64,000 nucleotides of DNA from the NCBI GenBank assembly GCA_016741915.1, contig JACVCS010000006.1:1-64000 (forward strand). Direction: 5' to 3'. Numbering within the stretch: the stretch's first letter is position 1; each line of letters starts with the position of its first letter. The position numbers and the translations under genes were made by a program. Below the pieces are notes generated by a model, which did not search any database, was not told the DNA's origin, and saw only the letters and a program-made list of their open reading frames with translations. Below are positions 1 to 64,000 of this stretch, one piece after another. The DNA comes from Phycisphaerales bacterium. GTDB lineage: Bacteria; Planctomycetota; Phycisphaerae; Phycisphaerales; UBA1924.

Positions 1-2
1 CG

Positions 3-113
3 AACCTGCCCTCATGGGTGCGCACCTATACCCGAGTACGCCTCTGGGTGCAGGCCAAACTCGTGCTCTCCGAACTCAGACTTGAAGCCCGATCTCTCAG
101 AAAACCCGCGTGA
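3..113 (+). CDS. C-terminal tail of an unidentified protein (5' end outside window)
   Basis: Frame 3 is open from the window edge to a TGA at 111-113, and third codon positions are mostly G or C as in the neighbouring genes. The 36 visible residues are rich in Arg and Leu and end in RSLRKPA. A rho-independent terminator follows about 60 bases later, which fits the end of a transcription unit. No domain can be recognised from so short a piece, and the reading frame could still be chance. Confidence 0.4.
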   Translation, partial: NLPSWVRTYTRVRLWVQAKLVLSELRLEARSLRKPA

Positions 114-171
114 AACGCATAATCCTCGTGCGGCGTGAGGGCCCGAAAGAGCGGAGACGGACATTCGGTTC

Positions 172-206
172 AGCCCCTGAGGTCGTGTGGGCCTCGGGGG
201 CTTTTT
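172..206 (+). terminator. Rho-independent terminator
   Basis: The arms AGCCCCTGAGG and CCTCGGGGGCT pair with one mismatch across a 9-base loop, and a run of five T follows. It would end the transcript of the partial gene at the window start. It also argues that the glycosyltransferase downstream does not start as early as its open frame permits. Confidence 0.75.
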
Positions 207-396
207 CATTGGCGAGAGTGTGGTGGTGGGTGTGGTTCTCGGACGGGGGTTGGGTGGTGCTGGGGGTATGGGCAAGTGGGCGGCGGGGGAGGACCGAGTG
301 CGGGTGAGAAAGCCGGGCGTGATGGTGGCGGCGGTGGGGGTTGTCGCTAGACTTTCTGTTGTGGGTGGTGCGGTGATGGGGGGATACAGGGGCCGG

Positions 397-1314
397 ATGT
401 TGGTTGAGCGTCAGCAGAGCGACGGCGGCGGCACAGCGGCGAAGGGCCCCGGTGGTGGCGGTGCGCTCTCACCCATGGTGCCGGTGGCGGTGGAAATGAA
501 GACGGGCAAAGCGGGGATGAGTGCGGATCGCCCGCCGACGGGCGTGGTGATGTCGGTGATCATGCCCGTGTACAACGAGGAGGCGACGCTGCCGAAGACG
601 CTCGACGCGGTGAGCGCGTACGCGGCGGAGCATCCGGAGGTGCGGTTCGTGATCGCGGACGACGGCTCGCGGGATGGGAGCGTCGAGCTGGTGCGGTCGC
701 GGCTGGGGCTGATCGGCGGGGCGGAGATGGGCGCGGATGGGCGGTTGATGGGGCCGGGGGATGCGCGGGTGGTGCTGCTGGCGCTGACGCCCAACGGCGG
801 CAAGGGCGAGGTGGTTCGGCGGGCGATGCGGGTGGTCGAGAGCCCGATGCTCGCGTTCATGGACGGGGACTTGGCGTATCTGCCCGAGGAGCATCTGCCC
901 GAGATGATCGAGAAGCTCGGGCGGTTTGACGTGGTGATCGGCGCTCGGCACGAGTCGTTCGAGGAGCGGCGGAACACCAAGCGGCTTCGAAGGGTGATGG
1001 GCTGGACGTTCAACAAGGTGGTGCGGGCGGGGCTGGGGCTGGGGTTTGAGGACACGCAGGCGGGGGTGAAGGGGTTCCGGCGTGAGGCGGCGAAGGCGAT
1101 CTTCAGCCGATCGAGGTTGTCGGGGTTCAGCTTTGATGTTGAGCTGCTGTTCGTGGCGAAGCGGCTGGGGCTGAGCGTGGTGGAGATCCCCGCGAAGGTG
1201 GCGCGGGCGCACCGCAAGAAGCCGACGAAGGTGAACCTGGCGACGGAGCCGGTGCGTATGCTGGGCGACTTGGGGAAGGTGCGATGGAACTGGCTGCGTG
1301 GAAGGTACAAGTAA
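397..1314 (+). CDS. Family 2 glycosyltransferase, dolichyl-phosphate glucosyltransferase-like
   Basis: Probably moves a sugar from a nucleotide donor to a lipid phosphate carrier at the cytoplasmic membrane. The GT-A core is plain: VIMPVYNEE near the start, then ADDGSRDGS, the PNGGKGEVVRRAM segment typical of Alg5/DPG synthase-like enzymes, and FMDGDLAY as the metal-binding DxD-like motif. A GFRREAAKAIF segment and the SFDVELLFVAKRLG stretch are also typical of this subgroup. There is no C-terminal membrane helix. The open frame begins at 187, but a terminator lies there; ATG 397 or ATG 475 are more believable, and I chose 397 without a strong ribosome binding site. It overlaps the next gene by 17 bases, so the first genes form an operon. 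The exact sugar is unknown. Confidence 0.8.
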   Translation: MLVERQQSDGGGTAAKGPGGGGALSPMVPVAVEMKTGKAGMSADRPPTGVVMSVIMPVYNEEATLPKTLDAVSAYAAEHPEVRFVIADDGSRDGSVELVRSRLGLIGGAEMGADGRLMGPGDARVVLLALTPNGGKGEVVRRAMRVVESPMLAFMDGDLAYLPEEHLPEMIEKLGRFDVVIGARHESFEERRNTKRLRRVMGWTFNKVVRAGLGLGFEDTQAGVKGFRREAAKAIFSRSRLSGFSFDVELLFVAKRLGLSVVEIPAKVARAHRKKPTKVNLATEPVRMLGDLGKVRWNWLRGRYK

Positions 1315-2152
1315 GCGTGCGCGGGTTTTGCTGAGCTTCGACGCGGAGGAGTTTGATATCCCGCGCGAGTTCGGCTTTGCCATCGGCGACGCGGAGACGC
1401 TGCGCGTCGGGGCGGAGGGGATCGCGCGGACGCTGGATCTGCTCGATGAGGTGGGCGTGCGGGCGACGTTTTTTACCACGGCGCGGATCGCGTTGCACGC
1501 GCCGGAGCTGATCGTTCGGGCGGCGAAGGCGGGGCACGAGATTGCCAGCCACGGGTTTGATCACTCGCGGTTTGAGGAAGCGGACCTGGCGCGGTCGCGG
1601 GGGGCGCTGCTGGAGATTTTGAGGTCGGCGGGTGTGGAAGAGCGGCTGGTGCGGGTGGAGGGGTTTCGCAGGCCACGGATGGCGCCGACGGACGCGGGGG
1701 CGGTGCGTGGGGCGGGGTATGTGTACCACTCGTCGGAGAATCCGATCTGGCTGCCGGGGCGGTACAACAAGTTCTTCTCACCTCGGCGGTGGTCGGTTGA
1801 GGCGACGGCGGCGGGGGAGTTGATGAAGATCCCGGCGGCGGCGACGCCGATGGTTCGCTGGCCTTTGTTTTGGTTGAGCTTCAAGAATGTGCCGCTGTGG
1901 TGGACGAAGCTCATGACGGGCTGGTGCTTGCGGAGTGATGGGTACGCGGCGTTGTACTTTCACCCGTGGGAGCTGTGCGAGCTCAGCGGCGCGGGCGGGT
2001 TCGGTTTGCCCAAGCACGTTCGAAGGCTTGACGGGCAGCGGCTGACGGATCGGCTCCGGCGGTACCTGTTGTGGTTGAAAGCTCGCGCGGAGATTGAGAC
2101 GTACGGCGGGTTTGTTGAGCGTGCGATGAAGGAGCGCGGTGCGGGCGCGTGA
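1298..2152 (+). CDS. Polysaccharide deacetylase (NodB fold)
   Basis: Predicted metal-dependent de-N-acetylase acting on an extracellular or lipid-linked polysaccharide. Visible motifs are SFDAEEFD (the catalytic and metal Asp region), ASHGFDHSRF giving the H-x3-H metal site, GFRRPR (the Arg-Pro motif) and YFHPWE near residue 225, which carries the last His. The YFHPWE form is usual in the subgroup found with exopolysaccharide and exosortase loci. Length (284 aa) is normal. The start is GTG inside the end of the glycosyltransferase gene, and the stop overlaps the start of the next gene, so translation is likely coupled. No signal peptide is apparent, so it may work on the cytoplasmic side or be placed in the envelope by partners. 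Confidence 0.88.
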   Translation: MEGTSKRARVLLSFDAEEFDIPREFGFAIGDAETLRVGAEGIARTLDLLDEVGVRATFFTTARIALHAPELIVRAAKAGHEIASHGFDHSRFEEADLARSRGALLEILRSAGVEERLVRVEGFRRPRMAPTDAGAVRGAGYVYHSSENPIWLPGRYNKFFSPRRWSVEATAAGELMKIPAAATPMVRWPLFWLSFKNVPLWWTKLMTGWCLRSDGYAALYFHPWELCELSGAGGFGLPKHVRRLDGQRLTDRLRRYLLWLKARAEIETYGGFVERAMKERGAGA

Positions 2153-3599
2153 TAAGTTGGCTGATGGTGAAGAGGGACGCTGCGGTGCGTTCGGCTATGC
2201 TCGCGTGCGTATGGGCGAGATTTTCAAGCATGTGCTGACGGTGCGGAACTGGATCGAGCCGGGGACGGTGCGTGCGGGGGTGGTGGTGTGGGGCGTGGTG
2301 CTGGCTTTGGCGGTGGTGATCGGGCTGAGCACGAAGCTGGATGAGCGGGGGAACACGAAGAGCTCGGTGACGGACAACTATCGCACGGCGGCGACGGCGT
2401 GGGTGCAGACGCGAACGATGTATGCGGAGGGGGCGGGGGCGGATGGGTGGCTGTACCCGCCGCAGGGCGCGGTGTTGTTTGTGCCGATGTTGGGATTGCC
2501 TCGGGCGGTGGGTGAGGCGGTGTGGCGTGGGGCGTGGGTGGTGCTGATGGGGTACGCGGCGTGGCGATTGAGCCGGGTGGTGAACCGGGCGGTGCTGACG
2601 CCGATGGGTGAGGATGAGGCGGGACGGTGGAGTTGGCTGGGGGAAGGGTTATGGCGCGGGGGTGTTGCACGACGGCAGGGCGAGCAGCGCGATGGTGAGA
2701 TGGCGGCGCGGGCGGGCGGCGGCGGCGGGTCGGATGTCTTCTTCGTGCTGAGTCTGCTGCTGGCGATTGCCTGCGAGGGGAGTATCCGCAACGGGCAGAC
2801 GAACATGCCCCTCGGTGCGGCGATGGTGCTGGCGTTTGTGGCGGCGGCGGAGCGGCGCTGGTGGGCGGTGATGGGGTGGTGCGTCTTCGGGCTGATGTGC
2901 AAACCGGTCATGCTCGTGGCGGCGTTGCTGGTGCTGGGGATGTGGCCGATGAAGTTGTGGTGGAGGTTGCTGGTGGGGGCGGCGGTCTTCGCGGTGCTGC
3001 CCTTTGCGATGCACACGGACTGGGCCTTTGTGCTCAGCGAGTGCAAGGCGGGGCTGAGCAAGATCCAGCAGGCGGCGGCGTTCGACGGTCGCGCGTTTGC
3101 GGATCTGCGGAACGTGGTCAGCACGCTGGGCGTTCAGGTGAGCTTGGAGCAGTTTGGGCCGGTTCGATTGCTCGCGGCGGGTGTGACGGCGGGGCTGTGC
3201 TTCTGGGCCGTGCGTCGGTATGGCACGCTGCGTGGGGCGCTGGTGGGGCTGGCGCTGGCGAGCGCGTACGCGGTTTTGTTCAACCCGCGGACGGAGGGGA
3301 ACTCGTACTGCATCGCGGCGCCGGCGGTGGCGGCGTGGATGGCCGGGGCGATGGTCTTCGGTCGGTCGGCGTGGGTGAAGGGGCTGCTGCTGTCGATCTG
3401 CGTGACGTTCGCCATCGGGCATGTCTTTTCGAGTGTGCTGATGGGGCGGTCGGGGGATGTGTTTTTCAGGCCTTTGGCGTCGGGGGTCTTCTTTGTGATG
3501 GTCGCGTGGGAGGTGGCGGCGGGGTGGGTATTCACGGCAAAGGGCACGACAAGCCCCTGCGGCGTCGGCTATGCTGGCGCGGATCAAGGCGGGGGCTGA
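2139..3599 (+). CDS. Polytopic membrane glycosyltransferase, GT87/DUF2029-like
   Basis: A 486-aa protein with about ten hydrophobic segments, beginning with GVVVWGVVLALAVVIGL and ending near FFVMVAWEVAAGWVF. After the first helix comes a soluble loop containing DNYRTAATAW and YPPQGAVLF, which resembles the acidic first loop and YPP motif of polyprenol-phosphate-sugar dependent mannosyltransferases (GT87, PimE-like). A glycine-rich cytoplasmic insert sits near residue 190. The start is uncertain: GTG 2139 has GGAG four bases upstream and overlaps the deacetylase gene, while ATG 2211 would give a 462-aa protein with the same first helix. With its neighbours it suggests assembly of a lipid-linked glycan. 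Confidence 0.7.
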   Translation: MRARDKLADGEEGRCGAFGYARVRMGEIFKHVLTVRNWIEPGTVRAGVVVWGVVLALAVVIGLSTKLDERGNTKSSVTDNYRTAATAWVQTRTMYAEGAGADGWLYPPQGAVLFVPMLGLPRAVGEAVWRGAWVVLMGYAAWRLSRVVNRAVLTPMGEDEAGRWSWLGEGLWRGGVARRQGEQRDGEMAARAGGGGGSDVFFVLSLLLAIACEGSIRNGQTNMPLGAAMVLAFVAAAERRWWAVMGWCVFGLMCKPVMLVAALLVLGMWPMKLWWRLLVGAAVFAVLPFAMHTDWAFVLSECKAGLSKIQQAAAFDGRAFADLRNVVSTLGVQVSLEQFGPVRLLAAGVTAGLCFWAVRRYGTLRGALVGLALASAYAVLFNPRTEGNSYCIAAPAVAAWMAGAMVFGRSAWVKGLLLSICVTFAIGHVFSSVLMGRSGDVFFRPLASGVFFVMVAWEVAAGWVFTAKGTTSPCGVGYAGADQGGG

Positions 3600-3624
3600 T
3601 TTGGCAAACACGCAAGGAGCCAGC

Positions 3625-4356
3625 ATGGCCTCGGAACACCAATCCAACGTGCGTTTGTACGACGGCGAGACCGACGCGTTGATGCGGGCGGAGCTTTCCC
3701 CCGAGCGGATCAGCCTGCTCCCGGGCGAGGGCGTCTCGCCCGGGGTCGCGGGGGCCGTGTCGGCGAATGAGCGCATCCGCATCATGTGGGGGCAGGACTT
3801 GCTCCGCGACGTGCTCGACGGGCGCTACCGCGCCATCGTCTGCGGCGTCAACGATCACGACAACTCACGCGGCGTCATCAGCCAACTCGTCGAACTCGTG
3901 CACACCAGCCAGTGGACCAGCAAGAGCGTCACGAGCTACGCAAAGATGTTCCAGGAATCGGTGAGTATTCATGCGGCCCGCGATAAGGAGCCGTATGTGC
4001 TGAAGATTGATCTCGATAGCCTGCTGATCCTGGGGCTCTTGCGTCCGAAGGGGAAGGATCACTTCACGACGGAGGATCTCTTCCGCGGGTTTACCACCAT
4101 CAGCAAGATGCTGTCGGATCGGCGCGACCGACTGCCGGTGGCGAGTGTGTCGTTCCTGAACGCGCGGGCGAATCGCCTGCAGGGTGCGGACGGGAAAGAG
4201 CCGAGCTTCGAGACGGTTTTGCGCACGATGTACAACGCGGGGTTCCGCGGGGACGTGTACACCGCGCCGAGTATGTGGACGCTGGCGCACGTGGGGGTCT
4301 TCCCGAGCTACCCGTTCCCGGCGGGTGTGAGCCGGATGCGTGAGGGGTCGAGTTGA
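3625..4356 (+). CDS. Conserved-looking protein of unknown function
   Basis: A 243-aa soluble, mixed-composition protein with no signal peptide or membrane helix and no motif I can name. Its middle contains RAIVCGVNDHDNSRGVISQL and a LKIDLDSLLILGLLRPKGKD stretch, and the end is PSYPFPAGVSRMREGSS. The start is well fixed: AAGGAG lies at 3614-3619, five bases before ATG 3625, whereas the longer frame from 3571 overlaps the previous gene and has no binding site. It lies 25 bases after the membrane transferase and is probably the last gene of that operon, so a role in the same pathway is possible but unproven. Confidence 0.7.
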   Translation: MASEHQSNVRLYDGETDALMRAELSPERISLLPGEGVSPGVAGAVSANERIRIMWGQDLLRDVLDGRYRAIVCGVNDHDNSRGVISQLVELVHTSQWTSKSVTSYAKMFQESVSIHAARDKEPYVLKIDLDSLLILGLLRPKGKDHFTTEDLFRGFTTISKMLSDRRDRLPVASVSFLNARANRLQGADGKEPSFETVLRTMYNAGFRGDVYTAPSMWTLAHVGVFPSYPFPAGVSRMREGSS

Positions 4357-4365
4357 ATCGGGAAG

Positions 4366-4421
4366 GGATCGAGGGATCGAGGGATCAAGGGATCAAGGGA
4401 TCAAGGGACCAAGGCAGCAAG
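4366..4421. repeat. Octamer tandem repeat GGATCRAG, seven units
   Basis: Two units of GGATCGAG and three of GGATCAAG run without a break, followed by two degenerate units. The array fills most of the 103-base gap between two convergent genes. The reverse complement of the same unit forms a second array at 18683-18726, also between convergent genes. Confidence 0.9.
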
Positions 4422-4459
4422 GGAAAATGGATCAGGGGCTTAGAGTGATCGCTGCGCTT

Positions 4460-5368
4460 TTAGTCGCTCGGCGGGGTGCTTGCGCGCGCCAGCGGTGGTT
4501 CGCCTCGCAGGCGGCGGCAGAGGTCTACGAGAATCCTTCGGTCTTGCGAGAGGCACAGGTGCGTGAAGGCCAACTGGCCCGGGGTCCAGATGATCGGATG
4601 GCCGGGCGGGGCGGCGTTGGTGGCGCCGACCCAGAAATCACGCAGGCGTGCATAGCAGGTCAGTTCGTCCGGATGGACGCTTGTTGACGTGTTCAGTGTG
4701 CGAAGGAAACCCGAGTTGGGCAACAGGTCCAGCCCCGCGGGATCAAGGTTGATGTCGCGGGCGAGCGTGGCGCCGTTGTGCGGCGAGCCGAGCGTGAAGA
4801 TGCGTTTGGCGTGGACGATGAGCGAGCGACGCTGGCGGCGTCTGGGCGGTTGACAGAGCGCCCGGCAGAGCACGCCGCCCATCGAGATGCCGATGAGATC
4901 GACTTCGACGGTGCGATCGCGCGTGGCGGGATCAAGCAAGCCCGCGGCTTCGATCTGCCCCGCGAGCGCGTCGAGGATCTGATCGGTGTCGATGCCCATC
5001 ATGTACGACAGACAGAGCGGGCGGGCGTTGGGCGAGGCGGCGAAGGCTTCCGGGCCTAGGAGTGATAGCAGGCGTTGGTGTAGGGCGACGGGCTGGGCGT
5101 GCGGGGCGTGGTAGCCGCCGACGATGATGAGCGGGCGCGGGAGTGGGGCGAATGTCGAGCGGATTCGGCGTTCTTCGTCTTCGATCTGCGCGTGCGTGTG
5201 CGGGAAGGCGGGGTTCTCGCTCGGGAAGGTCAACACGTGCAGCAGCGTGTCGATGAGGCGCATGAAGGCCGGCGGCTGGAGGGGTGTGGCGCGGGGTTGT
5301 AGGACGATCGGATCGACCTGAGGTTCGGCGGTGGGGGATGTGCGGGTGATGGTGCTTGCGGTGGGCAT
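4460..5368 (-). CDS. Alpha/beta hydrolase, lipase or esterase-like
   Basis: A 302-aa serine hydrolase. The nucleophile elbow GISMGG is at about residue 170, preceded by a VEVDLI strand. The IIVGGYHAP stretch would form the oxyanion hole. LGSPHNGAT after the elbow is typical of lipases and PGAP1-like acyl hydrolases. A late His in FTHLCLSQ is a candidate for the catalytic His. There is no clear signal peptide, although the first 35 residues are low complexity. The start ATG at 5366-5368 is the only good one. It converges with the gene ending at 4356 and is divergent from the TraB-like gene at 5544. Its substrate cannot be told. Confidence 0.75.
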   Translation of the reverse strand: MPTASTITRTSPTAEPQVDPIVLQPRATPLQPPAFMRLIDTLLHVLTFPSENPAFPHTHAQIEDEERRIRSTFAPLPRPLIIVGGYHAPHAQPVALHQRLLSLLGPEAFAASPNARPLCLSYMMGIDTDQILDALAGQIEAAGLLDPATRDRTVEVDLIGISMGGVLCRALCQPPRRRQRRSLIVHAKRIFTLGSPHNGATLARDINLDPAGLDLLPNSGFLRTLNTSTSVHPDELTCYARLRDFWVGATNAAPPGHPIIWTPGQLAFTHLCLSQDRRILVDLCRRLRGEPPLARASTPPSD

Positions 5369-5543
5369 ACGGAGGGCACGCGGGCGGCGATCGGCGTGGC
5401 GCGGCGTCGATCGCGAAGCCGGGATGAGCGTAGCCGGTAGAAGAACTACCCTGATCGGTCACGATGGTTGCGGTTTGGTTGGGCGGTGGGGGGGTGGGAG
5501 GTGATTTGGACCGGGCGGCGGCGGTGAATCTGGAGTTCTGCGC

Positions 5544-6992
5544 ATGCGAGCGAAGAAGCGGTCGAGTCTGGGTGGGTTGAAGAACGTGGCGTTGATGTCG
5601 GCGACGATCGGGCTGATGCTGCTGGCGGGCGGTGTGAAGGGCGGGGCGGTGTGGATCGACGAGCCGAAGACCGTGGCTACGCCGACGACGACTGAGAAAG
5701 CCGCGGAACCGGCGAAGGTTGAGAAGCCCGACTATGCGCGGTCGGTGGAGGACGAAGCCGCGGGAACGATCAGGCTGGAGATCGCCTCGCGCTCGCTGCA
5801 GAAAGCCGACGGCACGGGCCCGGTGATCATGCTCGTTGGCGCGGTGCACATCGGCGACGCGGCGTACTACGAAGAACTGCAGAAGTTGCTCGATGAGCAG
5901 ACGGTGGTGCTGTACGAAGGCGTGAAGCCCGCGGGGACGGGTGAGCTGGCGCTGCACGCCACCGACGAGCAGAAAGCCGCGTTGACGACTTCGCGCATCA
6001 AGTTGCTGGTGCGATTGGTGGAGCGGTATGCGCAGGAGAACGCTGGTGCCTGGCCTCAGGATCTGACGCAGGTGCTCAGCAGCGAGCCGAAGCTGGCGAA
6101 GATCGCGCCGGGCTTGATGAAGGACGCGTGGGGGCGGGAGATGGTGCTGCGGATCACGCCGCCGACGACCGACCGCGACGGCTCGCCGATCGGCGAATCG
6201 CAGGCGGCGGTGGTGAGCCTGGGCAGCGACGGCGCGGCGGGGGGTGAGGGTCCCGCGGCGGACATCGAGCAAACGTGCCGGCATCTGATGGCGGGGAAAA
6301 AGCCGGACGCGGGCTTGCAGAAGAAACTGGCCGAGGCGCTGGGGCTGGAGTTCCAGTTGGAGCGGATGGACAGCACCAAGTCCAACTGGCGCAACAGCGA
6401 TATGTCGGTTGACGAGGTGCAGCGGCGCATCGAGGAGAACGGCGGCGATTCGGAGATGCTCTTCTCCATGCTCGACGGCTCGTCGGCGATGGGTAAGGTC
6501 GCGGGGCTGCTGCTGGGGCTGATCAAGATGAGCCCGCAGATGCAGTCGATGACCAAGGTGATGATGATCGAGATCCTCGCCAGCGACGACGCGATGGGGG
6601 CGATGGGCAACGCCGGCGGCAAGGCCACCGGGCCGATGGCGGCGATGGCCCCGGTGATGAAGGTCATCCTGCACGACCGCAACCAGGTCGTCGTTGCGGA
6701 CATCAAGAACGTGCTGAAGAACGAGCCGGGCGTGAAGAGCATTGCGGCGTTCTACGGCGCGGGGCACCTGCCCGAGCTTGAACTGCAACTGCGCGAAGAG
6801 CTGGGGCTGAAGGTCATCGGCGAGAGTTGGCACCCGGCGATGACGATGGACCTGAAGAAGGCCGGGATGTCGATCGAGGAAGTTCGGCAGATGCGAAAGA
6901 GCGTCTCGGGCATGATGAAGCAACGCGGCGGCGGCGCGGGTGGTGGTGGTGGTGGCTCGGGTGGCGAAACCACCAAGCCCGAGAAGAAGTAA
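5544..6992 (+). CDS. TraB/GumN-like protein with an embedded GspG-like segment
   Basis: A 482-aa exported protein. Residues 13-30 form a signal or anchor helix. GAVHIGD (99-105) and GAGHLPE (405-411) are the two GxxH motifs of the TraB/PrgY/GumN/Tiki superfamily, with VLYEGV (122-127) as the intervening Glu motif; these are putative metal-dependent proteases. Between the halves, residues 145-243 read like the C-terminal domain of type II secretion major pseudopilins: a helix, Trp-Pro (170-171), a DAWGRE turn (194-199), then VSLGSDG (224-230) and a GGEGPAADI end (233-241). GGAG at 5532-5535 supports the start. The tail is Gly-rich. A bidirectional terminator follows. Neither domain's activity is proven here. 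Confidence 0.8.
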   Translation: MRAKKRSSLGGLKNVALMSATIGLMLLAGGVKGGAVWIDEPKTVATPTTTEKAAEPAKVEKPDYARSVEDEAAGTIRLEIASRSLQKADGTGPVIMLVGAVHIGDAAYYEELQKLLDEQTVVLYEGVKPAGTGELALHATDEQKAALTTSRIKLLVRLVERYAQENAGAWPQDLTQVLSSEPKLAKIAPGLMKDAWGREMVLRITPPTTDRDGSPIGESQAAVVSLGSDGAAGGEGPAADIEQTCRHLMAGKKPDAGLQKKLAEALGLEFQLERMDSTKSNWRNSDMSVDEVQRRIEENGGDSEMLFSMLDGSSAMGKVAGLLLGLIKMSPQMQSMTKVMMIEILASDDAMGAMGNAGGKATGPMAAMAPVMKVILHDRNQVVVADIKNVLKNEPGVKSIAAFYGAGHLPELELQLREELGLKVIGESWHPAMTMDLKKAGMSIEEVRQMRKSVSGMMKQRGGGAGGGGGGSGGETTKPEKK

Positions 6993-7043
6993 CCCCCCCG
7001 CACACACAAGCCCAGACTCAACACATCAACAGCACAAAGAAAA

Positions 7044-7076
7044 AGAGCCCCGACCAACGTCGAGGGCTCTTTGTTT
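7044..7076. terminator. Bidirectional terminator between the TraB-like gene and ispG
   Basis: AGAGCCC and GGGCTCT, extended inward by CGAC and GTCG with one bulged base, form a strong stem. TTTGTTTT follows on the plus strand and an A-rich stretch precedes it, so it can serve both convergent genes. Confidence 0.8.
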
Positions 7077-7093
7077 TCATGCTTCGGTTCCGA

Positions 7094-7135
7094 CCCAGTG
7101 CCTGATGCCCAGTGCCTGATGCCTGAGCATGAGTG
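7094..7135. repeat. Heptad tandem repeat (CCCAGTG/CCTGATG)
   Basis: A 14-base unit made of the heptads CCCAGTG and CCTGATG occurs twice without change at 7094-7107 and 7108-7121, and degenerate heptads continue to the end of ispG. It lies just outside the stop codon of ispG. It belongs to a wider set of heptad repeats after stop codons in this window. Confidence 0.7.
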
Positions 7136-7144
7136 CCTACATCT

Positions 7145-8470
7145 TCAGCTCTTGCCGATGGTCAGCGTGGCGGTGCCCGACGAGTTCCCGTTCTCGGCGT
7201 TGGCCTTGGCGACCTTGTCGTGCGCGAGCTTTTCCCAGCCGCTGCCAAGCTCGCCGATGGGGTCGGGCGGGATGATCTCGACCTTTTTCTCGCCCAGGCG
7301 GGTCTTGCCCGACTGCACGTCGGCCTGGAAGGCCAGCGTGCGCTCCAGCAGCGCGTCGAGGATCTGTTCTTCGGGGACGTTGGCGACCTTCTCGCCCTGC
7401 ACGTAGATGATGCCGCGGCGGTCGCCGGCGAAGACCGCCACGTCCGCGCCCTCGGCCTCGCCCGGCCCGTTGACGATGCACCCCATCACCGCGACCTTGA
7501 TCGGGAGCTGGATCTTCCCGTCGAGCTTCTTCCGCACGTCCTGAACGAGCGTGATGAGGTCGACCTGGATGCGCCCGCAGGTGGGGCAGGCGATCAGCTC
7601 GGCGCTGGTGCGATCACGCAGGCCCAGCGAGTAGAGCAGTTCCAGCCCGTCCTCGACCTCGTAGCGCGAATCGCTGGCGTACGAGATCCGCAGCGTGTCG
7701 CCGATGCCTTGGCTCAGCAGCGAGCCGAGGGCCACGACGCTGCGGATGCACCCGGTTTCCTTCGGGCCGGCGTGTGTGACGCCCAGGTGCAGCGGGTGAT
7801 CGAAGCGGTTGCTGATCTCGGTGTAGGCGTCGATGACGGTGGCGACGTCCATGCTCTTGGCGCTGATGACGATGTCGTAGAAGTCCTGCTCGTAAAAGAT
7901 GTCGAGGTATTCCTCGAGCTTGGTGATCATGATCGCCAGCAGGTAGCCGCGCTTGTTGTCGTGGAAGTACGCGCCGAGTTCTTTCAGACGCTTCTGCTTG
8001 TCGCGGCGTTCGATGATCGAACCCTCGTTCACGCCCACGCGGATGGGAATCGAGCGGTCCTTGCAGGCCTTGATGACCTCGACGACCTGGTCGCGCTCGT
8101 TGATGTTGCCCGGGTTCAGGCGGATCTTGTGCACGCCGGCCTCGATGGCCTCCAGGGCGCGCTTGAAGTGGAAGTGCACGTCGGCGACGATGGGCACCTT
8201 CACCTGCGGGATGATGTGCCGAAGGGCGTCGGTGTCTTTCTTCTCAGGCACGGCGACGCGGACCACATCCGCCCCCGCGGCCGTGAGCCGGTTGATCTCC
8301 GCCACGCAGGCGTCGATGTCGTGGGTGTACCCGGTGGTCATGGTCTGAACCGAGACCGGAGCGGGGGTGGTGGGGGTGCCGTCGCGGGCGGGCTTTCCAC
8401 CGCCGATACGGACAAAGCCCACGCGAGAATCACCAATGGTCACCTGACGGGTCGGACGACGGGGTTGCAT
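7145..8470 (-). CDS. ispG: 4-hydroxy-3-methylbut-2-en-1-yl diphosphate synthase
   Basis: Catalyses the reductive step from methylerythritol cyclodiphosphate to HMBPP in the MEP isoprenoid pathway, using a [4Fe-4S] cluster. The TIM-barrel half shows SVQTMTTGYT, VRVAVPEKKD, DVHFHFKRALEA and IRLNPGNI. The cluster half shows CPTCGRIQVDL and MGCIVNGPGEAEGAD, which carry the three Cys ligands and the Glu. Length from ATG 8470 (441 aa) is typical; the frame stays open to 8629 but that extension has no family similarity. No clear binding site precedes the ATG. IspD, another MEP enzyme, is encoded at 20.1-20.9 kb. Confidence 0.95.
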   Translation of the reverse strand: MQPRRPTRQVTIGDSRVGFVRIGGGKPARDGTPTTPAPVSVQTMTTGYTHDIDACVAEINRLTAAGADVVRVAVPEKKDTDALRHIIPQVKVPIVADVHFHFKRALEAIEAGVHKIRLNPGNINERDQVVEVIKACKDRSIPIRVGVNEGSIIERRDKQKRLKELGAYFHDNKRGYLLAIMITKLEEYLDIFYEQDFYDIVISAKSMDVATVIDAYTEISNRFDHPLHLGVTHAGPKETGCIRSVVALGSLLSQGIGDTLRISYASDSRYEVEDGLELLYSLGLRDRTSAELIACPTCGRIQVDLITLVQDVRKKLDGKIQLPIKVAVMGCIVNGPGEAEGADVAVFAGDRRGIIYVQGEKVANVPEEQILDALLERTLAFQADVQSGKTRLGEKKVEIIPPDPIGELGSGWEKLAHDKVAKANAENGNSSGTATLTIGKS

Positions 8471-8631
8471 AGGGGAGAAGGATAGGGGGGAGGTAGACGT
8501 GCGGGGGGGATGGCCGTGAGATGGAAGATCAGCCCCGGTTTGTGCTTCAAACGGGCGTCCGGCAGTTTCTTTTGGATATGAGTTCGTCAGATAGTCGGTG
8601 TGCTGACAAGCAGAATCGATAGACTGCAAGC

Positions 8632-9261
8632 ATGGACATGCCCATCCACTCCAGTGACGCTAGCCAAGAGCGACTCGATGCTTCCCGACCGACTGATCCT
8701 TCCGCCGATCACGCCAAGAACCCACCGAGCGGCCAGCCCGTGAGCTGGATCGCCACTTGGCTGGTGACACCGCGGCGCACGGCTTTGCAGACGCTCGTGT
8801 GGTACGTCGCGGTGGTCTTTGTGAGTTGGGTGGTGCCGAAGTTTTTCGCCTTCGGCTCGGATGTGAACGCGTGGTCAGTTACGCACTCGGATGCGAGATC
8901 GACTTTTCTGAGCGACCGGTGGACGGAGCCGTTGCTGGAAAGCGTTCAGTGGTTTGTTCTCAGCATCGTCGCGTTGCTTGCGATTGTCAGCGGTTGGCTG
9001 ATCGTGCGTTACACCCGTGAGTGTGCGGCGCGAGCTCAGCGGGTGACTCTGCCTTGGGTGACGGGGCCGGCACTCGGGCTTCTGCTCGCGAATCTGTTCG
9101 CTCTGGTCTTGCGTTCGCTGGGGATGGGTGTCAGCGTGAAGGTGGTGCTGATCATCGACTCGGTTTTGGTGCCGCTGGTGATCGCTGGCGCGGTCGGTTC
9201 GCTGGCGCGATCGGCGTACCAGCCCGGTTCCAACGCGTACGCACCCTCAAACTCCGCTTGA
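8632..9261 (+). CDS. Integral membrane protein of unknown function
   Basis: A 209-aa protein with a hydrophilic N-terminus of about 45 residues and then four likely membrane helices: around TLVWYVAVVFVSWVV, WFVLSIVALLAIVSGWLIV, ALGLLLANLFALVL and VVLIIDSVLVPLVIAGAV. There are no recognisable motifs, and the C-terminus is polar. It starts 161 bases from ispG in the divergent direction, and its last 15 bases overlap the end of the convergent MFS gene, so the two 3' ends share sequence. I cannot assign a role. Confidence 0.65.
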   Translation: MDMPIHSSDASQERLDASRPTDPSADHAKNPPSGQPVSWIATWLVTPRRTALQTLVWYVAVVFVSWVVPKFFAFGSDVNAWSVTHSDARSTFLSDRWTEPLLESVQWFVLSIVALLAIVSGWLIVRYTRECAARAQRVTLPWVTGPALGLLLANLFALVLRSLGMGVSVKVVLIIDSVLVPLVIAGAVGSLARSAYQPGSNAYAPSNSA

Positions 9262-10809
9262 CGTCCGCTGCGGGCGGTGCTCGCTCGCAAGCACGGCCGA
9301 GACGATGCTCCGCCTGGGCAGTTTGTCCGGGGCCATGCGCGGCATGCCGTCGACTTCGGGCGTGCGCCGCAGCAGCATGACCAGCCCCGCACACAGCAGG
9401 GGCAGCCCCAGCGCCAGCACCACGCACTGCATCGAGAAGCCCTTGCTGGCGCCGAAGACCTCGTGCAGCACGTCGCCGAAGTATCCCGCGGCGAGCGCGC
9501 CGATGGCCGTGGCGCCGAAGCTGGCGACCGTTGTCAGCGACATGACGCGCCCACGCATCGAGTCCGGCGCGAGCACCTGCATCGCGGCCCACGATTGATT
9601 GAACGCCCAGAGCCAGAAGAACCCGACGATGAGCATCACGCCGTACCCCGCCCACGGCGCGGTCGTCGCGGCGAAGATGCTGATCGATAATCCAAGCGAA
9701 GCCACCGCCAGCGGGATGAAGTGGTGCTTTGGATACCACGAGGGGATGAACTTCAGGCACAACCCGCCGAGCACGGCGCCGACACCCTGCACCGCGAGCA
9801 GGATGCCCGCGACGGATTCTGCCTCGCTCTGAACGACCGTCGCGGCGGTGCCGCCGGGCGCTTTCGCGGGCAGGTTGTATGTGGCGACGACGTACAGCGA
9901 CAGCATCCGCACCAGCGGCGCGGCGAGCAGGCTGATGGTCACCTGCGCCAGGAAGACCGCGCGCGGGCCGGGCATCTTCCACAGGAACGCCGCGGCGGCT
10001 TTGATCTGAGGCCAGACCTGCGCGTCCTCACCCGGCGCGGGCACGGGCGGGGGCGACTTGGGCGTTGTCCACACCACCGCCGCGACAATCAGGAAACTCA
10101 CCGCGTTGAACAACAGCAGCGGCGGCGGACTCAAACGCACCAGCAGATACCCCGCCAGCGCGGGCCCAACGACGCGCGTGAGGTTGAACTGAATCCCGTT
10201 CAGCGTGATCGCGGCCGTGAGCAGGTTCTTGGGCACCAGCCGCGGCGTGAGCACCTGCCACGCGGGGAAGTTGAAGGCCATCACCACGCCGTTGACCGCG
10301 GAGAGTGCCCAGAGCAGATAGATCGGCGTGCGATCGTCGGGGGCCCAGGTGATCATCGTCACCGCCGCGACGGCAAAGGCGACCACGCACGCCAGAAGCT
10401 GCGTGATAACCAGCAGCCCGCGCCGTTCGACCTTGTCGGCAACGACGCCGCCGAAGACCCCGAGCAGGAAGATCGGCACCCCGGCGCAGAAGGCCAGCGT
10501 GCCCTGGTCCTTCGCCTTGTCGCTGATCTGCGTGAGGTAAATCTGGATGGTGAAGAGCTCCATCCACGTGCCGACGTTGCTGACGAGCTGCGCCAGAAGC
10601 ACGTTGCGGTAGTGCTTGAAGGCAAGGACTTCGCGGAAGGTGCCCTTGACAGCGGGAGCGGCGGCGGAGCCGGGCTCACTGGTCGGAACCCGGGGCGAGG
10701 GCGCGGGCGACTCCGACAGCACCCGGGCAATCGGGCTGGGCACATCCGGGCTGTGCGCCGGCGGCAACGGCTGCGGCGGCTGCGTCTCGTTGGTCTCTGG
10801 TCGCGACAT
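9247..10809 (-). CDS. MFS transporter, EntS/MFS_3-like exporter
   Basis: A 520-aa transporter with twelve predicted membrane helices. The N-terminal 65 residues are Pro-rich and cytoplasmic. The helices begin at ALAFKHYRNVLLAQLVSNVGTW in the usual place for the enterobactin-exporter-like group, with a GVFGGVVADKVERR loop between helices 2 and 3 that matches the MFS signature. FAFNQSW and MRGRVMSLTTVASFGATAIGAL in the second half are also typical of this group. Start ATG 10809 is preferred to the TTG-like upstream extension. The substrate is unknown; siderophore, drug or lipid export are the usual roles. It lies 140 bases after the zinc-ribbon operon. Confidence 0.85.
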   Translation of the reverse strand: MSRPETNETQPPQPLPPAHSPDVPSPIARVLSESPAPSPRVPTSEPGSAAAPAVKGTFREVLAFKHYRNVLLAQLVSNVGTWMELFTIQIYLTQISDKAKDQGTLAFCAGVPIFLLGVFGGVVADKVERRGLLVITQLLACVVAFAVAAVTMITWAPDDRTPIYLLWALSAVNGVVMAFNFPAWQVLTPRLVPKNLLTAAITLNGIQFNLTRVVGPALAGYLLVRLSPPPLLLFNAVSFLIVAAVVWTTPKSPPPVPAPGEDAQVWPQIKAAAAFLWKMPGPRAVFLAQVTISLLAAPLVRMLSLYVVATYNLPAKAPGGTAATVVQSEAESVAGILLAVQGVGAVLGGLCLKFIPSWYPKHHFIPLAVASLGLSISIFAATTAPWAGYGVMLIVGFFWLWAFNQSWAAMQVLAPDSMRGRVMSLTTVASFGATAIGALAAGYFGDVLHEVFGASKGFSMQCVVLALGLPLLCAGLVMLLRRTPEVDGMPRMAPDKLPRRSIVSAVLASEHRPQRTSSGV

Positions 10810-10949
10810 CGCTCGATCGTGGAGGTGGTTGTCGATGATGAGGATAGACGCGTGCAAGACGCCGAGTTGCGGATGTCATCCGTGATTCAGTGCCACCAAT
10901 CAGCCGTGAGGACGTGCGCGGAATCGATGAGCAAGCGTCGGGCGCGTCT

Positions 10950-11663
10950 TCAAACCCGACGATTCCTGAAGACATCCACGCCGATGAAAACGATCCGCAA
11001 CCAGAGGACTGCCGTGACACCCGCAGTGCAGAGGAGGAGGAACATGATGAGATACTGAACTTGGTTCTGGGAGCTCGCCGGTAGGAACCAGGACGTCAGC
11101 AGGACAAGCGAAGCGACAAGCGTATAAACGCCCGAGCCGACCATCCAAAGACCCGTTGTGTAGCGTGCGATCGCCTGCGAGATGATCAACGGCGTGCGTT
11201 CCGCCACATTCCGAACCATGGGACGGATCATCACCGCAACCGCTTCCATCACCGCGAAGGACACGACCGCCAATGGGAGGGCGATTCCCAACATTGAAAA
11301 TACCTTCGTCCCCGCGTGCTCAAGCACGGGTGAACCGCCGCCGGGAAATCGCATCGAGTGCAGAAACACCACAATCATCGGCTGCATGGCCGCCATCAGG
11401 ATCATCCGCACAGCCAGGGCGAGGCCCCAGTCCGGATCGATCCAGAACTGAAGAAAGAAGGCCCGTGGGTTCTTCATCATCCGCCAGACATAGGCGTACC
11501 AACCCCAAGGCGTATCGGAAGCCAGTTTGAGCATCCGAACACCCGGCAGCGAAAGGACCACCGCCGTACCACACTCAGGGCACTTGCCGTCATGATCAAG
11601 CCCTTGCAGCGAATAGCCGCAGTTGTTGCAGTGGGGGATGAACGGCTCCGGCGTCTGCGTCAT
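10950..11663 (-). CDS. Zinc-ribbon membrane protein, paralogue 4 of 4
   Basis: A 237-aa protein with an N-terminal zinc ribbon (CNNCGYSL then CPECGTAV, about residues 13-36) followed by a soluble linker and four or five hydrophobic helices. It is a divergent member of a tandem family of four, recognised by the same CxxCGYxLxGL and CPECG layout and by the L-P-x-x-R-x-L motif right after the ribbon. ATG 11663 is chosen; a TTG four codons upstream is possible. It lies 39 bases after the stop of paralogue 3. The role is unknown; zinc ribbons on polytopic proteins are common in planctomycetes. Confidence 0.75.
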   Translation of the reverse strand: MTQTPEPFIPHCNNCGYSLQGLDHDGKCPECGTAVVLSLPGVRMLKLASDTPWGWYAYVWRMMKNPRAFFLQFWIDPDWGLALAVRMILMAAMQPMIVVFLHSMRFPGGGSPVLEHAGTKVFSMLGIALPLAVVSFAVMEAVAVMIRPMVRNVAERTPLIISQAIARYTTGLWMVGSGVYTLVASLVLLTSWFLPASSQNQVQYLIMFLLLCTAGVTAVLWLRIVFIGVDVFRNRRV

Positions 11664-11702
11664 GCGGGTTTCCAATCAGACCGGATCGAGCAGTTGCTGC
11701 TC

Positions 11703-12434
11703 TCAGTACGCCCCCGGTGCATTGGCGAATCGGAACCTCCGAGCCATCAGCACAACACAGACGGCCCAGAACACCAACGACAACGCACCAATCGCCACGC
11801 AACCGATCGACCAAAAACAAGGGACCAAGCCGTCGGTTCTCGCGTAAGCCACCGCACCCCACAGCGTGTTCCAAGAAGCCAACAGGAGCGTCCCGGGAAA
11901 CCACGCCAACGTGCAATGATCAACCACAACCCGCGAGACGGCCTCGGGGAGTTTTCTCGGGCGCAGCGGCAAAAGTTCTCGCACGAACTTCAACGCAATC
12001 AACCGCATCACCAAGAGTCCGACAAACGTGATCAAGGCGATACCAAACATGAGCGGCAGCGCGGCGAAGATCGTGGAAATGAACGCCAGAACACCGTCAG
12101 GTCGTTCGTCGCCGCGTACTCGCCAGATGGTCACTGTCCCCAGCGCCGTCATGAAGGCAACCGTGACGTTGGTCCGCAAACCAAACGCGCGAGCGGCTTT
12201 GACGTCAATACGCAGCCGCGGCAGTGCTCGGTCCGGCCTGATCATCAACTCGCGTGTGAGCGACAACCATGACACGGATGAGGAGGCGCCGAAGACCAAC
12301 GTCCGCGCCGAGGGCAAGCTCTGGGCGATCGGTCGTCCGCACTCCGGGCACGCGCCGTCGCGGTCAAGTCCGCTGAGCACATAGCCGCAGTTCTCACAGA
12401 GCAGGTCGAACTGTTTGACGGGAGGGATGGTCAT
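11703..12434 (-). CDS. Zinc-ribbon membrane protein, paralogue 3 of 4
   Basis: A 243-aa protein. The ribbon CENCGYVLSGL and CPECGRPIAQSLPS is at residues 12-41, followed by RTLVFG and then three or four helices, the last at ALSLVFWAVCVVLMARRF. Its ATG overlaps the TGA of paralogue 2 (shared bases 12431-12434), so translation is probably coupled. The open frame continues upstream to 12620, but that part lies wholly inside the neighbouring gene and lacks family similarity. No catalytic residues are apparent. Confidence 0.8.
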   Translation of the reverse strand: MTIPPVKQFDLLCENCGYVLSGLDRDGACPECGRPIAQSLPSARTLVFGASSSVSWLSLTRELMIRPDRALPRLRIDVKAARAFGLRTNVTVAFMTALGTVTIWRVRGDERPDGVLAFISTIFAALPLMFGIALITFVGLLVMRLIALKFVRELLPLRPRKLPEAVSRVVVDHCTLAWFPGTLLLASWNTLWGAVAYARTDGLVPCFWSIGCVAIGALSLVFWAVCVVLMARRFRFANAPGAY

Positions 12435-13228
12435 GGCTCTGGGTTTTCGACGGAGCTTTGGACAGCACGAAGCGCGGTTGCCTCGCGCAACCCCGCGTGC
12501 AGAATACGGACGAACGGCCAGGGCGTCATCAGCACAATCACCGCCAGGCACGCCTGCCACACCGCCGCAAACGATTCTCCGAACATCAACTTCAGAACAA
12601 CGGCACCCGGAAAAAGACACAGCCCAAACGCCAGCGAGATCGGCAGCAGCGCGGCCGACGAATACAGCAGCACAACCCGAAGCACCGACCGGTCGTGCGC
12701 CGAGCCCAGCATCACCGCAACCCGCGGCACCAGCCTTGAGCAGACCTCAACGGCAAAGAACAACATCAGCGAACACGGGATCGACAGGGCTGCGACAATA
12801 AACGCGAACGCCAACGCCGCCACGACGCCCTCTCCGCTCAGAGGATTGAGAACGCCGAACAGCAGAGCCGCGAACGTCAAAAGAAACCACAACGCAAGCC
12901 CAACCGGCGGCCAGACCAGCCATACGTACGAACTCATGAACCTGAACGCCGAGAGCTCATCGAACGCGGCGTTCTTCCAGAACGATCGCGGATTGAGGTT
13001 GATCCGCCAAGCCAAACGCAGGCAACTCGTGACGGATTCTCTCGACAGCGTGATGGTGCGATTGGGCTTCGACTCTTCAATCGCCAGCCCACACTCCGGG
13101 CAAGCCCCGTTCACCGCCAGGCCCGCGAGGTTGTATTCACACCGCGTGCAGTTCCAGCTCGCCACTTCATCGGGTGTTCGATGATCCTGCGTGGGCAATG
13201 GCTCGTTCGCAGCGTCGCGCTCGCTCAC
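12431..13228 (-). CDS. Zinc-ribbon membrane protein, paralogue 2 of 4
   Basis: A 265-aa protein with the ribbon CTRCEYNLAGL then CPECGLAIEES (roughly residues 27-50). Note Glu replaces the Gly after the second Cys. Helices follow from VWLVWPPVGLALWFLLTF onward, about five in all. It starts with GTG at 13226-13228, which overlaps the TGA of paralogue 1, and its own TGA overlaps the ATG of paralogue 3. Such chained overlaps point to a single transcript and fixed stoichiometry, perhaps a membrane complex. Confidence 0.8.
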   Translation of the reverse strand: MSERDAANEPLPTQDHRTPDEVASWNCTRCEYNLAGLAVNGACPECGLAIEESKPNRTITLSRESVTSCLRLAWRINLNPRSFWKNAAFDELSAFRFMSSYVWLVWPPVGLALWFLLTFAALLFGVLNPLSGEGVVAALAFAFIVAALSIPCSLMLFFAVEVCSRLVPRVAVMLGSAHDRSVLRVVLLYSSAALLPISLAFGLCLFPGAVVLKLMFGESFAAVWQACLAVIVLMTPWPFVRILHAGLREATALRAVQSSVENPEP

Positions 13229-14007
13229 CGCGCACCCTCCACATTCGCGAACTTGCAGCGTCGAAGCCCGATGTAGACCAGCAACTCGTAGCCGAAGAGG
13301 CCGATGAGAAACACCACCGGCACACCCAGCAGCAGTACAAGTGAATCATCGCCCCGCGGCCGTGTGACGACCGCCCCCGCCGCGGTCGTCACGGTCGAGC
13401 CGACCGGCAGCGACCTGCACGCGTACACCACGCTCCACACCAGCGCCGCCAACCCGCCGATGATCCACCCCACCGACGCATATGCGCACACGCAGTAGGC
13501 AACCTCACTCGTGATCCGCCAGCGGTGCGTCAGCCCGATCATCCGCGAGCCCGCACGCTCGATGAGCATCACCAGCCACAACAGCACGAACGCGCCCAGC
13601 ATCACCAGCAGCGAAACACGCAGCGCTTGATTCAGTAACCCCGTCAGCACGCCGCCAGCATCAACGCCCCGTGCCCGCACTTCATACACCCATGGCATTA
13701 ACGCCGCCAATCCCGCCATCACGCCGACAACCGCAAAGCTCCGCATCGCAAAGCCCCGCGCCCGCGCAACGTCGATCGTCACGGTTTCATAACCCGCCAA
13801 CGGCGAACGCACCATCCTCACCGCAACCCGCACCCACCCCATGCCCCGCTTCGGCTCATACGCCAGTGTTCGTACGCTCGGCAGACTCTCCGCGATCGCT
13901 TTCCCACACTCCGGGCACGTCGCCTCAACGGGTAGCCCGCTGAGTACATACCCGCAGCGCTCGCACAGCAGCACGTCCGGTGCAGGTTTGCTCGTCCCCG
14001 TGCTCAT
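13225..14007 (-). CDS. Zinc-ribbon membrane protein, paralogue 1 of 4
   Basis: The first gene of the chained set, 260 aa. The ribbon is CERCGYVLSGL and CPECGKAIAESLPSVRTL, ending near residue 47, the closest match to paralogue 3. Four or more helices follow (around AVVGVMAGLAALMPWVY, LLVMLGAFVLLWLVMLI, GWIIGGLAALVWSVVY and LLLGVPVVFLIGLFGY). Its start lies 29 bases after the stop of the dockerin-tailed C15-like gene, so all five may be one transcript running from 15233 to 10950. Confidence 0.8.
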   Translation of the reverse strand: MSTGTSKPAPDVLLCERCGYVLSGLPVEATCPECGKAIAESLPSVRTLAYEPKRGMGWVRVAVRMVRSPLAGYETVTIDVARARGFAMRSFAVVGVMAGLAALMPWVYEVRARGVDAGGVLTGLLNQALRVSLLVMLGAFVLLWLVMLIERAGSRMIGLTHRWRITSEVAYCVCAYASVGWIIGGLAALVWSVVYACRSLPVGSTVTTAAGAVVTRPRGDDSLVLLLGVPVVFLIGLFGYELLVYIGLRRCKFANVEGAR

Positions 14008-14036
14008 CGACCAACAGCATACGGAAGCACATCACC

Positions 14037-15233
14037 TCACGAGCACGGCAGGAAGAACGTATTGAAAAACAGGTTGTAATCACCCTCGTTCACGCCCGAG
14101 TTGCTCTGCCCAGGCTGTTCAGGCCCGAACGGCGGCAAGGGCTCTCCGTTGTCGTACGAAACATCGCAGAACGCCCCGATCGCCGCGGGCCCTTGCGAGG
14201 ACTGCTCGAAGAAACCGCTCGCGGAGAAGAACCCGTTGTAATCGCCCTCGTTGATGCCGTTGTTCGTGCAGCCGCGATTGATGCCCGTCAGCGCCTCGCC
14301 CGTGTCGCAGGCGATATCCGCGGGCGAGCACTTGCCCAGCCAGATCGGAAGCGTTTGATCCAGCGCCTTAATCACCTCGCGCAGGGTGATCTCCGCCGCC
14401 TGCGTGCACAGGGCGTTCTGGTTGTACAACCCCGTGCCGCCGACATGGATGTGCCCGCTCATCGCGCAGTAGAGCGGATCGGTCGGCGTTGCGTGCTGAG
14501 CGCGGTAGCGAGCCGCGAGATAAGGCATGTACCCCGACAGGAACGACCCCGAATAGTCGTAGCTGTTGGGTGTCGCGGGGTTGTACGCCGCGACGAACGG
14601 ATCGATCTGCGTGGTGAGGAATACCGCGCGCACCGCGTCGACAACCTGCTGCATGGGCAGCGTCGCGGGATAAACCGTTCCCACCGCGTCGGCGACGATG
14701 TACGAATCCGTCGGACGCGACGGCGCGAGGTAGTCGGTTGAATACAGCGAGATCGTCCGCCCCACCGGGGCCGTCTCGGTGCTCACCACGCGGAAGCGCT
14801 GGTACGCCGGCTCCATCTCCCACCCGCGCGCCGTGCTCGCCCGGCTGAAACTCACGATCGCCACCGGCTTGAGCTGATCGACAATCCGCAGGAAGTCGCT
14901 GGTGGTGTCCTGATAGTCAACCTCAAAGTCACCGGTCCCTTTGCCGTACGAAGGCTCGGACATTCCGGGGAACTCAGGGAAGTAGGCGTACAGGTGATAC
15001 CCGCGCCCTTCCCAGTTGTTGCCCGTCCACGCGCCGGGGTTCTGCGCCGGGTTCGTGCTCCACTGGCGCAGCATGTTGTTGGTGGGGGGCCAGTAGCCCG
15101 TGATCATGATGTTGAGCGGGCGCGGCGCACCGAAGCTCGCGCCCGCGCTCAGCAGCACGCACGCGGTCAGCGCCGCCGCCGTCAGGCCGCGTGAAACGGC
15201 GCGTCGTTGCTCTCGGTTCGTTTTCATCATCAT
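14037..15233 (-). CDS. Exported C15-peptidase-like protein with GC-type dockerin tail
   Basis: A 398-aa secreted protein. A signal peptide (residues 1-33, ending SAGASFGA) is followed by LNIMITGYWPPTNN, which resembles the start of pyroglutamyl peptidases. Further along, VSFSRAST and MEPAYQRFR lie where C15 enzymes keep their Glu motif, and LYCAMSGHIHVGG supplies a Cys and His near the C15 positions. The last 95 residues are a GC-type dockerin: CSPADIACD, a first GINEGDYN repeat, CDVSYDNG, and a second GVNEGDYN repeat ending LPCS. AAGGA lies ten bases before ATG 15233; two more ATGs follow directly. The peptidase assignment is tentative; the dockerin is clear. Confidence 0.75.
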   Translation of the reverse strand: MMMKTNREQRRAVSRGLTAAALTACVLLSAGASFGAPRPLNIMITGYWPPTNNMLRQWSTNPAQNPGAWTGNNWEGRGYHLYAYFPEFPGMSEPSYGKGTGDFEVDYQDTTSDFLRIVDQLKPVAIVSFSRASTARGWEMEPAYQRFRVVSTETAPVGRTISLYSTDYLAPSRPTDSYIVADAVGTVYPATLPMQQVVDAVRAVFLTTQIDPFVAAYNPATPNSYDYSGSFLSGYMPYLAARYRAQHATPTDPLYCAMSGHIHVGGTGLYNQNALCTQAAEITLREVIKALDQTLPIWLGKCSPADIACDTGEALTGINRGCTNNGINEGDYNGFFSASGFFEQSSQGPAAIGAFCDVSYDNGEPLPPFGPEQPGQSNSGVNEGDYNLFFNTFFLPCS

Positions 15234-15395
15234 GATGCGGGCATCCTTCACGTCCGCGACCCACGAGACGAAGTGCGGACGCACAATCATGCTGCGAAGG
15301 CGAGCATTCCGCAAGCCCAATCAACCCCGAATCACGCGGGCGATCCCCTGAAAGAGCCCAGAAGCCGCGAAATCCCCCACCTTCACCCCCACAAT

Positions 15396-15428
15396 CAAAG
15401 AAAAAAGCCCGGAAATCTCCCGGGCTTT
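15396..15428 (-). terminator. Terminator of the RNA helicase gene
   Basis: AAAGCCCGG and CCGGGCTTT flank a 7-base loop. Six A precede the stem on the plus strand, giving a U-run after the hairpin in the minus-strand transcript. It lies about 50 bases past the helicase stop codon. Confidence 0.8.
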
Positions 15429-15480
15429 CGTGGTTCTTCGACAGACCGTCGCACACCAAACCCACACCCCAAACCCCGTC

Positions 15481-17043
15481 TCAGTTCGCCGGCGGCACGG
15501 TCGGCGGATTGTCCGTGCTCGCCTTCGTCTCAGGCGGCAGCGACTCCTTCAAACTCTGGCTCGTCTTCACCTTCCCCCACATCCGCTTCGGGGGCAGCTT
15601 GCTCGGCACAATCCCGCCCGGGAACTTCGTTGTGTCGATCGCCTTCTGCTGCGCAGGCACCGGCGGCGCAACCGTCGCCGCGTACCGGTTAAACGGCACC
15701 GCCGCCTCACGCGCCGGGTTCTGCTGATTCGGCGCCACAAAGACCGCCTTCCCGCCCGGCGGCGGCGACGGCTGGAAGTCCGGATAGTCCAGCTTCGGGA
15801 TCTCCATGTTGATCAGCGTCTCAACCTGCGTCAGCAAGTCCCCCTGCTCCGGGGTCACAAAGCTCCACGCCACACCCTCACGACCGATCCGCGCCGTCCG
15901 ACCGATCCGGTGCACGTAAATCTCCGGGTCCTCGGGCATGTCATAGTTGATCACGTGCGTGATCCCGTCGACATCCAGCCCCCGGCTCGCCAGATCGCTC
16001 GCAACCAGCACCGACAGATCGCCCTTGTGCAGCCGCTCGATGATCTTGTTCCGCTTGTTCTGGAACATGTCCCCGTGCATCGCGTGCGCGTCGATCTTCT
16101 TCTCGTTGAGGTACTTCGTCAGTTCGTCCACCGTCCGCTTCATCCGGCAGAAGACCACCGTCAGCGCCGGCTCCTCGTGCGTCAGCAGATGCGCCAGCAA
16201 CCGCCGCTTGTCCCAGGGCTGCACCGGGATGTAGTGCTGACGGACCATCTTCGTCGTCAGCGCACCCGCCGTCACCGCGACGATCTTCTCCGGGTCCTTG
16301 CTGTGCTTCTGGATCAGCCGCTCGACATCGCTGGGAAGCGTTGCCGAAACGAAAATCGTCTGCCGCGCCGGCGGCTGCGGGCACATCCCCAAGATCCGCT
16401 TGATGTCCTCGCGGAACCCGATATCCAGCATCCGGTCCACCTCGTCCAGCACCGCGTACTTCACGTTCGCCAGCGAGATGTGCCCACGCTCCACCATGTC
16501 CATCAAACGCCCGGGCGTCGAAACAATAATCTGCGGCCCGCTCTTCAGCGCCTGCAACTGCTGGTTGATCCGCTCCCCGCCGATCACCGCCACCGCACGG
16601 ATGGGCGTCGCCTGACCAAGCTCGTTCAACTCCCGCGCAACCTGCATCGCCAGTTCACGCGTGGGAACCAGGATCAACGCCTGGCACGGCACGTCCTTTG
16701 CGCAGTTGTTCAGCAGCGGAAGCCCGAAGGCCGCCGTCTTGCCCGTCCCGGTCTTCGCCTGCCCGATGACGTCCTTCCCCGCCATGATCCGCGGGATGAG
16801 CATCGCCTGGATGCGCGTGGGACGCTCAAACCCCGAGGCCTCAAGCCCCTTCAGGACGCTGTTGCGAAGCCCCAGCTCGTTGAACGAGCCGACCTCGTGG
16901 AAGACATCGTCGGGCGCCACGGGTGCCGCGACGTTCGCCTGCGGTGCGGGAGGGTTCTCCCTCCCCTGTTCATTCAAACCCGGCGCTTGGGCCTGCTGCG
17001 GTGCGTGCGATTCGGACGGGCTGTCGTGTGGACCGGTATTCAT
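15481..17043 (-). CDS. DEAD-box-family ATP-dependent RNA helicase with DEVD motif II
   Basis: A 520-aa helicase that would unwind RNA duplexes in the cytoplasm. The Q motif ending FERPTRIQ is near residue 75. It is followed by AKTGTGKT (motif I), PTRELA, TPGRLMD, LDEVDRM (motif II), SATLP (motif III), VFCRMKRT, VASDLASRGLDVDG (V) and HRIGRTARIG (VI). Motif II reads DEVD instead of DEAD, and motif VI has Ala where most RhlE or CsdA proteins have Gly; both still fit the superfamily. The first 45 residues are Pro/Gln/Ala-rich and disordered, and the last 80 are Pro-rich. A terminator lies just downstream. RhlE-like is the nearest group, but I give no symbol. Confidence 0.92.
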   Translation of the reverse strand: MNTGPHDSPSESHAPQQAQAPGLNEQGRENPPAPQANVAAPVAPDDVFHEVGSFNELGLRNSVLKGLEASGFERPTRIQAMLIPRIMAGKDVIGQAKTGTGKTAAFGLPLLNNCAKDVPCQALILVPTRELAMQVARELNELGQATPIRAVAVIGGERINQQLQALKSGPQIIVSTPGRLMDMVERGHISLANVKYAVLDEVDRMLDIGFREDIKRILGMCPQPPARQTIFVSATLPSDVERLIQKHSKDPEKIVAVTAGALTTKMVRQHYIPVQPWDKRRLLAHLLTHEEPALTVVFCRMKRTVDELTKYLNEKKIDAHAMHGDMFQNKRNKIIERLHKGDLSVLVASDLASRGLDVDGITHVINYDMPEDPEIYVHRIGRTARIGREGVAWSFVTPEQGDLLTQVETLINMEIPKLDYPDFQPSPPPGGKAVFVAPNQQNPAREAAVPFNRYAATVAPPVPAQQKAIDTTKFPGGIVPSKLPPKRMWGKVKTSQSLKESLPPETKASTDNPPTVPPAN

Positions 17044-17240
17044 GCAATTTTCGGTGTCAAAGAAGCGGAACTATCCGATGAAATCGTAGACGGTCTGCAC
17101 GCCAGCGGTGGCCTTATCCGCAAAACTCCCCTTCCTTCACCCTCATTCACCCATTCAACCACCCGCCCGTTCGCACCATCGCCTCCCCGCCCACCCCCCC
17201 GCGCCCTCCCCCCCGCCCAGCTCAGCCTCCGGAGCACCCC

Positions 17241-18680
17241 GTGACCACCTCCCGCCTTGAGATCAACCTCGCCGCCATCGACCACAACGTCGCCCTGATC
17301 CGCAAGGCCACCGCCTCCACGCACCCCTCCAAGGTCCAGCTCTGCGCCATCATCAAGCAAGACGCCTACGGCCTCGGTGCCGCCCGCATAGCCCGCCGCC
17401 TCGATTCCCTGGGCGTTGACCTCCTGGCCGTGTACTGCCTCAGCGAGGCCCGCGCCCTCGCCGAGACGCCCATCCGCACGCCCATCATGGTCCTCATGCC
17501 CGTCGAGGGGATCGAACGCAACGACCCGCTCTACCGCCTCCTCACCGCCCAGCGCCTCCACCTCACCCTCCACAGCGAACGCCAAGCCAACGCCCTCATC
17601 GCCTGCGGCAACGCCCTGGGCATGAGCTTCCCCGTCCACATTCAAGTCGACACCGGCATGTCCCGCGGCGGCTGCCTCCCCGACGAAGCCGAACGCCTCG
17701 TCAAGCTCGCCACCACCAACCCACGCTTCCGCCTCGCGGGGCTCAGCACCCACTTCTCCAGCCCGGGCAGCGATCCGTCATTCACCCGCGAGCAGGCCCG
17801 CCTCTTCCGCTCGTGGATCCAGCAGATCAAGCCCCTGCTCAGCGCCGCCGTCGCCAAGGGCCAGGCCCCCTGCGTCGTCCACGCCGCCAACACCGCCGCC
17901 ACCTTCCGCTCATCATCCCTGCACGCCACCATGGTCCGCGTTGGTCAGGGCCTTCTCGGCTACGGCGAAGACGCCTTCACCGACCTGAACGTCCCCGCCG
18001 CCGCCGGGGTCAGCGCCGCAAACCCCGATCACGAAGGTGAAAGCTGGGCTTCAGGGGGCCCCGAGTTCGCTCAAGCCCTCCGCTCCCTCCGCCCCTGCGC
18101 CCGCCTGCTCAGCCGGATCGTCCACATCCACGAGATCCCCGAAGGCTGGCCCGTCGGCTACAACCGCACCTGGCACTCCAAGCGTCCCTCCCGCATCGGC
18201 ATCATCCCCGTCGGTTACGCCGACGGCTACCCCCTCGCCCTCAGCGGCCAGTCCCAAGTCCGCCTGACCAACCTCGCCTGGGACCGCCCCCGCACCCTCG
18301 AACCCCTCGCCGCCTATGGGCAAGACCCCGCCCCCGCCGTCTGGGCGCCCCTCGTCGGCCGCGTCAGCATGGACCAGATCACCGTCGACCTCACCGACGC
18401 CCCCGAGGCCTACGCCTCCGTCGGCTGCGAAGTCGAAGTCATCGGCTCCACCCCCGACATGCCCAACCACCTCAGCAACCTCGCCGCCCAAGCCGGCACC
18501 ATCACCCACGAACTCCTATGCCGCCTGGGCCTCGTCTCGGAGCGCCATTACCTTTTCAGCGATGAGGGCCAGAGTGTCCAACCAACCACCGCAGGGGGTG
18601 TGAGCGCCAGCGTCTCCACCGCCCGAACCCACCGCGCAGGCCAAGCCCCCCTCATCCCCGCCAGCCCCCTGAACCACTAA
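17241..18680 (+). CDS. alr: Alanine racemase
   Basis: PLP enzyme making D-alanine for peptidoglycan. The N-terminal barrel begins RLEINLAAIDHN. The PLP lysine lies in AIIKQDAYGLG, where QD replaces the more usual AN. HIQVDTGMSRGG, HAANTAATF and MVRVGQGLLGY follow. The C-terminal domain has IPVGYADGYP with the second catalytic Tyr and VGRVSMDQITVDL. At 479 aa it is about 100 residues longer than usual because of an insert near residue 255, another in the C-terminal domain and a 45-residue tail. The GTG start is fixed by GGAG at 17231-17234. An alr gene at this point is consistent with a planctomycete that makes peptidoglycan. Confidence 0.94.
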   Translation: MTTSRLEINLAAIDHNVALIRKATASTHPSKVQLCAIIKQDAYGLGAARIARRLDSLGVDLLAVYCLSEARALAETPIRTPIMVLMPVEGIERNDPLYRLLTAQRLHLTLHSERQANALIACGNALGMSFPVHIQVDTGMSRGGCLPDEAERLVKLATTNPRFRLAGLSTHFSSPGSDPSFTREQARLFRSWIQQIKPLLSAAVAKGQAPCVVHAANTAATFRSSSLHATMVRVGQGLLGYGEDAFTDLNVPAAAGVSAANPDHEGESWASGGPEFAQALRSLRPCARLLSRIVHIHEIPEGWPVGYNRTWHSKRPSRIGIIPVGYADGYPLALSGQSQVRLTNLAWDRPRTLEPLAAYGQDPAPAVWAPLVGRVSMDQITVDLTDAPEAYASVGCEVEVIGSTPDMPNHLSNLAAQAGTITHELLCRLGLVSERHYLFSDEGQSVQPTTAGGVSASVSTARTHRAGQAPLIPASPLNH

Positions 18681-18682
18681 TC

Positions 18683-18726
18683 CCCCGATCCTCCGATCCC
18701 TTGGTCCCCCGATCCCTCGATCCCTT
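18683..18726. repeat. Octamer tandem repeat, reverse-complement form of the array at 4.4 kb
   Basis: Five units of the CYYCGATC type (one reads CCTTGGTC) fill almost the whole gap between the stop of alr and the stop of the convergent aminopeptidase gene. The unit is the reverse complement of GGATCRAG, found at 4366-4421 in the same kind of convergent gap. Confidence 0.8.
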
Positions 18727-18732
18727 CCCCCG

Positions 18733-19986
18733 TCACAACACGTACTTCCGCTCCTCGTACATCTTGTCGAGCCGAGCCAGGAACCCCTCTCCCCCGGGCA
18801 GCCTTTCACCCAACGCCACCAGCAGGTCCACCATTCCCAGGTAGTCCTCGCTGTGGATGAACTCGCGCGCGCACCGCGCCGGGCCGTGGGCCTTCTCGTC
18901 GTACCGCCCCTCCTGAACCTCCGTCAAGAACGGCATGTTGTGGTAGTTCCCCAGCGGCAGGCAAATGCACGTCGCCTCGTACCCGTGCGAGCAGAAGACC
19001 GACGCCTCGCACGCACCGCCCGCCATGAGCTTCCGCTGCCACGGCCGCTTCCTGCTGACGTTCGTCGGGTCCGACGCCCGCGCCGTCGCCGGCCCGTTGA
19101 AGACCTCTTCCGCCCGCTGCGCACACGCCGACGTCAGCCAGGGCGTGAACACACTGATCCGATCCCCCACCCGCACGATCGGCCCGCCGCCGATCGGAGA
19201 ATCCGCAAACGCCCGCGAGTTCTCCAGCGCCAGCAGCCGCGAGCCCTTGGGGATCGTCCCCAGCTTGCACGCGGCGATGGCCCCGACGAATCCGATCTCT
19301 TCCGCGCGCGTAAAGAGCAACCGAACGTCGCCGGTTTTCTTGCCGCTGGCGCGGAGTTTCAGCACCCCGTCCATCGCGCACAGCGCCGCCGCGAGCGCCG
19401 CAAGGTCATCGCACGCCGGCGCGTGCAGCACGCCGTCGATGATCTCACTGTCAGGCATCTCCCACCGCCCGATATCGCCGACGTTCAGCCCCTTGCCGCT
19501 CTGCCCGTCGAGCAGTTCTGCGAGGTAGTGCTTTCCGGCGGGGCTGGTCTGCCCCGCTTCGCCGATGAGCCGAGCGCGGACCTGACGATCACCCTGCGTC
19601 AGCAGCACGATCGGCGCGTTGACAAAGAACAGATCGTGCACCCCTCCGCGGAACGAAACCTCCACAGTCCCGGGCCCGATGAGCCGCTCGATCACAAACG
19701 CCGGGTGATCCAGGTGCGCGGTGATCAGCAGTGGGGCGGTGCCGTCCTGCGCACCGTCAATGCTCACGAGCATGTTCCCCGCCGCGTCGGTGCTCAGCTT
19801 CAGTTCAGGCCGAGCCGCGATCCACGCCTCAAGCTCGCGCACCACGCGCTGCTCGCGCCCCGCGGCCGTGGGGACGTTCGTGATCCGCACGAGCGTGCGC
19901 AGTTCCTCCTGCCGAGGATGCGCAGAGGCCGCACCATTCACGCTTGCGCCGCTGACGTGTGTCACACTGCCGGGGATCGTGCTCAT
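18733..19986 (-). CDS. M42-type metallo-aminopeptidase
   Basis: A 417-aa cytoplasmic di-metal peptidase of the M42/M28/M20 fold. LLITAHLDHPAF carries the HxD metal pair, ACDDLAALAAAL the bridging Asp, FTRAEEIGFVGA the catalytic Glu pair and LLALENSRAF the next ligand region; GNYHNM near the end supplies the last His. This order matches M42 enzymes (DppA/FrvX/tetrahedral aminopeptidase), and the inserted FRGGVHDLFFVNAPIVLL stretch would be the second domain. ATG 19986 is preferred to an extension starting at 20013. It would trim short peptides after proteolysis. It converges with alr and follows ispD in the same direction, separated by a heptad repeat. Confidence 0.85.
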   Translation of the reverse strand: MSTIPGSVTHVSGASVNGAASAHPRQEELRTLVRITNVPTAAGREQRVVRELEAWIAARPELKLSTDAAGNMLVSIDGAQDGTAPLLITAHLDHPAFVIERLIGPGTVEVSFRGGVHDLFFVNAPIVLLTQGDRQVRARLIGEAGQTSPAGKHYLAELLDGQSGKGLNVGDIGRWEMPDSEIIDGVLHAPACDDLAALAAALCAMDGVLKLRASGKKTGDVRLLFTRAEEIGFVGAIAACKLGTIPKGSRLLALENSRAFADSPIGGGPIVRVGDRISVFTPWLTSACAQRAEEVFNGPATARASDPTNVSRKRPWQRKLMAGGACEASVFCSHGYEATCICLPLGNYHNMPFLTEVQEGRYDEKAHGPARCAREFIHSEDYLGMVDLLVALGERLPGGEGFLARLDKMYEERKYVL

Positions 19987-20072
19987 ACCGCAATCATTCA
20001 CACCCCGCCTCAAGGTGGCACGGCTCTTTAGAGCCGTGCAGCGAGATCATCCGCCATGCACCTTTCTCGCAC

Positions 20073-20107
20073 CCTCAGCACTCAGCACTCAGCCCTCAGC
20101 ACTTCTT
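20073..20107. repeat. Heptad tandem repeat (CCTCAGC/ACTCAGC)
   Basis: Four perfect-phase heptads (CCTCAGC, ACTCAGC, ACTCAGC, CCTCAGC) and a decayed fifth lie between the stop of ispD and the start of the aminopeptidase gene. On the minus strand the unit reads GCTGAGT, a rotation of the GTGCTGA unit after the stop at 28797. Confidence 0.8.
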
Positions 20108-20133
20108 CCTTCCCCTCGGCCCTTCCCCGTCCC

Positions 20134-20940
20134 CTAGAACCGCAAATGCGCCGGCTTCTCCTCCGCCGCCTTGAACCCCAGAATCGCACGCACCAACGCC
20201 ATGTCCCCCGCACGCGTGATCTTCAGGTTCGACGAATCACCCGGCACCGTCACCACCCGCTCCCCCAGCCGCTCCACCAACTGCGCATCGTCCGTGCTCT
20301 CCAGATCCTTCTGCCCATACACACGCAGCAGCAGCCCCTTCTCAAAGACCTGCGGCGTCTGCACCGCCACCAACGCCGATCGATCCACCGTCCCCTCCAC
20401 ACCCCGCACCTTGGGCCTTTGGTCGCCCTCCGCGCCGAGAATCGCCGCCAGCGGATCCGCCGCCGATCGCTCCATCTCCGGCCCAACCCGCTTGATCGTG
20501 TCCGCCACCGGCACCGCGGGGATCACCGCCGGAAACTCCTCCGCCGCATCAAAGACGCGCCGGATCAACTCCGCCGACGCGCAAGGCCGCGCGGCATCAT
20601 GCACCGCCACGTGCGTCGCATCGCTGGGCACAAGCGCCAGCGCGTTCCGCACCGTCTCGTACCGATGGTTCTTCCCACCCTTGCAGAGCTTCACGCCATA
20701 GATCGCCAGTTTGTCACCATGGCGAAGCTTGAACGCCGCGAAGGCCTCATCATCCGCCGGCCCAGCAACGACGATCGACCGAACCTCGGGCACGTTGGTG
20801 AACAGCTCCACGGTTCTCTGGAGCACAGGCCGCCCGCCCAAATCCTCGTCCAGTTTCGACCGTTCAACACCCATCCCGGCGCTGTACCGCTGAGAAGCTC
20901 CAGCCGCGGGAATGATCACGCAAACCGACAGTGCTGCCAT
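20134..20940 (-). CDS. ispD: 2-C-methyl-D-erythritol 4-phosphate cytidylyltransferase
   Basis: Joins CTP and MEP to give CDP-methylerythritol, the third step of the MEP pathway. VCVIIPAAGASQR is the nucleotide-binding loop, though the usual GxGxR is replaced by GASQRYSAG. HRYETVRNAL, VAVHDAARPC and ALVAVQTPQVF match the family, and NLKITRAGDM is the standard end motif. The 268-aa length exceeds the usual 230-240 because of an acidic insert around RSAADPLAAILGAEGDQRP. ATG 20938-20940 gives the right N-terminus; the upstream open extension to 21093 lacks similarity. Confidence 0.92.
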   Translation of the reverse strand: MAALSVCVIIPAAGASQRYSAGMGVERSKLDEDLGGRPVLQRTVELFTNVPEVRSIVVAGPADDEAFAAFKLRHGDKLAIYGVKLCKGGKNHRYETVRNALALVPSDATHVAVHDAARPCASAELIRRVFDAAEEFPAVIPAVPVADTIKRVGPEMERSAADPLAAILGAEGDQRPKVRGVEGTVDRSALVAVQTPQVFEKGLLLRVYGQKDLESTDDAQLVERLGERVVTVPGDSSNLKITRAGDMALVRAILGFKAAEEKPAHLRF

Positions 20941-21443
20941 AGACCCGATCGTACCGAACAGCCCATCCACGCACCCGCAGCAAACGACTCGAAAGTGCCT
21001 TACCCACTTTGACATAAACCGCCCATCTTCACAGCCCATCAAGAGCCAAACCGTCAGATCAAAAAACCGAGCCTCCAAGGCTAGTTTTGTCACCGATTTG
21101 CACTTGTCCTGGTAGGGGCATCAGGAGTTTCCCTCCCCTCCCCGTTCCGTGCGATCTGTGTGCTTCGTGTAAAACTCGCCCGGCCTGGCCAACCTTGTGC
21201 GCAAGAACAGCGAATCTGGCCGGCTCGTGGTGGATTCTTTTGGCCCTCGGGTTAGCCTATGAAGCCGGTCCCTAAGGGCCAACCGTCGGTTGAAGGTCCC
21301 CCAACGCTGCTTTTTCGGTCGTCGAAGCGACCAAGCTGGCTATCGGGCGGTCTCTACCAACGGCTAGTGTGTGGTCTTTGCGCCACGTTTGTTGATTGTT
21401 TGATCTGGTCTGCACCCATCGTTTTTCCTTTAGGAGATTGAAG
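20941..21443. other. Intergenic region, divergent ispD and dockerin gene
   Basis: About 500 bases with no supported gene. It must hold both promoters. AGGAG at 21432-21436 is the ribosome binding site of the plus-strand gene. A T-rich stretch lies just before it. No strong hairpin or promoter pair can be called by eye. Confidence 0.5.
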
Positions 21444-23570
21444 ATGAAGATCGCGTCCCTTCTCGCTGTGGTCGGTCTCGCCTGTACCGCTGGTTCCGCT
21501 TCCGCGCAGCTCAGCTACACCGGCACCTCGCTCGGGCAGAACTTCGACACCCTTTCGTCCTCCGCCTGGACGAACAACACCACCCTCCCGGGTTGGTTCC
21601 TCTTCCGCCAGCCCTCCCCGGGCACCGCCATCACCAGCATCAGCATCACCGCCGCCTCCGCCACCGGCTCGTTCTACGCCTTCGGCACCACCGATCGCGC
21701 TCTCGGCGGCGTCGGCTCCGGCGGCGCCTACTTCGGCAGCCCCGCCAACAACGCCGTCGCCGGCTGGATCGCCGTCGGCATCACCAACAACTCCGGTCAG
21801 AATCAGTCCTCCTTCACCATCGGCTTCGACGGCGAGCAGTGGCGCAACGCCGGTGCAACCGCCCCCGCGACCTCCGTCGCGCAGACCATGGTTCTCGAGT
21901 ACGGCTTCGGCGCGTCCTTCGACACCGTGACCACCTGGACCGCCCCCGGCGGCAACTTCGATTGGTCCACCCCGGTCTTCGGCACCAGCACCGCCGCCGC
22001 CGTTGACGGCAACGCCGCCGGCCTCGTCGCCGGTCGCGGCGGCACCATCACCGACAACTGGGCCCCCGGCACCACGCTGTGGATCCGCTGGGTCGAGCGC
22101 AACGATACCGGCAACGACCACGCCATCGGCATCGACAACTTCACCTTCTCCTCCGGTCCCGCGGCCAACCTCGTCCCCAACGTCACCAAGGACGTCGCCA
22201 ACCCCGCGAACCAGACCGCCCTCCCCGCCAACATCCCCTTCGTGATCTCCAACGTCCAGAACATCGGCACCGGCGCGACCTCCACCGCCACCATCACCGC
22301 CGACTTCCCCAACACCCTGACCTACAACGCCGGCGCGTCGACCCTCCCCTCGGGCGTCACCGCGGTCTTCAACCCTCCGACCCTCACCATCAGCCTGCCG
22401 ACGCTCAACGCCGGTCAGTCGCTGGGCTCCAACATCACCATCGTGATGACCTCCGCTACCACCGAGTTCCCCGCTGAGTTCCCCCTCGTGACCAACTGGC
22501 TCAGCACCGTCGGCGGCGACTCCGACTCCACCACCGCCATCGTCGCGGTTCCCCCGCCCACCGGCACCCTGGCGCCCGTGAGCTACACCGGCTCGAACAT
22601 CTCCCAGGACTTCCAGACCATGGTCGCCGCGGTTGCGACCTCCCCCTTCTCCAACACCACCGGTACCTCCGCCGCCGTCCCCGGCACCGCGATGACCGGC
22701 TGGGCCGTCAGCCGCTTCACCGGTTCCGCCACCACCGCCCTGCCCTACTTCAACGCCCTCCCCACCCCGCTCAACCCCTCGGGTGCGGCCAGCGGCGGCA
22801 TCTACCGCGTCTCCAACGCCAGCGACAACCCCTCCAACGTCGCCATCGGCACCCTCGCCTCGGGCTCCAACTCCCCCGCCTTCGGCGTCGCCATCAAGAA
22901 CGACTCCGCCAGCACCCTGACCTCCTTCACGGTTTCCTTTGACGGCATCGCTTTCCGTCAGAGCACCACCATCGATAACAAGCTCGACTTCTCCTACTGC
23001 ATCTCCACCGACAACACCTCCACCATCAACAACTTCCTCTCCAACACCGTCACCGCCACCGACGTCGATACCCTCGACGTCCTCGGCGACCCCTTCGTCA
23101 CCACCCAGGCGGACATCAACCCGCCCACCAAGACCGCCTACACCGCGACGGTCAGCAACGTCAGCATCCCCGCCGGCGCGACCCTCTTCCTCCGTTGGCG
23201 TGACGTCAACGACGCCGGCAACGACGCCGGTCTCGGCATCGACAACTTCACCTTCTCCGCCTCCTCGGGCGGCGGCGTCGCGGGTTGCAACCCCGCCGAC
23301 ATCGCCTGCGATACGGGTGATCCGCTGGTGAGCAACCCCGGCTGCACCAACAGCACCACCGGCCCGAACGAAGGCGACTACAACGCCTTCTTCGCGGCCG
23401 ACGGGTTCTTCTTCCAGGCCGGCCAGGGCTTGGCGGGCGTCGGCGGGTTCTGCGACATCGCCTGCGACAACGGCGACCCGCTCAGCCAGAACCCCGGTTG
23501 CACCAACAACGGTGTCAACGAGGGTGACTACAACTGCTTCTTCAACAACCTCTTCCTCCCCTGCGTCTGA
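21444..23570 (+). CDS. Exported protein with two related beta-rich domains and GC-type dockerin tail
   Basis: A 708-aa secreted protein. Signal peptide 1-22 (ending GSASAQ). Residues about 23-230 and 400-600 are two copies of one domain: both begin SYTG with S-Q-x-F following, both hold a G-W-x-x-S/F-R segment and a VGITNNSGQ/VAIKNDSAS-like strand, and both end GIDNFTFS. Between them lies a CARDB/DUF11-like segment starting NLVPNVTKDV. The dockerin tail is standard: CNPADIACDTG, PGCTN, NEGDYNAFF, CDIACDNG, PGCTNNGVNEGDYNCFF, ending LPCV. AGGAG seven bases before ATG 21444 fixes the start. The protein is Thr/Ser/Ala-rich and likely surface-bound. Its function is unknown. Confidence 0.85.
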   Translation: MKIASLLAVVGLACTAGSASAQLSYTGTSLGQNFDTLSSSAWTNNTTLPGWFLFRQPSPGTAITSISITAASATGSFYAFGTTDRALGGVGSGGAYFGSPANNAVAGWIAVGITNNSGQNQSSFTIGFDGEQWRNAGATAPATSVAQTMVLEYGFGASFDTVTTWTAPGGNFDWSTPVFGTSTAAAVDGNAAGLVAGRGGTITDNWAPGTTLWIRWVERNDTGNDHAIGIDNFTFSSGPAANLVPNVTKDVANPANQTALPANIPFVISNVQNIGTGATSTATITADFPNTLTYNAGASTLPSGVTAVFNPPTLTISLPTLNAGQSLGSNITIVMTSATTEFPAEFPLVTNWLSTVGGDSDSTTAIVAVPPPTGTLAPVSYTGSNISQDFQTMVAAVATSPFSNTTGTSAAVPGTAMTGWAVSRFTGSATTALPYFNALPTPLNPSGAASGGIYRVSNASDNPSNVAIGTLASGSNSPAFGVAIKNDSASTLTSFTVSFDGIAFRQSTTIDNKLDFSYCISTDNTSTINNFLSNTVTATDVDTLDVLGDPFVTTQADINPPTKTAYTATVSNVSIPAGATLFLRWRDVNDAGNDAGLGIDNFTFSASSGGGVAGCNPADIACDTGDPLVSNPGCTNSTTGPNEGDYNAFFAADGFFFQAGQGLAGVGGFCDIACDNGDPLSQNPGCTNNGVNEGDYNCFFNNLFLPCV

Positions 23571-23691
23571 TGCGGGAAGAAGGGCCGAGGGATGAGGGCT
23601 GAGGGCCGAGGGTGAAAACCTGAAGCCGAAAGCCTGAACCCCGAGATTCTGAAAAGCACAAAGCCCCGGATCGAAAGGTCCGGGGCTTTTT
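23571..23691 (+). repeat. Dockerin-gene 3' cassette, copy 1 (heptad spacer plus terminator)
   Basis: Right after the stop codon comes a tract of GGGNNGA-type heptads (23582-23616). CCTGAA-type heptads follow, then ATTCTGAAAAGCAC and the conserved terminator. Copies follow the genes ending at 26131, 36411, 38473, 43358, 56146 and 58737, in both orientations. The rest of the gap to 23968 holds the next gene's promoter and GAGGAG binding site. Confidence 0.9.
23660..23691 (+). terminator. Conserved cassette terminator, copy 1
   Basis: An 11-bp perfect stem, AAAGCCCCGGA with TCCGGGGCTTT, closes an 8-base loop TCGAAAGG and is followed by five T. The same stem and loop recur after six other dockerin genes. 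Confidence 0.92.
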
Positions 23692-23968
23692 GTTTGTTCT
23701 CGCGGCACAGGCGTGCGTTCATCGCCGTGATTCGTGCGAGCGTGCGTGCGATCTCCTGTTTCGCGTGCGGAGTGAGAACACCTGTTCGTTCTTGAACTGT
23801 CGTCAAAGGAATGATCAGCGAAATACCTCTGCTCCGGCGCGGGTTTGTGCCAGATTGGCCGATTGTGCGGACATTCGTGTGGATCAACAACGACTCGCGC
23901 CTTTGGGCTGGTCTGTCTGACCCGCCCGCGCGCGGTCTCGTGGTCTGATCATTTCTGAGGAGAAGTTC

Positions 23969-26131
23969 ATGAAGATGCAGTTGTATCGACTCGCGGTGTT
24001 GGCCGGTGGGCTGGTTTGTTGCAGTGCGGCGAGCGCACAGTGGGTGCCTTCGGGCAGCCCGTTCGCGGGGCCTTACACCGTCGTCGGAACGGGCGGGTTC
24101 TTCCAGTCGATCAATCTGGGCGGCGAGTCGGCACCCGCCGGTTCGTACTGGCGCGCGAATGTCACCGCGCTGTGGTCCGGTGCGCCGGGTTCGACGACTT
24201 CGCTGTGGCAGAACGACTCAAAGATGTCACTGACCAATGCGCCGGTGAACGGCGTGGCGGCCGTGCCTTCGGGCGTCACGGTGCATTTCGGCACCACCAC
24301 CGGCACCGCGCCCACCACGGGCGTGAACTCCAACACCACCGGAACGATCCGTTACGACAACATCAACCTCGTCCCGACCTTTGTCGCGGGCAACCCGCTA
24401 CACATGGCCTTCCGCACCAGCTTCACCAGCGGCGGCAACTTCACCTGGTCCAACATCACCGTCTCGCTGACGCCCACGCCCCCCGCACCCGTGAATGAAA
24501 CCTGCGCCACCGCGATCGATGTCTCAGCGGGTGCAAACGCAGCGCTCACAGGCCCGTTCACGAACTTCATCCCCCCCGCACAAGAGATCGGCGGCGCGAA
24601 TCCCTCCACGATTGCGCCCTCACCTTTCTCGTGTCAGGCGACGGTCAGCCGGGCGACGTGGTACGCCTTCACGCCCTCGGCCTCCGCGGCGTACATCGTC
24701 GGCTCGTGCACCTCCGCGGGCCTCGCCACGCAGAACACCATGGTCAACAACGTCGTGGCGCTCTTCGACGGCACCAACGGCTGCGCTTCGCTCTCCTCGC
24801 TGGCCTGCACCACCACCACCTGCTCCGGCGGCGTTCAGAGCTCGAACATCAATCTCAACGCGGGCACCACGTACTACATCGCACTGGCGCGCACGGGCAC
24901 AACCGCCCTCGCCGCCACCGAACTCAAGTCCCAGATCTTCATCTCCCGCGCTGATCAGGCCATCTGCGGCGCGAACGTCGAGACCGAACCCAACGACACC
25001 GCCGCAACCGCCAACAGCTTCACGCTGAACCTCGGCGACACAATCTGCGGCACCAGCACCGGCTCGGGCACTTCCGGCGGCGGGCTCACCTCCGGCGACA
25101 CCTTCCGCATCAAAACCGCCGCTCACCCCGGCATCCGCCGAAACCGCATCCGCGTCGCTTCGTCCCTCGCCGGGCACACGCTGATTATCCGCGGGCTCTC
25201 ACAGAGCGCTGGCGTCATCGGTACCAGTGAATCCGACATCCAGACTTCCAACACCGCCACCGTGCCCACCCGCATGGTCCAGTGGTACACCCTGGGCAAC
25301 AGCCCCGACGCCAACGACCGCTCGATCAACCTGCGCGTCACGGGCACCACCTCCACCACCGCACAGTACTCGTTGAACTACATCGCCTCAGACGAGATCG
25401 TCCCGACCGATCTCGCACGCACCATCCGCCCCGGCTCGCTGGTCATCACCTCCGTCGGGCAGACCACCACCGACACCGACCTGTGGATCTACGACGCCAA
25501 CCTCAACCCCATCGCCAACTTCGGCAACGACGACGAGCCCGGCACCTCCAGCACGCAATCCCGCCTCACCCGCACCTTCAACGCGGGCACCTATTACATC
25601 GCCATCAGCCGCTTCAACCTCGCCAACAACCAGCCCGCCGCCACCGACGACGACTTCAAGTCCGCCAACGTCTTGCCCTTCCCCGGCACCCTCGTCCGCG
25701 GCGGCACCTTCCCCACACTGCCGCTCAGCCTCAACTTCAAGGTCACCGACAGCGAAGGCGACGTCACCCAGTCGTACACCGTCAACGACGCCTTCGAGGT
25801 CGCGTTCTTCAAGATGACTGTCGCACCGGCCCCGAGCACCGGCGGCTGCAACCCGGCCGACATCGCCTGCGATGACGGCACGCCGCTGGCCGCGGCTCCG
25901 GGCTGCACCAACAGCACCACCGGGCCAAACGAAGGTGACTACAACGCCTTCTTCGCGGCGGATGGGTTCTTCTTCCAGTCGGGTCAGGGCCCCGCCGGCG
26001 TCGGCGGCACCTGCGACATCGCCTGCGACGACGGCACGGCACTCTCCCAGGCCCCCGGTTGCACCAACAACGGTGTCAACGAGGGCGACTACAACTGCTT
26101 CTTCAACAACCTCTTCCTCTCCTGCATCTGA
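23969..26131 (+). CDS. Exported PPC/DVUA0089-like protein with GC-type dockerin tail
   Basis: A 720-aa secreted protein. The signal peptide ends SAASAQ near residue 24. The first mature domain begins QWVPSGSPFAGPYT and is shared with the proteins ending at 36411 and 56146. Next comes a pre-peptidase C-like domain (ETCATAIDV ... ATWYAFTP ... TYYIALARTG), then an ETEPNDTAATA module. That module has a STGSGTSGGGLTSGD turn and a TRTFNAGTYYIAISR end, as in DVUA0089-family PPC domains. The dockerin ends GDYNCFFNNLFLSCI. GAGGAG at 23957-23962 supports ATG 23969. No catalytic domain is seen, so a binding or display role is likely. Confidence 0.85.
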   Translation: MKMQLYRLAVLAGGLVCCSAASAQWVPSGSPFAGPYTVVGTGGFFQSINLGGESAPAGSYWRANVTALWSGAPGSTTSLWQNDSKMSLTNAPVNGVAAVPSGVTVHFGTTTGTAPTTGVNSNTTGTIRYDNINLVPTFVAGNPLHMAFRTSFTSGGNFTWSNITVSLTPTPPAPVNETCATAIDVSAGANAALTGPFTNFIPPAQEIGGANPSTIAPSPFSCQATVSRATWYAFTPSASAAYIVGSCTSAGLATQNTMVNNVVALFDGTNGCASLSSLACTTTTCSGGVQSSNINLNAGTTYYIALARTGTTALAATELKSQIFISRADQAICGANVETEPNDTAATANSFTLNLGDTICGTSTGSGTSGGGLTSGDTFRIKTAAHPGIRRNRIRVASSLAGHTLIIRGLSQSAGVIGTSESDIQTSNTATVPTRMVQWYTLGNSPDANDRSINLRVTGTTSTTAQYSLNYIASDEIVPTDLARTIRPGSLVITSVGQTTTDTDLWIYDANLNPIANFGNDDEPGTSSTQSRLTRTFNAGTYYIAISRFNLANNQPAATDDDFKSANVLPFPGTLVRGGTFPTLPLSLNFKVTDSEGDVTQSYTVNDAFEVAFFKMTVAPAPSTGGCNPADIACDDGTPLAAAPGCTNSTTGPNEGDYNAFFAADGFFFQSGQGPAGVGGTCDIACDDGTALSQAPGCTNNGVNEGDYNCFFNNLFLSCI

Positions 26132-26252
26132 TGCGGGAGGAAGGGCCGAGGGATGAGGGCCGAGGTTTCAGGGTGAAGCCCTGAAGCCAAAGCCCAAAGT
26201 CCTCAGATTCTGAAAAGCATGAAGCCCCGGATCGAAAGGTCCGGGGCTTTTT
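26132..26252 (+). repeat. Dockerin-gene 3' cassette, copy 2
   Basis: GGGCCGA and GGGATGA heptads from 26143 keep 7-base phase to about 26177 and then run into GCCCAAA-type heptads. CAGATTCTGAAAAGCA leads into the shared terminator. The order and most bases match copy 1. Confidence 0.9.
26222..26252. terminator. Conserved cassette terminator, copy 2, between convergent genes
   Basis: AAGCCCCGGA pairs with TCCGGGGCTT around TCGAAAGG, with five T after it. The opposing gene ends at 26296 and has no other terminator, so this stem may serve both. Confidence 0.88.
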
Positions 26253-26295
26253 GTTTGGAGACGTGCGTTTTCGGAGTTCAACGCGGCGACCGTGA

Positions 26296-27687
26296 TCAGT
26301 TCATGACCATCGCGACGCTCGTGACCATGCCGGTGCCCTGTTCGTCGATGACCGGGCCGTAGCGCAGCAGGCGCACGTCCTTGGGCTCGACGACCATCAG
26401 CCCCGCGACGATGTTGCCCACGCTGCACCAGCGGGTGGGGTTCTGCTGCCAGGCCATGCTCGCAACCAGCTCCGCGGGCTTGTTCTGCACGACGAGCCCC
26501 AGCATCTCATCGTCGGTCTGGAAAACGGAGTTGCGGAACTGCGCCGCGGCTTCGCCTTGCTCGGTCCCGTCTTCGCCCAGCAGCGGGCGCTGATCGCCGA
26601 AGGCCGGGCCCACGTGCGACATGTCGGCCGAGCAGATCACCAGCGTGCGCCCGGGCAGTTCGCTCATCGCCTGCTTCAGGGCATCAACGAACGGCTGCAG
26701 CGCCACGCCCTTGCCGTCGTAGCTTTCGCCGTTGGCGACCACCGGGTCGTGCACGAGCGCCGCGAAGACCTTTGGGTAGTTGCCCTGCGCGTCCTTGCCG
26801 AAGACGTGCTGGATCCAGGGGATCTGCAGCTCGATGGAGTGCTCGCGTTCGTGGTCGAAGCGGTTGGCGAAGAGCGCCTCGCCCAGCTTGCCCTTCAGCG
26901 CGTTGAGCATGCCCTCGTCGAGGTGACACTCGCCCAGCGCGGTCGAAAAGCCCTTGTCACACCCGCAGACGCCGGTGCTCTCGCCGAAGTGGTTGGTCCC
27001 CAGAATCACCACGCGGTCCGGGCGATCCGCCACGCGCAATCGCCCGTAAATCGCGGCGTAGTTCAGCCCGCCACGCGGATAATCCAAATGCGGCGCCACG
27101 ATCGCCTTGGGCAGGCTCGTCAGCGCCGGGTCGGCAACATCCTTCAGCGCCTCGGCGATCATCGCGTCGAAGTACTCCCTCAGCTTGCGTGCCGCGGCGG
27201 CATCACGCTCGGGCCCTTCAGGAATCCCCTTCGTCTCTTCGCTGTTGTTCAGCAGCGCGTCGCACACCCCCGCGGTCGTCCCCGGCGGCAAAATCGCCTG
27301 GCTGTCAAACGCCTTCCGCATATCCGCGACCATCGCTTCGTAGTTCGGCCCCAGGATCAGCCCCGCGCCGTCGAGCTGCGCGATGAACTGCTCGAGCATG
27401 TCACGCGTCAGCCCGCGACCGACCTGCTGCACGATCTGGTCCACATCGCGCGTGCCGTCGAGCAGCGGGATCACCACCCCAAAGCCCGGGAAGGTCACCA
27501 CCATGCGTTCAGAGACCTGGCGAGCGTCGGCCAGGCCCAGCATCTGGTGCTCGGTCCCGTCCGGGGCCGTGGCCTTCACCGGAAACCCGCGCACCGCCCG
27601 GATCACCGGACGCATATGGTGCGCCAGCGAGGCATCGAACTTGATCGGGTTTTCATTCGGGTTCTGAGCGGGTATTTCGGTGGTCAT
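26296..27687 (-). CDS. Memo-family protein (AmmeMemoRadiSam B type) with PqqD-like N-terminus
   Basis: A 463-aa protein. The C-terminal 290 residues are Memo-like. IVAPHLDYPRGG and VVILGTNHFGE carry two of the conserved His; EHSIELQIPWIQHVFG and VICSADMSHVG complete the site related to LigB dioxygenases. The first 130 residues include VVIPLLDGTRDVDQIVQQVG and LEQFIAQLDGAGLILG, which read like a PqqD/winged-helix fold. AMMECR1 and the radical SAM partner usual in AmmeMemoRadiSam loci are not nearby. ATG 27687 is the first Met that gives a soluble N-terminus. The function of bacterial Memo proteins is not settled; modification or redox roles are proposed. Confidence 0.82.
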   Translation of the reverse strand: MTTEIPAQNPNENPIKFDASLAHHMRPVIRAVRGFPVKATAPDGTEHQMLGLADARQVSERMVVTFPGFGVVIPLLDGTRDVDQIVQQVGRGLTRDMLEQFIAQLDGAGLILGPNYEAMVADMRKAFDSQAILPPGTTAGVCDALLNNSEETKGIPEGPERDAAAARKLREYFDAMIAEALKDVADPALTSLPKAIVAPHLDYPRGGLNYAAIYGRLRVADRPDRVVILGTNHFGESTGVCGCDKGFSTALGECHLDEGMLNALKGKLGEALFANRFDHEREHSIELQIPWIQHVFGKDAQGNYPKVFAALVHDPVVANGESYDGKGVALQPFVDALKQAMSELPGRTLVICSADMSHVGPAFGDQRPLLGEDGTEQGEAAAQFRNSVFQTDDEMLGLVVQNKPAELVASMAWQQNPTRWCSVGNIVAGLMVVEPKDVRLLRYGPVIDEQGTGMVTSVAMVMN

Positions 27688-27875
27688 TGAACGCCATAGT
27701 AGCCCGCAGGACGTCAAGACCGGCTTTCGGTGCGCGGATTCTCCCCCCGCACAAGATGACCCGGGGCCGGCCCCCGCCTAGCATCTGGGCCCGTCCCGGA
27801 GCGGTCACGCCCCGGGCGAGTTGGTTCGTCCCGTTCGTTTCATGTCCACCCGTTCGATTCGGAAGGATCGCTTCC

Positions 27876-28193
27876 ATGTTCGACTCACTCAAGCCCGGCC
27901 AGTCCATCAAGTGCACCCTCACCAGCGCCCCCCGCGCCGAGGGCAACACCTCCACGCTGCTGCGTCTGATGCGCCTGGATCCCACGGCCGTCAAGAGCCT
28001 CAAGCGCGCTCATCACCTCCGCCAGCAGCGCATGACCATCTACAACCGCGGCAACCGCGACTGGGTCAAGCGCGAGTCGTGCGCCAAGATCGCCACCGTC
28101 GCCAAGGGCCAGTCCTGGACGATGAGCTACACCCTCGACCTGCTCCCCGACCTGAAGTCGGTGCAGAAGTTCATCAAGGTCGAGAAGGCCTGA
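27876..28193 (+). CDS. Small basic protein of unknown function
   Basis: A 105-aa protein starting MFDSLKPGQSIKCTL, rich in Lys and Arg, with no signal peptide or helix for a membrane. It has alternating strands and helices by eye and a KSLKRAHHLRQQRM basic stretch that could bind nucleic acid. GGAAGGA at 27861-27867, eight bases before ATG 27876, makes the start convincing; the longer frame from 27687 overlaps the divergent promoter region. A terminator follows closely. I do not recognise the family. It is monocistronic and divergent from the Memo gene. Confidence 0.7.
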   Translation: MFDSLKPGQSIKCTLTSAPRAEGNTSTLLRLMRLDPTAVKSLKRAHHLRQQRMTIYNRGNRDWVKRESCAKIATVAKGQSWTMSYTLDLLPDLKSVQKFIKVEKA

Positions 28194-28208
28194 GCGAAGG
28201 CGCTTCAC

Positions 28209-28236
28209 GCCGACGTGAAGACGTCGGCTTCGTTCG
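28209..28236 (+). terminator. Probable terminator of the small basic protein gene
   Basis: GCCGACGT and ACGTCGGC form an 8-bp perfect stem with GAAG loop, followed by TTCGTTCG. The T content after the stem is modest, so termination may be partial. Confidence 0.6.
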
Positions 28237-28260
28237 TCGCTTTCGCCCCGTCCTACGCTG

Positions 28261-28797
28261 ATGGGTATGAAGCCAGCGACGAACGCGAAGCAGACCAACC
28301 AACGATCGATCACGCGAGCGGTCCTGAACGGGCCGCTCATTTTCATTTTTGACCGCGGCGCACGGAGTGCTCTCGCCTGCATGCTGCTCACGTCGGCGTG
28401 CGTGATCCTCGGTGCTTGCGAGCGCTCGCCCAAAGCGGGTGAGATCCGTCCGTCGAACTTCACCGCGCCGAACGCCAAGCCCGACGCGAGCTACGTCGTG
28501 CGTGGGGTGGTGACGGAGATGCCCATCGTGGGCAAGCCGAGCACCGAACTGCGTGTGCATCACGAGGCGATCGATGACTTCAAGGACGATCAGGGGAAGA
28601 TCGTGGGGATGAGTGCGATGGTGATGGAGTTCCCGCCGCTGAAGGGCGTGGACGTTTCGCAGCTCAAGGTGGGCGACAAGGTGGAGATCACCTTCAGCGT
28701 GTGGTGGACGCAGCTTCCGCCGTGGGCGGCGACGAAGATCACGGTGTTGCCGCCGGAGACGAACCTGGAGTTCCGTCCGAGACGCCCGTTGCCGTGA
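28261..28797 (+). CDS. Predicted CusF-like lipoprotein
   Basis: A 178-aa protein. Residues 37-54 are a signal helix with a lipobox-like VILGACERS, so the Cys at about 53 may be lipidated. The mature part reads YVVRGVVTEMP, LRVHHEAIDDF, MSAMVMEFPPL and LKVGDKVEITFSVW. This strand order, with a His in the second strand and a pair of Met before FPPL, resembles the copper-binding OB-fold of CusF and related domains. The usual Trp is not clearly placed, so metal binding is an inference. The 36-residue N-terminus before the helix is long; a start at the third codon ATG is equally possible. Confidence 0.65.
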   Translation: MGMKPATNAKQTNQRSITRAVLNGPLIFIFDRGARSALACMLLTSACVILGACERSPKAGEIRPSNFTAPNAKPDASYVVRGVVTEMPIVGKPSTELRVHHEAIDDFKDDQGKIVGMSAMVMEFPPLKGVDVSQLKVGDKVEITFSVWWTQLPPWAATKITVLPPETNLEFRPRRPLP

Positions 28798-28802
28798 GAA
28801 GT

Positions 28803-28823
28803 GTGCTGAGTGCTGAGTGCGGG
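28803..28823. repeat. Heptad repeat GTGCTGA after a stop codon
   Basis: Two perfect GTGCTGA units and a decayed third (GTGCGGG) begin five bases after the stop of the CusF-like gene. The unit matches, on the opposite strand, the array at 20073-20107. Confidence 0.65.
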
Positions 28824-29172
28824 GAGCTTCCGCCGCGTGTTTGCGGGCGCGACTGTTCGTCCGTCGCTGCTGGCATTCTCCAAAAACAAACCCAGCGTCC
28901 AGCACATAACCAGACGCCGGGTCTCGTGGGGGTTCCATGCGGCCCAGCTTTCGCCGGGCCAGAAGTCTTGGCACGAGTCGATTCGACGAACCTGTAAAGT
29001 CGGTTCCCGGGCGTGATGAAATTTTTTCGTTGTTTTCCGAAGCGGCTTGACCTTCCCACATACCCCGGAAATCACGCCAAAAACACGCACCCAACCCAAG
29101 GAAACGCCCGGGTGGCTCGACGACGGATCAGGATCAGAACCGCCGACGCCGGGCCAGCCCGGATCACGCCGC
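28824..29172. other. Intergenic region without supported gene
   Basis: About 350 bases between the convergent CusF-like and uracil-DNA glycosylase genes. Open frames here are short and have no ribosome binding site or plausible composition. No clear terminator was found. Confidence 0.4.
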
Positions 29173-30033
29173 TCAGCCCTTCTTCCGCCCTTGCAAACCC
29201 AGCTTGGTCATGACCCGCTTCAGGTCCGACCAGACCTTGTTGCGGTTCTCCTGCGTGTACTGCCGCAGCAGGAACGCGGGGTGGAACGTGGGCATCACCG
29301 GGATCGTCAGATCTGGGTACTTCTTCGTATCCGGATGAGACCAACTCGCCCATTTGCCGCGCATGCGCGACATGGCTTCTTCGGTCTTCAGGATGATCCG
29401 CGAGGCGGGCAGGCCCAGCGTCACGATCACCTCGGGCCTCACCGCGGCGATCTGGTCGTACAGGTACGGCGCGCACGCCGCGGCTTCTTCGCTCGTCGGC
29501 GTCGCGTTGTTGGGCGGACGCGTCTTCAGCACGTTGGCGATGTAGACCTCGTGCCGACTCAGCCCCATCGCGTAGATCATCCGCGCCAGCAGTTGCCCGG
29601 CGCGTCCGACGAACGGTCTGCCCGTGCGGTCCTCGTCAAGGCCCGGGGCTTCGCCGATGAACATCAACCGGGCGCACGGATCGCCCTCGCCGAAGACGAT
29701 ATTCGTGTGCGCCGTGACGAACTTCGCGTGCGGCTGGTCTTTCTCGTACCGTGCCCTGATCGCGTCGAGTTGCTTCTGCGCCGCCGCACGCTTCTCATCG
29801 ACCGTGTGCCAGTCTGTGCGTGGTGGCGGGATGAGTTCCACTTCACCAACCGCGGTACCACCCGCGCCGCCGCGAGCGCTCGTTGCGGCTGCGGTCGACT
29901 CCTGCTTGGTGATGGGCACCTTCTCCGGAAAGATCGGGACAAAGTCCACACCCAGGAATCGGCTCGTCAGCGCATGCTGCCGCACGGCCCTCGCGGGGTT
30001 CGCCTGTGCGCTCTTCGCGGAAGTGCTGGTCAT
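29173..30033 (-). CDS. Uracil-DNA glycosylase, family-4-like, missing most Fe-S cysteines
   Basis: A 286-aa DNA repair enzyme that would excise uracil. The core is clear: [13 protein letters not shown] (motif 1), [43 protein letters not shown] and [10 protein letters not shown] (motif 3 with the catalytic-site His). Thermophile-type family 4 enzymes bind a 4Fe-4S cluster through an N-terminal CxxC, a Cys in KCRPP and one in the following helix. Here the CxxC is absent and KCRPP is KTRPP; only the AAACAPYL Cys remains, so a cluster is unlikely. The first 80 residues are a low-similarity extension. ATG 30033 is chosen over a TTG two codons upstream. Confidence 0.85.
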
Positions 30034-30139
30034 GCCCAAAGACTAGCGACGCCGGGAGGGTTCATCCGCCCGGCGTCGCTGGATTGATCGTTCAGGGTGT
30101 CTCGTCGACAAAGGCCAACGTGCCCGCATCACCACGCAC

Positions 30140-30502
30140 TCACGGCTGCACGGGGGGCGTCGTCTCCGGCTTCTCGGGGGTCGCGGGCACCTTCGGCGCT
30201 TCGCCCGCGGGGGTTGTGCCCTCGCCCGTGGCGGGTGCAGCCCCACCCTCGGGGAGCGCGTTGCCCGGCAGGCGCTCGTCGCTCGGGTTGATCGGCGCGT
30301 TCCGCGTCGATGAGCTCTTCAGCGGCATCGTGGGGCCCTGCTCAAAGCTCGCCTGCAGCAGCGGAACCAGGAACGCCCCGCCGAAGAGCCCGATCACCAC
30401 GCCCAGGATCAGCCCCGGAGCGAAGGCGGTCATGAATCGGCTGGGCCCGGTCTTCTGCGGGCTGGAGGTCTGGACAGGGGCTTCGGGTGCTTCAACGGTC
30501 AT
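30140..30502 (-). CDS. Small single-pass membrane protein
   Basis: A 120-aa protein with a polar N-terminus of about 25 residues and one membrane helix (FAPGLILGVVIGLFGGAFLVPLL). A 70-residue Pro/Ala/Glu-rich tail that is probably disordered follows. GGAGA lies six bases before ATG 30502. Composition is typical of planctomycete membrane anchors, but no function can be proposed. It is separated from the glycosylase gene by about 100 bases on the same strand. Confidence 0.65.
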   Translation of the reverse strand: MTVEAPEAPVQTSSPQKTGPSRFMTAFAPGLILGVVIGLFGGAFLVPLLQASFEQGPTMPLKSSSTRNAPINPSDERLPGNALPEGGAAPATGEGTTPAGEAPKVPATPEKPETTPPVQP

Positions 30503-30727
30503 CGGACGTCTCCAGGTGATTCGACTCGTAGGTCGTCGGTTCGGAATAAGGCCTTGAACGGGGCTCTATGGGCACTGAAGTTTTCGGACGCTCAACGCCC
30601 AGACTCAAGCCCGCGTGCCTTCATCTGCCTCAACATCGGTCCGTTGGGCGAAGCTTCATGCTCTTTCCGGTGCTCGTGCGGGTTGGCCATCGCGTTGTGA
30701 AGCGTTCACACCCGCTCCCGCCTTGTT

Positions 30728-30934
30728 TCAACCCCGCCCCGAACGCATGCGGTGCACCCAGCGGGCATACGCCCAGACCGAATGGGCCATCTCCGCCCGT
30801 CCGGGGTGGTTCAAACCAAAGGCGGTGTGCAGACGCCACTGCCAGTACGAGCCCTTGAAGCGGAACTTGGAGATCACCGCCAAACGGGACAGTTCGTACG
30901 CAGCACCGATCTGTTCGAAGAGCCAGCTAGTCAT
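30728..30934 (-). CDS. Small protein translationally coupled to the epimerase
   Basis: A 68-aa protein beginning MTSWLFEQIGAAYELSRLA and holding the aromatic stretch SYWQWRLHTAFG. Its ATG overlaps the TGA of the epimerase gene at 30931-30934, the classic arrangement for coupled translation. The composition (five Trp, many Arg and His) looks selected, not random. There is no signal peptide or membrane helix. I do not know the family, but the coupling suggests it works with the epimerase or its pathway. Confidence 0.65.
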   Translation of the reverse strand: MTSWLFEQIGAAYELSRLAVISKFRFKGSYWQWRLHTAFGLNHPGRAEMAHSVWAYARWVHRMRSGRG

Positions 30935-31968
30935 CGCCGGGTCCCTTCCAGCACGCGCTTATAGAACTGCACCGTGTCGGCAACCGCCTCGTTCAGCCCC
31001 ACCACGGGCTGATACCCCAGCAGATTCTTCGCCAGCGTGATATCCGCTGACGAGTGCTTCACCTCGCCCATCCGCGGCACCTGGAAGATCGGTTGCAATC
31101 CCGGATTTCCGAACGCCTCGGCCATCATCTTCCACAACTCCAGCAGCGTGGTGCGCTTGCCGGTGCCGATGTTCACCGCCTCGCCCCGCAGCTCGCGCGT
31201 CGTCGCACCCGCCAGCAGCAGCGCCGCGACGACGTTGGCGACCGGGGTGAAGTCGCGGGTCTGCTGCCCATCGCCGAAGATCGTCGGGGCCTTGCCCGCC
31301 GAGAGGGCCCGGGCCCACGCGGGAATGACCGCCGAGTACGGACTATCCGCTCTTTGCCTGGGTCCAAAGACGTTGAACAAACGAAGGCTCAGCGCGGACA
31401 GGTTGTACGACTGGGCCCACGCCTTGACGACGCTCTCCGCCGCCAGCTTGCTCGCGGCATAGGGCGAAACCGGCATCGGCACCTGCGTTTCCACCCGCGG
31501 TGCGGGCGGCACGCCCGGCGCCAAACCCGTCTCCCCATAGACCGACGACGACGAGGTCATCACCAGCCGCTTAATCGAATGCCGACGGCACGCCTGCAAC
31601 ACCCGCACCGTCCCCGTCGCGTTCACCGACCACGCACGCTGAGGCTCCGCGATCGACAGCGGGATGCTTCCCACGGCCGCCAGATGAAAGACCACATCGC
31701 ACCCCTCAAACCCCTGGTCCAGCGCGTCATCATCGAGCAGCGACCCATGCACAAACCGCACCCGCTGCGGCTCAAGCTCGATCAGCTCCGCCAGATGTTC
31801 CGGGGTCGAGTTCGACAGATCGTCAACAACGGTGATCTTCGCCCCCAGCGACATCAACGCGTCGACCAAATGCCCGCCGATGAACCCCGCACCGCCCGTG
31901 ACGCACACCGACCTCCCCGCATAGGGGGACGACAGCCTCGACACGAGATCGGCCGGGAGCTTCATCAT
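30931..31968 (-). CDS. NAD-dependent sugar epimerase/dehydratase (extended SDR)
   Basis: A 345-aa enzyme acting on a nucleotide sugar in the cytoplasm. VCVTGGAGFIGGHLVDAL is the Rossmann NAD loop. VVFHLAAVGSIPLSI, TSSSSVYGE and SPYAASKLAAE (catalytic Tyr and Lys) follow, then RLFNVFGPRQ. The Gly and Ser-rich AVGSIPLS segment recalls the UDP-GlcNAc 4-epimerase/WbpP group, whereas GlcNAc 4,6-dehydratases differ there. Two ATGs lie side by side at the start, with no clear binding site. It probably feeds surface polysaccharide synthesis. Its stop overlaps the next small gene. Confidence 0.9.
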   Translation of the reverse strand: MMKLPADLVSRLSSPYAGRSVCVTGGAGFIGGHLVDALMSLGAKITVVDDLSNSTPEHLAELIELEPQRVRFVHGSLLDDDALDQGFEGCDVVFHLAAVGSIPLSIAEPQRAWSVNATGTVRVLQACRRHSIKRLVMTSSSSVYGETGLAPGVPPAPRVETQVPMPVSPYAASKLAAESVVKAWAQSYNLSALSLRLFNVFGPRQRADSPYSAVIPAWARALSAGKAPTIFGDGQQTRDFTPVANVVAALLLAGATTRELRGEAVNIGTGKRTTLLELWKMMAEAFGNPGLQPIFQVPRMGEVKHSSADITLAKNLLGYQPVVGLNEAVADTVQFYKRVLEGTRR

Positions 31969-32091
31969 CGCTGCACGCGGAAAGAGTCTACCAACCCGTC
32001 AACAACCCGGGGCCGGGAAGATGCCAACAAAAACGCGAAAACCCCTGAACAGGGTCTCGCATGTTCGCACTATGAACGGTATCTCAAACCC

Positions 32092-33462
32092 TCAGACACA
32101 CGGGATAAAGAACGAGTTGAAGAAGAGGTTGTAATCGCCCTCGTTCACGCCGTTGTTCGCACCGGTGGGGTTCCCAAACGGCGGCAGGGCCGTGCCCTGG
32201 TCGTCGGCGATGTCGCACGACGCGCCGATCGCACCGTTCCCCAAACCGGCCTGCGCGAAGAACCCATCGGCTGCGAAGAAGGCGTTGTAGTCCCCTTCGT
32301 TCACCCCGTTGTTCGGAGCGGTCGGCGCACTGAAGATCAGCGGCGTGCCCTGATCGTCGGCGATGTCCGCCGGTGAGCAGCCGACGCCGATGGTGACCAC
32401 GAAGGCCTCGTTCGAAACGCCCGTCCGCGACGACCAGCCGGTGATGAACCGACCGTTGGGCGAGATGGCGGTGGCGGCGACGAGGCGCCGGTCGGTCAGG
32501 TCCACCCCGCGCTGCGTGAGGTACGACCCGAGGGACTGCATGCCCGTGGCGCTCGTCCAGATGAAGGCCTCAAAGCCCAGCGCGGTGCTGGTCTGCCCGA
32601 CGATCACCGAGCCGTCGTGATTCACACCCAGCGCGTTGGCGAAGACCGAACCGCCGGGAACGTCTCCCAGCGCCACCATCCCCGTCGCCTGCGTCCAGCG
32701 GAATGCCTCGGAACCGGCGTTCGTCGTGCACAGGCCCACCACCACGCGACCATCGGGCGAGACCGCGCGGGCGAGCGACTGATACAACCCACCGTCAAGA
32801 TCACCAAGGCCCACCATCCCCGTCGCCTGCGTCCAGCGGAAGGCCTCGGTCCCGCTCGCGCTCGCGGCTTGACCAACGACCACCGATCCGTCGGCGTTCG
32901 TCGCGATCGCAGCAGAGCTGAAGCTCCCGCCCTCCAGATCACCCAAACCCACCATGCCGGCGGCTTGTGTCCAGCGGAAGGCCTCGTTGCCGTTGACGCC
33001 GTTGCCGCGCCCGACAATCACCAAGCCGTCGGCGGAGATCGCCAGGGCGGTGCTGCTGAATGTGCCGCCGTCGAGATCACCGAGCGCCACGAGCCCTTCG
33101 CTCGCGGTCCAGCGGAAGGCCTCGGAGCCGTTGGCGGAGGTGCCCATCCCCGCGATGACCGAGCCATCGGCGCTGATGGCGTTGGCCTGCGCGTTGGTCG
33201 CGCCGCCGTCGAGATCGCCGATCGCCACTGTGCCGTCGGCGGCGGTCCAGCGGAACGCCTCAAAGCCGGAGGTGGTGTTGGTCCGCCCGACGACGACGGA
33301 GGCGAAGGGGGTCAGGGCGTAGCCCTGCGTGTAGACCGTGCCCCCCGGCACATCGAGAATGGCCGTGAAAATCGCCGGTGCTGCGGCCACAGCACCCGAC
33401 GAGGCGAGAGCCGACACAATCACCGCAGAAGCGCGGCGCATGGATTTGACAGTTCGTTTCAT
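32092..33462 (-). CDS. Exported HAF-repeat protein with GC-type dockerin tail
   Basis: A 456-aa secreted protein. The signal peptide ends SGAVAAAP near residue 30. The body has six copies of an EAFRWT repeat of about 50 residues, each with GMVxLGDLDGG and an A-x-x-x-DGSVIVG stretch. This is the HAF (extracellular repeat) family that folds as a beta-propeller-like ring. The dockerin lacks the inner Cys pair: CSPADIADDQG, NNGVNEGDYNAFF, CDIADDQG, NNGVNEGDYNLFF, ending IPCV. ATG 33462 has GGAG upstream at about ten bases. It has no 3' cassette. Confidence 0.88.
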   Translation of the reverse strand: MKRTVKSMRRASAVIVSALASSGAVAAAPAIFTAILDVPGGTVYTQGYALTPFASVVVGRTNTTSGFEAFRWTAADGTVAIGDLDGGATNAQANAISADGSVIAGMGTSANGSEAFRWTASEGLVALGDLDGGTFSSTALAISADGLVIVGRGNGVNGNEAFRWTQAAGMVGLGDLEGGSFSSAAIATNADGSVVVGQAASASGTEAFRWTQATGMVGLGDLDGGLYQSLARAVSPDGRVVVGLCTTNAGSEAFRWTQATGMVALGDVPGGSVFANALGVNHDGSVIVGQTSTALGFEAFIWTSATGMQSLGSYLTQRGVDLTDRRLVAATAISPNGRFITGWSSRTGVSNEAFVVTIGVGCSPADIADDQGTPLIFSAPTAPNNGVNEGDYNAFFAADGFFAQAGLGNGAIGASCDIADDQGTALPPFGNPTGANNGVNEGDYNLFFNSFFIPCV

Positions 33463-33570
33463 GATCTTCACTCTCCGACGGGGCTGATTGGGCGGGTGTT
33501 TCCCGCCGATGATCATGCCCCGATTCGCGAGCATATGGAGCCAAAGCACGCCGCAGCGACGAGGCAGAAA

Positions 33571-33603
33571 AGAAAAACCCCGCGACAGACATGCCGCGGG
33601 GTT
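33571..33603 (-). terminator. Terminator of the trypsin-like gene
   Basis: AACCCCGCG and CGCGGGGTT pair perfectly around a 10-base loop. The five A before the stem on the plus strand give a U-run in the minus-strand transcript. It is a different sequence from the cassette terminators. Confidence 0.85.
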
Positions 33604-33662
33604 GAGAGTTGATTGGATGAACGAACGATCGGTTCGATTCGGTCGCGGGCCTGATCGCGGGC

Positions 33663-36065
33663 TCAGAGGCAGGGGACGAAGAACGAGTTGAAGAAGCAGT
33701 TGTAGTCGCCCTCGTTCACGCCGTTGTTCGTCGCGACGCTGGGCTGACCGATCGGCGTCCCGTCGTCATAGGCGATGTCGCAGAAGTCACCGATGGCGGC
33801 GGCGCCTGCGGCGGCCTGGTTGAAGAACCCGTTGGCGGCGAAGAAGCAGTTGTAGTCGCCCTCGTTCACGCCGCCGTTGGAGGCAACGGACGGCTGCGAC
33901 AAAGGCGTGCCGTCGTCGAAGGCGATATCCGCCGGGCACGCCGGCGGCGCGGGGGTGAAGGTCAACGCCAGCGTGCCAAGGCCCGCGGCACTGTTGAACC
34001 CGCCGACACGGATGAGGTAGTCGGTATTCGCAACAGCGTTGAAGGTGACCGTCGCGAAGGTGGCGCTGGCGCCGCAGTTATCGTCCTGGCAGGCAATCGC
34101 GGTGTTCACGCCCGAGGGGCAACCCTGATACACCGCCAGCTTGCTGTCGAAGCTCGGCGCGGTGCTCGTGCACGTGCCGACGACGACCGAGCCCGCTTGC
34201 GTCGGGGTGTACTTGAACCACACGTCCTTGAAGATCTGCGAACTCCCCGCGTAGTTGCACAGCGTGTCCGTCGGCCCGTCGGTGGTCGCGTTGGTGGTGT
34301 TGAACGCGTACGAACCGGGCGTGATGGTCGTGGCGCTGGCGCAGTTGTCGTTGCTGGGCAGCACGGGCGTGGTGATCGTCCACGAGATCGAGTACGTGTT
34401 GCGCGTCGAAGAGCCGACCATCGAGGCCTTGAGGTAGTAGTTCGTTGCGACGGGGTTGAGGTTGGTGTAGCTGACGGTCTGCGTGTTGGAGGCGGTGTTG
34501 TTCGCGGTCACGAGCGCCGCGCCAGCGCAGTCACCGAAGACCTGGAGTTGCATGTTGCCGTAGTTGCGGTTGATGGTGATGGTGCTGCTGATGGACGCGC
34601 CGGGCTGGAGCGTCACGCGGTACCAGTCTTCGCCGGTGGACTTGCAGACAAGGTTCGCCACGTTGCCCGTGGCGGCCGCCAGCAGCGTGATGTTCGCCGT
34701 GGCGCAGGTGTTGTTGGGCTCGTACGCGTCGTCGGAACCCGCCGCGAGAAGATTGCTCAGCGTCGCGTTGGCGTACGCGCTGGCGAAGTTGCCGTAGGAA
34801 TCGGTGAGGCTGGAGGTCGAAGCGCCGCAGAACGACGGCCCGCAGGTCAGCACGCCGATGAGTTCTTGCGTGTCGTTGCGGTAAATGCCGCTGCCCGACG
34901 AGCCGCCCTCGGTCACGCCGCTGGTCCAGTTGGCGCGGACGTGCCCGGTGGCGTTGCAGGGCGGCGTGCTCGTGGAATACGTCCCGAAGGTGATGCGCTT
35001 GTAATCCCCCGAGGGGTGGTGGATCCCGGTGATCCCCAGCCCGTTGGTGAGCGCGGCCGAGGCGTTGGTCCGCCACGAAACCCAGAAGCGGTTCGCAGGC
35101 AGCGTGCCGCGGACCATCAGCAGGCTCACGTCGTTCGCCGTGCTCGTGGCGTTGCTGAAGAGGTAATCACAGACGCTCGAGAACGAAGAACTGCCCAGCG
35201 CGGGGACCGCCCCGCCGCAGGTGGTCTTCTGGTACGTCCAATAGATCGTGGCGGTCTGGGCCTCGGCCTGGGTATCAAGACAGTGCGTCGCGGTCAGGAA
35301 GTAGGGTGTCTGGTCGTTGGCAACCGTGCGCACAAGCTGACCCGTGCAGGTATACCCCACACCGGAGCTGACGTAATCGATCAACCCCACCGCACGCGCA
35401 ACCGCCTCCCACGCGCTGTAGCACGAAACATCGTTGTGACACGTCCCCGCGGCCTGCGCCGAAACCAGGGCCGGGTCCTCCTGCCACGGGCGGTAGATGT
35501 GCAGCAGCCGTTCAACCCGCATGGGCAGAACCGCCGGCCGGCCCGCGGGGAAGTACGCCTCAACGCGCGCGGTATCGCCGAAGACGCGCGGGACATAGTG
35601 CTCGCCGTTGCCGATGGGGCCCTGACCTTCAAACTGCCCGTGCGCCTGGCTCGAGTCGCTTGGGTTATAGACCGTCACCGCCGCACCCGTGGGCAGGTTC
35701 ATCCCCGTCAGTTGGATGCGCAGAGCCAGCGCGTTGGGTGACACAAAGTCCGCAACCCAGATCACCCCGCCCCCCGGCGCGTCGTACCACCGCCCGAGCG
35801 ATTCGTCGAATGAAACCAGCCGCTCGCGCCCAACAGGGAGGAGCTTGCGGTCGGTGCGGTCAAACTCATCGTCGGTCAGGGCCTGCTGGTTATCGAACGG
35901 CGAGAGGACAACCTTCGGCACATCGTTCAGCCGCACGCTCAACAGGTTTGAAACCGCGGGGGTGAGGTCCTGCGCCCGCGCGGGGCTCGCCGCGAAGCCC
36001 GAAATACACGCCGCCGCCGCGATCAACGCCGCGATGCGAACACGCCTCAAGGTCACTCGAGTCAA
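33663..36065 (-). CDS. Secreted trypsin-like serine endopeptidase with PPC domains and GC-type dockerin tail
   Basis: An 800-aa exported protease. The signal peptide ends SPARAQ near residue 32. The catalytic triad is visible as LTATHC (His about 261), ANDVSLL (Asp about 312) and GGSSGSG (Ser about 390); the arrangement with many Cys resembles lysyl-endopeptidase-like enzymes. Two PPC-like domains follow (DDAYEPNNTC and SNDNCASATT to LTFTP). The dockerin lacks the inner Cys pair, and both repeats read GDYNCFF; it ends VPCL. The start is probably TTG 36065: AGGAG at 36072-36076 is six bases away, while the longer frame to 36101 begins with an unsupported TTG. Confidence 0.88.
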   Translation of the reverse strand: MTRVTLRRVRIAALIAAAACISGFAASPARAQDLTPAVSNLLSVRLNDVPKVVLSPFDNQQALTDDEFDRTDRKLLPVGRERLVSFDESLGRWYDAPGGGVIWVADFVSPNALALRIQLTGMNLPTGAAVTVYNPSDSSQAHGQFEGQGPIGNGEHYVPRVFGDTARVEAYFPAGRPAVLPMRVERLLHIYRPWQEDPALVSAQAAGTCHNDVSCYSAWEAVARAVGLIDYVSSGVGYTCTGQLVRTVANDQTPYFLTATHCLDTQAEAQTATIYWTYQKTTCGGAVPALGSSSFSSVCDYLFSNATSTANDVSLLMVRGTLPANRFWVSWRTNASAALTNGLGITGIHHPSGDYKRITFGTYSTSTPPCNATGHVRANWTSGVTEGGSSGSGIYRNDTQELIGVLTCGPSFCGASTSSLTDSYGNFASAYANATLSNLLAAGSDDAYEPNNTCATANITLLAAATGNVANLVCKSTGEDWYRVTLQPGASISSTITINRNYGNMQLQVFGDCAGAALVTANNTASNTQTVSYTNLNPVATNYYLKASMVGSSTRNTYSISWTITTPVLPSNDNCASATTITPGSYAFNTTNATTDGPTDTLCNYAGSSQIFKDVWFKYTPTQAGSVVVGTCTSTAPSFDSKLAVYQGCPSGVNTAIACQDDNCGASATFATVTFNAVANTDYLIRVGGFNSAAGLGTLALTFTPAPPACPADIAFDDGTPLSQPSVASNGGVNEGDYNCFFAANGFFNQAAAGAAAIGDFCDIAYDDGTPIGQPSVATNNGVNEGDYNCFFNSFFVPCL

Positions 36066-36106
36066 TGGAAACTCCTCGCTTTGAGAACCTGATGAAACCA
36101 ATCGAA

Positions 36107-36120
36107 CCGGGGAATCCCGG
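36107..36120. promoter_or_regulatory. Palindrome CCGGGGAATCCCGG upstream of the protease gene
   Basis: It lies about 42 bases before the TTG start. Its central CGGGGAATCCCG recurs exactly at 48530-48541 upstream of another dockerin gene. It could be an operator or chance in GC-rich DNA. Confidence 0.3.
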
Positions 36121-36287
36121 GGTCAAGAAGAACCGGCTACGCGGTGCACTTTCTTTACCGCAGAAACCGGTGGGCTGATCCATCAAAGTACACGATTGTC
36201 GGATGATCGCAAGGGTTATCCCGTATATCCCCGGTTTGAAGTAGGTGAAAATACCGATACCGAGAGTGGATTTCAGCCCAAAAAGCA

Positions 36288-36320
36288 ACAAAAAGCCCCG
36301 GACCTTTCGATCCGGGGCTT
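36288..36320 (-). terminator. Conserved cassette terminator, copy 3
   Basis: AAGCCCCGGA and TCCGGGGCTT flank CCTTTCGA, the reverse complement of the loop in copies 1 and 2. The A-rich left side gives a U-run on the minus strand. Confidence 0.9.
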
Positions 36321-36410
36321 CGTGTCTTTCAGAATCTCAGGGTTCAGGCTTTCGGCTTCAGGTCGTCACCCTCGGCCCTCGGCCCTCATCCCTCGGCCCT
36401 TCTTCCTGCA
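36321..36410 (-). repeat. Dockerin-gene 3' cassette, copy 3 (heptad spacer)
   Basis: Between the stop of the gene ending at 36411 and the terminator lie TCGGCCC and TCATCCC heptads (the complement of GGGNNGA) and then the TTCAGG-type heptads. The remaining gap, 36066-36287, holds the protease promoter; GGGTTATCCC occurs at 36213. Confidence 0.88.
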
Positions 36411-38093
36411 TCAGATGCAGGGGAGGAAGAGGTTGTTGAAGAAGCAGTTGTAGTCACCCTCGTTGACACCGTTGTTGGTGCAACCGGGGGCGGCGGAGAG
36501 CGCTGTACCGTCGTCGCAGGCGATGTCGCAGGTGCCGCCCACACCCGCGGGGCCTTGACCCGACTGGAAGAAGAACCCGTCGGCCGCGAAGAAGGCGTTG
36601 TAGTCACCCTCGTTCGGCCCGGTGGTGCTGTTGGTGCAGCCCGGAGCCGCGGCCAGCGGCGTGCCGTCGTCGCAGGCGATGTCGGCCGGGTTGCAGCCCG
36701 CGACCGTGGTGCTACCCACGACCATCTTGTAGAACTTGATATCGAAGTTGCCCGCGGCGGTGGCGCTGGTGACGAACGCACCGGTGCCGTCGGTGATCTG
36801 GAAAGAGATGTTGGTGTTCACACTGGTGGAACTGGAGACCATCACGCCCGGGAAGTCGGTCGTCTCGCTCGACTTGTACTGGTCATCCGACGCGGCGGGG
36901 GTGCTGATGGCGGTGTTGTACCGGGTGACAGCGAGGTAGTACGTACCCGCGGCAAAGGTCCGCGTCAGCTTCGAGCCCAGCGTTGTGCCGGGGAGCGGCT
37001 CATCCTCGTTGGAGAAGTTCGCGATGATGTTGTAGTTGCTGTCCAGCACGACAAGCGTCGTGTCGGTTTGGGTCGCGCCGGTCTGCCCGACGGTGGAGAT
37101 TGTCACGCTGCCCGGCGTGATCGACCGGACCAGATCGGCGGGGACCACCGCGTCGGCCGAGTTCACCGTCAGGCGATACTGCGACGTTGAGCTGGTTGAA
37201 CCGGCGACGCGGGCGTAGATCGAGCGGGCGTCGGCCGAGGTGTCGTTCCCGAAGGTGTACCACACCACGCGTGTGTTGCCCGCAAGGACCGAAGCGGTCT
37301 GCAGCGTCGAGTCAAGGGCGGGGTTGATCACCGCCGCGGTCTGATCGGTCCCGCGCAGCGTCAGCGTCGGCAGCGTGCCGAGTGATTCGATGATCAAGCT
37401 GCGACGGACGATGCCGGGGTGAGCGGCGGTGGTGATCTTGTAGTAGTCCGCGGTGGACAGACCGCCGCCGGAGAGCCCGCTGCCCGTCGAAGTGCCGCAC
37501 ATCGAGGTGCCGACGGTGGAGACGAAAGTTCCCGAGAGCGCCTTGCTGTCGTTCGGCTCGCTCTCGGTGGCGCCGCAGACCAGCGGCGCGGGCGGGGGAG
37601 ACAACGTGACGGTGACGTTGGACCACGTCGAGGACGCGTCCGCGAAGGTGTACGAGTTGCGCAGGTTCAGGAAGAGCGTGTTGACGCCGTCGGCGACAAA
37701 CTGCGTCCCCAGGTTGACGTTGTTCCACGTCAGGGTTCCAGCAGCGGCGGAGTTCAGCGCCCCTTGCGGTGCGGTGGCGGCCAGGTAGAGCGTCCCGCCG
37801 CCGGTGAGGACCGTTGCGCCCTCGACCGTTGAAGCGGTCAGCGCGATGCGCTGATCGGACTGCCACTGCGGATCAAGCCCGCCACCTTCAGACCATTGCG
37901 CGGTGACGGAGATGCGCCCGTAGTTGCCCGCGGGCGCCGAAGCTGCCCCGAGATCGATCGAGTGGTACTCGCCCACCGCGGTGGTGGTGTACGGACCGGC
38001 GAAGGGGCTCCCCGCCGGCGTCCATTGAGCCTGGGCCATCGAAACGCAGGCCAGCGTGCCAGCAACGGCAGAAAGCAATGCAGAACGGTTCAT
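36411..38093 (-). CDS. Exported DVUA0089-like protein with GC-type dockerin tail
   Basis: A 560-aa secreted protein. The signal peptide ends CVSMAQAQ near residue 22. The first domain (QWTPAGSPFAGPYT ... WSNVTVTLSPPP) matches those of the genes at 23969 and 56146. It is followed directly by one ESEPNDSKALSG module that includes GSGLSGGGLSTADYYKI and LTRTFAAGTYYLAVTRY. Unlike its two paralogues it lacks the inserted ETCATA PPC domain. The dockerin has the inner Cys pairs and ends LPCI. AAGGA lies eight bases before ATG 38093. It probably binds or displays rather than catalyses. Confidence 0.85.
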   Translation of the reverse strand: MNRSALLSAVAGTLACVSMAQAQWTPAGSPFAGPYTTTAVGEYHSIDLGAASAPAGNYGRISVTAQWSEGGGLDPQWQSDQRIALTASTVEGATVLTGGGTLYLAATAPQGALNSAAAGTLTWNNVNLGTQFVADGVNTLFLNLRNSYTFADASSTWSNVTVTLSPPPAPLVCGATESEPNDSKALSGTFVSTVGTSMCGTSTGSGLSGGGLSTADYYKITTAAHPGIVRRSLIIESLGTLPTLTLRGTDQTAAVINPALDSTLQTASVLAGNTRVVWYTFGNDTSADARSIYARVAGSTSSTSQYRLTVNSADAVVPADLVRSITPGSVTISTVGQTGATQTDTTLVVLDSNYNIIANFSNEDEPLPGTTLGSKLTRTFAAGTYYLAVTRYNTAISTPAASDDQYKSSETTDFPGVMVSSSTSVNTNISFQITDGTGAFVTSATAAGNFDIKFYKMVVGSTTVAGCNPADIACDDGTPLAAAPGCTNSTTGPNEGDYNAFFAADGFFFQSGQGPAGVGGTCDIACDDGTALSAAPGCTNNGVNEGDYNCFFNNLFLPCI

Positions 38094-38353
38094 TCGGTAT
38101 GTCCTTGTGTGTGCGCCCCGACCGGATATTCCCGTGCCCCGTCACGAGACTGAGCGTGAGTGTTCGGCAATACAACCCGGTCTAGGGATCTTCCCTCGAT
38201 CCGTCCAGAATACCTCAACAACCCGCGCATGCGTTTGTAAACCCGCATAGAACCGGCGAAATAATCGCAATTTGCACACTTCCGAGCGTGAAGGGACGTG
38301 CACATTCAGGGTAAACCCCTGCATCACCTCGACAGGCGCGCGTCGTCAACGAG

Positions 38354-38383
38354 AAAGCCCCGGACCTTTCGATCCGGGGCTTT
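38354..38383 (-). terminator. Conserved cassette terminator, copy 4
   Basis: The full 11-bp stem AAAGCCCCGGA with TCCGGGGCTTT is present around the CCTTTCGA loop. Confidence 0.9.
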
Positions 38384-38472
38384 GTGCTTTTCAGAATCTG
38401 AGGACTTTGGGCTTTGGCTTCAGGTCTTCACCCTCGGCCCTCGGCCCTCATCCCTCGGCCCTTCTTCCTGCA
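38384..38472 (-). repeat. Dockerin-gene 3' cassette, copy 4 (heptad spacer)
   Basis: TCGGCCC and TCATCCC heptads follow the stop of the gene ending at 38473, then GGCTTTG and CTTCAGG-type heptads run toward the terminator, very close to copy 2 in sequence. The remaining gap, 38094-38353, carries CAGGGTAAACCCCTG at 38307 and no gene. Confidence 0.88.
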
Positions 38473-40668
38473 TTAGACGCAGGGGAGGAAGAGGTTGTTG
38501 AAGAAGCAGTTGTAGTCACCCTCGTTGACACCGTTGTTGGTGCAACCGGGGTTCGTCGCCAGCGGGTCGCCGTTGTCGCAGGCGATATCGCAGGTGCCGC
38601 CGACCGCGGCCGCACCCTGGCCGGACTGGAAGAAGAAGCCGTTCGCACTGAAGAAGGCGTTGTAGTCGCCTTCGTTCGGCCCGGTGGTGCTGTTGGTGCA
38701 GCCGGGGTTCGACGCCAACGGGTCGCCGTTATCGCAGGCGATGTCGGCCGGGTTGCAACCCGCGACCGCTCCGCCGCCGACGTTGAACTTCACCCACACC
38801 ACGTCGAAGGGGCCTTCCTTGGGAGTCGCGATGGTGTTCGGGCCGACCGAGTCGGTGAAGGTCATCGAGAGACCGGCGACGAGCGTGGTGGTCGAGTTGG
38901 CCACCGCGGGGTCGAGTTCGAGCACGGCGCTGCTGCGGGCGGTCGCGTCGGCGGGCGACGGGCGCAGGTCGGCGGTGTTCGTGTTCGACACGGCCATGTA
39001 GTACGTGCCGGGAGTGAAGGTGCGCGTCAAGGCGGCGGTGCCTTCGATGAGGAAATCACCGACGGGGTTGAGCTGACCGTCGAAGACAAGCAGATCGAAC
39101 GAGGTTGCCGCGTCAGCGCGAGAGATCGTGATCGAGCCGGGCGCCAGGTTGCCGCTGAGTTGCAGCGGGGTGACGGGTGTGGTTTCGAGGGTGGCGATGT
39201 ACTCGCCGGTGGTGGTGGTGCCACCGGCGACGCGGTACTGCATGCGTTCGCGCTTGCCGAAGCCGTACCACTGGTTGAACCGCGGCGGCGTCGACGTGGT
39301 CGAAGAAGTCTGCAGGGTGGCGTCGGTGCCGGGGTTGATGTTGCCGGTGGTCTGCGTCAATCCGCGGAGGGTGCCCGTGTGCCCGGCCGTGCCCGACGTG
39401 GTGATGATCATGCGGTGGCGGTAGATGCCCAGCGGGGCGGCGGGCGTGCGGATGGTGTAGTAGTCGGCGCTGCCTTCGCCGGCTACGGTTGTGCTGGCGC
39501 CCGTGGAGAAGCCGTAGACACCCTGACCGCTGGAGATCTCCGCCAAGGTGGCGGTGAGTTTGGAGTCGTTCGGTTCGGTCTCCACAACGAAGCCCGCGGG
39601 GACGGCGGCGTGAACGCGGAGCAGGACGCTGCCGCTGCCCGTGCGGCTCTGGGCGTCGGTGATGGTCAGCGGGATGGTGTATTGACCGGGGGTCTGGTTC
39701 GCGGGAACGGCGAAGGAGCCGGTGAAGTTGTTGCCGCCATTGTCGGTCAGGACGAGCGGTGACGCGATGCCGAACTGTGAGAGATTGGCGGAGATGGCCA
39801 TGCCCGTGCTGGGCGGGTTGGTCCCGGAGAAGGCGGTGACGTTGAGGTTGACGTTGCCGCTGCCGGCGATGATCGGCGAGGGCGTTGCTGTGCCGCTGGC
39901 ACCGGGGTTGAGCGAGGCGTTGGAACCGCCCGCGGCAAAGACCAGGGCGTTGGCCATCAGACGCGCGCCGTCGGTCGAGGAGATCCAGAAGCCCGAACTC
40001 GAATCGCTCGACGGCGGATAGAGACCGAGGTCAACACGCTTCGCCAGGTTCGGCGATGAACTGACGGCGACGAGCGTTCTGCCGTCGGCCCAGGCCGCGA
40101 CGCGGACCGAACCGGGCGTGAGCACGGTGCTGGTCGGGCGTGAGCCTGTGGAGCCGCTGGAGAGGCTGTTGACACCCGTCATGATGGGGTGGTTGGGGAT
40201 GTCGATGGTGCCAAGAGTCGTCGAGCCAGTCGAGCTCCCGCCGCCGGAGGGAATGATCTCGTACCCACCGGTGATGAACCGGCCGCCGATGATCCGGGCG
40301 GTGGTGGTGGTGCTGTTCGAGAAGACGGCGTTGACGACGCCGCGGCCGGAGTCGACATAATCGGCGAGCACGTTGCCCAGCGCGGTGGCATCGGCGAAGT
40401 TGACGTTGCTCCAGACGATGACGGCGTCGTAGGTTTGCAGCGTTGCCAGGGTGGGCGTGCTGGAGGTGGCGTTGATGATGTCCACAACCGCGAACTGGCC
40501 GGTGGCGAGCAGTTTCGCCTGCGGGTCGGTGAAGCGGGTGCTGGTCGAGGCGGTATCCGCCGCGGCGACGATGGCCACCTTCGGCTGCGCGAAGGCCTGA
40601 GCGGCCAGCAGCAACGACGCCGCGGTGACGAAGACCTGACGTGCGCGTGTGAGGAGTGAGCGATTCAT
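38473..40668 (-). CDS. Exported ThuA-like/DVUA0089-like mosaic protein with GC-type dockerin tail
   Basis: A 731-aa secreted protein. The signal peptide ends QAFAQ near residue 28. Residues 29-240 resemble a class I glutamine amidotransferase or ThuA-like fold (KVAIVAAADTAS, YDAVIVWSN, LADYVDSGRG, NHPIMTGV), with no evident catalytic Cys. An Ig-like domain and an ETEPNDSKLTATLAE module follow, the latter ending LTRTFTPGTYYMAVSN. From about residue 255 onward it is closely similar to the protein of the neighbouring gene, which has a different front. The dockerin ends LPCV. AAGGAG lies five bases before ATG 40668. The two genes may be co-transcribed: the 126-base gap has no terminator. Confidence 0.83.
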   Translation of the reverse strand: MNRSLLTRARQVFVTAASLLLAAQAFAQPKVAIVAAADTASTSTRFTDPQAKLLATGQFAVVDIINATSSTPTLATLQTYDAVIVWSNVNFADATALGNVLADYVDSGRGVVNAVFSNSTTTTARIIGGRFITGGYEIIPSGGGSSTGSTTLGTIDIPNHPIMTGVNSLSSGSTGSRPTSTVLTPGSVRVAAWADGRTLVAVSSSPNLAKRVDLGLYPPSSDSSSGFWISSTDGARLMANALVFAAGGSNASLNPGASGTATPSPIIAGSGNVNLNVTAFSGTNPPSTGMAISANLSQFGIASPLVLTDNGGNNFTGSFAVPANQTPGQYTIPLTITDAQSRTGSGSVLLRVHAAVPAGFVVETEPNDSKLTATLAEISSGQGVYGFSTGASTTVAGEGSADYYTIRTPAAPLGIYRHRMIITTSGTAGHTGTLRGLTQTTGNINPGTDATLQTSSTTSTPPRFNQWYGFGKRERMQYRVAGGTTTTGEYIATLETTPVTPLQLSGNLAPGSITISRADAATSFDLLVFDGQLNPVGDFLIEGTAALTRTFTPGTYYMAVSNTNTADLRPSPADATARSSAVLELDPAVANSTTTLVAGLSMTFTDSVGPNTIATPKEGPFDVVWVKFNVGGGAVAGCNPADIACDNGDPLASNPGCTNSTTGPNEGDYNAFFSANGFFFQSGQGAAAVGGTCDIACDNGDPLATNPGCTNNGVNEGDYNCFFNNLFLPCV

Positions 40669-40794
40669 GAAGGCTCCTTGTTTCTGAACTTGCTGCGGAT
40701 CGGGATTCGCCGAACGTCGATCTTGGCGCTGACGTTCATTGAAGCCGGAGGACTTCTGACCTGTGCACCGTGGGTATTGATGAGCGAAGGTTGC

Positions 40795-42975
40795 TCAGAC
40801 GCACGGCAGGAAGAGGTTGTTGAAGAAGCAGTTGTAGTCACCCTCGTTGACACCGTTGTTGGTGCAGCCGGGGTTCGTCGCCAGCGGGTCGCCGTTGTCG
40901 CAGGCGATGTCGCAGAACCCGCCGACGCCACCGGCGCTCTGGCCGGCCTGGAAGAAGAAGCCGTTCGCGGCGAAGAAGGCGTTGTAGTCGCCTTCGTTCG
41001 GCCCGGTGGTGCTGTTGGTGCAGCCGGGGTTGCTCACCAGCGGATCACCCGTATCGCAGGCGATGTCGGCGGGGTTGCAACCCGCGGTTGCGCCGCCGGT
41101 GACGGTGATCTTGACCCAGATGACTTGGAACGGCTCGGTCTTCGGGGTGCCGATCTCGATGGCGTTGCCGGTGCTGTCGACGAAGCGCAGGCCCATCGCC
41201 GCGACCAGCGTGGTGGAGGAGTTGATCACCGCGTTGGGGTTGTCAAGAACGCTGCTGCCGCGAGCGGTGGAATCAACGGGCGTGGGACGGTTGTCGGCGG
41301 TGTTGACGTTCGAAACCCCGATGTAGTAGGTTCCGGGGGTGAAGGTGCGGGTGAGCGACGTTGTGCCTTCGTAGACGAAGTCGCCCATCGCGGTAAAGGT
41401 CGAGTCGTAGATGAGGTAATCCATCGCCGCGGTCACCCCGTTCGCGCGAGAGATGGTGATCGAGCCGGGCTGAAGTGCGGTGGTGAGCTCGATGGGGGTG
41501 ACGGCCTGGGTCTCCAGCGTCGAGGTGTAGTCGGAGGATGTCGTGGTTGAACCCGTGACGCGGTAGGAAACTTCTTCGCGTTTGCCGAAGCCGTACCACT
41601 GGTTGAATCGCGGCGGGGTCGACGTGGTGGACGAGGTCTGGAGGGTGGCGTCGGTCCCGGGGTTGATGTTGCCGGTGGTCTGCGTCAGGCCGCGGATGGT
41701 GCCGGTGTGACCGGCGGTGCCGATGGTGTTGATGACCATGCGGTGGCGGTAGATCCCCGGCGCGGCGGCGGGGGTCTTGATCACGTAGTAGTCGGCGCTC
41801 GTGTCACCCGGAACGGTGGTGCTGGTGCCCGTGGTGAAGCCGAAGACGCCTTCGCCCGGCGAGATCGCGGCCGAGGTGGCGGTGGCCTTTGAGTCGTTGG
41901 GTTCAACTTCCGCGACAAACCCCGCGGGCGGGCCGCCGCGGACACGCAGGGCGACCTCGGCGCTGCCGCTTCGGCCTTGTGCGTCGGTGATGGTGATCGG
42001 GAAGGTGTAGATGCCGGCGGTGAGGTTCGCCGGGGGCGTGACCTGAAGCGTGAAGGTGTTGTTTGGCCCTGCATTCATGAGCACCGAAGCCCCGCCGCCG
42101 ATGGATTGCAGGTTCGCGTTCGCGAACAACCCGGTTGACGGGTTGGCCCCCGCGACCGGCAACGCCCGTACGGTGATGATCGAGTTGTTCCCGGCGATGA
42201 TGTTGTACGGCGTCATGTATCCAGCGCCGTTCGGAACGGTTGGCTCAGCACAATCACTGCTGACATAGGCCAGCCCAAGGATGTTGTTGGTGGGGATATC
42301 ACCAACCCGGTGGGCGACACCGGTGTCGGTATCGATGAGATAGAGCCCGTCGGTGCCGGTGTCGATGAGGTATAGCCCGCCGTTGTCTTTGTGATACGCC
42401 AGGGCCTGTGGGTTGCTGATGCCGCTGCCGAGGACGGAGAGCAAGGTGGCCTGTCCGGTGGCGCGGTTGATGGTGTAGATCGAATCGGTGTTGCTGCTGG
42501 TGCCGAAGAGCGTGTCGAGTCGGCGGTGGTAACCGAGGTTGAAGAACGACGTGGTGCCGGAGGGTCCGATGGGGGTGGCAAACCCGGTGGTGGGGTTGAT
42601 GGAGTAGAGGGTGCCGTCGCTGCCGCCATAGATCGTGCCGGTGGAGTTGTCGAACTCGAGCCCGTGCATGACGATGGCGCTGTTTCCGTAGTTCCCAACG
42701 AGTGTTGCGGTGCCGGTGCCGAGATTCAGGGTGTAGAGGTTGTCATTGCCGGTGGAAGAGACCCAGAGTGTTTGACTGGCGCAGTCGAAGGCGAGCCCGC
42801 CGGTGGTGCCGGCGTTGGAACTCACGGTGCCGATGTTCGTGCCTGCGCCGGTGCTCGGGTTGATCTCGTACAGGGTGTTGCCGCTGGTCACGGCGACAAG
42901 TCGGTTCTGAGCCATCGCCGAGCCGCTGAAAAAAAGAAGTGCGGCGATTGCAACGCGGAAGGTCGTCATATTCAT
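40795..42975 (-). CDS. Exported beta-propeller/DVUA0089-like mosaic protein with GC-type dockerin tail
   Basis: A 726-aa secreted protein. The signal peptide ends GSAMAQ near residue 23. The first 270 mature residues are short repeats such as NTLYEINPSTGAGTNIG, GTLYSINPTTGFATPIG and GGLYLIDTGTDGLYLIDTDTG, which form a beta-propeller of the kind found in DUF4394 and related proteins. An Ig-like domain and an EVEPNDSKATATSA module follow, nearly parallel to the protein encoded downstream. The dockerin ends LPCV. ATG 42975 has GGAG seven bases upstream, better placed than the in-frame ATG at 42981. No cassette or terminator follows it. Confidence 0.85.
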   Translation of the reverse strand: MNMTTFRVAIAALLFFSGSAMAQNRLVAVTSGNTLYEINPSTGAGTNIGTVSSNAGTTGGLAFDCASQTLWVSSTGNDNLYTLNLGTGTATLVGNYGNSAIVMHGLEFDNSTGTIYGGSDGTLYSINPTTGFATPIGPSGTTSFFNLGYHRRLDTLFGTSSNTDSIYTINRATGQATLLSVLGSGISNPQALAYHKDNGGLYLIDTGTDGLYLIDTDTGVAHRVGDIPTNNILGLAYVSSDCAEPTVPNGAGYMTPYNIIAGNNSIITVRALPVAGANPSTGLFANANLQSIGGGASVLMNAGPNNTFTLQVTPPANLTAGIYTFPITITDAQGRSGSAEVALRVRGGPPAGFVAEVEPNDSKATATSAAISPGEGVFGFTTGTSTTVPGDTSADYYVIKTPAAAPGIYRHRMVINTIGTAGHTGTIRGLTQTTGNINPGTDATLQTSSTTSTPPRFNQWYGFGKREEVSYRVTGSTTTSSDYTSTLETQAVTPIELTTALQPGSITISRANGVTAAMDYLIYDSTFTAMGDFVYEGTTSLTRTFTPGTYYIGVSNVNTADNRPTPVDSTARGSSVLDNPNAVINSSTTLVAAMGLRFVDSTGNAIEIGTPKTEPFQVIWVKITVTGGATAGCNPADIACDTGDPLVSNPGCTNSTTGPNEGDYNAFFAANGFFFQAGQSAGGVGGFCDIACDNGDPLATNPGCTNNGVNEGDYNCFFNNLFLPCV

Positions 42976-43240
42976 GGTCATTCTCCACCGATAGCCATGA
43001 CGGGCGCAGACTGCTTCCGCCATGACAAAGCCTGTTTGCTGATGTACACAACGCACGCCAGAACTGGCGGACTTCTTCAGCGTACACGCATCTCGACCAA
43101 ACACAAGGGGAAACACATACAGAGTTCCCCTGAGTTTGCATCGGGTTTTCCCCGGGTTCCTTCGCGGACGCCGCGTCCGCTACCGATCCCAAACCGCCCG
43201 CCACGATGCTTGCCCGCACATCAACCCTTCACCAAACCAC

Positions 43241-43268
43241 AAGCCCCGGACCTTTCGATCCGGGGCTT
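43241..43268 (-). terminator. Conserved cassette terminator, copy 5
   Basis: AAGCCCCGGA and TCCGGGGCTT flank CCTTTCGA. The A-run on the left is short here (CCAC precedes), so the U-tract is weak. Confidence 0.82.
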
Positions 43269-43357
43269 TGTGCTTTTTGAATCTGGGCACTCGGGATCTT
43301 GGCTTCGGGTCTTCACCCTCGGCCCTCGGCCCTGATCCCTCGGCCCTTCTTCCCGCA
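43269..43357 (-). repeat. Dockerin-gene 3' cassette, copy 5 (heptad spacer)
   Basis: The same order as the other copies: heptads TCGGCCC, TGATCCC and TCGGCCC next to the stop, then decayed CTTCGGG heptads. The remaining gap, 42976-43240, holds the propeller gene's promoter with GGGTTTTCCCC at 43143 and no gene. Confidence 0.86.
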
Positions 43358-45079
43358 TCAGATGCACGACAGGAAGAGGTTGTTGAAGAAGCAGTTGTAA
43401 TCGCCCTCGTTCACGCCGTTGTTGGTGCAACCGGGGTTGCCCGAGAGCGGGTCCCCGTTGTCGCAGGCGATGTCGCAGGTGCCGCCGACGCCGCCCGCAC
43501 CCTGCGCCGCCTGAAAGAAGAACCCGTCGGCGGCGAAGAAGGCGTTGTAATCGCCCTCGTTCGGACCGCTGGTGCTGTTGGTGCAGCCGGGGTTCGACCC
43601 AAGCGGATCACCGTTATCGCAGGCGATGTCGGCCGGGTTGCAGCCACCCGCGGGGGCATCGATTCCCAGACCGCCGGTGGGGTTGATGCGTTGAACGAAG
43701 ATGTCGCTGTCGGTGCCGTTGCGGGTTTCGTGCCAGGCGGCGACGATCGCGCCGTTGGTTCCGTCGCGTTCGATGTTCAGCCGCCCCTTGCCGTTGACGT
43801 TGCTGTTCACGTCGATGATGGGTGATGCGGTCCACGCGTCGGTGCCGTCGGGGTTCAGACGGGTGGCTCTCACCTTGAAGTTCACCGCGTCGGCGTAGTT
43901 GAACCACACCACGGTGTACCCGGTCGGATCGGCCAGGCCCTGCACAAAGCTCTTGGGCAGGGCATCCAGCGCCAGGATCGTCCGACCATCGGCGCCCCAC
44001 TGCGGGTTGCCCGACGCGTCGAACTTCTGCGCACTGACGCCCTGCTGGTTCTGCGAGCCGTTGGCCGACTGCAGGCACATGTACGTCTCGTTGTTCGAGG
44101 TCAGGTAGCTCATGCTCGCGGCGAGCTGGTTGATCGTGCTGCCGAAGAGGCCCGGAGCCGCATAGACCGGCGAGGCCGCATCGTTCAACCGCGCCGTCCG
44201 GGCGCGAAGCGTCGAGCTGCCTCCGCTGAACCACGCGGTGACCAGCCCGCCGCTGCCGTCGCTGACGGCGGGGGGGTAGAACGCGATGGAGAGCCCGTCG
44301 GTGGACCAGATCGGTTGCGCCAGCGGCGCGCCGGGGTTCGGGAGCTGCGGCACGCCCAACGCGTCAAACTTCTGCACGTACACGTGCCGCGGGTTGAATG
44401 ACTGCGTCCCCGCGCGGCGCTGGATGGTCACCCAGAACCCGTCGTTGTTCGCCCGGCACAGGTCACCCGTCAGGTACGGGCGGCTGGCCTCCGACAGCGT
44501 CACCCGCCCAGTCCCGCCCCAGACGTTCGTCCCATCCGCATTGTTCAAACGGTAGATCTCGATGGTGTTGCTGACGCTCGAGGCCACCACGATCGAGTTA
44601 TCACCCATGATCAGCAGTTTCGGATCGGCGTTAAAGGTCCCCGCGCTGGCGAGCGTGCGCTGCCAGGCGATGGTGCCGTTGGCGTCGATCCGCGCCACGG
44701 TGGTGAGCAGGTTGCCTTGACGGTCATCGGGGAAGGCGAGGATCGCGTTGCCGTTGTTGTCGACCTCCAGGTCGTAGTCGGTGGTGGAGGATTGATTGCG
44801 ATCCGCGACGAGGATGCCGTCGGCCGTCCACTGCGGCACGCCCGCGCTGTTGAGCTTCTGGATGTACACGTCGTTGCCGCCGCTGCGATTGTCGAACCAC
44901 GACACGTAGAACGAACCGTCCTGCGATTGCTTGATCTTGGGTTGAACCTGACTGCCGCTGGCGGTGCAGACCGGCGTGTTCACCGCCGCATCGCTCGACC
45001 ACTGCGCAAGCGAGACGGACTGACCGCTGAGCAGGCTCAGGGCGGCAACGCACATCAAACGGGCGGGGGCGTTCTGCAT
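43358..45079 (-). CDS. Exported beta-propeller-like protein with GC-type dockerin tail
   Basis: A 573-aa secreted protein. The signal peptide ends QSVSLAQ near residue 25. The body consists of strands with recurring WFDNRSGGNDVYIQKLNSAG-like, YVQKFDALGVPQ, SAQKFDASGNPQWGADG and DIFVQRINPTG segments. This is the pattern of proteins that fold as a beta-propeller and are often annotated as FG-GAP-free Delta-60-like repeats. The dockerin has both inner Cys pairs and ends LSCI, like the gene at 23969. No active site is visible. It is monocistronic with its own cassette. Confidence 0.83.
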   Translation of the reverse strand: MQNAPARLMCVAALSLLSGQSVSLAQWSSDAAVNTPVCTASGSQVQPKIKQSQDGSFYVSWFDNRSGGNDVYIQKLNSAGVPQWTADGILVADRNQSSTTDYDLEVDNNGNAILAFPDDRQGNLLTTVARIDANGTIAWQRTLASAGTFNADPKLLIMGDNSIVVASSVSNTIEIYRLNNADGTNVWGGTGRVTLSEASRPYLTGDLCRANNDGFWVTIQRRAGTQSFNPRHVYVQKFDALGVPQLPNPGAPLAQPIWSTDGLSIAFYPPAVSDGSGGLVTAWFSGGSSTLRARTARLNDAASPVYAAPGLFGSTINQLAASMSYLTSNNETYMCLQSANGSQNQQGVSAQKFDASGNPQWGADGRTILALDALPKSFVQGLADPTGYTVVWFNYADAVNFKVRATRLNPDGTDAWTASPIIDVNSNVNGKGRLNIERDGTNGAIVAAWHETRNGTDSDIFVQRINPTGGLGIDAPAGGCNPADIACDNGDPLGSNPGCTNSTSGPNEGDYNAFFAADGFFFQAAQGAGGVGGTCDIACDNGDPLSGNPGCTNNGVNEGDYNCFFNNLFLSCI

Positions 45080-45345
45080 GGTGTGGGTCTTTCTGCCCTT
45101 CTGCGGGCTGGTTCAAGCGCCGGCACGAGTGTCCGGACGCTTGGTTCAACATCTGTTCAATCAAAGACTATCACGGCGCGACAGATTGCCAGCGTGCACT
45201 TTCCGAACGCGGGAAAATCCCGACACCCTCGGGGGGCGTGTTCTTGGGTTGTTTGGGAAGAATCCCCGTACTCGACCGACGAATCTCGCGATGCGCTCGT
45301 CGACGAATCGATGTTCCATCGCGATCGGCGCGGAAGAGTGTGTTT
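45080..45345. other. Intergenic promoter region
   Basis: No supported gene. CGGGAAAATCCCG at 45210-45222 is a near-palindrome about 130 bases before the start at 45079, similar to motifs upstream of other dockerin genes. Confidence 0.4.
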
Positions 45346-45382
45346 GAAACAAGACCGGCCCGCGCGTTGGCGCGGGCCGGTC
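45346..45382 (-). terminator. Terminator of the ELWxSDGT-repeat gene
   Basis: A 13-bp perfect stem of GACCGGCCCGCGC and its complement with a GTTG loop at 45353-45382. The sequence to its left reads TTGTTTC on the minus strand, a weak U-tract. Confidence 0.8.
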
Positions 45383-45464
45383 GAGGAGAGACAAACTCCG
45401 TTGACACGCCGCGATTCACCGTCTCGCGCACGCGATTGTCGAATCACGAATGACCAACCCCGGC

Positions 45465-48400
45465 TCAGCAACCCAGGAAGAACGTGTTGAAGAAGGCGTT
45501 GTAGTCGCCCTCGTTCACACCCGAGTTCTCCGGGCCGGGCGGGACGTTGCCCGAGTCGTCGGCGATATCGATGAACGAGCCGATAGCCGCAGGGCCCTGA
45601 GCCGCCTGGAAGAAGAACCCGTCGGCCGCGAAGAAGGCGTTGAAGTCACCCTCGTTCACAATGCCGTCAGAACCCGGCGTGCCCGCGCTGGTGGCGATAT
45701 CCGCCGGTGAGCAACGTCCGCTGAGCACGTACAACTCCTGCCCAGTGAACCCGTCAGTCGCGGTGAAGTAGAGCTTGTCGCCCGACACGCGCAGTTCGGT
45801 GACGTTGCTCGAGCCGCGACCGGGGTTGATGTCCGTCACGCGGACGGTCCCGCCCTCGGTCCCGTCGCTGGTCCACAGTTCAACGCCGAACGAACCGTCG
45901 TCGGCGGCGAAGTACAAGCGGTTGTTGAAGATCACCCAGCGCGAGCTGGTGATGGAACCCTCGGCGCCCGGATTGATATCACGGACCAGGCGTGTGCCAC
46001 GGTCGGTGCCGTCGGTCACCCACAACTCGCGCCCGTTGGCGCCGTTGTCGGCGGCGAAGAACGTCTGCCCGTTCGGGCCCGCGGTGATGCGCGAGATCCG
46101 CGAGCCGCTGAGGCCCGGGTTGATGTCCGCGAGCATGAACGTGCCACCCGGGTTGGCGGGGTTGCCGTCAGAGACCCACAGTTCGGGCCCGTTCACCGAA
46201 TCATCAGCGACGAAGTAGAGCTTGCCGTTGGAGACCACCGGGCCGGGTGCGGCCGTGGTCGCGGCGACGATGCCATCCAGCCCACCCGGACCGATGTCCT
46301 TCACAAGCTGAGCGGCCCCGCCGACGGGGTTGATGCGGTAGAGCTCGCGACCGAAGGCGGTGTTGGTCGCCGTGAAGTACAGCGTGTTGTTGAAGGCGGT
46401 GAACTGCAGCGGGTTGGACGACGCGGTGCCCGGGGCGATATCGGTGATGCGTGAGGTGCCGGCGCTGGTGCCGTCGGTCTTGTAGAGCTCAACGCCGTTG
46501 GTGGAGGTGTTGGCCCCGAAGTAGACGGTGGAGCCGACGCTGGCGACGGAGAAGTTGCCCAGGACGCCCATGCTCGAGGTCGAGCCGGGGTTGATATCGC
46601 GGACGCGGAAGGTGCCTGCGTTGGTGCCGTCGGAGCGCCACAGCTCGGTCCCGCCGAGCGTGTCGGTAGCGGGGAAGTAGACGATGTCGCCGACAGTGGC
46701 GTAGTTCTGCGCCGCGGTCATGCCCGACGAAGTCGTCGCGCCGATATCGCGGGGCAGGACCGTGCCCGCGGGTGTGCCGTCGGTGGTCCACAGTTCGCGC
46801 CCGTTGGCAACAGTGGTCGCGGGGAAGTACGCGCGGGTCTGCGCGACGACGAAGAAGTCGCCTGTCCCCATGCCGCTGGCTTCGTCGGGGTTGATGTCTT
46901 TCAGCCGCTGCGTGGAAGCGCTGGTACCCGTGCTGACATACGGCTCGCGCCCTTGCAGGAACTGCCCAAGCCCGTTGTCGGCCGAGAAGATCAACTTCCC
47001 GTTGAGATTGGTGAGGTTCGTTGGGTACGAATCACCGTTACCGGTGTTGATGTCCTTCACCAGCACGCTGCCGGCGGTCGACCCGTCGGAGGCCCACAGC
47101 TCGATGCCGTTCACGCCGTCGAAGGCGGAGAAGAGGACCTTGCCGTTGCTCAGCGGGGTGATCTCTTTCGGATAGCTCGACCCGCCGCCGACAGCGTTGA
47201 TGTCCTTCAGCAGCACGGCCGAACCGTTCTGGAACTTGTACAGCTCAAACCCGCGGGCCAGGTCGTTCGCGGAGAAGTACAGCGTCTCGCCCACCGGGGT
47301 GATGTACCGCGGCACCGAACCGGCAAGACCCACGATGATGTTCGCGGCGATCTCCGCGCCCAGCCCCGTGCTCTTCAACCGGAAAAGCTCTTCACCCTCA
47401 GAAGTCGTGTACGCCGCGAAGTACATCGTCGTCGGCGTCGTCACGATCTCGCTGAAACGCGTGACCTGCTGCCCCCAGTCGTACCCCGCGGCCGGCTGAA
47501 CCAGCGTCCCGTTCGTGCGGTACATGCTCTGCGCGTTCGCCGCGGGGCTGTCGACCACGAAGTACAACCAGCCCTGGAACTGCGTGAAGAGCTTCGGGTT
47601 CGACGAGTCGATCCCCGTGCGGATGTTCGCCAAACGCTGCGTCCCCGCCGCGGTGCCGTCGCTGACCCACAGCTCGTTGCCCGTCACGCCGTCGTCTGCG
47701 GCGAAGTAGAGCTTGCCGTTGTACGCCGCGAGGTTCTGCGGCTCACCACCCAGATCGCCCGGGTTGATGTCCTTGACCTGGACGGTGCCGGCCTCGGTGC
47801 CGTCGCTGACCCACAGTTCGTTGCCCAGCCCCGTGTCAGAGGCGGAGAAGAAGAGTTTGTCGCCCACCGCGCGAAGGTTCTTGATGTTCGAGCCGAACGA
47901 CCCGGGAAGAATGTCCTTCACCAGCACCGTGCCCGCGGACGTGCCGTCAGACTTCCACAACTCCGCGCCGGTTTCGTTCGTTCCCGCGACGAAGAAGATG
48001 GTGCCGTTGACGTTGCAGATCCACCAACGCTCGGGTGCGGCGGTGCCTTCAACCGCGCCGGTGATGGCCTTGACGCGCTGCGTGCCGGCGGAAGTGCCGT
48101 CGGTCACCCACAGGTCGGCGCCGTCGCCGTTGTTGGCGATGAAGTACGCCTTGGTCCCGACGATGGTGAACTCAGCGGGGTTCGAGCCGACAGGCCCGGG
48201 GTTGATGTCCTTGAGCATGACGGTGCCAGCGGTGGTGCCGTCGGAGCGCCACAGTTCGGTCCCGTGCGCGGGGTCGCTCGCCTGGAAGAGCGTATAGGAA
48301 CCCATGGAAACAAACTTGCTGGGATTGCTGTTGTTGCCGATGGGGTTCAGCGAAGTGTTGATGTCGGCAATGCGGGTGGCGGTCTGAGCATGGAGCCCGA

Positions 48401-48473
48401 GGGCCGTGCTCAACGAACCGGCAACCACGACGAGCAGCGAGGCGTATGAGCTGCTGAAGCGCGAGGTACTCAT
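45465..48473 (-). CDS. Large exported ELWxSDGT-repeat protein with GC-type dockerin tail
   Basis: A 1002-aa secreted protein. The signal peptide ends ALGLHAQ near residue 30. It is built from more than a dozen repeats of roughly 48 residues with the signature ELWxSDGTxAGTxxVKDINPG and a following LYFxAxD strand, which would form one or more beta-propellers. The dockerin is the simplest in the set: RCSPADIATSAG, GIVNEGDFNAFF, FIDIADDSG (no Cys before DIA), GVNEGDYNAFF, ending FFLGC at the very terminus. ATG 48473 is chosen because the signal peptide begins there. It has its own, unrelated terminator. Confidence 0.88.
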   Translation of the reverse strand: MSTSRFSSSYASLLVVVAGSLSTALGLHAQTATRIADINTSLNPIGNNSNPSKFVSMGSYTLFQASDPAHGTELWRSDGTTAGTVMLKDINPGPVGSNPAEFTIVGTKAYFIANNGDGADLWVTDGTSAGTQRVKAITGAVEGTAAPERWWICNVNGTIFFVAGTNETGAELWKSDGTSAGTVLVKDILPGSFGSNIKNLRAVGDKLFFSASDTGLGNELWVSDGTEAGTVQVKDINPGDLGGEPQNLAAYNGKLYFAADDGVTGNELWVSDGTAAGTQRLANIRTGIDSSNPKLFTQFQGWLYFVVDSPAANAQSMYRTNGTLVQPAAGYDWGQQVTRFSEIVTTPTTMYFAAYTTSEGEELFRLKSTGLGAEIAANIIVGLAGSVPRYITPVGETLYFSANDLARGFELYKFQNGSAVLLKDINAVGGGSSYPKEITPLSNGKVLFSAFDGVNGIELWASDGSTAGSVLVKDINTGNGDSYPTNLTNLNGKLIFSADNGLGQFLQGREPYVSTGTSASTQRLKDINPDEASGMGTGDFFVVAQTRAYFPATTVANGRELWTTDGTPAGTVLPRDIGATTSSGMTAAQNYATVGDIVYFPATDTLGGTELWRSDGTNAGTFRVRDINPGSTSSMGVLGNFSVASVGSTVYFGANTSTNGVELYKTDGTSAGTSRITDIAPGTASSNPLQFTAFNNTLYFTATNTAFGRELYRINPVGGAAQLVKDIGPGGLDGIVAATTAAPGPVVSNGKLYFVADDSVNGPELWVSDGNPANPGGTFMLADINPGLSGSRISRITAGPNGQTFFAADNGANGRELWVTDGTDRGTRLVRDINPGAEGSITSSRWVIFNNRLYFAADDGSFGVELWTSDGTEGGTVRVTDINPGRGSSNVTELRVSGDKLYFTATDGFTGQELYVLSGRCSPADIATSAGTPGSDGIVNEGDFNAFFAADGFFFQAAQGPAAIGSFIDIADDSGNVPPGPENSGVNEGDYNAFFNTFFLGC

Positions 48474-48970
48474 GAGCGAAAGACCTTTCTCCCCCGTGTG
48501 AACGGGAATGGGCGGACAGCGTACATACTCGGGGAATCCCGAGGAAGCAAAACACACCGAACATCCGGCACTTGTGAAGTGGATGAATCGGTGAACATCA
48601 CCGACAGAAGCAACCCGCAAGCGGCCGGTGGGCTTTCGGCCGATCGACAGTTCCTTCACGTCGAGCGATCAACGCTGGTTTTTCAAGGCGCCTCCAAACG
48701 GTCCGAGAAGAGGATACCCCAGATTGACGTTTGTGCCAGCCCGGATTGTGTTGAGATCTGGCGACTTCGTGATTCGATCATTCTGAGTATTGCTTCGATC
48801 TTTGGCGAAAATGACCGGAAGATGGTATTGTTCATTCGCGATTTTCCTCGAAAACCGCCCGAACTGCAGAAGAAGCGCGGAGATCTGCGGTGAAAGTCGG
48901 CGCGCAGAACAAGGGATTTCTCTGAGGGGTTCCCCTCGGCAACCCTGACAAACAGATTCCGTGCGGGAAG
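48474..48970. other. Long intergenic region upstream of the ELWxSDGT gene
   Basis: About 500 bases with lower GC than the genes and no supported coding frame. It holds CTCGGGGAATCCCGAG at 48528-48543 (perfect 6-bp arms) about 55 bases before the gene start, and the perfect palindrome GAGGGGTTCCCCTC at 48924-48937. Confidence 0.5.
48528..48543. promoter_or_regulatory. Palindrome CTCGGGGAATCCCGAG
   Basis: It shares the 12-mer CGGGGAATCCCG with the site at 36108-36119. Both lie 40-55 bases before a dockerin gene start. A regulator-binding role is a guess. Confidence 0.3.
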
Positions 48971-49007
48971 AAAAAGACCCCGACGCGGGGGACGCGCCGG
49001 GGTCTTT
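48971..49007 (-). terminator. Terminator of the PstS-like dockerin gene
   Basis: AAAGACCCCG and CGGGGTCTTT form a 10-bp stem whose loop contains a smaller GCG/CGC pair. Five A on the left give the U-run on the minus strand. Confidence 0.85.
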
Positions 49008-49066
49008 GGGTGTGCTTTCGATCAATCGATCCGCTCAATGATCCGGATTGATTGAAGAACCGTGGA

Positions 49067-51985
49067 TTAGAGGCAGTTGCAGGGGAGGAAGAGGTTGTTG
49101 AAGAAGAGGTTGTAGTCGCCCTCGTTCACGCCGTTGTTCACGCCGCCGGCGGTGCCGAAGGGCGGGAGGGCGTTGCCGTCGTCGAAGGCGATGTCGCAGG
49201 AGAGGCCGATGGCGCCGGTGCCGAGGCCCGACTGGAAGAAGAAGCCGTCGGCGGCGAAGAAGGCGTTGTAGTCACCCTCGTTGACGCCGCCGTTGACGCC
49301 GGCGAGGTTGCCGTTGATGACGTTGCCGTCGTCGTAGGCGATGTCGGCGGGGGAGCAGCGGAGCCACGAGTTGCAGATGTCCAGGTCGGCCTGGTTGATC
49401 TGCCCGTCGCCGTTGAGGTCGCCGTTGGCCCAGGACTTCACCGCGGGCGGGGTGGCGATGGAGGCGTTGATGAGGGCGCGGTCGGCGCAGGTCGTGCCGC
49501 CGTCGAGGTTCGCGTCGCCGAGGGTCGTCTTGAGGATGCCCTGAACGAGCTCGTTGACGTCGGCCTGATCGATAATCAGGTCGGAGGTGATATCGCAGGA
49601 GAGATCGCCGCCCACGGCCTCGGACTCGTTGGACCAGTTCAACGCACCGTCGGTGACGCGGGGGTTGGTCTTGAACTGCTTGTAGACGTAGTCGATGTCG
49701 AAGGCGTCGATGCGGTTGCGCTGCGCGACGGGCACGCCGTTGGTCCCGGTGGAGGGACCTTCAGCGCCGATGGGCTGGAAGCCCGGGGTGGCGCGCCCGG
49801 TGGAGTTGGCGACGTCGCCGCGGCTATCGCCCGCGGCATAGATCGCGCCGGTGGCGAGGACGGTGCCGAAGAAGTTGTTGTTGCCGCCGGTGATGGAAGC
49901 CCACTGCGTGTCAACCGCGGTGAAGCCGGCCTTGCGGTCGAGGCGACCGACGTTGGCGGGGTTGGAGTTGATCGCGGCGGTGGCGATGGCGAGGCCGTCG
50001 GCGAAGTAGCGGACGTCGTGGCGGTCAAAGTTGCCGTCGCAGTTGAAGTCGCCGAGGATCTCGATGATTGCGGAGGTGCCCGGTGCGCCGGCGATGTCGC
50101 CGGTGCCGTTGGGCGCGTTCCACGCGGCGCCGCCGCTGCGCTGACGGAAGGCCAGGAGCATCTCGCGGGTGTCGGCGACGTTGCGGAGGGCGTTGCCGTC
50201 GAAGTCACCGCTGATGCGGTTGCGGCTGGTGGGGAGGTTGACGTTGTAGTTCACGACGTTGCCGGCCTGGTCGATGAAGTTGGCGCCGTTCGCCACGCCG
50301 TCGGTATAGACAAACCCGACCTGACGCGCGGGGGTCTGCCCGTTGAGGGTCACGGTGCCGAAGGTGGTGTAGGCGGCGGTGCCCAGGGTGCTGTTGGTGA
50401 GGAGGTAGTTCTTCAGCGTCTGGTTGAGGGCGGGGTTGGGGATGAGCTGGGTGGGGTTGGTGGGGTTCTGGATGAACTCGGCGCCGCCGACGAGGATGAA
50501 TCGGTCAGCGAGGTACTCCGCGGGGGTGAAGACGGTCTCACCGCCGCCGGGGACGGTGACGAAGGCTTCGATGGAGCGGGTGATGTTGTTGAGGTAGGCG
50601 GCGGCGGCGGGGTTGCGCATGCGGGGGTTGGTGTTGCCGGGGGTGCCGCCGATTTCGTTCTGGTTGCGCGGGTCGCCGACGGAGATGAAGGTCTGAACGC
50701 CGGAGATGTTGAACCCGTTGGGTCCGTTGTTCAGGAGATTGTCGATGGAGGGGCGGGCGTAGACGGTGCCGCCGGTGAGGTCGTTCTGCACGGCGAGGAA
50801 CTCCAGGCGACCGCCGGAGATGTAGCTGCCGGGCGCGCTGCCGGAAGTGGCGCGTTCAGCGCCGGAGTAGCCGATACCCAGGCGGCTGTTCAGGACGGTG
50901 CTTTCGAGCTGGCCGGTGCCGCCCTTGAAGCTGGGGAGGAAATCGGGCCCGGTGATGAAGTTGATCTGGGCGGTGTTCTGCACGCCGATGTTCTCGCCCG
51001 CGCCCCACGAGGGGTCGTGACCGATGGAGTTGCAGAAGCCGTTGCGGGTGCCCGAGCCGGCGTCGCGGGTGACGAACATGAGGTTCTCACCGCTGGGCAA
51101 GCGCCCCGTGACGTTGAGGTGGCGGAGTTCGGACTTCTTGATCTGGCGCATGCCGGTGCCGAGGTTTGTGATCACGGCGATGGGCGAAATAGCCACGGGG
51201 GTGTCGAAGACGGTGTTGGCGTCGGGGAGAGCGGGGGGCGCGAAGAGGTTGAGGTTGTAAAGCGGGGCGACGGCGGCGTTGGTGTTGGAGATGGGGGTCA
51301 GCAGGCTGGTCTGCGTGCTGGCGGAGCCGTCGCGGTTGCGGCCGAAGGCGGGGTTCTGACCGTAGCCGTTGGACCCGGGGGTCTTGTTGAAGTTGGCGGC
51401 GCTGGCGTTGCCGAAGCGGACGGCGAAGGAGGCGGGAACGTCGGTGATGCCCAGGTCAATACGCACGCCACCACCCGAGGCGATGCCCGGGGCGGAGTAG
51501 AGCCCGCCGAAGGGCGCGACGGTCTGGGTGGTCATGGGGCTGCTGCCCGGGTTGGCGGCGTTGGCGAGGTTGTTCAGCACGCCGTTGACGGAATACTGGC
51601 TGCGGTTGAAGTAGGCGGCGGAGAGGGCGTTGCCGCTGGCGGCGAGCGCGCCGGGGGCGGTGAGGGTGGTCTGGAAGGTCTGGCTCCAGCGGAAGGTCTC
51701 GGTGACGCCGTTGCCCGAGCCGACGGCGCGGTAGTTGACGTTGAAGAACGAGCCGCTTGGGATAGAGCCGGTGCAGAGCTGATCAGGCCCGTTGCCCGCG
51801 AGGCCCGAGATGCCGTCGCCGTCGACGTCGAGGAAGTCGTTGGTGGAGGCGGGGGAGATGAAGAAGTTCTGGAAGAGGGTCGCGCCGGTGATGTTGACGA
51901 CGTTGTCCTGGGCCTGGGCGACGCCGCAGGCGAGGCCCGAGAGGGCCACGAGGGTCGAGGCGAGCAGACGGTTCTTCGCGGTCAT
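49067..51985 (-). CDS. Exported PstS-like binding protein with classical dockerin-type repeats and a GC-type dockerin tail
   Basis: A 972-aa secreted protein. The signal peptide ends CGVAQAQ near residue 26. The mature part begins VVNITGATLFQNFF, and further on FVTRDAGSGTRNGFC matches the R-D-x-G-S-G-T-R phosphate-site loop of PstS-type periplasmic binding folds. The C-terminal third has several EF-hand-like dockerin type I segments: SGDFDGNALRNVADTREM, LGDFNCDGNFDRHDV, LSCDITSDLIIDQADV and NGDLNGDGQINQADLDIC. After these comes the GC-type dockerin, ending LPCNCL. AGGAG seven bases before ATG 51985 fixes the start. Two unrelated dockerin types in one chain are unusual. Confidence 0.83.
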   Translation of the reverse strand: MTAKNRLLASTLVALSGLACGVAQAQDNVVNITGATLFQNFFISPASTNDFLDVDGDGISGLAGNGPDQLCTGSIPSGSFFNVNYRAVGSGNGVTETFRWSQTFQTTLTAPGALAASGNALSAAYFNRSQYSVNGVLNNLANAANPGSSPMTTQTVAPFGGLYSAPGIASGGGVRIDLGITDVPASFAVRFGNASAANFNKTPGSNGYGQNPAFGRNRDGSASTQTSLLTPISNTNAAVAPLYNLNLFAPPALPDANTVFDTPVAISPIAVITNLGTGMRQIKKSELRHLNVTGRLPSGENLMFVTRDAGSGTRNGFCNSIGHDPSWGAGENIGVQNTAQINFITGPDFLPSFKGGTGQLESTVLNSRLGIGYSGAERATSGSAPGSYISGGRLEFLAVQNDLTGGTVYARPSIDNLLNNGPNGFNISGVQTFISVGDPRNQNEIGGTPGNTNPRMRNPAAAAYLNNITRSIEAFVTVPGGGETVFTPAEYLADRFILVGGAEFIQNPTNPTQLIPNPALNQTLKNYLLTNSTLGTAAYTTFGTVTLNGQTPARQVGFVYTDGVANGANFIDQAGNVVNYNVNLPTSRNRISGDFDGNALRNVADTREMLLAFRQRSGGAAWNAPNGTGDIAGAPGTSAIIEILGDFNCDGNFDRHDVRYFADGLAIATAAINSNPANVGRLDRKAGFTAVDTQWASITGGNNNFFGTVLATGAIYAAGDSRGDVANSTGRATPGFQPIGAEGPSTGTNGVPVAQRNRIDAFDIDYVYKQFKTNPRVTDGALNWSNESEAVGGDLSCDITSDLIIDQADVNELVQGILKTTLGDANLDGGTTCADRALINASIATPPAVKSWANGDLNGDGQINQADLDICNSWLRCSPADIAYDDGNVINGNLAGVNGGVNEGDYNAFFAADGFFFQSGLGTGAIGLSCDIAFDDGNALPPFGTAGGVNNGVNEGDYNLFFNNLFLPCNCL

Positions 51986-52214
51986 GAGATCTCTCCTGAA
52001 TACAAGACGGGGTGAGGGCGAGCGACAGCGGACGCCGCAGGGCACGCGCCGTGCGGTTGATGTGTGACGGGGCCAGAACGCACCGATCGCGGTGGGCGTG
52101 AGCTTGCGCGATCGGAAGCGTGATGTGGAGCGGTCGAAACCGGGTTGTCGCCCGCGGCCGTGCGGGCTCGGAATGTCAACACCCGGCGTTGCCGGGCGCT
52201 TCAGTGAGGAACGA

Positions 52215-53261
52215 TTACGGACGGACCTTCGTGCCGTTGCCGGTGAGGCTGTAGACGCGATCGCCCCAAAGCTTCTTCTCGACGGTCTCGATGACCTTCA
52301 GGCGTTCGACGTGCCCGTCGACGAAGGCGAAGTTCGCGGTGCCGCCGTAGCGGTCGTTGCTGCCGGGGTGGTGACGCCCGACGGCATTGAGCGACGAGTT
52401 GTTGTTGGCGATGGCGTTGGCGCCGAGCTGATCGGAGGGGAGGATGGCGGAGAGCTGCGGGTAAGCGAAGCGGGGGACGCCGCCGCCACCGTTGGACTCG
52501 TTGTACACGTCAGCACCGGAGGAGAGCCCGACGAAGGGCATGAGCGAGCGGTGGCTCTTGATCTTGTCGCCGTCGTCCTTGAGCGTGACCCAGTTGGTGG
52601 AGTTGAGGAACTCGGTGGCGAGGATGGTCTTGCTTCCGTTGGAAACTTCGCTGTCCTTGACGAAGCGGTTCAGACGCGAGCCGCTGCCGTTGAACTTGTT
52701 ACGGGGGAAGATCGCGGCGTTGCCCGTGTAGGCCATGCGTTTGACCTGGCGGTCCTTGGGATTCTCAGACGGGGCGTTGTTGCCGGTGTCGTTGACCTGA
52801 CCGGACTCCCAATCTTCGGCGCTGGGGCCCGGGTTGGTGCGGGGCGCGCCGCCGTTCCAGACCTCGGGGCATTCGAAGGCGTTCTCGGGGATGTTGCCGC
52901 CGCTGAAGAGGGCGTATGACCAGTGAACGTAGCCGTTGCCGGGCTGGGGGTGAGCGTCCTGCTGATCCTGCAAGCGCCACGCGCCGCTGGTGGTGTCGCT
53001 GCCGTAGACGTACGAGGCGGGGTAGTTCCCGCGTGAGTCGGTGAGGTAGATCGTCACACCCTGCACGACGGAGCGTGAGTTGGCGGCACACTTGATCGCG
53101 CGGGCTTCCTTGCGGGCCGAGCCCAGCGAGGGGAGCAGGATGCCCACCAGCAGCGCGATGATCGCGATGACCACCAGCAGCTCGATGAGCGTGAAGGCGG
53201 CGCGGGCGTTTCGGCATGAGGTGTGCGTACGCGAGAGATTCGAGATCGTCGTCGTGGGCAT
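52215..53261 (-). CDS. Prepilin-type protein with ANFAFVDGH tail motif
   Basis: A 348-aa protein. [24 protein letters not shown] (residues 23-46) is a type IV prepilin or pseudopilin leader with the Glu at +5; prepilin peptidase would cut before the Phe. The C-terminal domain ends in RHHPGS followed by ANFAFVDGHVERL, the H-x-DG pattern of the large planctomycete pseudopilin-like family (DUF1559 type). GGAG lies seven bases before ATG 53261. No secretion ATPase or platform gene lies nearby. It sits inside the dockerin block, so it may belong to the same export apparatus. Confidence 0.88.
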   Translation of the reverse strand: MPTTTISNLSRTHTSCRNARAAFTLIELLVVIAIIALLVGILLPSLGSARKEARAIKCAANSRSVVQGVTIYLTDSRGNYPASYVYGSDTTSGAWRLQDQQDAHPQPGNGYVHWSYALFSGGNIPENAFECPEVWNGGAPRTNPGPSAEDWESGQVNDTGNNAPSENPKDRQVKRMAYTGNAAIFPRNKFNGSGSRLNRFVKDSEVSNGSKTILATEFLNSTNWVTLKDDGDKIKSHRSLMPFVGLSSGADVYNESNGGGGVPRFAYPQLSAILPSDQLGANAIANNNSSLNAVGRHHPGSNDRYGGTANFAFVDGHVERLKVIETVEKKLWGDRVYSLTGNGTKVRP

Positions 53262-53682
53262 GGACGGCTCCGTGGTGTGTCTCTCCGCTTACTCCGGTGC
53301 AAGCGGGATCAACGATACTTTGTTGCGCGCGCGTTTGTGCCAAGACGGCGCATTGGTTTGATGAAGCTTGTGTGAGTGAAGACACGATGAAGACCGCGCG
53401 AAGGCTTCGTGCGCCCCGCGCACGTTCGAAGTGAGCGCACGCCGTCATGCGCAGTGTGAACGTCGCGTGATCGCTTCATCAAGTTCTTCGCGTGCGCGAG
53501 TTCTGGAACAGGCCGTTCAGGCCGAAGATCGCGCCTTCCCCGCGCGGATGGCGCGTGAAGATTGCGCTGTGAAGAAACTCATCGTTCACCTTTGACGCAC
53601 CAGCCCACATACCACAGCATCTGTAAAGCCTTTGCTGAGCAAGGTCAGCCGGAGCTGTCCGTCACGCGCAGCGAGTGCGCGG
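53262..53682. other. Intergenic region upstream of the prepilin-type gene
   Basis: About 420 bases without a supported gene. Short open frames exist in several frames but none has a binding site. No clear regulatory motif is seen. Confidence 0.4.
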
Positions 53683-53713
53683 AAAAAACCCGCCGGAGAA
53701 GCTCGGCGGGGTT
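53683..53713 (-). terminator. Terminator of the di-heme peroxidase gene
   Basis: AACCCGCCG pairs with CGGCGGGGTT with one bulge, and six A on the left give a U-run on the minus strand. Confidence 0.8.
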
Positions 53714-53770
53714 CGTGTGGCTCTTGATGTCCGTTCGTTCAATCGAACGGTGATGCCCGGAGGCACACAC

Positions 53771-55789
53771 TCACTGGCACGACGTGAAGAACGCGTTGAA
53801 GAAGCAGTTGTAATCGCCCTCGTTCACGCCCGAGTTGTTGTTGACGAAGGTCGTGGCGGCCGTCAGGGGCGTGCCGTCATCGGCGGCGATGTCGCAGTTG
53901 ATCCCGCCCGCGAAGAAGCCGTCGGCGGCGAAGAACGCGTTGTAGTCGCCCTCGTTCACGCCGCTGTTCTCACGCCCGTTGCCGAACGGCGGCAGAGGGA
54001 TCCCGTTGTCCGCGGCGATATCCGCCGGGTTGCACGGCGCGGTGAAGCAGCCGGCGCTGCCGCAGAAGAGCGTCGCGCTGACGACGTTCGATCGGGCCTG
54101 TCCGAGCGGGGCGACGGGATCCACGACGAACCACTGCATGTAGATCGTTTGCCCGGGCTTCCACTGCCGCGGGTTCAGCGCCCAGTGCGCGGTGGCCATG
54201 CCATTGCCCGCACCGAGCCCCGTGGTGGTGTTCAGCGATGCGAAGAAGCTCGGGTTGATCCGCCCGTTGACCGGGGGCTGATCTGAGATCGCAAGCTGAG
54301 CGGCCGAACTGCCCAGCGCGTTGAAGAGCCCGACGCGGAACTCGAGGTTGCCGATCATCGGCGGGCTGACGGCGATCATCACGGGGAGGATGTTCCCACT
54401 GCCGGTCACGCCGCCGCCGAGGCTGGTGGGGCGATCGCCCGGGCGCTCCGCAAAGAGTGTGGGCTTGTCGAACGGGAAGGTCTGACTCGCCACGCGCGGG
54501 TCGGTCAGGGCGTTCTGGATGAAGTCCTGCAACGCGGCGGCGGAGGTCGGCGCGGGCGGCGGGGGCGACGGCGGCAGATTGATGTTCGCCACCACCGGGT
54601 CGAGGTTATCAGTAAACCGCGGTGCCGCACCGGGCAGACGTGCGTAGAAGCGGATCACATCGGTGAGGTTGTTGAACTGACCGTTGTGCATGAAGTTGCG
54701 CTTCAGCCCGGCGTTGCGCAGCGAAGGCACCTTGAACCGGCCGCGGTCAGCCGGGTTGTTCGTCACAAGCTGACGCCCGAGGTCTTCCGCCGGCGGACGC
54801 AGGCCGATATTGCGGAACGTGAAGTTCGAGAAGATCCCCGTACCAACCGTGTTCGGCGGCGCGGGCGGGCCCTGGAATGCGGTGTGGCAGACGTTGCACG
54901 CCGCACCGGGCGAGTTGAAGACGTTCATGCCCTGGATCTGCGCCTGCGTCATGGCGGTGGTCTCGCCCGCGACGAAGCGGTCGAAGGGCGACTGATCGCT
55001 GATCAGCGTGCGCTCATAGGTCGCAATCGCCAGGGCGATGCGCGCCGGGGTGATCTGCCGATCGCCGAAGGCCCGCAGGAAGAGATCCGGGTACGAAGGC
55101 CGATCCGCCAGCGCCGTCGCCACATCGCTGGGGATGCCGTTCGCCAGATTCAGCGGCATGCTCCGCGAGAGCTTCTCGGTCACCTCAGCCCAGTTCACGT
55201 TGTCGTGGGCCATCTCGATATCACTCAAGGGCGGGCCGACGGCCTGGCTCTCGAGCGCGCCGCCGTTGTTCAGGATCACCGCGTTGGTCAGCGGATCGCG
55301 GAACGTGCCCGTCGCGCGGCCGTCCCAGAAGTTCGTGGGCGAGTAGACCGCGTTGATCACCGGCATCGCCGTGCGGTTGGTCACCTGCGCGTTGACGCCG
55401 AAGATCGCGTCGCGCACATAGTCCTTTTCAGCGTTGGAGTTGATCACGCCGGGCGAGCCGAGGATGTCGTCGGCGGTGTTCAGCACCCCGTCGACGCCCG
55501 GGTGGCGACCTTCGCGAGCATCACCGCCCGCGCGGTTCGGCACGTGGCACGAGCCGCACGACATCGTGTTGCCCGTCGAGAGCTGCTCGTCCCAGAAGAG
55601 GATCTTGCCCAGCACACGCTTGTTCTCGGTGATCGGATTGCCGGGCGGCACGGGCACGGGCGGCAACGCCGCACTCACGCTCGAACCCGCGAGGGCCAAC
55701 AGCGTCACCAACCCCGCCGACACCCCACGCACCATCAAGGCGGTGGTCATCCCATCCCGCGGCTGACTCATGTTCGTCTGACTGTTCAT
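53771..55789 (-). CDS. Exported di-heme cytochrome c peroxidase/MauG-like protein with GC-type dockerin tail
   Basis: A 672-aa exported redox protein. The signal peptide ends GSSVSA near residue 40. Two c-heme sites are visible, CGSCH at 78-82 and CNVCH at 298-302, in the usual CCP order with LGKILFWDEQLS before the first and TAMPVINAVYSPTNFWDGR between them. KVPSLRNAGLKRNFMHNGQF supplies the Met/His ligand region after the second heme. A beta-rich domain (TFPFDKPTLF to QWFVVDPV) and a dockerin without inner Cys pairs follow, ending FFTSCQ. Its role would be peroxide reduction or oxidative modification outside the cytoplasm. AAGGAG lies nine bases before ATG 55789. Confidence 0.9.
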   Translation of the reverse strand: MNSQTNMSQPRDGMTTALMVRGVSAGLVTLLALAGSSVSAALPPVPVPPGNPITENKRVLGKILFWDEQLSTGNTMSCGSCHVPNRAGGDAREGRHPGVDGVLNTADDILGSPGVINSNAEKDYVRDAIFGVNAQVTNRTAMPVINAVYSPTNFWDGRATGTFRDPLTNAVILNNGGALESQAVGPPLSDIEMAHDNVNWAEVTEKLSRSMPLNLANGIPSDVATALADRPSYPDLFLRAFGDRQITPARIALAIATYERTLISDQSPFDRFVAGETTAMTQAQIQGMNVFNSPGAACNVCHTAFQGPPAPPNTVGTGIFSNFTFRNIGLRPPAEDLGRQLVTNNPADRGRFKVPSLRNAGLKRNFMHNGQFNNLTDVIRFYARLPGAAPRFTDNLDPVVANINLPPSPPPPAPTSAAALQDFIQNALTDPRVASQTFPFDKPTLFAERPGDRPTSLGGGVTGSGNILPVMIAVSPPMIGNLEFRVGLFNALGSSAAQLAISDQPPVNGRINPSFFASLNTTTGLGAGNGMATAHWALNPRQWKPGQTIYMQWFVVDPVAPLGQARSNVVSATLFCGSAGCFTAPCNPADIAADNGIPLPPFGNGRENSGVNEGDYNAFFAADGFFAGGINCDIAADDGTPLTAATTFVNNNSGVNEGDYNCFFNAFFTSCQ

Positions 55790-56021
55790 TCGGCGGCACT
55801 CCTTGTTCTTCCTTCGACCCTGAAAACCCCGGCCGAGCTGTTCGGTTCCGAGTTGGCCCGCCCCCTTGAACCTTCCGCGTACCCCACCATCTGCCAACCC
55901 CCGTCGCCGGGGGATCACCCGTTTATGAACTTCCCAGATTCACACACATTCCAGATACCCGGGCGTTTCACCGATGGTCGAGTATCGAAACGCCTCGCCA
56001 TTCAGGGTTATTGCACGCCCA

Positions 56022-56056
56022 AAGAAAAAACCCCGGACCTTTCGATCCGGGGCTTT
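56022..56056 (-). terminator. Conserved cassette terminator, copy 6
   Basis: CCCCGGA and TCCGGGG pair around CCTTTCGA. The stem is shortened by loss of the G pair, but six A on the left give a good U-run. Confidence 0.88.
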
Positions 56057-56145
56057 GTGCTTTTCAGAATCTCAGGACTTCGGACCGTGGCTTCGGGTCT
56101 TGACCCTCAGCCCTCGGCCCTCTTCCCTGGGCCCTTCCTCCTGCA
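56057..56145 (-). repeat. Dockerin-gene 3' cassette, copy 6 (heptad spacer)
   Basis: Decayed heptads of the TCAGCCC/TCGGCCC type follow the stop of the gene ending at 56146. The TTTTCAGAATCTCAGGA tract next to the terminator matches the other copies. The remaining gap, 55790-56021, holds the peroxidase promoter and no gene. Confidence 0.86.
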
Positions 56146-58320
56146 TCAGAGGCACGGCAGGAAGAGGTTGTTGAAGAAGCAGTTGTAGTCGCCTTCGTTC
56201 ACGCCGTTGTTCACGCAGCCCGGCGCCTGGGAGAGCGCGATGCCGTCGTCGCAGGCGATGTCGCACGTGCCGCCGACAGCCGCCAGACCCTGACCGGCCT
56301 GGAAGAAGAACCCGTCAGCCGCGAAGAAGGCGTTGTAGTCACCTTCGTTCGGCCCGGTGTTGCTGTTGACACAACCCGGAGCCGCGGCCAGCGGGATGCC
56401 GTCATCGCAGGCGATGTCCGCGGGGTTGCAGCCGCCGCTCGCCACTGGCGCCACGACGATCTTGAAGAAGGCCACGTCCCACGGGCCGGGGGTCGAAGCG
56501 GCGGTGATCACGTCGCCTTCGCTGTCGGTGATCTTGAAGCCAACGTTGGTCGGAGTCGCGTTGGGGCTCGAGTCGCCGCGGACGAGCACGCCGCCGAAGT
56601 CGCTCAGCGGACCGCCGCGCCAGCGGTCATCGGTCGGGCTGGTGACGTTGGTCGCCAGGTTGTACTCCGCGATGGCGAGGTAGTACGTACCGGCGGTGAA
56701 GGTGCGGGTGAGCTTCGAGCCGAGGCTGCTGCCCGGCGAGGGCTCGTCGTCGTTGATGAAGTCGCTGAAGACCTTGAAGTTGGAATCCAGGATGATCATG
56801 TCCGTGTCGGTTTGCGAGGTGCCGGTTTGACCGACGGTGTTGATCGTGATCGTGCCCGGACGCAGCGTGCGGGCCAGATCCACCGGCGTCACGTCCGAGG
56901 AGGTCATCTGCACGCGGTAGTCGGTCACGGCCTGCGGAACGCCCGACACGCGGACGTACACGTTCGCGTCGTCAGCCGCAACCGGGTTGCCCAGGGTGTA
57001 GAACTGAACGTGCTTGTCGGTGATGGCACCGGGGAGGAACGAGGTGTTCTCGAGCACCGAGAGCGTGGCGGGGGTCGCCGCACCGGCGGTCTGCCCGATG
57101 CCCAGGATCTCGATGTTGTTCGTGCCGGTGAAGGTGAAGTTGCGGAGCTGGTGTTTGACGATCCGCGCCGGGCCCGCCGCGACGTTCGCCTTGACCTTGA
57201 AGATGTCGACGGAGGTCAGACCCGGGGTCAGCGTGTCGGACCCGGTGCTGTTGCCGCAGATCACCTGGCCCGCGTTGAGCGTGACCACGTTCGAGGCGGC
57301 CTTGCTGTCGTTGGGCTCGGTCTCGGACGTCGTGCAGGCCGGCAGCGGCGCCACGCGATCAGCGCGGAGCTGGTACCGCTTCTCTGCCGAGCCCAGCGCC
57401 GTCGTGCCCGTGCGGCCGACAACGACGTAGTAGCTCTTCGACGCGTCGAGCTCAACGGGGATGCCCAGCGCGCCGCCGGTGCAGGTCAGCGTCGAGCAGG
57501 CCACCTGCGTCAGCACGCCGCACGGATCAGCGGGGTTGTACTCGAAGATCCCGATGATGTTGTTCGAAACGCTGTTGATCGTCCCGCTGCTGGTACAGGT
57601 CTGGAAGCGGTACGGCGCGCTCGCCGGGGGCTGGAACTTGTACCAGATGGTCCGCGTGACGGCGGCGGCGGAGCAGCCAAAGGTCGGCTGACCGACGGCC
57701 GCGCTGCTGCCGGCAACCATGAGCACCGAGGGCAGGATCGTCGACGTGCCCGGGCCCGTCAGCGCGGTCGCGAGGTTCGGGGTGATGTCCGTCGCGGTGG
57801 CGCACGTCTCGTTGGGGATCGAGGGCGCCGCGGTGGAGAGCGTGACCGACAGGTTCGAGAGCTTTACCGCTGAACCCGAGGTCCAGCTCGTGCGGAAGGC
57901 GAGGAAGAGCGGCTTGACGCCGTCGGCGGCGAAGGCCGAGTCCATGTTCGCATCCCACAGGATCGTGCCCGGGGTGTTGCTGGCAAGGGCGGTGGTCGGC
58001 GCGGCGCCGCCGGTTGAGAAGTTGCTGTAGTAGCGGGTGGTGGCGCCGGGGACGGTCGTCACGCCGTTGACCGCGGCGCTGGTCAGCGCGGCGCGGATGT
58101 CGTTCTGGAACTGGTTGCTGGCAGCGTCAAAGGAGTAGTCAGCGCGGATCTGCACGAACCCGTACGACGCCGGCGGGATCGCCGGACCGTTCAGATCGAT
58201 CGACTGAAACTGCCCGTTGATCGGGACGGTGTAAGGCCCGGCGAACGGACCAGCGGTGTACTGCGCGAGCGCGGGAGAAACACACATTGCCGCGGCCGCC
58301 AACGCGAGAAGCTTCTTCAT
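56146..58320 (-). CDS. Exported PPC/DVUA0089-like protein with GC-type dockerin tail
   Basis: A 724-aa secreted protein with the same plan as the gene at 23969. The signal peptide ends VSPALAQ near residue 20. An AGPFAGPYTVP domain follows, then a PPC domain (ETCATATDI ... TIWYKFQPP ... SYYVVVGRTG), then an ETEPNDSKAASN module with LTRTFTAGTYYLAIAEY. The dockerin has CVN instead of CTN after each PG, but both inner Cys pairs are kept; it ends LPCL. AGGAG lies six bases before ATG 58320. It is probably a surface-displayed binding protein. Confidence 0.85.
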   Translation of the reverse strand: MKKLLALAAAAMCVSPALAQYTAGPFAGPYTVPINGQFQSIDLNGPAIPPASYGFVQIRADYSFDAASNQFQNDIRAALTSAAVNGVTTVPGATTRYYSNFSTGGAAPTTALASNTPGTILWDANMDSAFAADGVKPLFLAFRTSWTSGSAVKLSNLSVTLSTAAPSIPNETCATATDITPNLATALTGPGTSTILPSVLMVAGSSAAVGQPTFGCSAAAVTRTIWYKFQPPASAPYRFQTCTSSGTINSVSNNIIGIFEYNPADPCGVLTQVACSTLTCTGGALGIPVELDASKSYYVVVGRTGTTALGSAEKRYQLRADRVAPLPACTTSETEPNDSKAASNVVTLNAGQVICGNSTGSDTLTPGLTSVDIFKVKANVAAGPARIVKHQLRNFTFTGTNNIEILGIGQTAGAATPATLSVLENTSFLPGAITDKHVQFYTLGNPVAADDANVYVRVSGVPQAVTDYRVQMTSSDVTPVDLARTLRPGTITINTVGQTGTSQTDTDMIILDSNFKVFSDFINDDEPSPGSSLGSKLTRTFTAGTYYLAIAEYNLATNVTSPTDDRWRGGPLSDFGGVLVRGDSSPNATPTNVGFKITDSEGDVITAASTPGPWDVAFFKIVVAPVASGGCNPADIACDDGIPLAAAPGCVNSNTGPNEGDYNAFFAADGFFFQAGQGLAAVGGTCDIACDDGIALSQAPGCVNNGVNEGDYNCFFNNLFLPCL

Positions 58321-58612
58321 TCGAGTCTCCTGGAAATGTTCACCCTACCCGCCGAGGTCGCAACGCAGGCCGACCCTCCACCGGTCGGTTGCTTCGTTCT
58401 ACCCACGACTTGAAACGCTCGGCTTCCGTCAGAACAAAGTAAGCCAACTTCGCCCAAGTTCCACACGGATTTACCCCTGTCCGGCCCAAGTCAGCCAAAA
58501 CCGGTAAGAACAACCAAGGGGAAACCCTATACTTCTGAGTCCGCCTTCGACCCGCTCGGTCCGTATTCAAGAATACCAAACAAAATACAGATAGAGCCTC
58601 CCGCCCGATCCA

Positions 58613-58647
58613 CAAAAAAAGCCCCAGACCTTTCGATCCGGGGCTTT
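58613..58647 (-). terminator. Conserved cassette terminator, copy 7
   Basis: AAAGCCCCAGA pairs with TCCGGGGCTTT with one A-C mismatch around CCTTTCGA; seven A on the left give a strong U-run. Confidence 0.88.
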
Positions 58648-58736
58648 GTGCTTTTCAGATTCTTCGGATTCAGGCTTTCGGCTTCAGGTTTTCACCCTCA
58701 AACCTCGGCCCTCATCCCTCGGCCCTTCTTCCTGCA
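58648..58736 (-). repeat. Dockerin-gene 3' cassette, copy 7 (heptad spacer)
   Basis: TCGGCCC and TCATCCC heptads lie next to the stop at 58737, then GGCTTCA and TTCAGG-type heptads lead to the terminator. The remaining gap, 58321-58612, holds the promoter of the gene starting at 58320, with GGGGAAACCC at 58518, and no gene. Confidence 0.88.
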
Positions 58737-61010
58737 TCACACGCAGGGGAGGAAGAGGTTGTTGAAGAAGCAGTTGAAGTCTCCCTCGTTGACACCGTTG
58801 TTGGTGCAGCCGGGGTTGCCTGCCAGCGGATCACCGCTATCGCAAGCGATGTCGCAGAACGAGCCGATGGCCGCGGGGCCCTGACCGGCCTGGAAGAAGA
58901 AGCCATCCGCAGCGAAGAAGGCGTTGTAGTCACCCTCGTTCGGCCCGAGGTTGCTGTTGGTGCAGCCAGGGTCCTGAGCGAGCGGAACACCGCTATCACA
59001 GGCGATGTCGGCCGGGTTGCAGCCGCCGACCTGCGGGGGAGCGTAAAGCGTGACGTACTGGTTGCCGGCGATGGCGGAGAAGTCCACGGCGCGGGGATCG
59101 CCGAGGTTGCCGTTGCCGCTGGGCAGGCCGCCCAGGACCTGGTTGGAGACGAAGGTGAAGTCGTTGTTGTTCACGAAGCCCGCCAGGCGGATGCGCGGGA
59201 TGTTGTTCAGGTCGGTGACCCCCAGCTCGCTGAGCGCAATAGCGATCTCGGTGCCCGTGCTGACGGCCTCGGCCGCGGCCTGGTCGGCCACCGTGTCGGT
59301 GACGCCCAGCACGTTCGAGTTGTCGATCGACGCGAGCACCTTGCCGCCGGCCACCGAGGCGAGGTTGTTGTTCAGCCAGGGGAAGAACGACCCGGCGTTG
59401 GCGCTCTGATCGATGTTGTCAGCCAGCGAACGCGGGGCGTAGTTCGTGTAGATGTTGTCCAGCCCGCCCACGGGGGGGTTGGTCTGCTGATCGGCGCGGT
59501 TGCCGTCATAGCTGATGACCGGGTAACGGCTCTTGCGGCCGCCGTCGAAGGCACCGTAGTCCAGGGCCTTACCGCCCGTGTTGCCGTTCACGGCCGTCTG
59601 ACGACGACCCGACGCGCGGAGGACCGCACCGTCGAGGAAGACGCTGGCGGGGTTCGCGGAGTTGTTGATCGAGAGGAAGTACGAAGCCTCGAAGCCGTCG
59701 TCGAACTTCAGACCGTTGGTCGCCAGCGAGGGATCGGTCCCGGCGGGGGTGGTGCCCATCTTCTGGAGGGAGTTGAAGGCGATGTCCGGGTTGGGACGGA
59801 AGGAAAGGTTGTTCGAGTCGCCCGCGGCGCGGAGGCGGTTCTGACCCGCCACACCGTCGACCGCGAAGAAGAGGTTGAACTTGTTGAAGTTCGTCTCGAG
59901 GTTGCCGGTGACCAGGACGTAGAGCTTGTCGCCCGAGATCTTGGAGTACACGGCATCAACCTCAGAACCCGCGGCGCGGTCCGGGTGCGGGCGGACGACG
60001 AAGTTGCCGGTGTTGCCACCGACAACGCCCGCGGTGTTGGAGTTGTCGATCGAAGCGCGGATGACGGGACAGAAGGCGTCGCCGCCGGTCAGCGTGCCGA
60101 CGGTGTTGCCGTAGCCCGCGGTGCCGCAATAGAAGAACGACCCGAACCCGCCCGACGGGAGGGTGCAGTAGTCAACATAGAACGCGGCGGGGTTGCCGCC
60201 GCCGTTGACGTTGATCCAGAAGTCGGGCTCGAAGCCGGTGTCGAAGGTCAGACCAGCGCCGGAGGCGTCGTTGTCGGAGAGGCGCGCCGGGCCGTTGGGG
60301 TTGCCGGTGAGCTTGTTCTGCCCGTCACCCGCGACGGTGTCGAGGTAGACCTGCAGCTTGTTGAAGTTCGCTTCGAGGTTGCCCGCGACGAAGATGTGCA
60401 GGTTGGTCCCGCTGACGACGGCGTAGACAGCGTCGATCTCGGAGCCGCCGCCGCCGACCGCGGTCGCGGTGTTGTTGTTGCCGAACGACGTGCCGCAGGT
60501 CTGCAGCGAGCCGGGGATGAACGCGCCGTAGGAGGCGTCGAGCTGACCGTCGATGGTCGGGGCGGTCGCGACGACGGCGGGGGTGAAGGTGATGTACTGG
60601 TTGCCCGGGAAGGCGGCGGTGTTGAGGTTCACTTCGCGCGGGTCGCCCGGGTTCTCGGAGTTCTCAGCCAGCGGGCCGGCGAACTGGTTGGAGAGGAAGT
60701 CCTGGTTGCCGCTGATGACGAAGGCGCAGAGCTTCAACGGGGTGCCGGGGACATAGTTACCGATGTCAGCCAGCGGGATGGCGATCTCGATGCCGCGGTT
60801 CACGGCCGCGGGATCACCCAGCGGAGCGCCGCTGAGGGTCAGGGCGGTGCTGTCACCGAACTGCGTGGGGTTGGTGGTGTTGACCCACTTCGCCGGGCCG
60901 TAGTTGTCGGTGCCCTTCCGGCCGTCGATGACGGGGGTTTGGGCGAAGGCAAGGCTGCCGGCCAGCGTGCAAAGCAGGGCGGCGGAGTACAAGGCTTGAC
61001 GGGTCTTCAT
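58737..61010 (-). CDS. Large exported beta-rich protein with GC-type dockerin tail
   Basis: A 757-aa secreted protein. The signal peptide ends GSLAFAQ near residue 23. The rest is repetitive: PVIDGRKGTDNYG and PTIDGQLDASYGAF starts, two SEIDAVYAVVSG/SEVDAVYSKISG segments each followed by LEANFNK/LETNFNK, and two EIAIPLADIG/EIAIALSELG segments with a later D-P-R-x-V-(D/N) and GNQY(I/V)T. This suggests duplicated carbohydrate-binding-like jelly rolls (CBM9-like VIDG openings), though I cannot prove sugar binding. The dockerin reads IACDSG and PGCTN and ends LPCV. AGGGAG lies eight bases before ATG 61010. Confidence 0.85.
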   Translation of the reverse strand: MKTRQALYSAALLCTLAGSLAFAQTPVIDGRKGTDNYGPAKWVNTTNPTQFGDSTALTLSGAPLGDPAAVNRGIEIAIPLADIGNYVPGTPLKLCAFVISGNQDFLSNQFAGPLAENSENPGDPREVNLNTAAFPGNQYITFTPAVVATAPTIDGQLDASYGAFIPGSLQTCGTSFGNNNTATAVGGGGSEIDAVYAVVSGTNLHIFVAGNLEANFNKLQVYLDTVAGDGQNKLTGNPNGPARLSDNDASGAGLTFDTGFEPDFWINVNGGGNPAAFYVDYCTLPSGGFGSFFYCGTAGYGNTVGTLTGGDAFCPVIRASIDNSNTAGVVGGNTGNFVVRPHPDRAAGSEVDAVYSKISGDKLYVLVTGNLETNFNKFNLFFAVDGVAGQNRLRAAGDSNNLSFRPNPDIAFNSLQKMGTTPAGTDPSLATNGLKFDDGFEASYFLSINNSANPASVFLDGAVLRASGRRQTAVNGNTGGKALDYGAFDGGRKSRYPVISYDGNRADQQTNPPVGGLDNIYTNYAPRSLADNIDQSANAGSFFPWLNNNLASVAGGKVLASIDNSNVLGVTDTVADQAAAEAVSTGTEIAIALSELGVTDLNNIPRIRLAGFVNNNDFTFVSNQVLGGLPSGNGNLGDPRAVDFSAIAGNQYVTLYAPPQVGGCNPADIACDSGVPLAQDPGCTNSNLGPNEGDYNAFFAADGFFFQAGQGPAAIGSFCDIACDSGDPLAGNPGCTNNGVNEGDFNCFFNNLFLPCV

Positions 61011-61700
61011 GACAACAACTCCCTGAGTGAGTGAAATGTGAAACGGAACGAACCGAACCACACGCAGTCCAGACACCGCACCACGCGCCTCCCCCACGCG
61101 ATGCGGAGGAACGGCGAGCGGACATACCGTGCTGGCGTTCTGCGAACCAACCAAAGTCTACATGATCGTCCTGAAAAACCAGAGGAATTCTTCGGAATCC
61201 GAAGGTTGGCACTGGAGCCATCGACCGCATTCATGCCCAAGTCGAAGGTGGGTTTGGGGAACTTCACGCCGCCGCGGGCGACCCGAACAGGGGAGGTCAC
61301 CCCGACACGGGCTCGGACTCGCCTCGGGGGAACCTGTGCGGTTGTGGGGATGAATGGTTGAAACTGGGCGACGAGGCGAGGGCGGCGCAGCCGAAGACGC
61401 GCGAACGGTGGGTCGCGGCGGGATAGTTCTAGAAGACTTGACTTTGCGGTCGATTTCGCATCGCGAGTCTGAAATCGAACACGTGTTTGCCGAGCGAAAT
61501 CGCCAGATTCAAAGACCGGTGCACCCGCGCGAGGTTTTTCCACGAAAAGCCTCGGTGACCCTTTGCAGGAATCGAGCGCAGACCCGATAATGGTGGTCCG
61601 CCCCGGTTCTTCTTCAGGGGTGGCCCGGTGATGGTGGGCGAAGATTTGTTTCCCGCCGACGCACTCCGGGGTGATCGCTGAACCACAAGGACCCGTGCGC
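61011..61700. other. Long intergenic region between divergent genes
   Basis: About 690 bases without a supported gene; the long minus-strand frame over 61007-61702 has no start signal or domain. It must hold the promoters of the dockerin gene at 61010 and the prepilin-type gene at 61701. GGAATTCTTCGGAATCC near 61180 contains an imperfect inverted repeat. Confidence 0.4.
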
Positions 61701-62702
61701 ATGCAAGCCCGACATCAACGTCAAGCCGTTCCGACGTGTCAACGCGTTTCGACGTTTGGTTTCACGCTGATCGAACTGCTGGTGGTGATCGCCATCATCG
61801 CGTTGCTGGTGGGCATCCTGCTCCCCGCGCTGGGCAAGGCGCGCAACGCCGCCCGCATCAGCGCCTGCGGCAGCGGCACGAAGCAGATCGGCGTGGCGAT
61901 GACGCTCTACGCCAACGACTTCAAGAGCGCGTTCCCGATGTTCCCGTTTGATCCGGGCAACGCCAACGATCCGGGCAGGATCGACTGGACCAACCCCGTT
62001 CAGCAGAACCGCTCGCTCTCAAACCAGTTCCGTCACGGCGGGCTGGCCGGGATGTTCAGCGTGTACCAGAACGGCGACGGTACCGATCGCGGCTTCCGCG
62101 GCGGCACGGACGAGCTCACCGCGCGGTACTGGCCTGTTTCCAGCAGCGCTCCGCCCTCGGCGCAGTCCGGGCTCGACAAGCCGCTGCTCCGCGGATACCT
62201 CGAAGGCCTGCAGGTGCTCGTCTGTCCGGCTGATCGCGAGGATCGTTACTTCGGCTTCCCGTACACCCCCGGCGCCCCGCCCGTGCAGGCCGCGAAGTTC
62301 AAGGTCCCCACCCCGCCCACGCAAGAGTCGGAGGTTGTGAACTACAACCTCAGCTACATGTACATCGCGGGGTTCAAGACCGACGAGATCTATCTGCCCA
62401 AGCCCGCGCCGCTGTGGGGGGACGAGACCAACGGCTGCGATCTCTCCACCCGTTCGTGGTACGGCGCCAGTTCAGGCAACCCGAATACCACCGAGGCCAC
62501 GGCCGCCCAGACGCAGGCCGGGTTCTACGGCCCGTTCGATAACCACGGCCGCGACGGTGCAAACTGGGTCTTCACCGACGGGCACACCGAGTTCCTGAAG
62601 GGCAACATCCACGAAGAGTTTTTCACCACGAACACGGCGAAGGGCCAGTCGGTCAACAGCGTCGATCCCAACCGTTCGCGTCGGACGCAGACGCTGGACT
62701 GA
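61701..62702 (+). CDS. Prepilin-type protein with ANWVFTDGH tail motif
   Basis: A 333-aa protein of the same family as the one at 52215. The leader [24 protein letters not shown] at residues 21-44 has the Glu at +5 after the predicted cleavage site; the Gly before it fits prepilin peptidase. The C-terminal part has [20 protein letters not shown], the H-x-DG pattern. CPADRED and NYNLSYMYI segments are typical of the planctomycete pseudopilin-like family. ATG 61701 is preferred to 61671 because the shorter leader is normal. It would be assembled or anchored in the inner membrane and face the periplasm. Confidence 0.87.
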
Positions 62703-62996
62703 TCGTCGCTTCGCGTGCAAGCCATCGGTCACACCGCAACGTGCCCCGCCTCTTTGCGTGGTTTCGTGACGGCTGTAACCGACGGTTCTGCGTGCGGGGT
62801 TCGTCTGAAACTCCTGACTCGTTCGTGCCAAGCATGACCCGTGATCGAGTGCGGGGCGGCTGGTTCAGGTCGGTGAAGGGCGGTGCGACGCCCGTGTGTG
62901 TGTTTCGATATGATGGGCCCCGTCGCTTGAGTCGGAGCGCGGCCGGTCTTGCCCCCGATGTACTTTGTCGGTGGGCGCTCGCTGGAGGGTATTGGT
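62703..62996. other. Intergenic region before the permease gene
   Basis: About 290 bases without a clear gene. GGAGGG at 62984-62989 is the likely ribosome binding site of the permease. An in-frame ATG at 62958 has no binding site. Confidence 0.45.
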
Positions 62997-64000
62997 TTGT
63001 CTGAAGAGCGCAAGGAACAGAGCCGATCGGTCGCCGCCTCGAATGCGCCTGCGAAGCGGTCACTGCTGGGGCGGATCGTCCGCGCGCAGGAGTTCGGGCT
63101 GGTGGTGGTGATCATCGCCCTGATGGTGGGGCTGACGACGTACACGCATCTGCGGTTCGGGCCCGTGCCGCGGTTTGATCAGATCAAACTGGCGGAGGGC
63201 TCGGTGCTGGCGCCGCAGGCGGAGCAGCGCGAGGGTGAGTTCGCCATCGAGGCTCCCGACGGCAAGGTCACGCGGTACAAAGAGGCCGACGGGTACGAGC
63301 TGCGCGGCTCGGACGAGAAGCCGATCGTTCGGTACAACTACGGCGTCAACAAGTTCCTCAACTCGGACAACCTGATTTCGGTCTTGACGTCGACGAGTTT
63401 TATCGCGGTGATGGCCGTGGGCATGACGGCGATCATCGCGCTGGGCGGGATCGACCTGAGTATCGGGTCGATCTACGCGCTGGCGGCCGTCACTGGGGCG
63501 ATGGTGCTGCAGGTGTTTGCGGGCAGTGACGGCGGCGGCGCAGGGCTGATGGTGGCCTTACCCGTGGCCGTGCTGGCGTGCTGCGGGATCGGGGCGGCGT
63601 GCGGGTTTGTCAACGGGGCGGCCAGCGTGGGGCTGGGTGTACACCCGTTCATCATCACGCTGGGCGGCATGGCGATCTACCGCGGCATCGCTTTCGTCTC
63701 GACGCAGGGGCAGACGATCTCGGGGGCCGAGTCGTTGCAAGGGGGGATGTTCAAGGCCGAGTTGTGGGGGATCACGCCCGTGCCATCGCTGATCATGCTC
63801 GTGATCGCGCTGGCGGGGATGTTCGTCTTCGCGAACATGGTCTTCGGGCGGCGGATCTTTGCCATCGGGGGCAACGAGATCGCGGCGAAGTACGCCGGCA
63901 TCCCCGTCGGACGGGTGAAGATCATCTGCTACACGATCATGGGGGCGCTGACGGGCCTGAGCGCGCTGATGTACCTGGGGTACTACGGAGCCGCCAGCAG
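62997..64000 (+). CDS. RbsC-like ABC transporter permease (3' end outside window)
   Basis: The visible 334 residues are the inner-membrane channel subunit of a ribose/sugar-type ABC importer (BPD_transp_2). The open frame runs off the window. FIAVMAVGMTAIIALGGIDLSIGS is the family hallmark, with VHPFIITLGGMAIYRG and FAIGGNEIAAKYAGIPV following, the latter being the loop that contacts the ATPase. Unusually, about 75 polar residues lie between the first helix (FGLVVVIIALMVGL) and the second. TTG 62997 has GGAGGG seven bases upstream and is preferred to ATG 62958. The ATPase and binding protein are expected just beyond the window. Confidence 0.88.
   Translation, partial: MSEERKEQSRSVAASNAPAKRSLLGRIVRAQEFGLVVVIIALMVGLTTYTHLRFGPVPRFDQIKLAEGSVLAPQAEQREGEFAIEAPDGKVTRYKEADGYELRGSDEKPIVRYNYGVNKFLNSDNLISVLTSTSFIAVMAVGMTAIIALGGIDLSIGSIYALAAVTGAMVLQVFAGSDGGGAGLMVALPVAVLACCGIGAACGFVNGAASVGLGVHPFIITLGGMAIYRGIAFVSTQGQTISGAESLQGGMFKAELWGITPVPSLIMLVIALAGMFVFANMVFGRRIFAIGGNEIAAKYAGIPVGRVKIICYTIMGALTGLSALMYLGYYGAAS

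Follow-up and report, generated by a model that had tools for sequence, protein, structure and literature searches.

Recognition within cellulosomes is known to be private to the species. Their type I dockerin (PF00404) is built from two EF-hand-like repeats and serves as one tag on many different proteins. The GC-type dockerin (NF041540, dockerin_GC) is a C-terminal pair of D..D.G...N..D...F repeats carried by many exported proteins and occurs in the same bacterial family as the genome studied here. PEP-CTERM signals are also small, exchangeable C-terminal sorting modules of many exported proteins, and to our knowledge no shared DNA cassette is known for them. Domain accretion at protein C-termini is common but rarely caught happening. 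For freshwater Planctomycetes, non-cellulosomal cohesin-dockerin complexes have been proposed under the name 'Planctosome' (PMC6461901), and the passages of that article considered here contain no discussion of the sharing of gene ends. Judging from its tails and gene content, the genome studied here is probably that of a planctomycete. A literature search pairing dockerins with gene conversion likewise returned nothing on the present subject.

The stretch of DNA that we analysed, referred to as the window, comprises 64,000 nucleotides (bases 1-64000 of contig C100) of genome G000. The assembly is 3.59 Mb in 160 contigs and 92% complete; it is fragmented and of metagenome type, which is a caveat on the cassette evidence. 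About 15 otherwise dissimilar genes for exported proteins were found to have near-identical last ~400 bases, which encode a C-terminal docking-type domain and continue through the stop codon into a transcription terminator. A first-pass annotation of the window had named seven genes in which a dockerin-coding end is followed by a common noncoding block. This arrangement is present in all seven (two genes lie on the plus strand, five on the minus strand), and the resulting inverted and direct repeats span 207-429 nt at 81-92% identity, confirming that both orientations occur. We also found an eighth gene with the tail, in which identity ends at the gene's own stop codon. The genes are labelled by their ends as A (23570), B (26131), C (36411), D (38473), E (40795, the eighth gene), F (43358), G (56146) and H (58737), and their features are as follows.

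23286..23570, plus strand: gene A, tail-coding part, two dockerin-like repeats, 94 amino acids plus stop; upstream part unrelated to the other cassette genes
23571..23696, plus strand: gene A, noncoding block with heptad array, ATTCTGAAAAGCAC and terminator stem at 23660-23689
25847..26131, plus strand: gene B, tail
26132..26257, plus strand: gene B, noncoding block with terminator
36411..36695, minus strand: gene C, tail, like those of B and C28:4325
36287..36410, minus strand: gene C, noncoding block, 98% identical to that of C148:7139 and not like that of B; mosaic junction
38473..38757, minus strand: gene D, tail
38354..38472, minus strand: gene D, noncoding block with terminator
40795..41079, minus strand: gene E, tail without noncoding block, 93% identical to the gene A tail
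43358..43642, minus strand: gene F, tail; upstream part unrelated to the other cassette genes of the window
43233..43357, minus strand: gene F, noncoding block with terminator
56146..56430, minus strand: gene G, tail
56020..56145, minus strand: gene G, noncoding block with terminator
58737..59021, minus strand: gene H, tail; upstream part unrelated to the other cassette genes of the window
58616..58736, minus strand: gene H, noncoding block with terminator

In each of the seven genes first listed, the shared unit takes in the last ~282 coding bases and the stop codon, followed by ~120 noncoding bases that close with the terminator. The first-pass annotation had proposed mapping where nucleotide identity begins inside the coding region. 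We did so and found that it begins 3-6 nt before the Cys codon (TGCAACCC, TGC) that opens the tail, whilst its 3' limit is the T-run of the terminator. Between unrelated genes, identity upstream of the tail is 0.34-0.39 in 30-base bins, which is the chance level. It rises to means of 0.66-0.93 across the tail-coding part and 0.88 in the noncoding block (11 core copies), and beyond the terminator it falls to 0.27, again the level of chance. These are sharp-ended tracts of identity set in unrelated flanks, the pattern expected of gene conversion or ectopic recombination. Within the block, identity is 0.95 in the terminator, 0.90 in the heptad part and 0.81 in the middle part. In core cassette pairs, identity at fourfold-degenerate sites is 0.65, above the null of 0.45 but far below the 0.88 of the block, so tail and block have no one simple shared age. 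There would be two time scales, probably because tails also exchange with a bigger pool of block-less tails and blocks recombine only with blocks.

The noncoding block ends in the stem AAAGCCCCGGA/TCCGGGGCTTT with loop TCGAAAGG, which scored as an intrinsic terminator. As described in the first-pass annotation, it is present throughout: two copies, at 23660-23689 and 38354-38383, are exact, and each of the five others has a single mismatch. The element ATTCTGAAAAGCAC proved less constant than described, being exact in three of the seven blocks (A, D and G) and represented by variants at the remaining sites. The G-rich heptads are a wider repeat of the genus and are not specific to the cassette: GAGGGNNGAGGGNNGAGG has 16 matches in G000, 11 of them within cassettes, and there are 40 heptad matches in the congener G001, most of them outside cassettes. 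The heptad part is shortened in the same way in the unrelated genes C28:7495 and C148:7139. The heptad array (23571-23660 and homologous blocks) is predicted to form an imperfect hairpin with short G-C steps before the terminator. Folding of the whole block gave z ~ -4.4, with seven consensus pairs and only one compensatory change, so that covariation is scarce. The block was rejected as a conserved RNA element, as no Rfam family came near threshold. Several 3' flanks in G001 (L152, L156, L172, L177, L185 and L187) hold other heptad arrays (GGCAATC, GGGCACT, AGTGCTG) and the palindrome GTGGGGCAGGCGTCCCGCCTGCC, often behind tail genes. Two further repeats were seen in the window. Five tandem 138-nt repeats at 32651-33339 (minus strand) encode FRWT-type repeats in the protein ending at 32092, and an inverted 96-nt repeat, 88% complementary, lies outside the cassette at 53100-53195 and 61761-61856, its arms 8.5 kb apart.

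The tail itself is a 94-residue pair of tandem repeats with conserved D, N and F positions. D5, E29, D31 and F35 are invariant, as are D57, N74, G76, E79, D81 and F85, and AlphaFold2 modelled the tail with confidence (pLDDT 94.4). Comparison of this predicted model with PDB folds gave no match, and a profile search of PDB sequences with the tail gave no significant match. Pfam Dockerin_1 (PF00404) matched none of 116 genus tails. NF041540 matched neither the window proteins tested nor the tail consensus at its curated cut-off (29 bits); at E <= 1, it matched 62 of the 116 tails (best 5.8e-8), and genome searches gave 10 weak matches in G000 and 44 in G001. The sole Dockerin_1 match in the window, at residues 842-890 of the protein at 49067-52045 (minus strand), lies directly before a genus-type tail, and this protein thus has two dockerin-type units in a row. 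The cohesin family PF00963 had no match in G000 (92% complete) or G001, and because no Pfam cohesin was found, docking is a role that we infer. The dockerin label given in the first-pass annotation therefore needs qualifying: the window tails match neither Pfam Dockerin_1 nor NCBIfam, and a diverged GC-type dockerin is the best reading. The tail is probably such a dockerin, acting as a C-terminal sorting or docking tag. Throughout the window tails, variable loop residues tend to agree between the two repeats of one protein, as in DNGDPLASNPG and DNGDPLATNPG, a sign that the halves of a tail may exchange sequence or be under matched selection. The protein at 45465-48659 (minus strand), which has an orthologue in G001, consists of many ~50-residue repeats with the motif ELWxSDGTxxGT and is also tailed.

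A protein search of G000 gave 88 tail matches; the detailed comparison covered 72 genes, those whose upstream part could be used. The tail lies at the extreme C-terminus of these many unrelated exported proteins (~72 genes). BLAST detected 14 blocks in G000, every one directly 3' of a tail stop codon and none behind an unrelated gene. Seven of them lie outside the window, on contigs C28 (three), C148 (two), C146 and C114. Alignment added a clear copy on C132 and diverged copies on C41 and C60, giving up to 17. The ~55 remaining tails have a fourfold-site excess of 0.075, close to the cross-species excess of 0.06, and recent DNA exchange is therefore not supported for them. Homogenisation of all tails at the DNA level was accordingly rejected, as it was seen only in the cassette subset and in some individual pairs. 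Conversion is documented for a subset of tails only.

Within that subset, the copies are mosaic. Gene C agrees with B and C28:4325 at 91-97% in the tail but at only 84-86% in the block, where it is 98% identical to C148:7139. A PHI-like test on tail plus block gave 0.555 against 0.617 (sd 0.013) in permuted data, with none of 2000 permutations as low. Mosaic copies and a significant recombination test are both marks of gene conversion or ectopic recombination. The first-pass annotation had suggested that tail and terminator spread as a unit. One DNA unit is indeed common to genes with unrelated upstream parts, and its copies are mosaic; it is not indivisible, as gene E has a tail without the block and gene C joins a tail and a block of different ancestry.

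Among 61 genomes, the genus-type tail was found at E <= 1e-5 only in G000 and G001. In 26 reciprocal-best orthologues between these two, upstream parts are 26-76% identical and tails 0.57 identical, the latter matching random cross-species tails (0.56); within-genome averages are 0.67 (G000) and 0.71 (G001). At the protein level, tails, and tails only, are thus more alike among paralogous copies in a genome than between orthologues. Sharing of gene ends was also seen in G001, where one tail pair with unrelated upstream parts is 97% identical and 16 of 63 tails share 3' repeats, 31 of the 35 pairs involved being unrelated upstream. The repeat sharing is weaker evidence because some of these repeats (GGGNNGA heptads) are also found away from tails.

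Two proteins, those ending at 49067 and 58737, were traced into other genera. Their orthologues mostly have a C-terminal dockerin-type pair, whose flavour differs from genome to genome. In all nine genomes in which both proteins were found, the two tails best match each other in both directions (mean identity 0.72), as against 0.36-0.37 between orthologues of different genomes. NF041540 has from 29 to at least 120 matches in 16 of the 21 family genomes examined from other genera, against the 10 weak ones in G000. The 44 tails of G007 are 0.77 identical in protein with fourfold sites at the null (0.535 vs 0.513), and no common 3' flank lies behind them; for the tails of this other genus, no shared noncoding cassette was seen. 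A private flavour without DNA-level homogenisation means that protein-level selection must also act, and the uniformity in G007 is presumably kept at the protein level by a common receptor.

These comparisons bear on the claim that the cassette could convert any exported protein into a docked one, which was not borne out. The orthologues that we followed mostly had tails already, of another flavour, and no cohesin was found. Since orthologues in both sets usually carry a dockerin-type tail, the cassette mainly replaces or homogenises tails, a reading better supported than addition to naive genes. The search for tail-less orthologues, also proposed in the first-pass annotation, found both sets mostly tailed and gave one partial exception. 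Homologues of the gene A domain (gene at 21396-23570) in G001 (L338), G020 (L334) and G037 (L335) have a PEP-CTERM-like end instead of the tail, in keeping with the tail being one among several C-terminal sorting modules that can be exchanged.

Copying of gene ends within this genome is well supported. We think it probable (roughly 0.7) that the shared 3' ends arose by repeated copying of this kind, most likely through ectopic homologous recombination (gene conversion) between dispersed tail repeats. The ~285-base tail, present in ~70 genes for exported proteins, would supply the homology. A conversion tract would start in the tail. Towards the 5' end it would be checked by the lack of homology between the upstream genes, but in the 3' direction it may extend through the stop codon and terminator. 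A tract running through the terminator would allow the recipient gene to inherit the terminator block of the donor. Exchange of tags would go on among the genes of one cell because selection keeps all of its tags in a single private flavour, presumably the one that fits a common receptor.

Recent whole-gene duplication, with the 3' ends as the part not yet diverged, was an alternative that the first-pass annotation considered damaging to its proposal. By their upstream parts, about half of the cassette genes do form one paralogue family (B, C, D, G, C28:15452, C28:4325, C148:7139, C148:9822 and C41, together with E, which has no block). However, A, F, H, C28:7495 and C146 are unrelated upstream to each other and to this family, yet have the same tail and block; C132 and C114 show weak or partial upstream matches to others. 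Gene A and C28:15452, unrelated upstream, are 96-98% identical across tail and block. Even within the family, the most alike tails have DNA identities of 0.86-0.95 against 36-66% for the upstream protein. Pairs in that upstream range whose tail DNA reaches 0.90-0.95 are not accounted for by duplication, and nor is the mosaic of gene C. Genes B and C, for example, are 46% identical in upstream protein and 94% in tail DNA. Duplication alone is thus refuted for the whole set and very improbable as the explanation, but could still account for individual pairs, for example B and C28:4325. We also consider it extremely unlikely that short metagenome reads were misjoined at repeats. A 160-contig assembly at 92% completeness invites that concern, but the longest exact run between any two of 12 compared cassettes or tails is 93 nt and copies differ by 2-20%, so that typical assembly word sizes would be expected to separate them. 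The independent genome G001 moreover has the same kind of exchange.

Tails that must fit one receptor could also change in parallel and become alike through protein-level selection, with no exchange of DNA. The genome-private flavours across the family, the synonymous sites at the null in the highly similar G007 tails and the invariant D/N/G/F positions all favour such selection. It leaves unexplained why the noncoding block is shared, why identity breaks off sharply 3' of the terminator and how stretches of unrelated genes can reach 97% DNA identity. As an account of the shared ends it is rather unlikely; the noncoding identity refutes it as the sole cause for the cassette genes, and it is likely a co-factor for the remaining tails. 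A dedicated mobile element is quite improbable. In that case an enzyme, acting by retro-homing as in a diversity-generating retroelement or as a transposase on a REP or heptad element, would move the cassette to the 3' ends of genes, tail-less ones included. The 3'-terminal unit with its final hairpin does resemble a retroelement target layout, heptad arrays are dispersed repeats in the genus, and PEP-CTERM-like ends are also seen on the gene A domain. Against this, the unit contains no long gene apart from the tail, every block detected lies behind a tail, and the copies are mosaic, as recombination predicts. A search of G000 (92% complete) found no reverse transcriptase (PF00078), which makes a retroelement unlikely, and a diversity-generating retroelement was rejected on this ground.

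Returning to copying by recombination, the untranslated end of the unit serves as a tracer, showing that DNA, beyond the design of the protein, has moved between unrelated genes. Related bacteria have the same proteins under different labels, each uniform within its genome. One tentative and rather speculative picture is that each genome of the family maintains a single private C-terminal address label for 70-120 exported proteins, that a new label would spread by copying of ends from gene to gene and that the cassette is this copying caught happening; the G-rich heptads may be recombination hot spots that carry the terminator along. How a cell relabels dozens of proteins and yet still matches its receptor becomes a testable question. 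It also offers a route to the receptor of GC-type dockerins, which should diverge in step with the tails.

Like GC-type dockerins, the tails are C-terminal repeat pairs on exported proteins, and orthologues of tailed proteins in other genera carry tails of that type, but the window tails have 94 residues as against ~55 and contain loop insertions. With the cellulosomal dockerin they share the repeat pair and its use as one tag on many proteins, and they differ in having no PF00404 match and no PDB fold match, in a genome with no PF00963 match. The 'Planctosome', as set out in the passages considered (PMC6461901), needs cohesins, which were not found here. PEP-CTERM signals have another sequence and presumably another machinery. 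Diversity-generating retroelements similarly have target genes whose 3' ends vary and are followed by a hairpin, whilst G000 has no detected reverse transcriptase. The concerted evolution of dispersed repeats by gene conversion shows the same high identity within a genome and low identity between species, the same mosaics and the same boundaries where homology ends. What differs here is that exchange is limited to the 3' ends of genes that are otherwise unrelated, and that the terminator moves with them.
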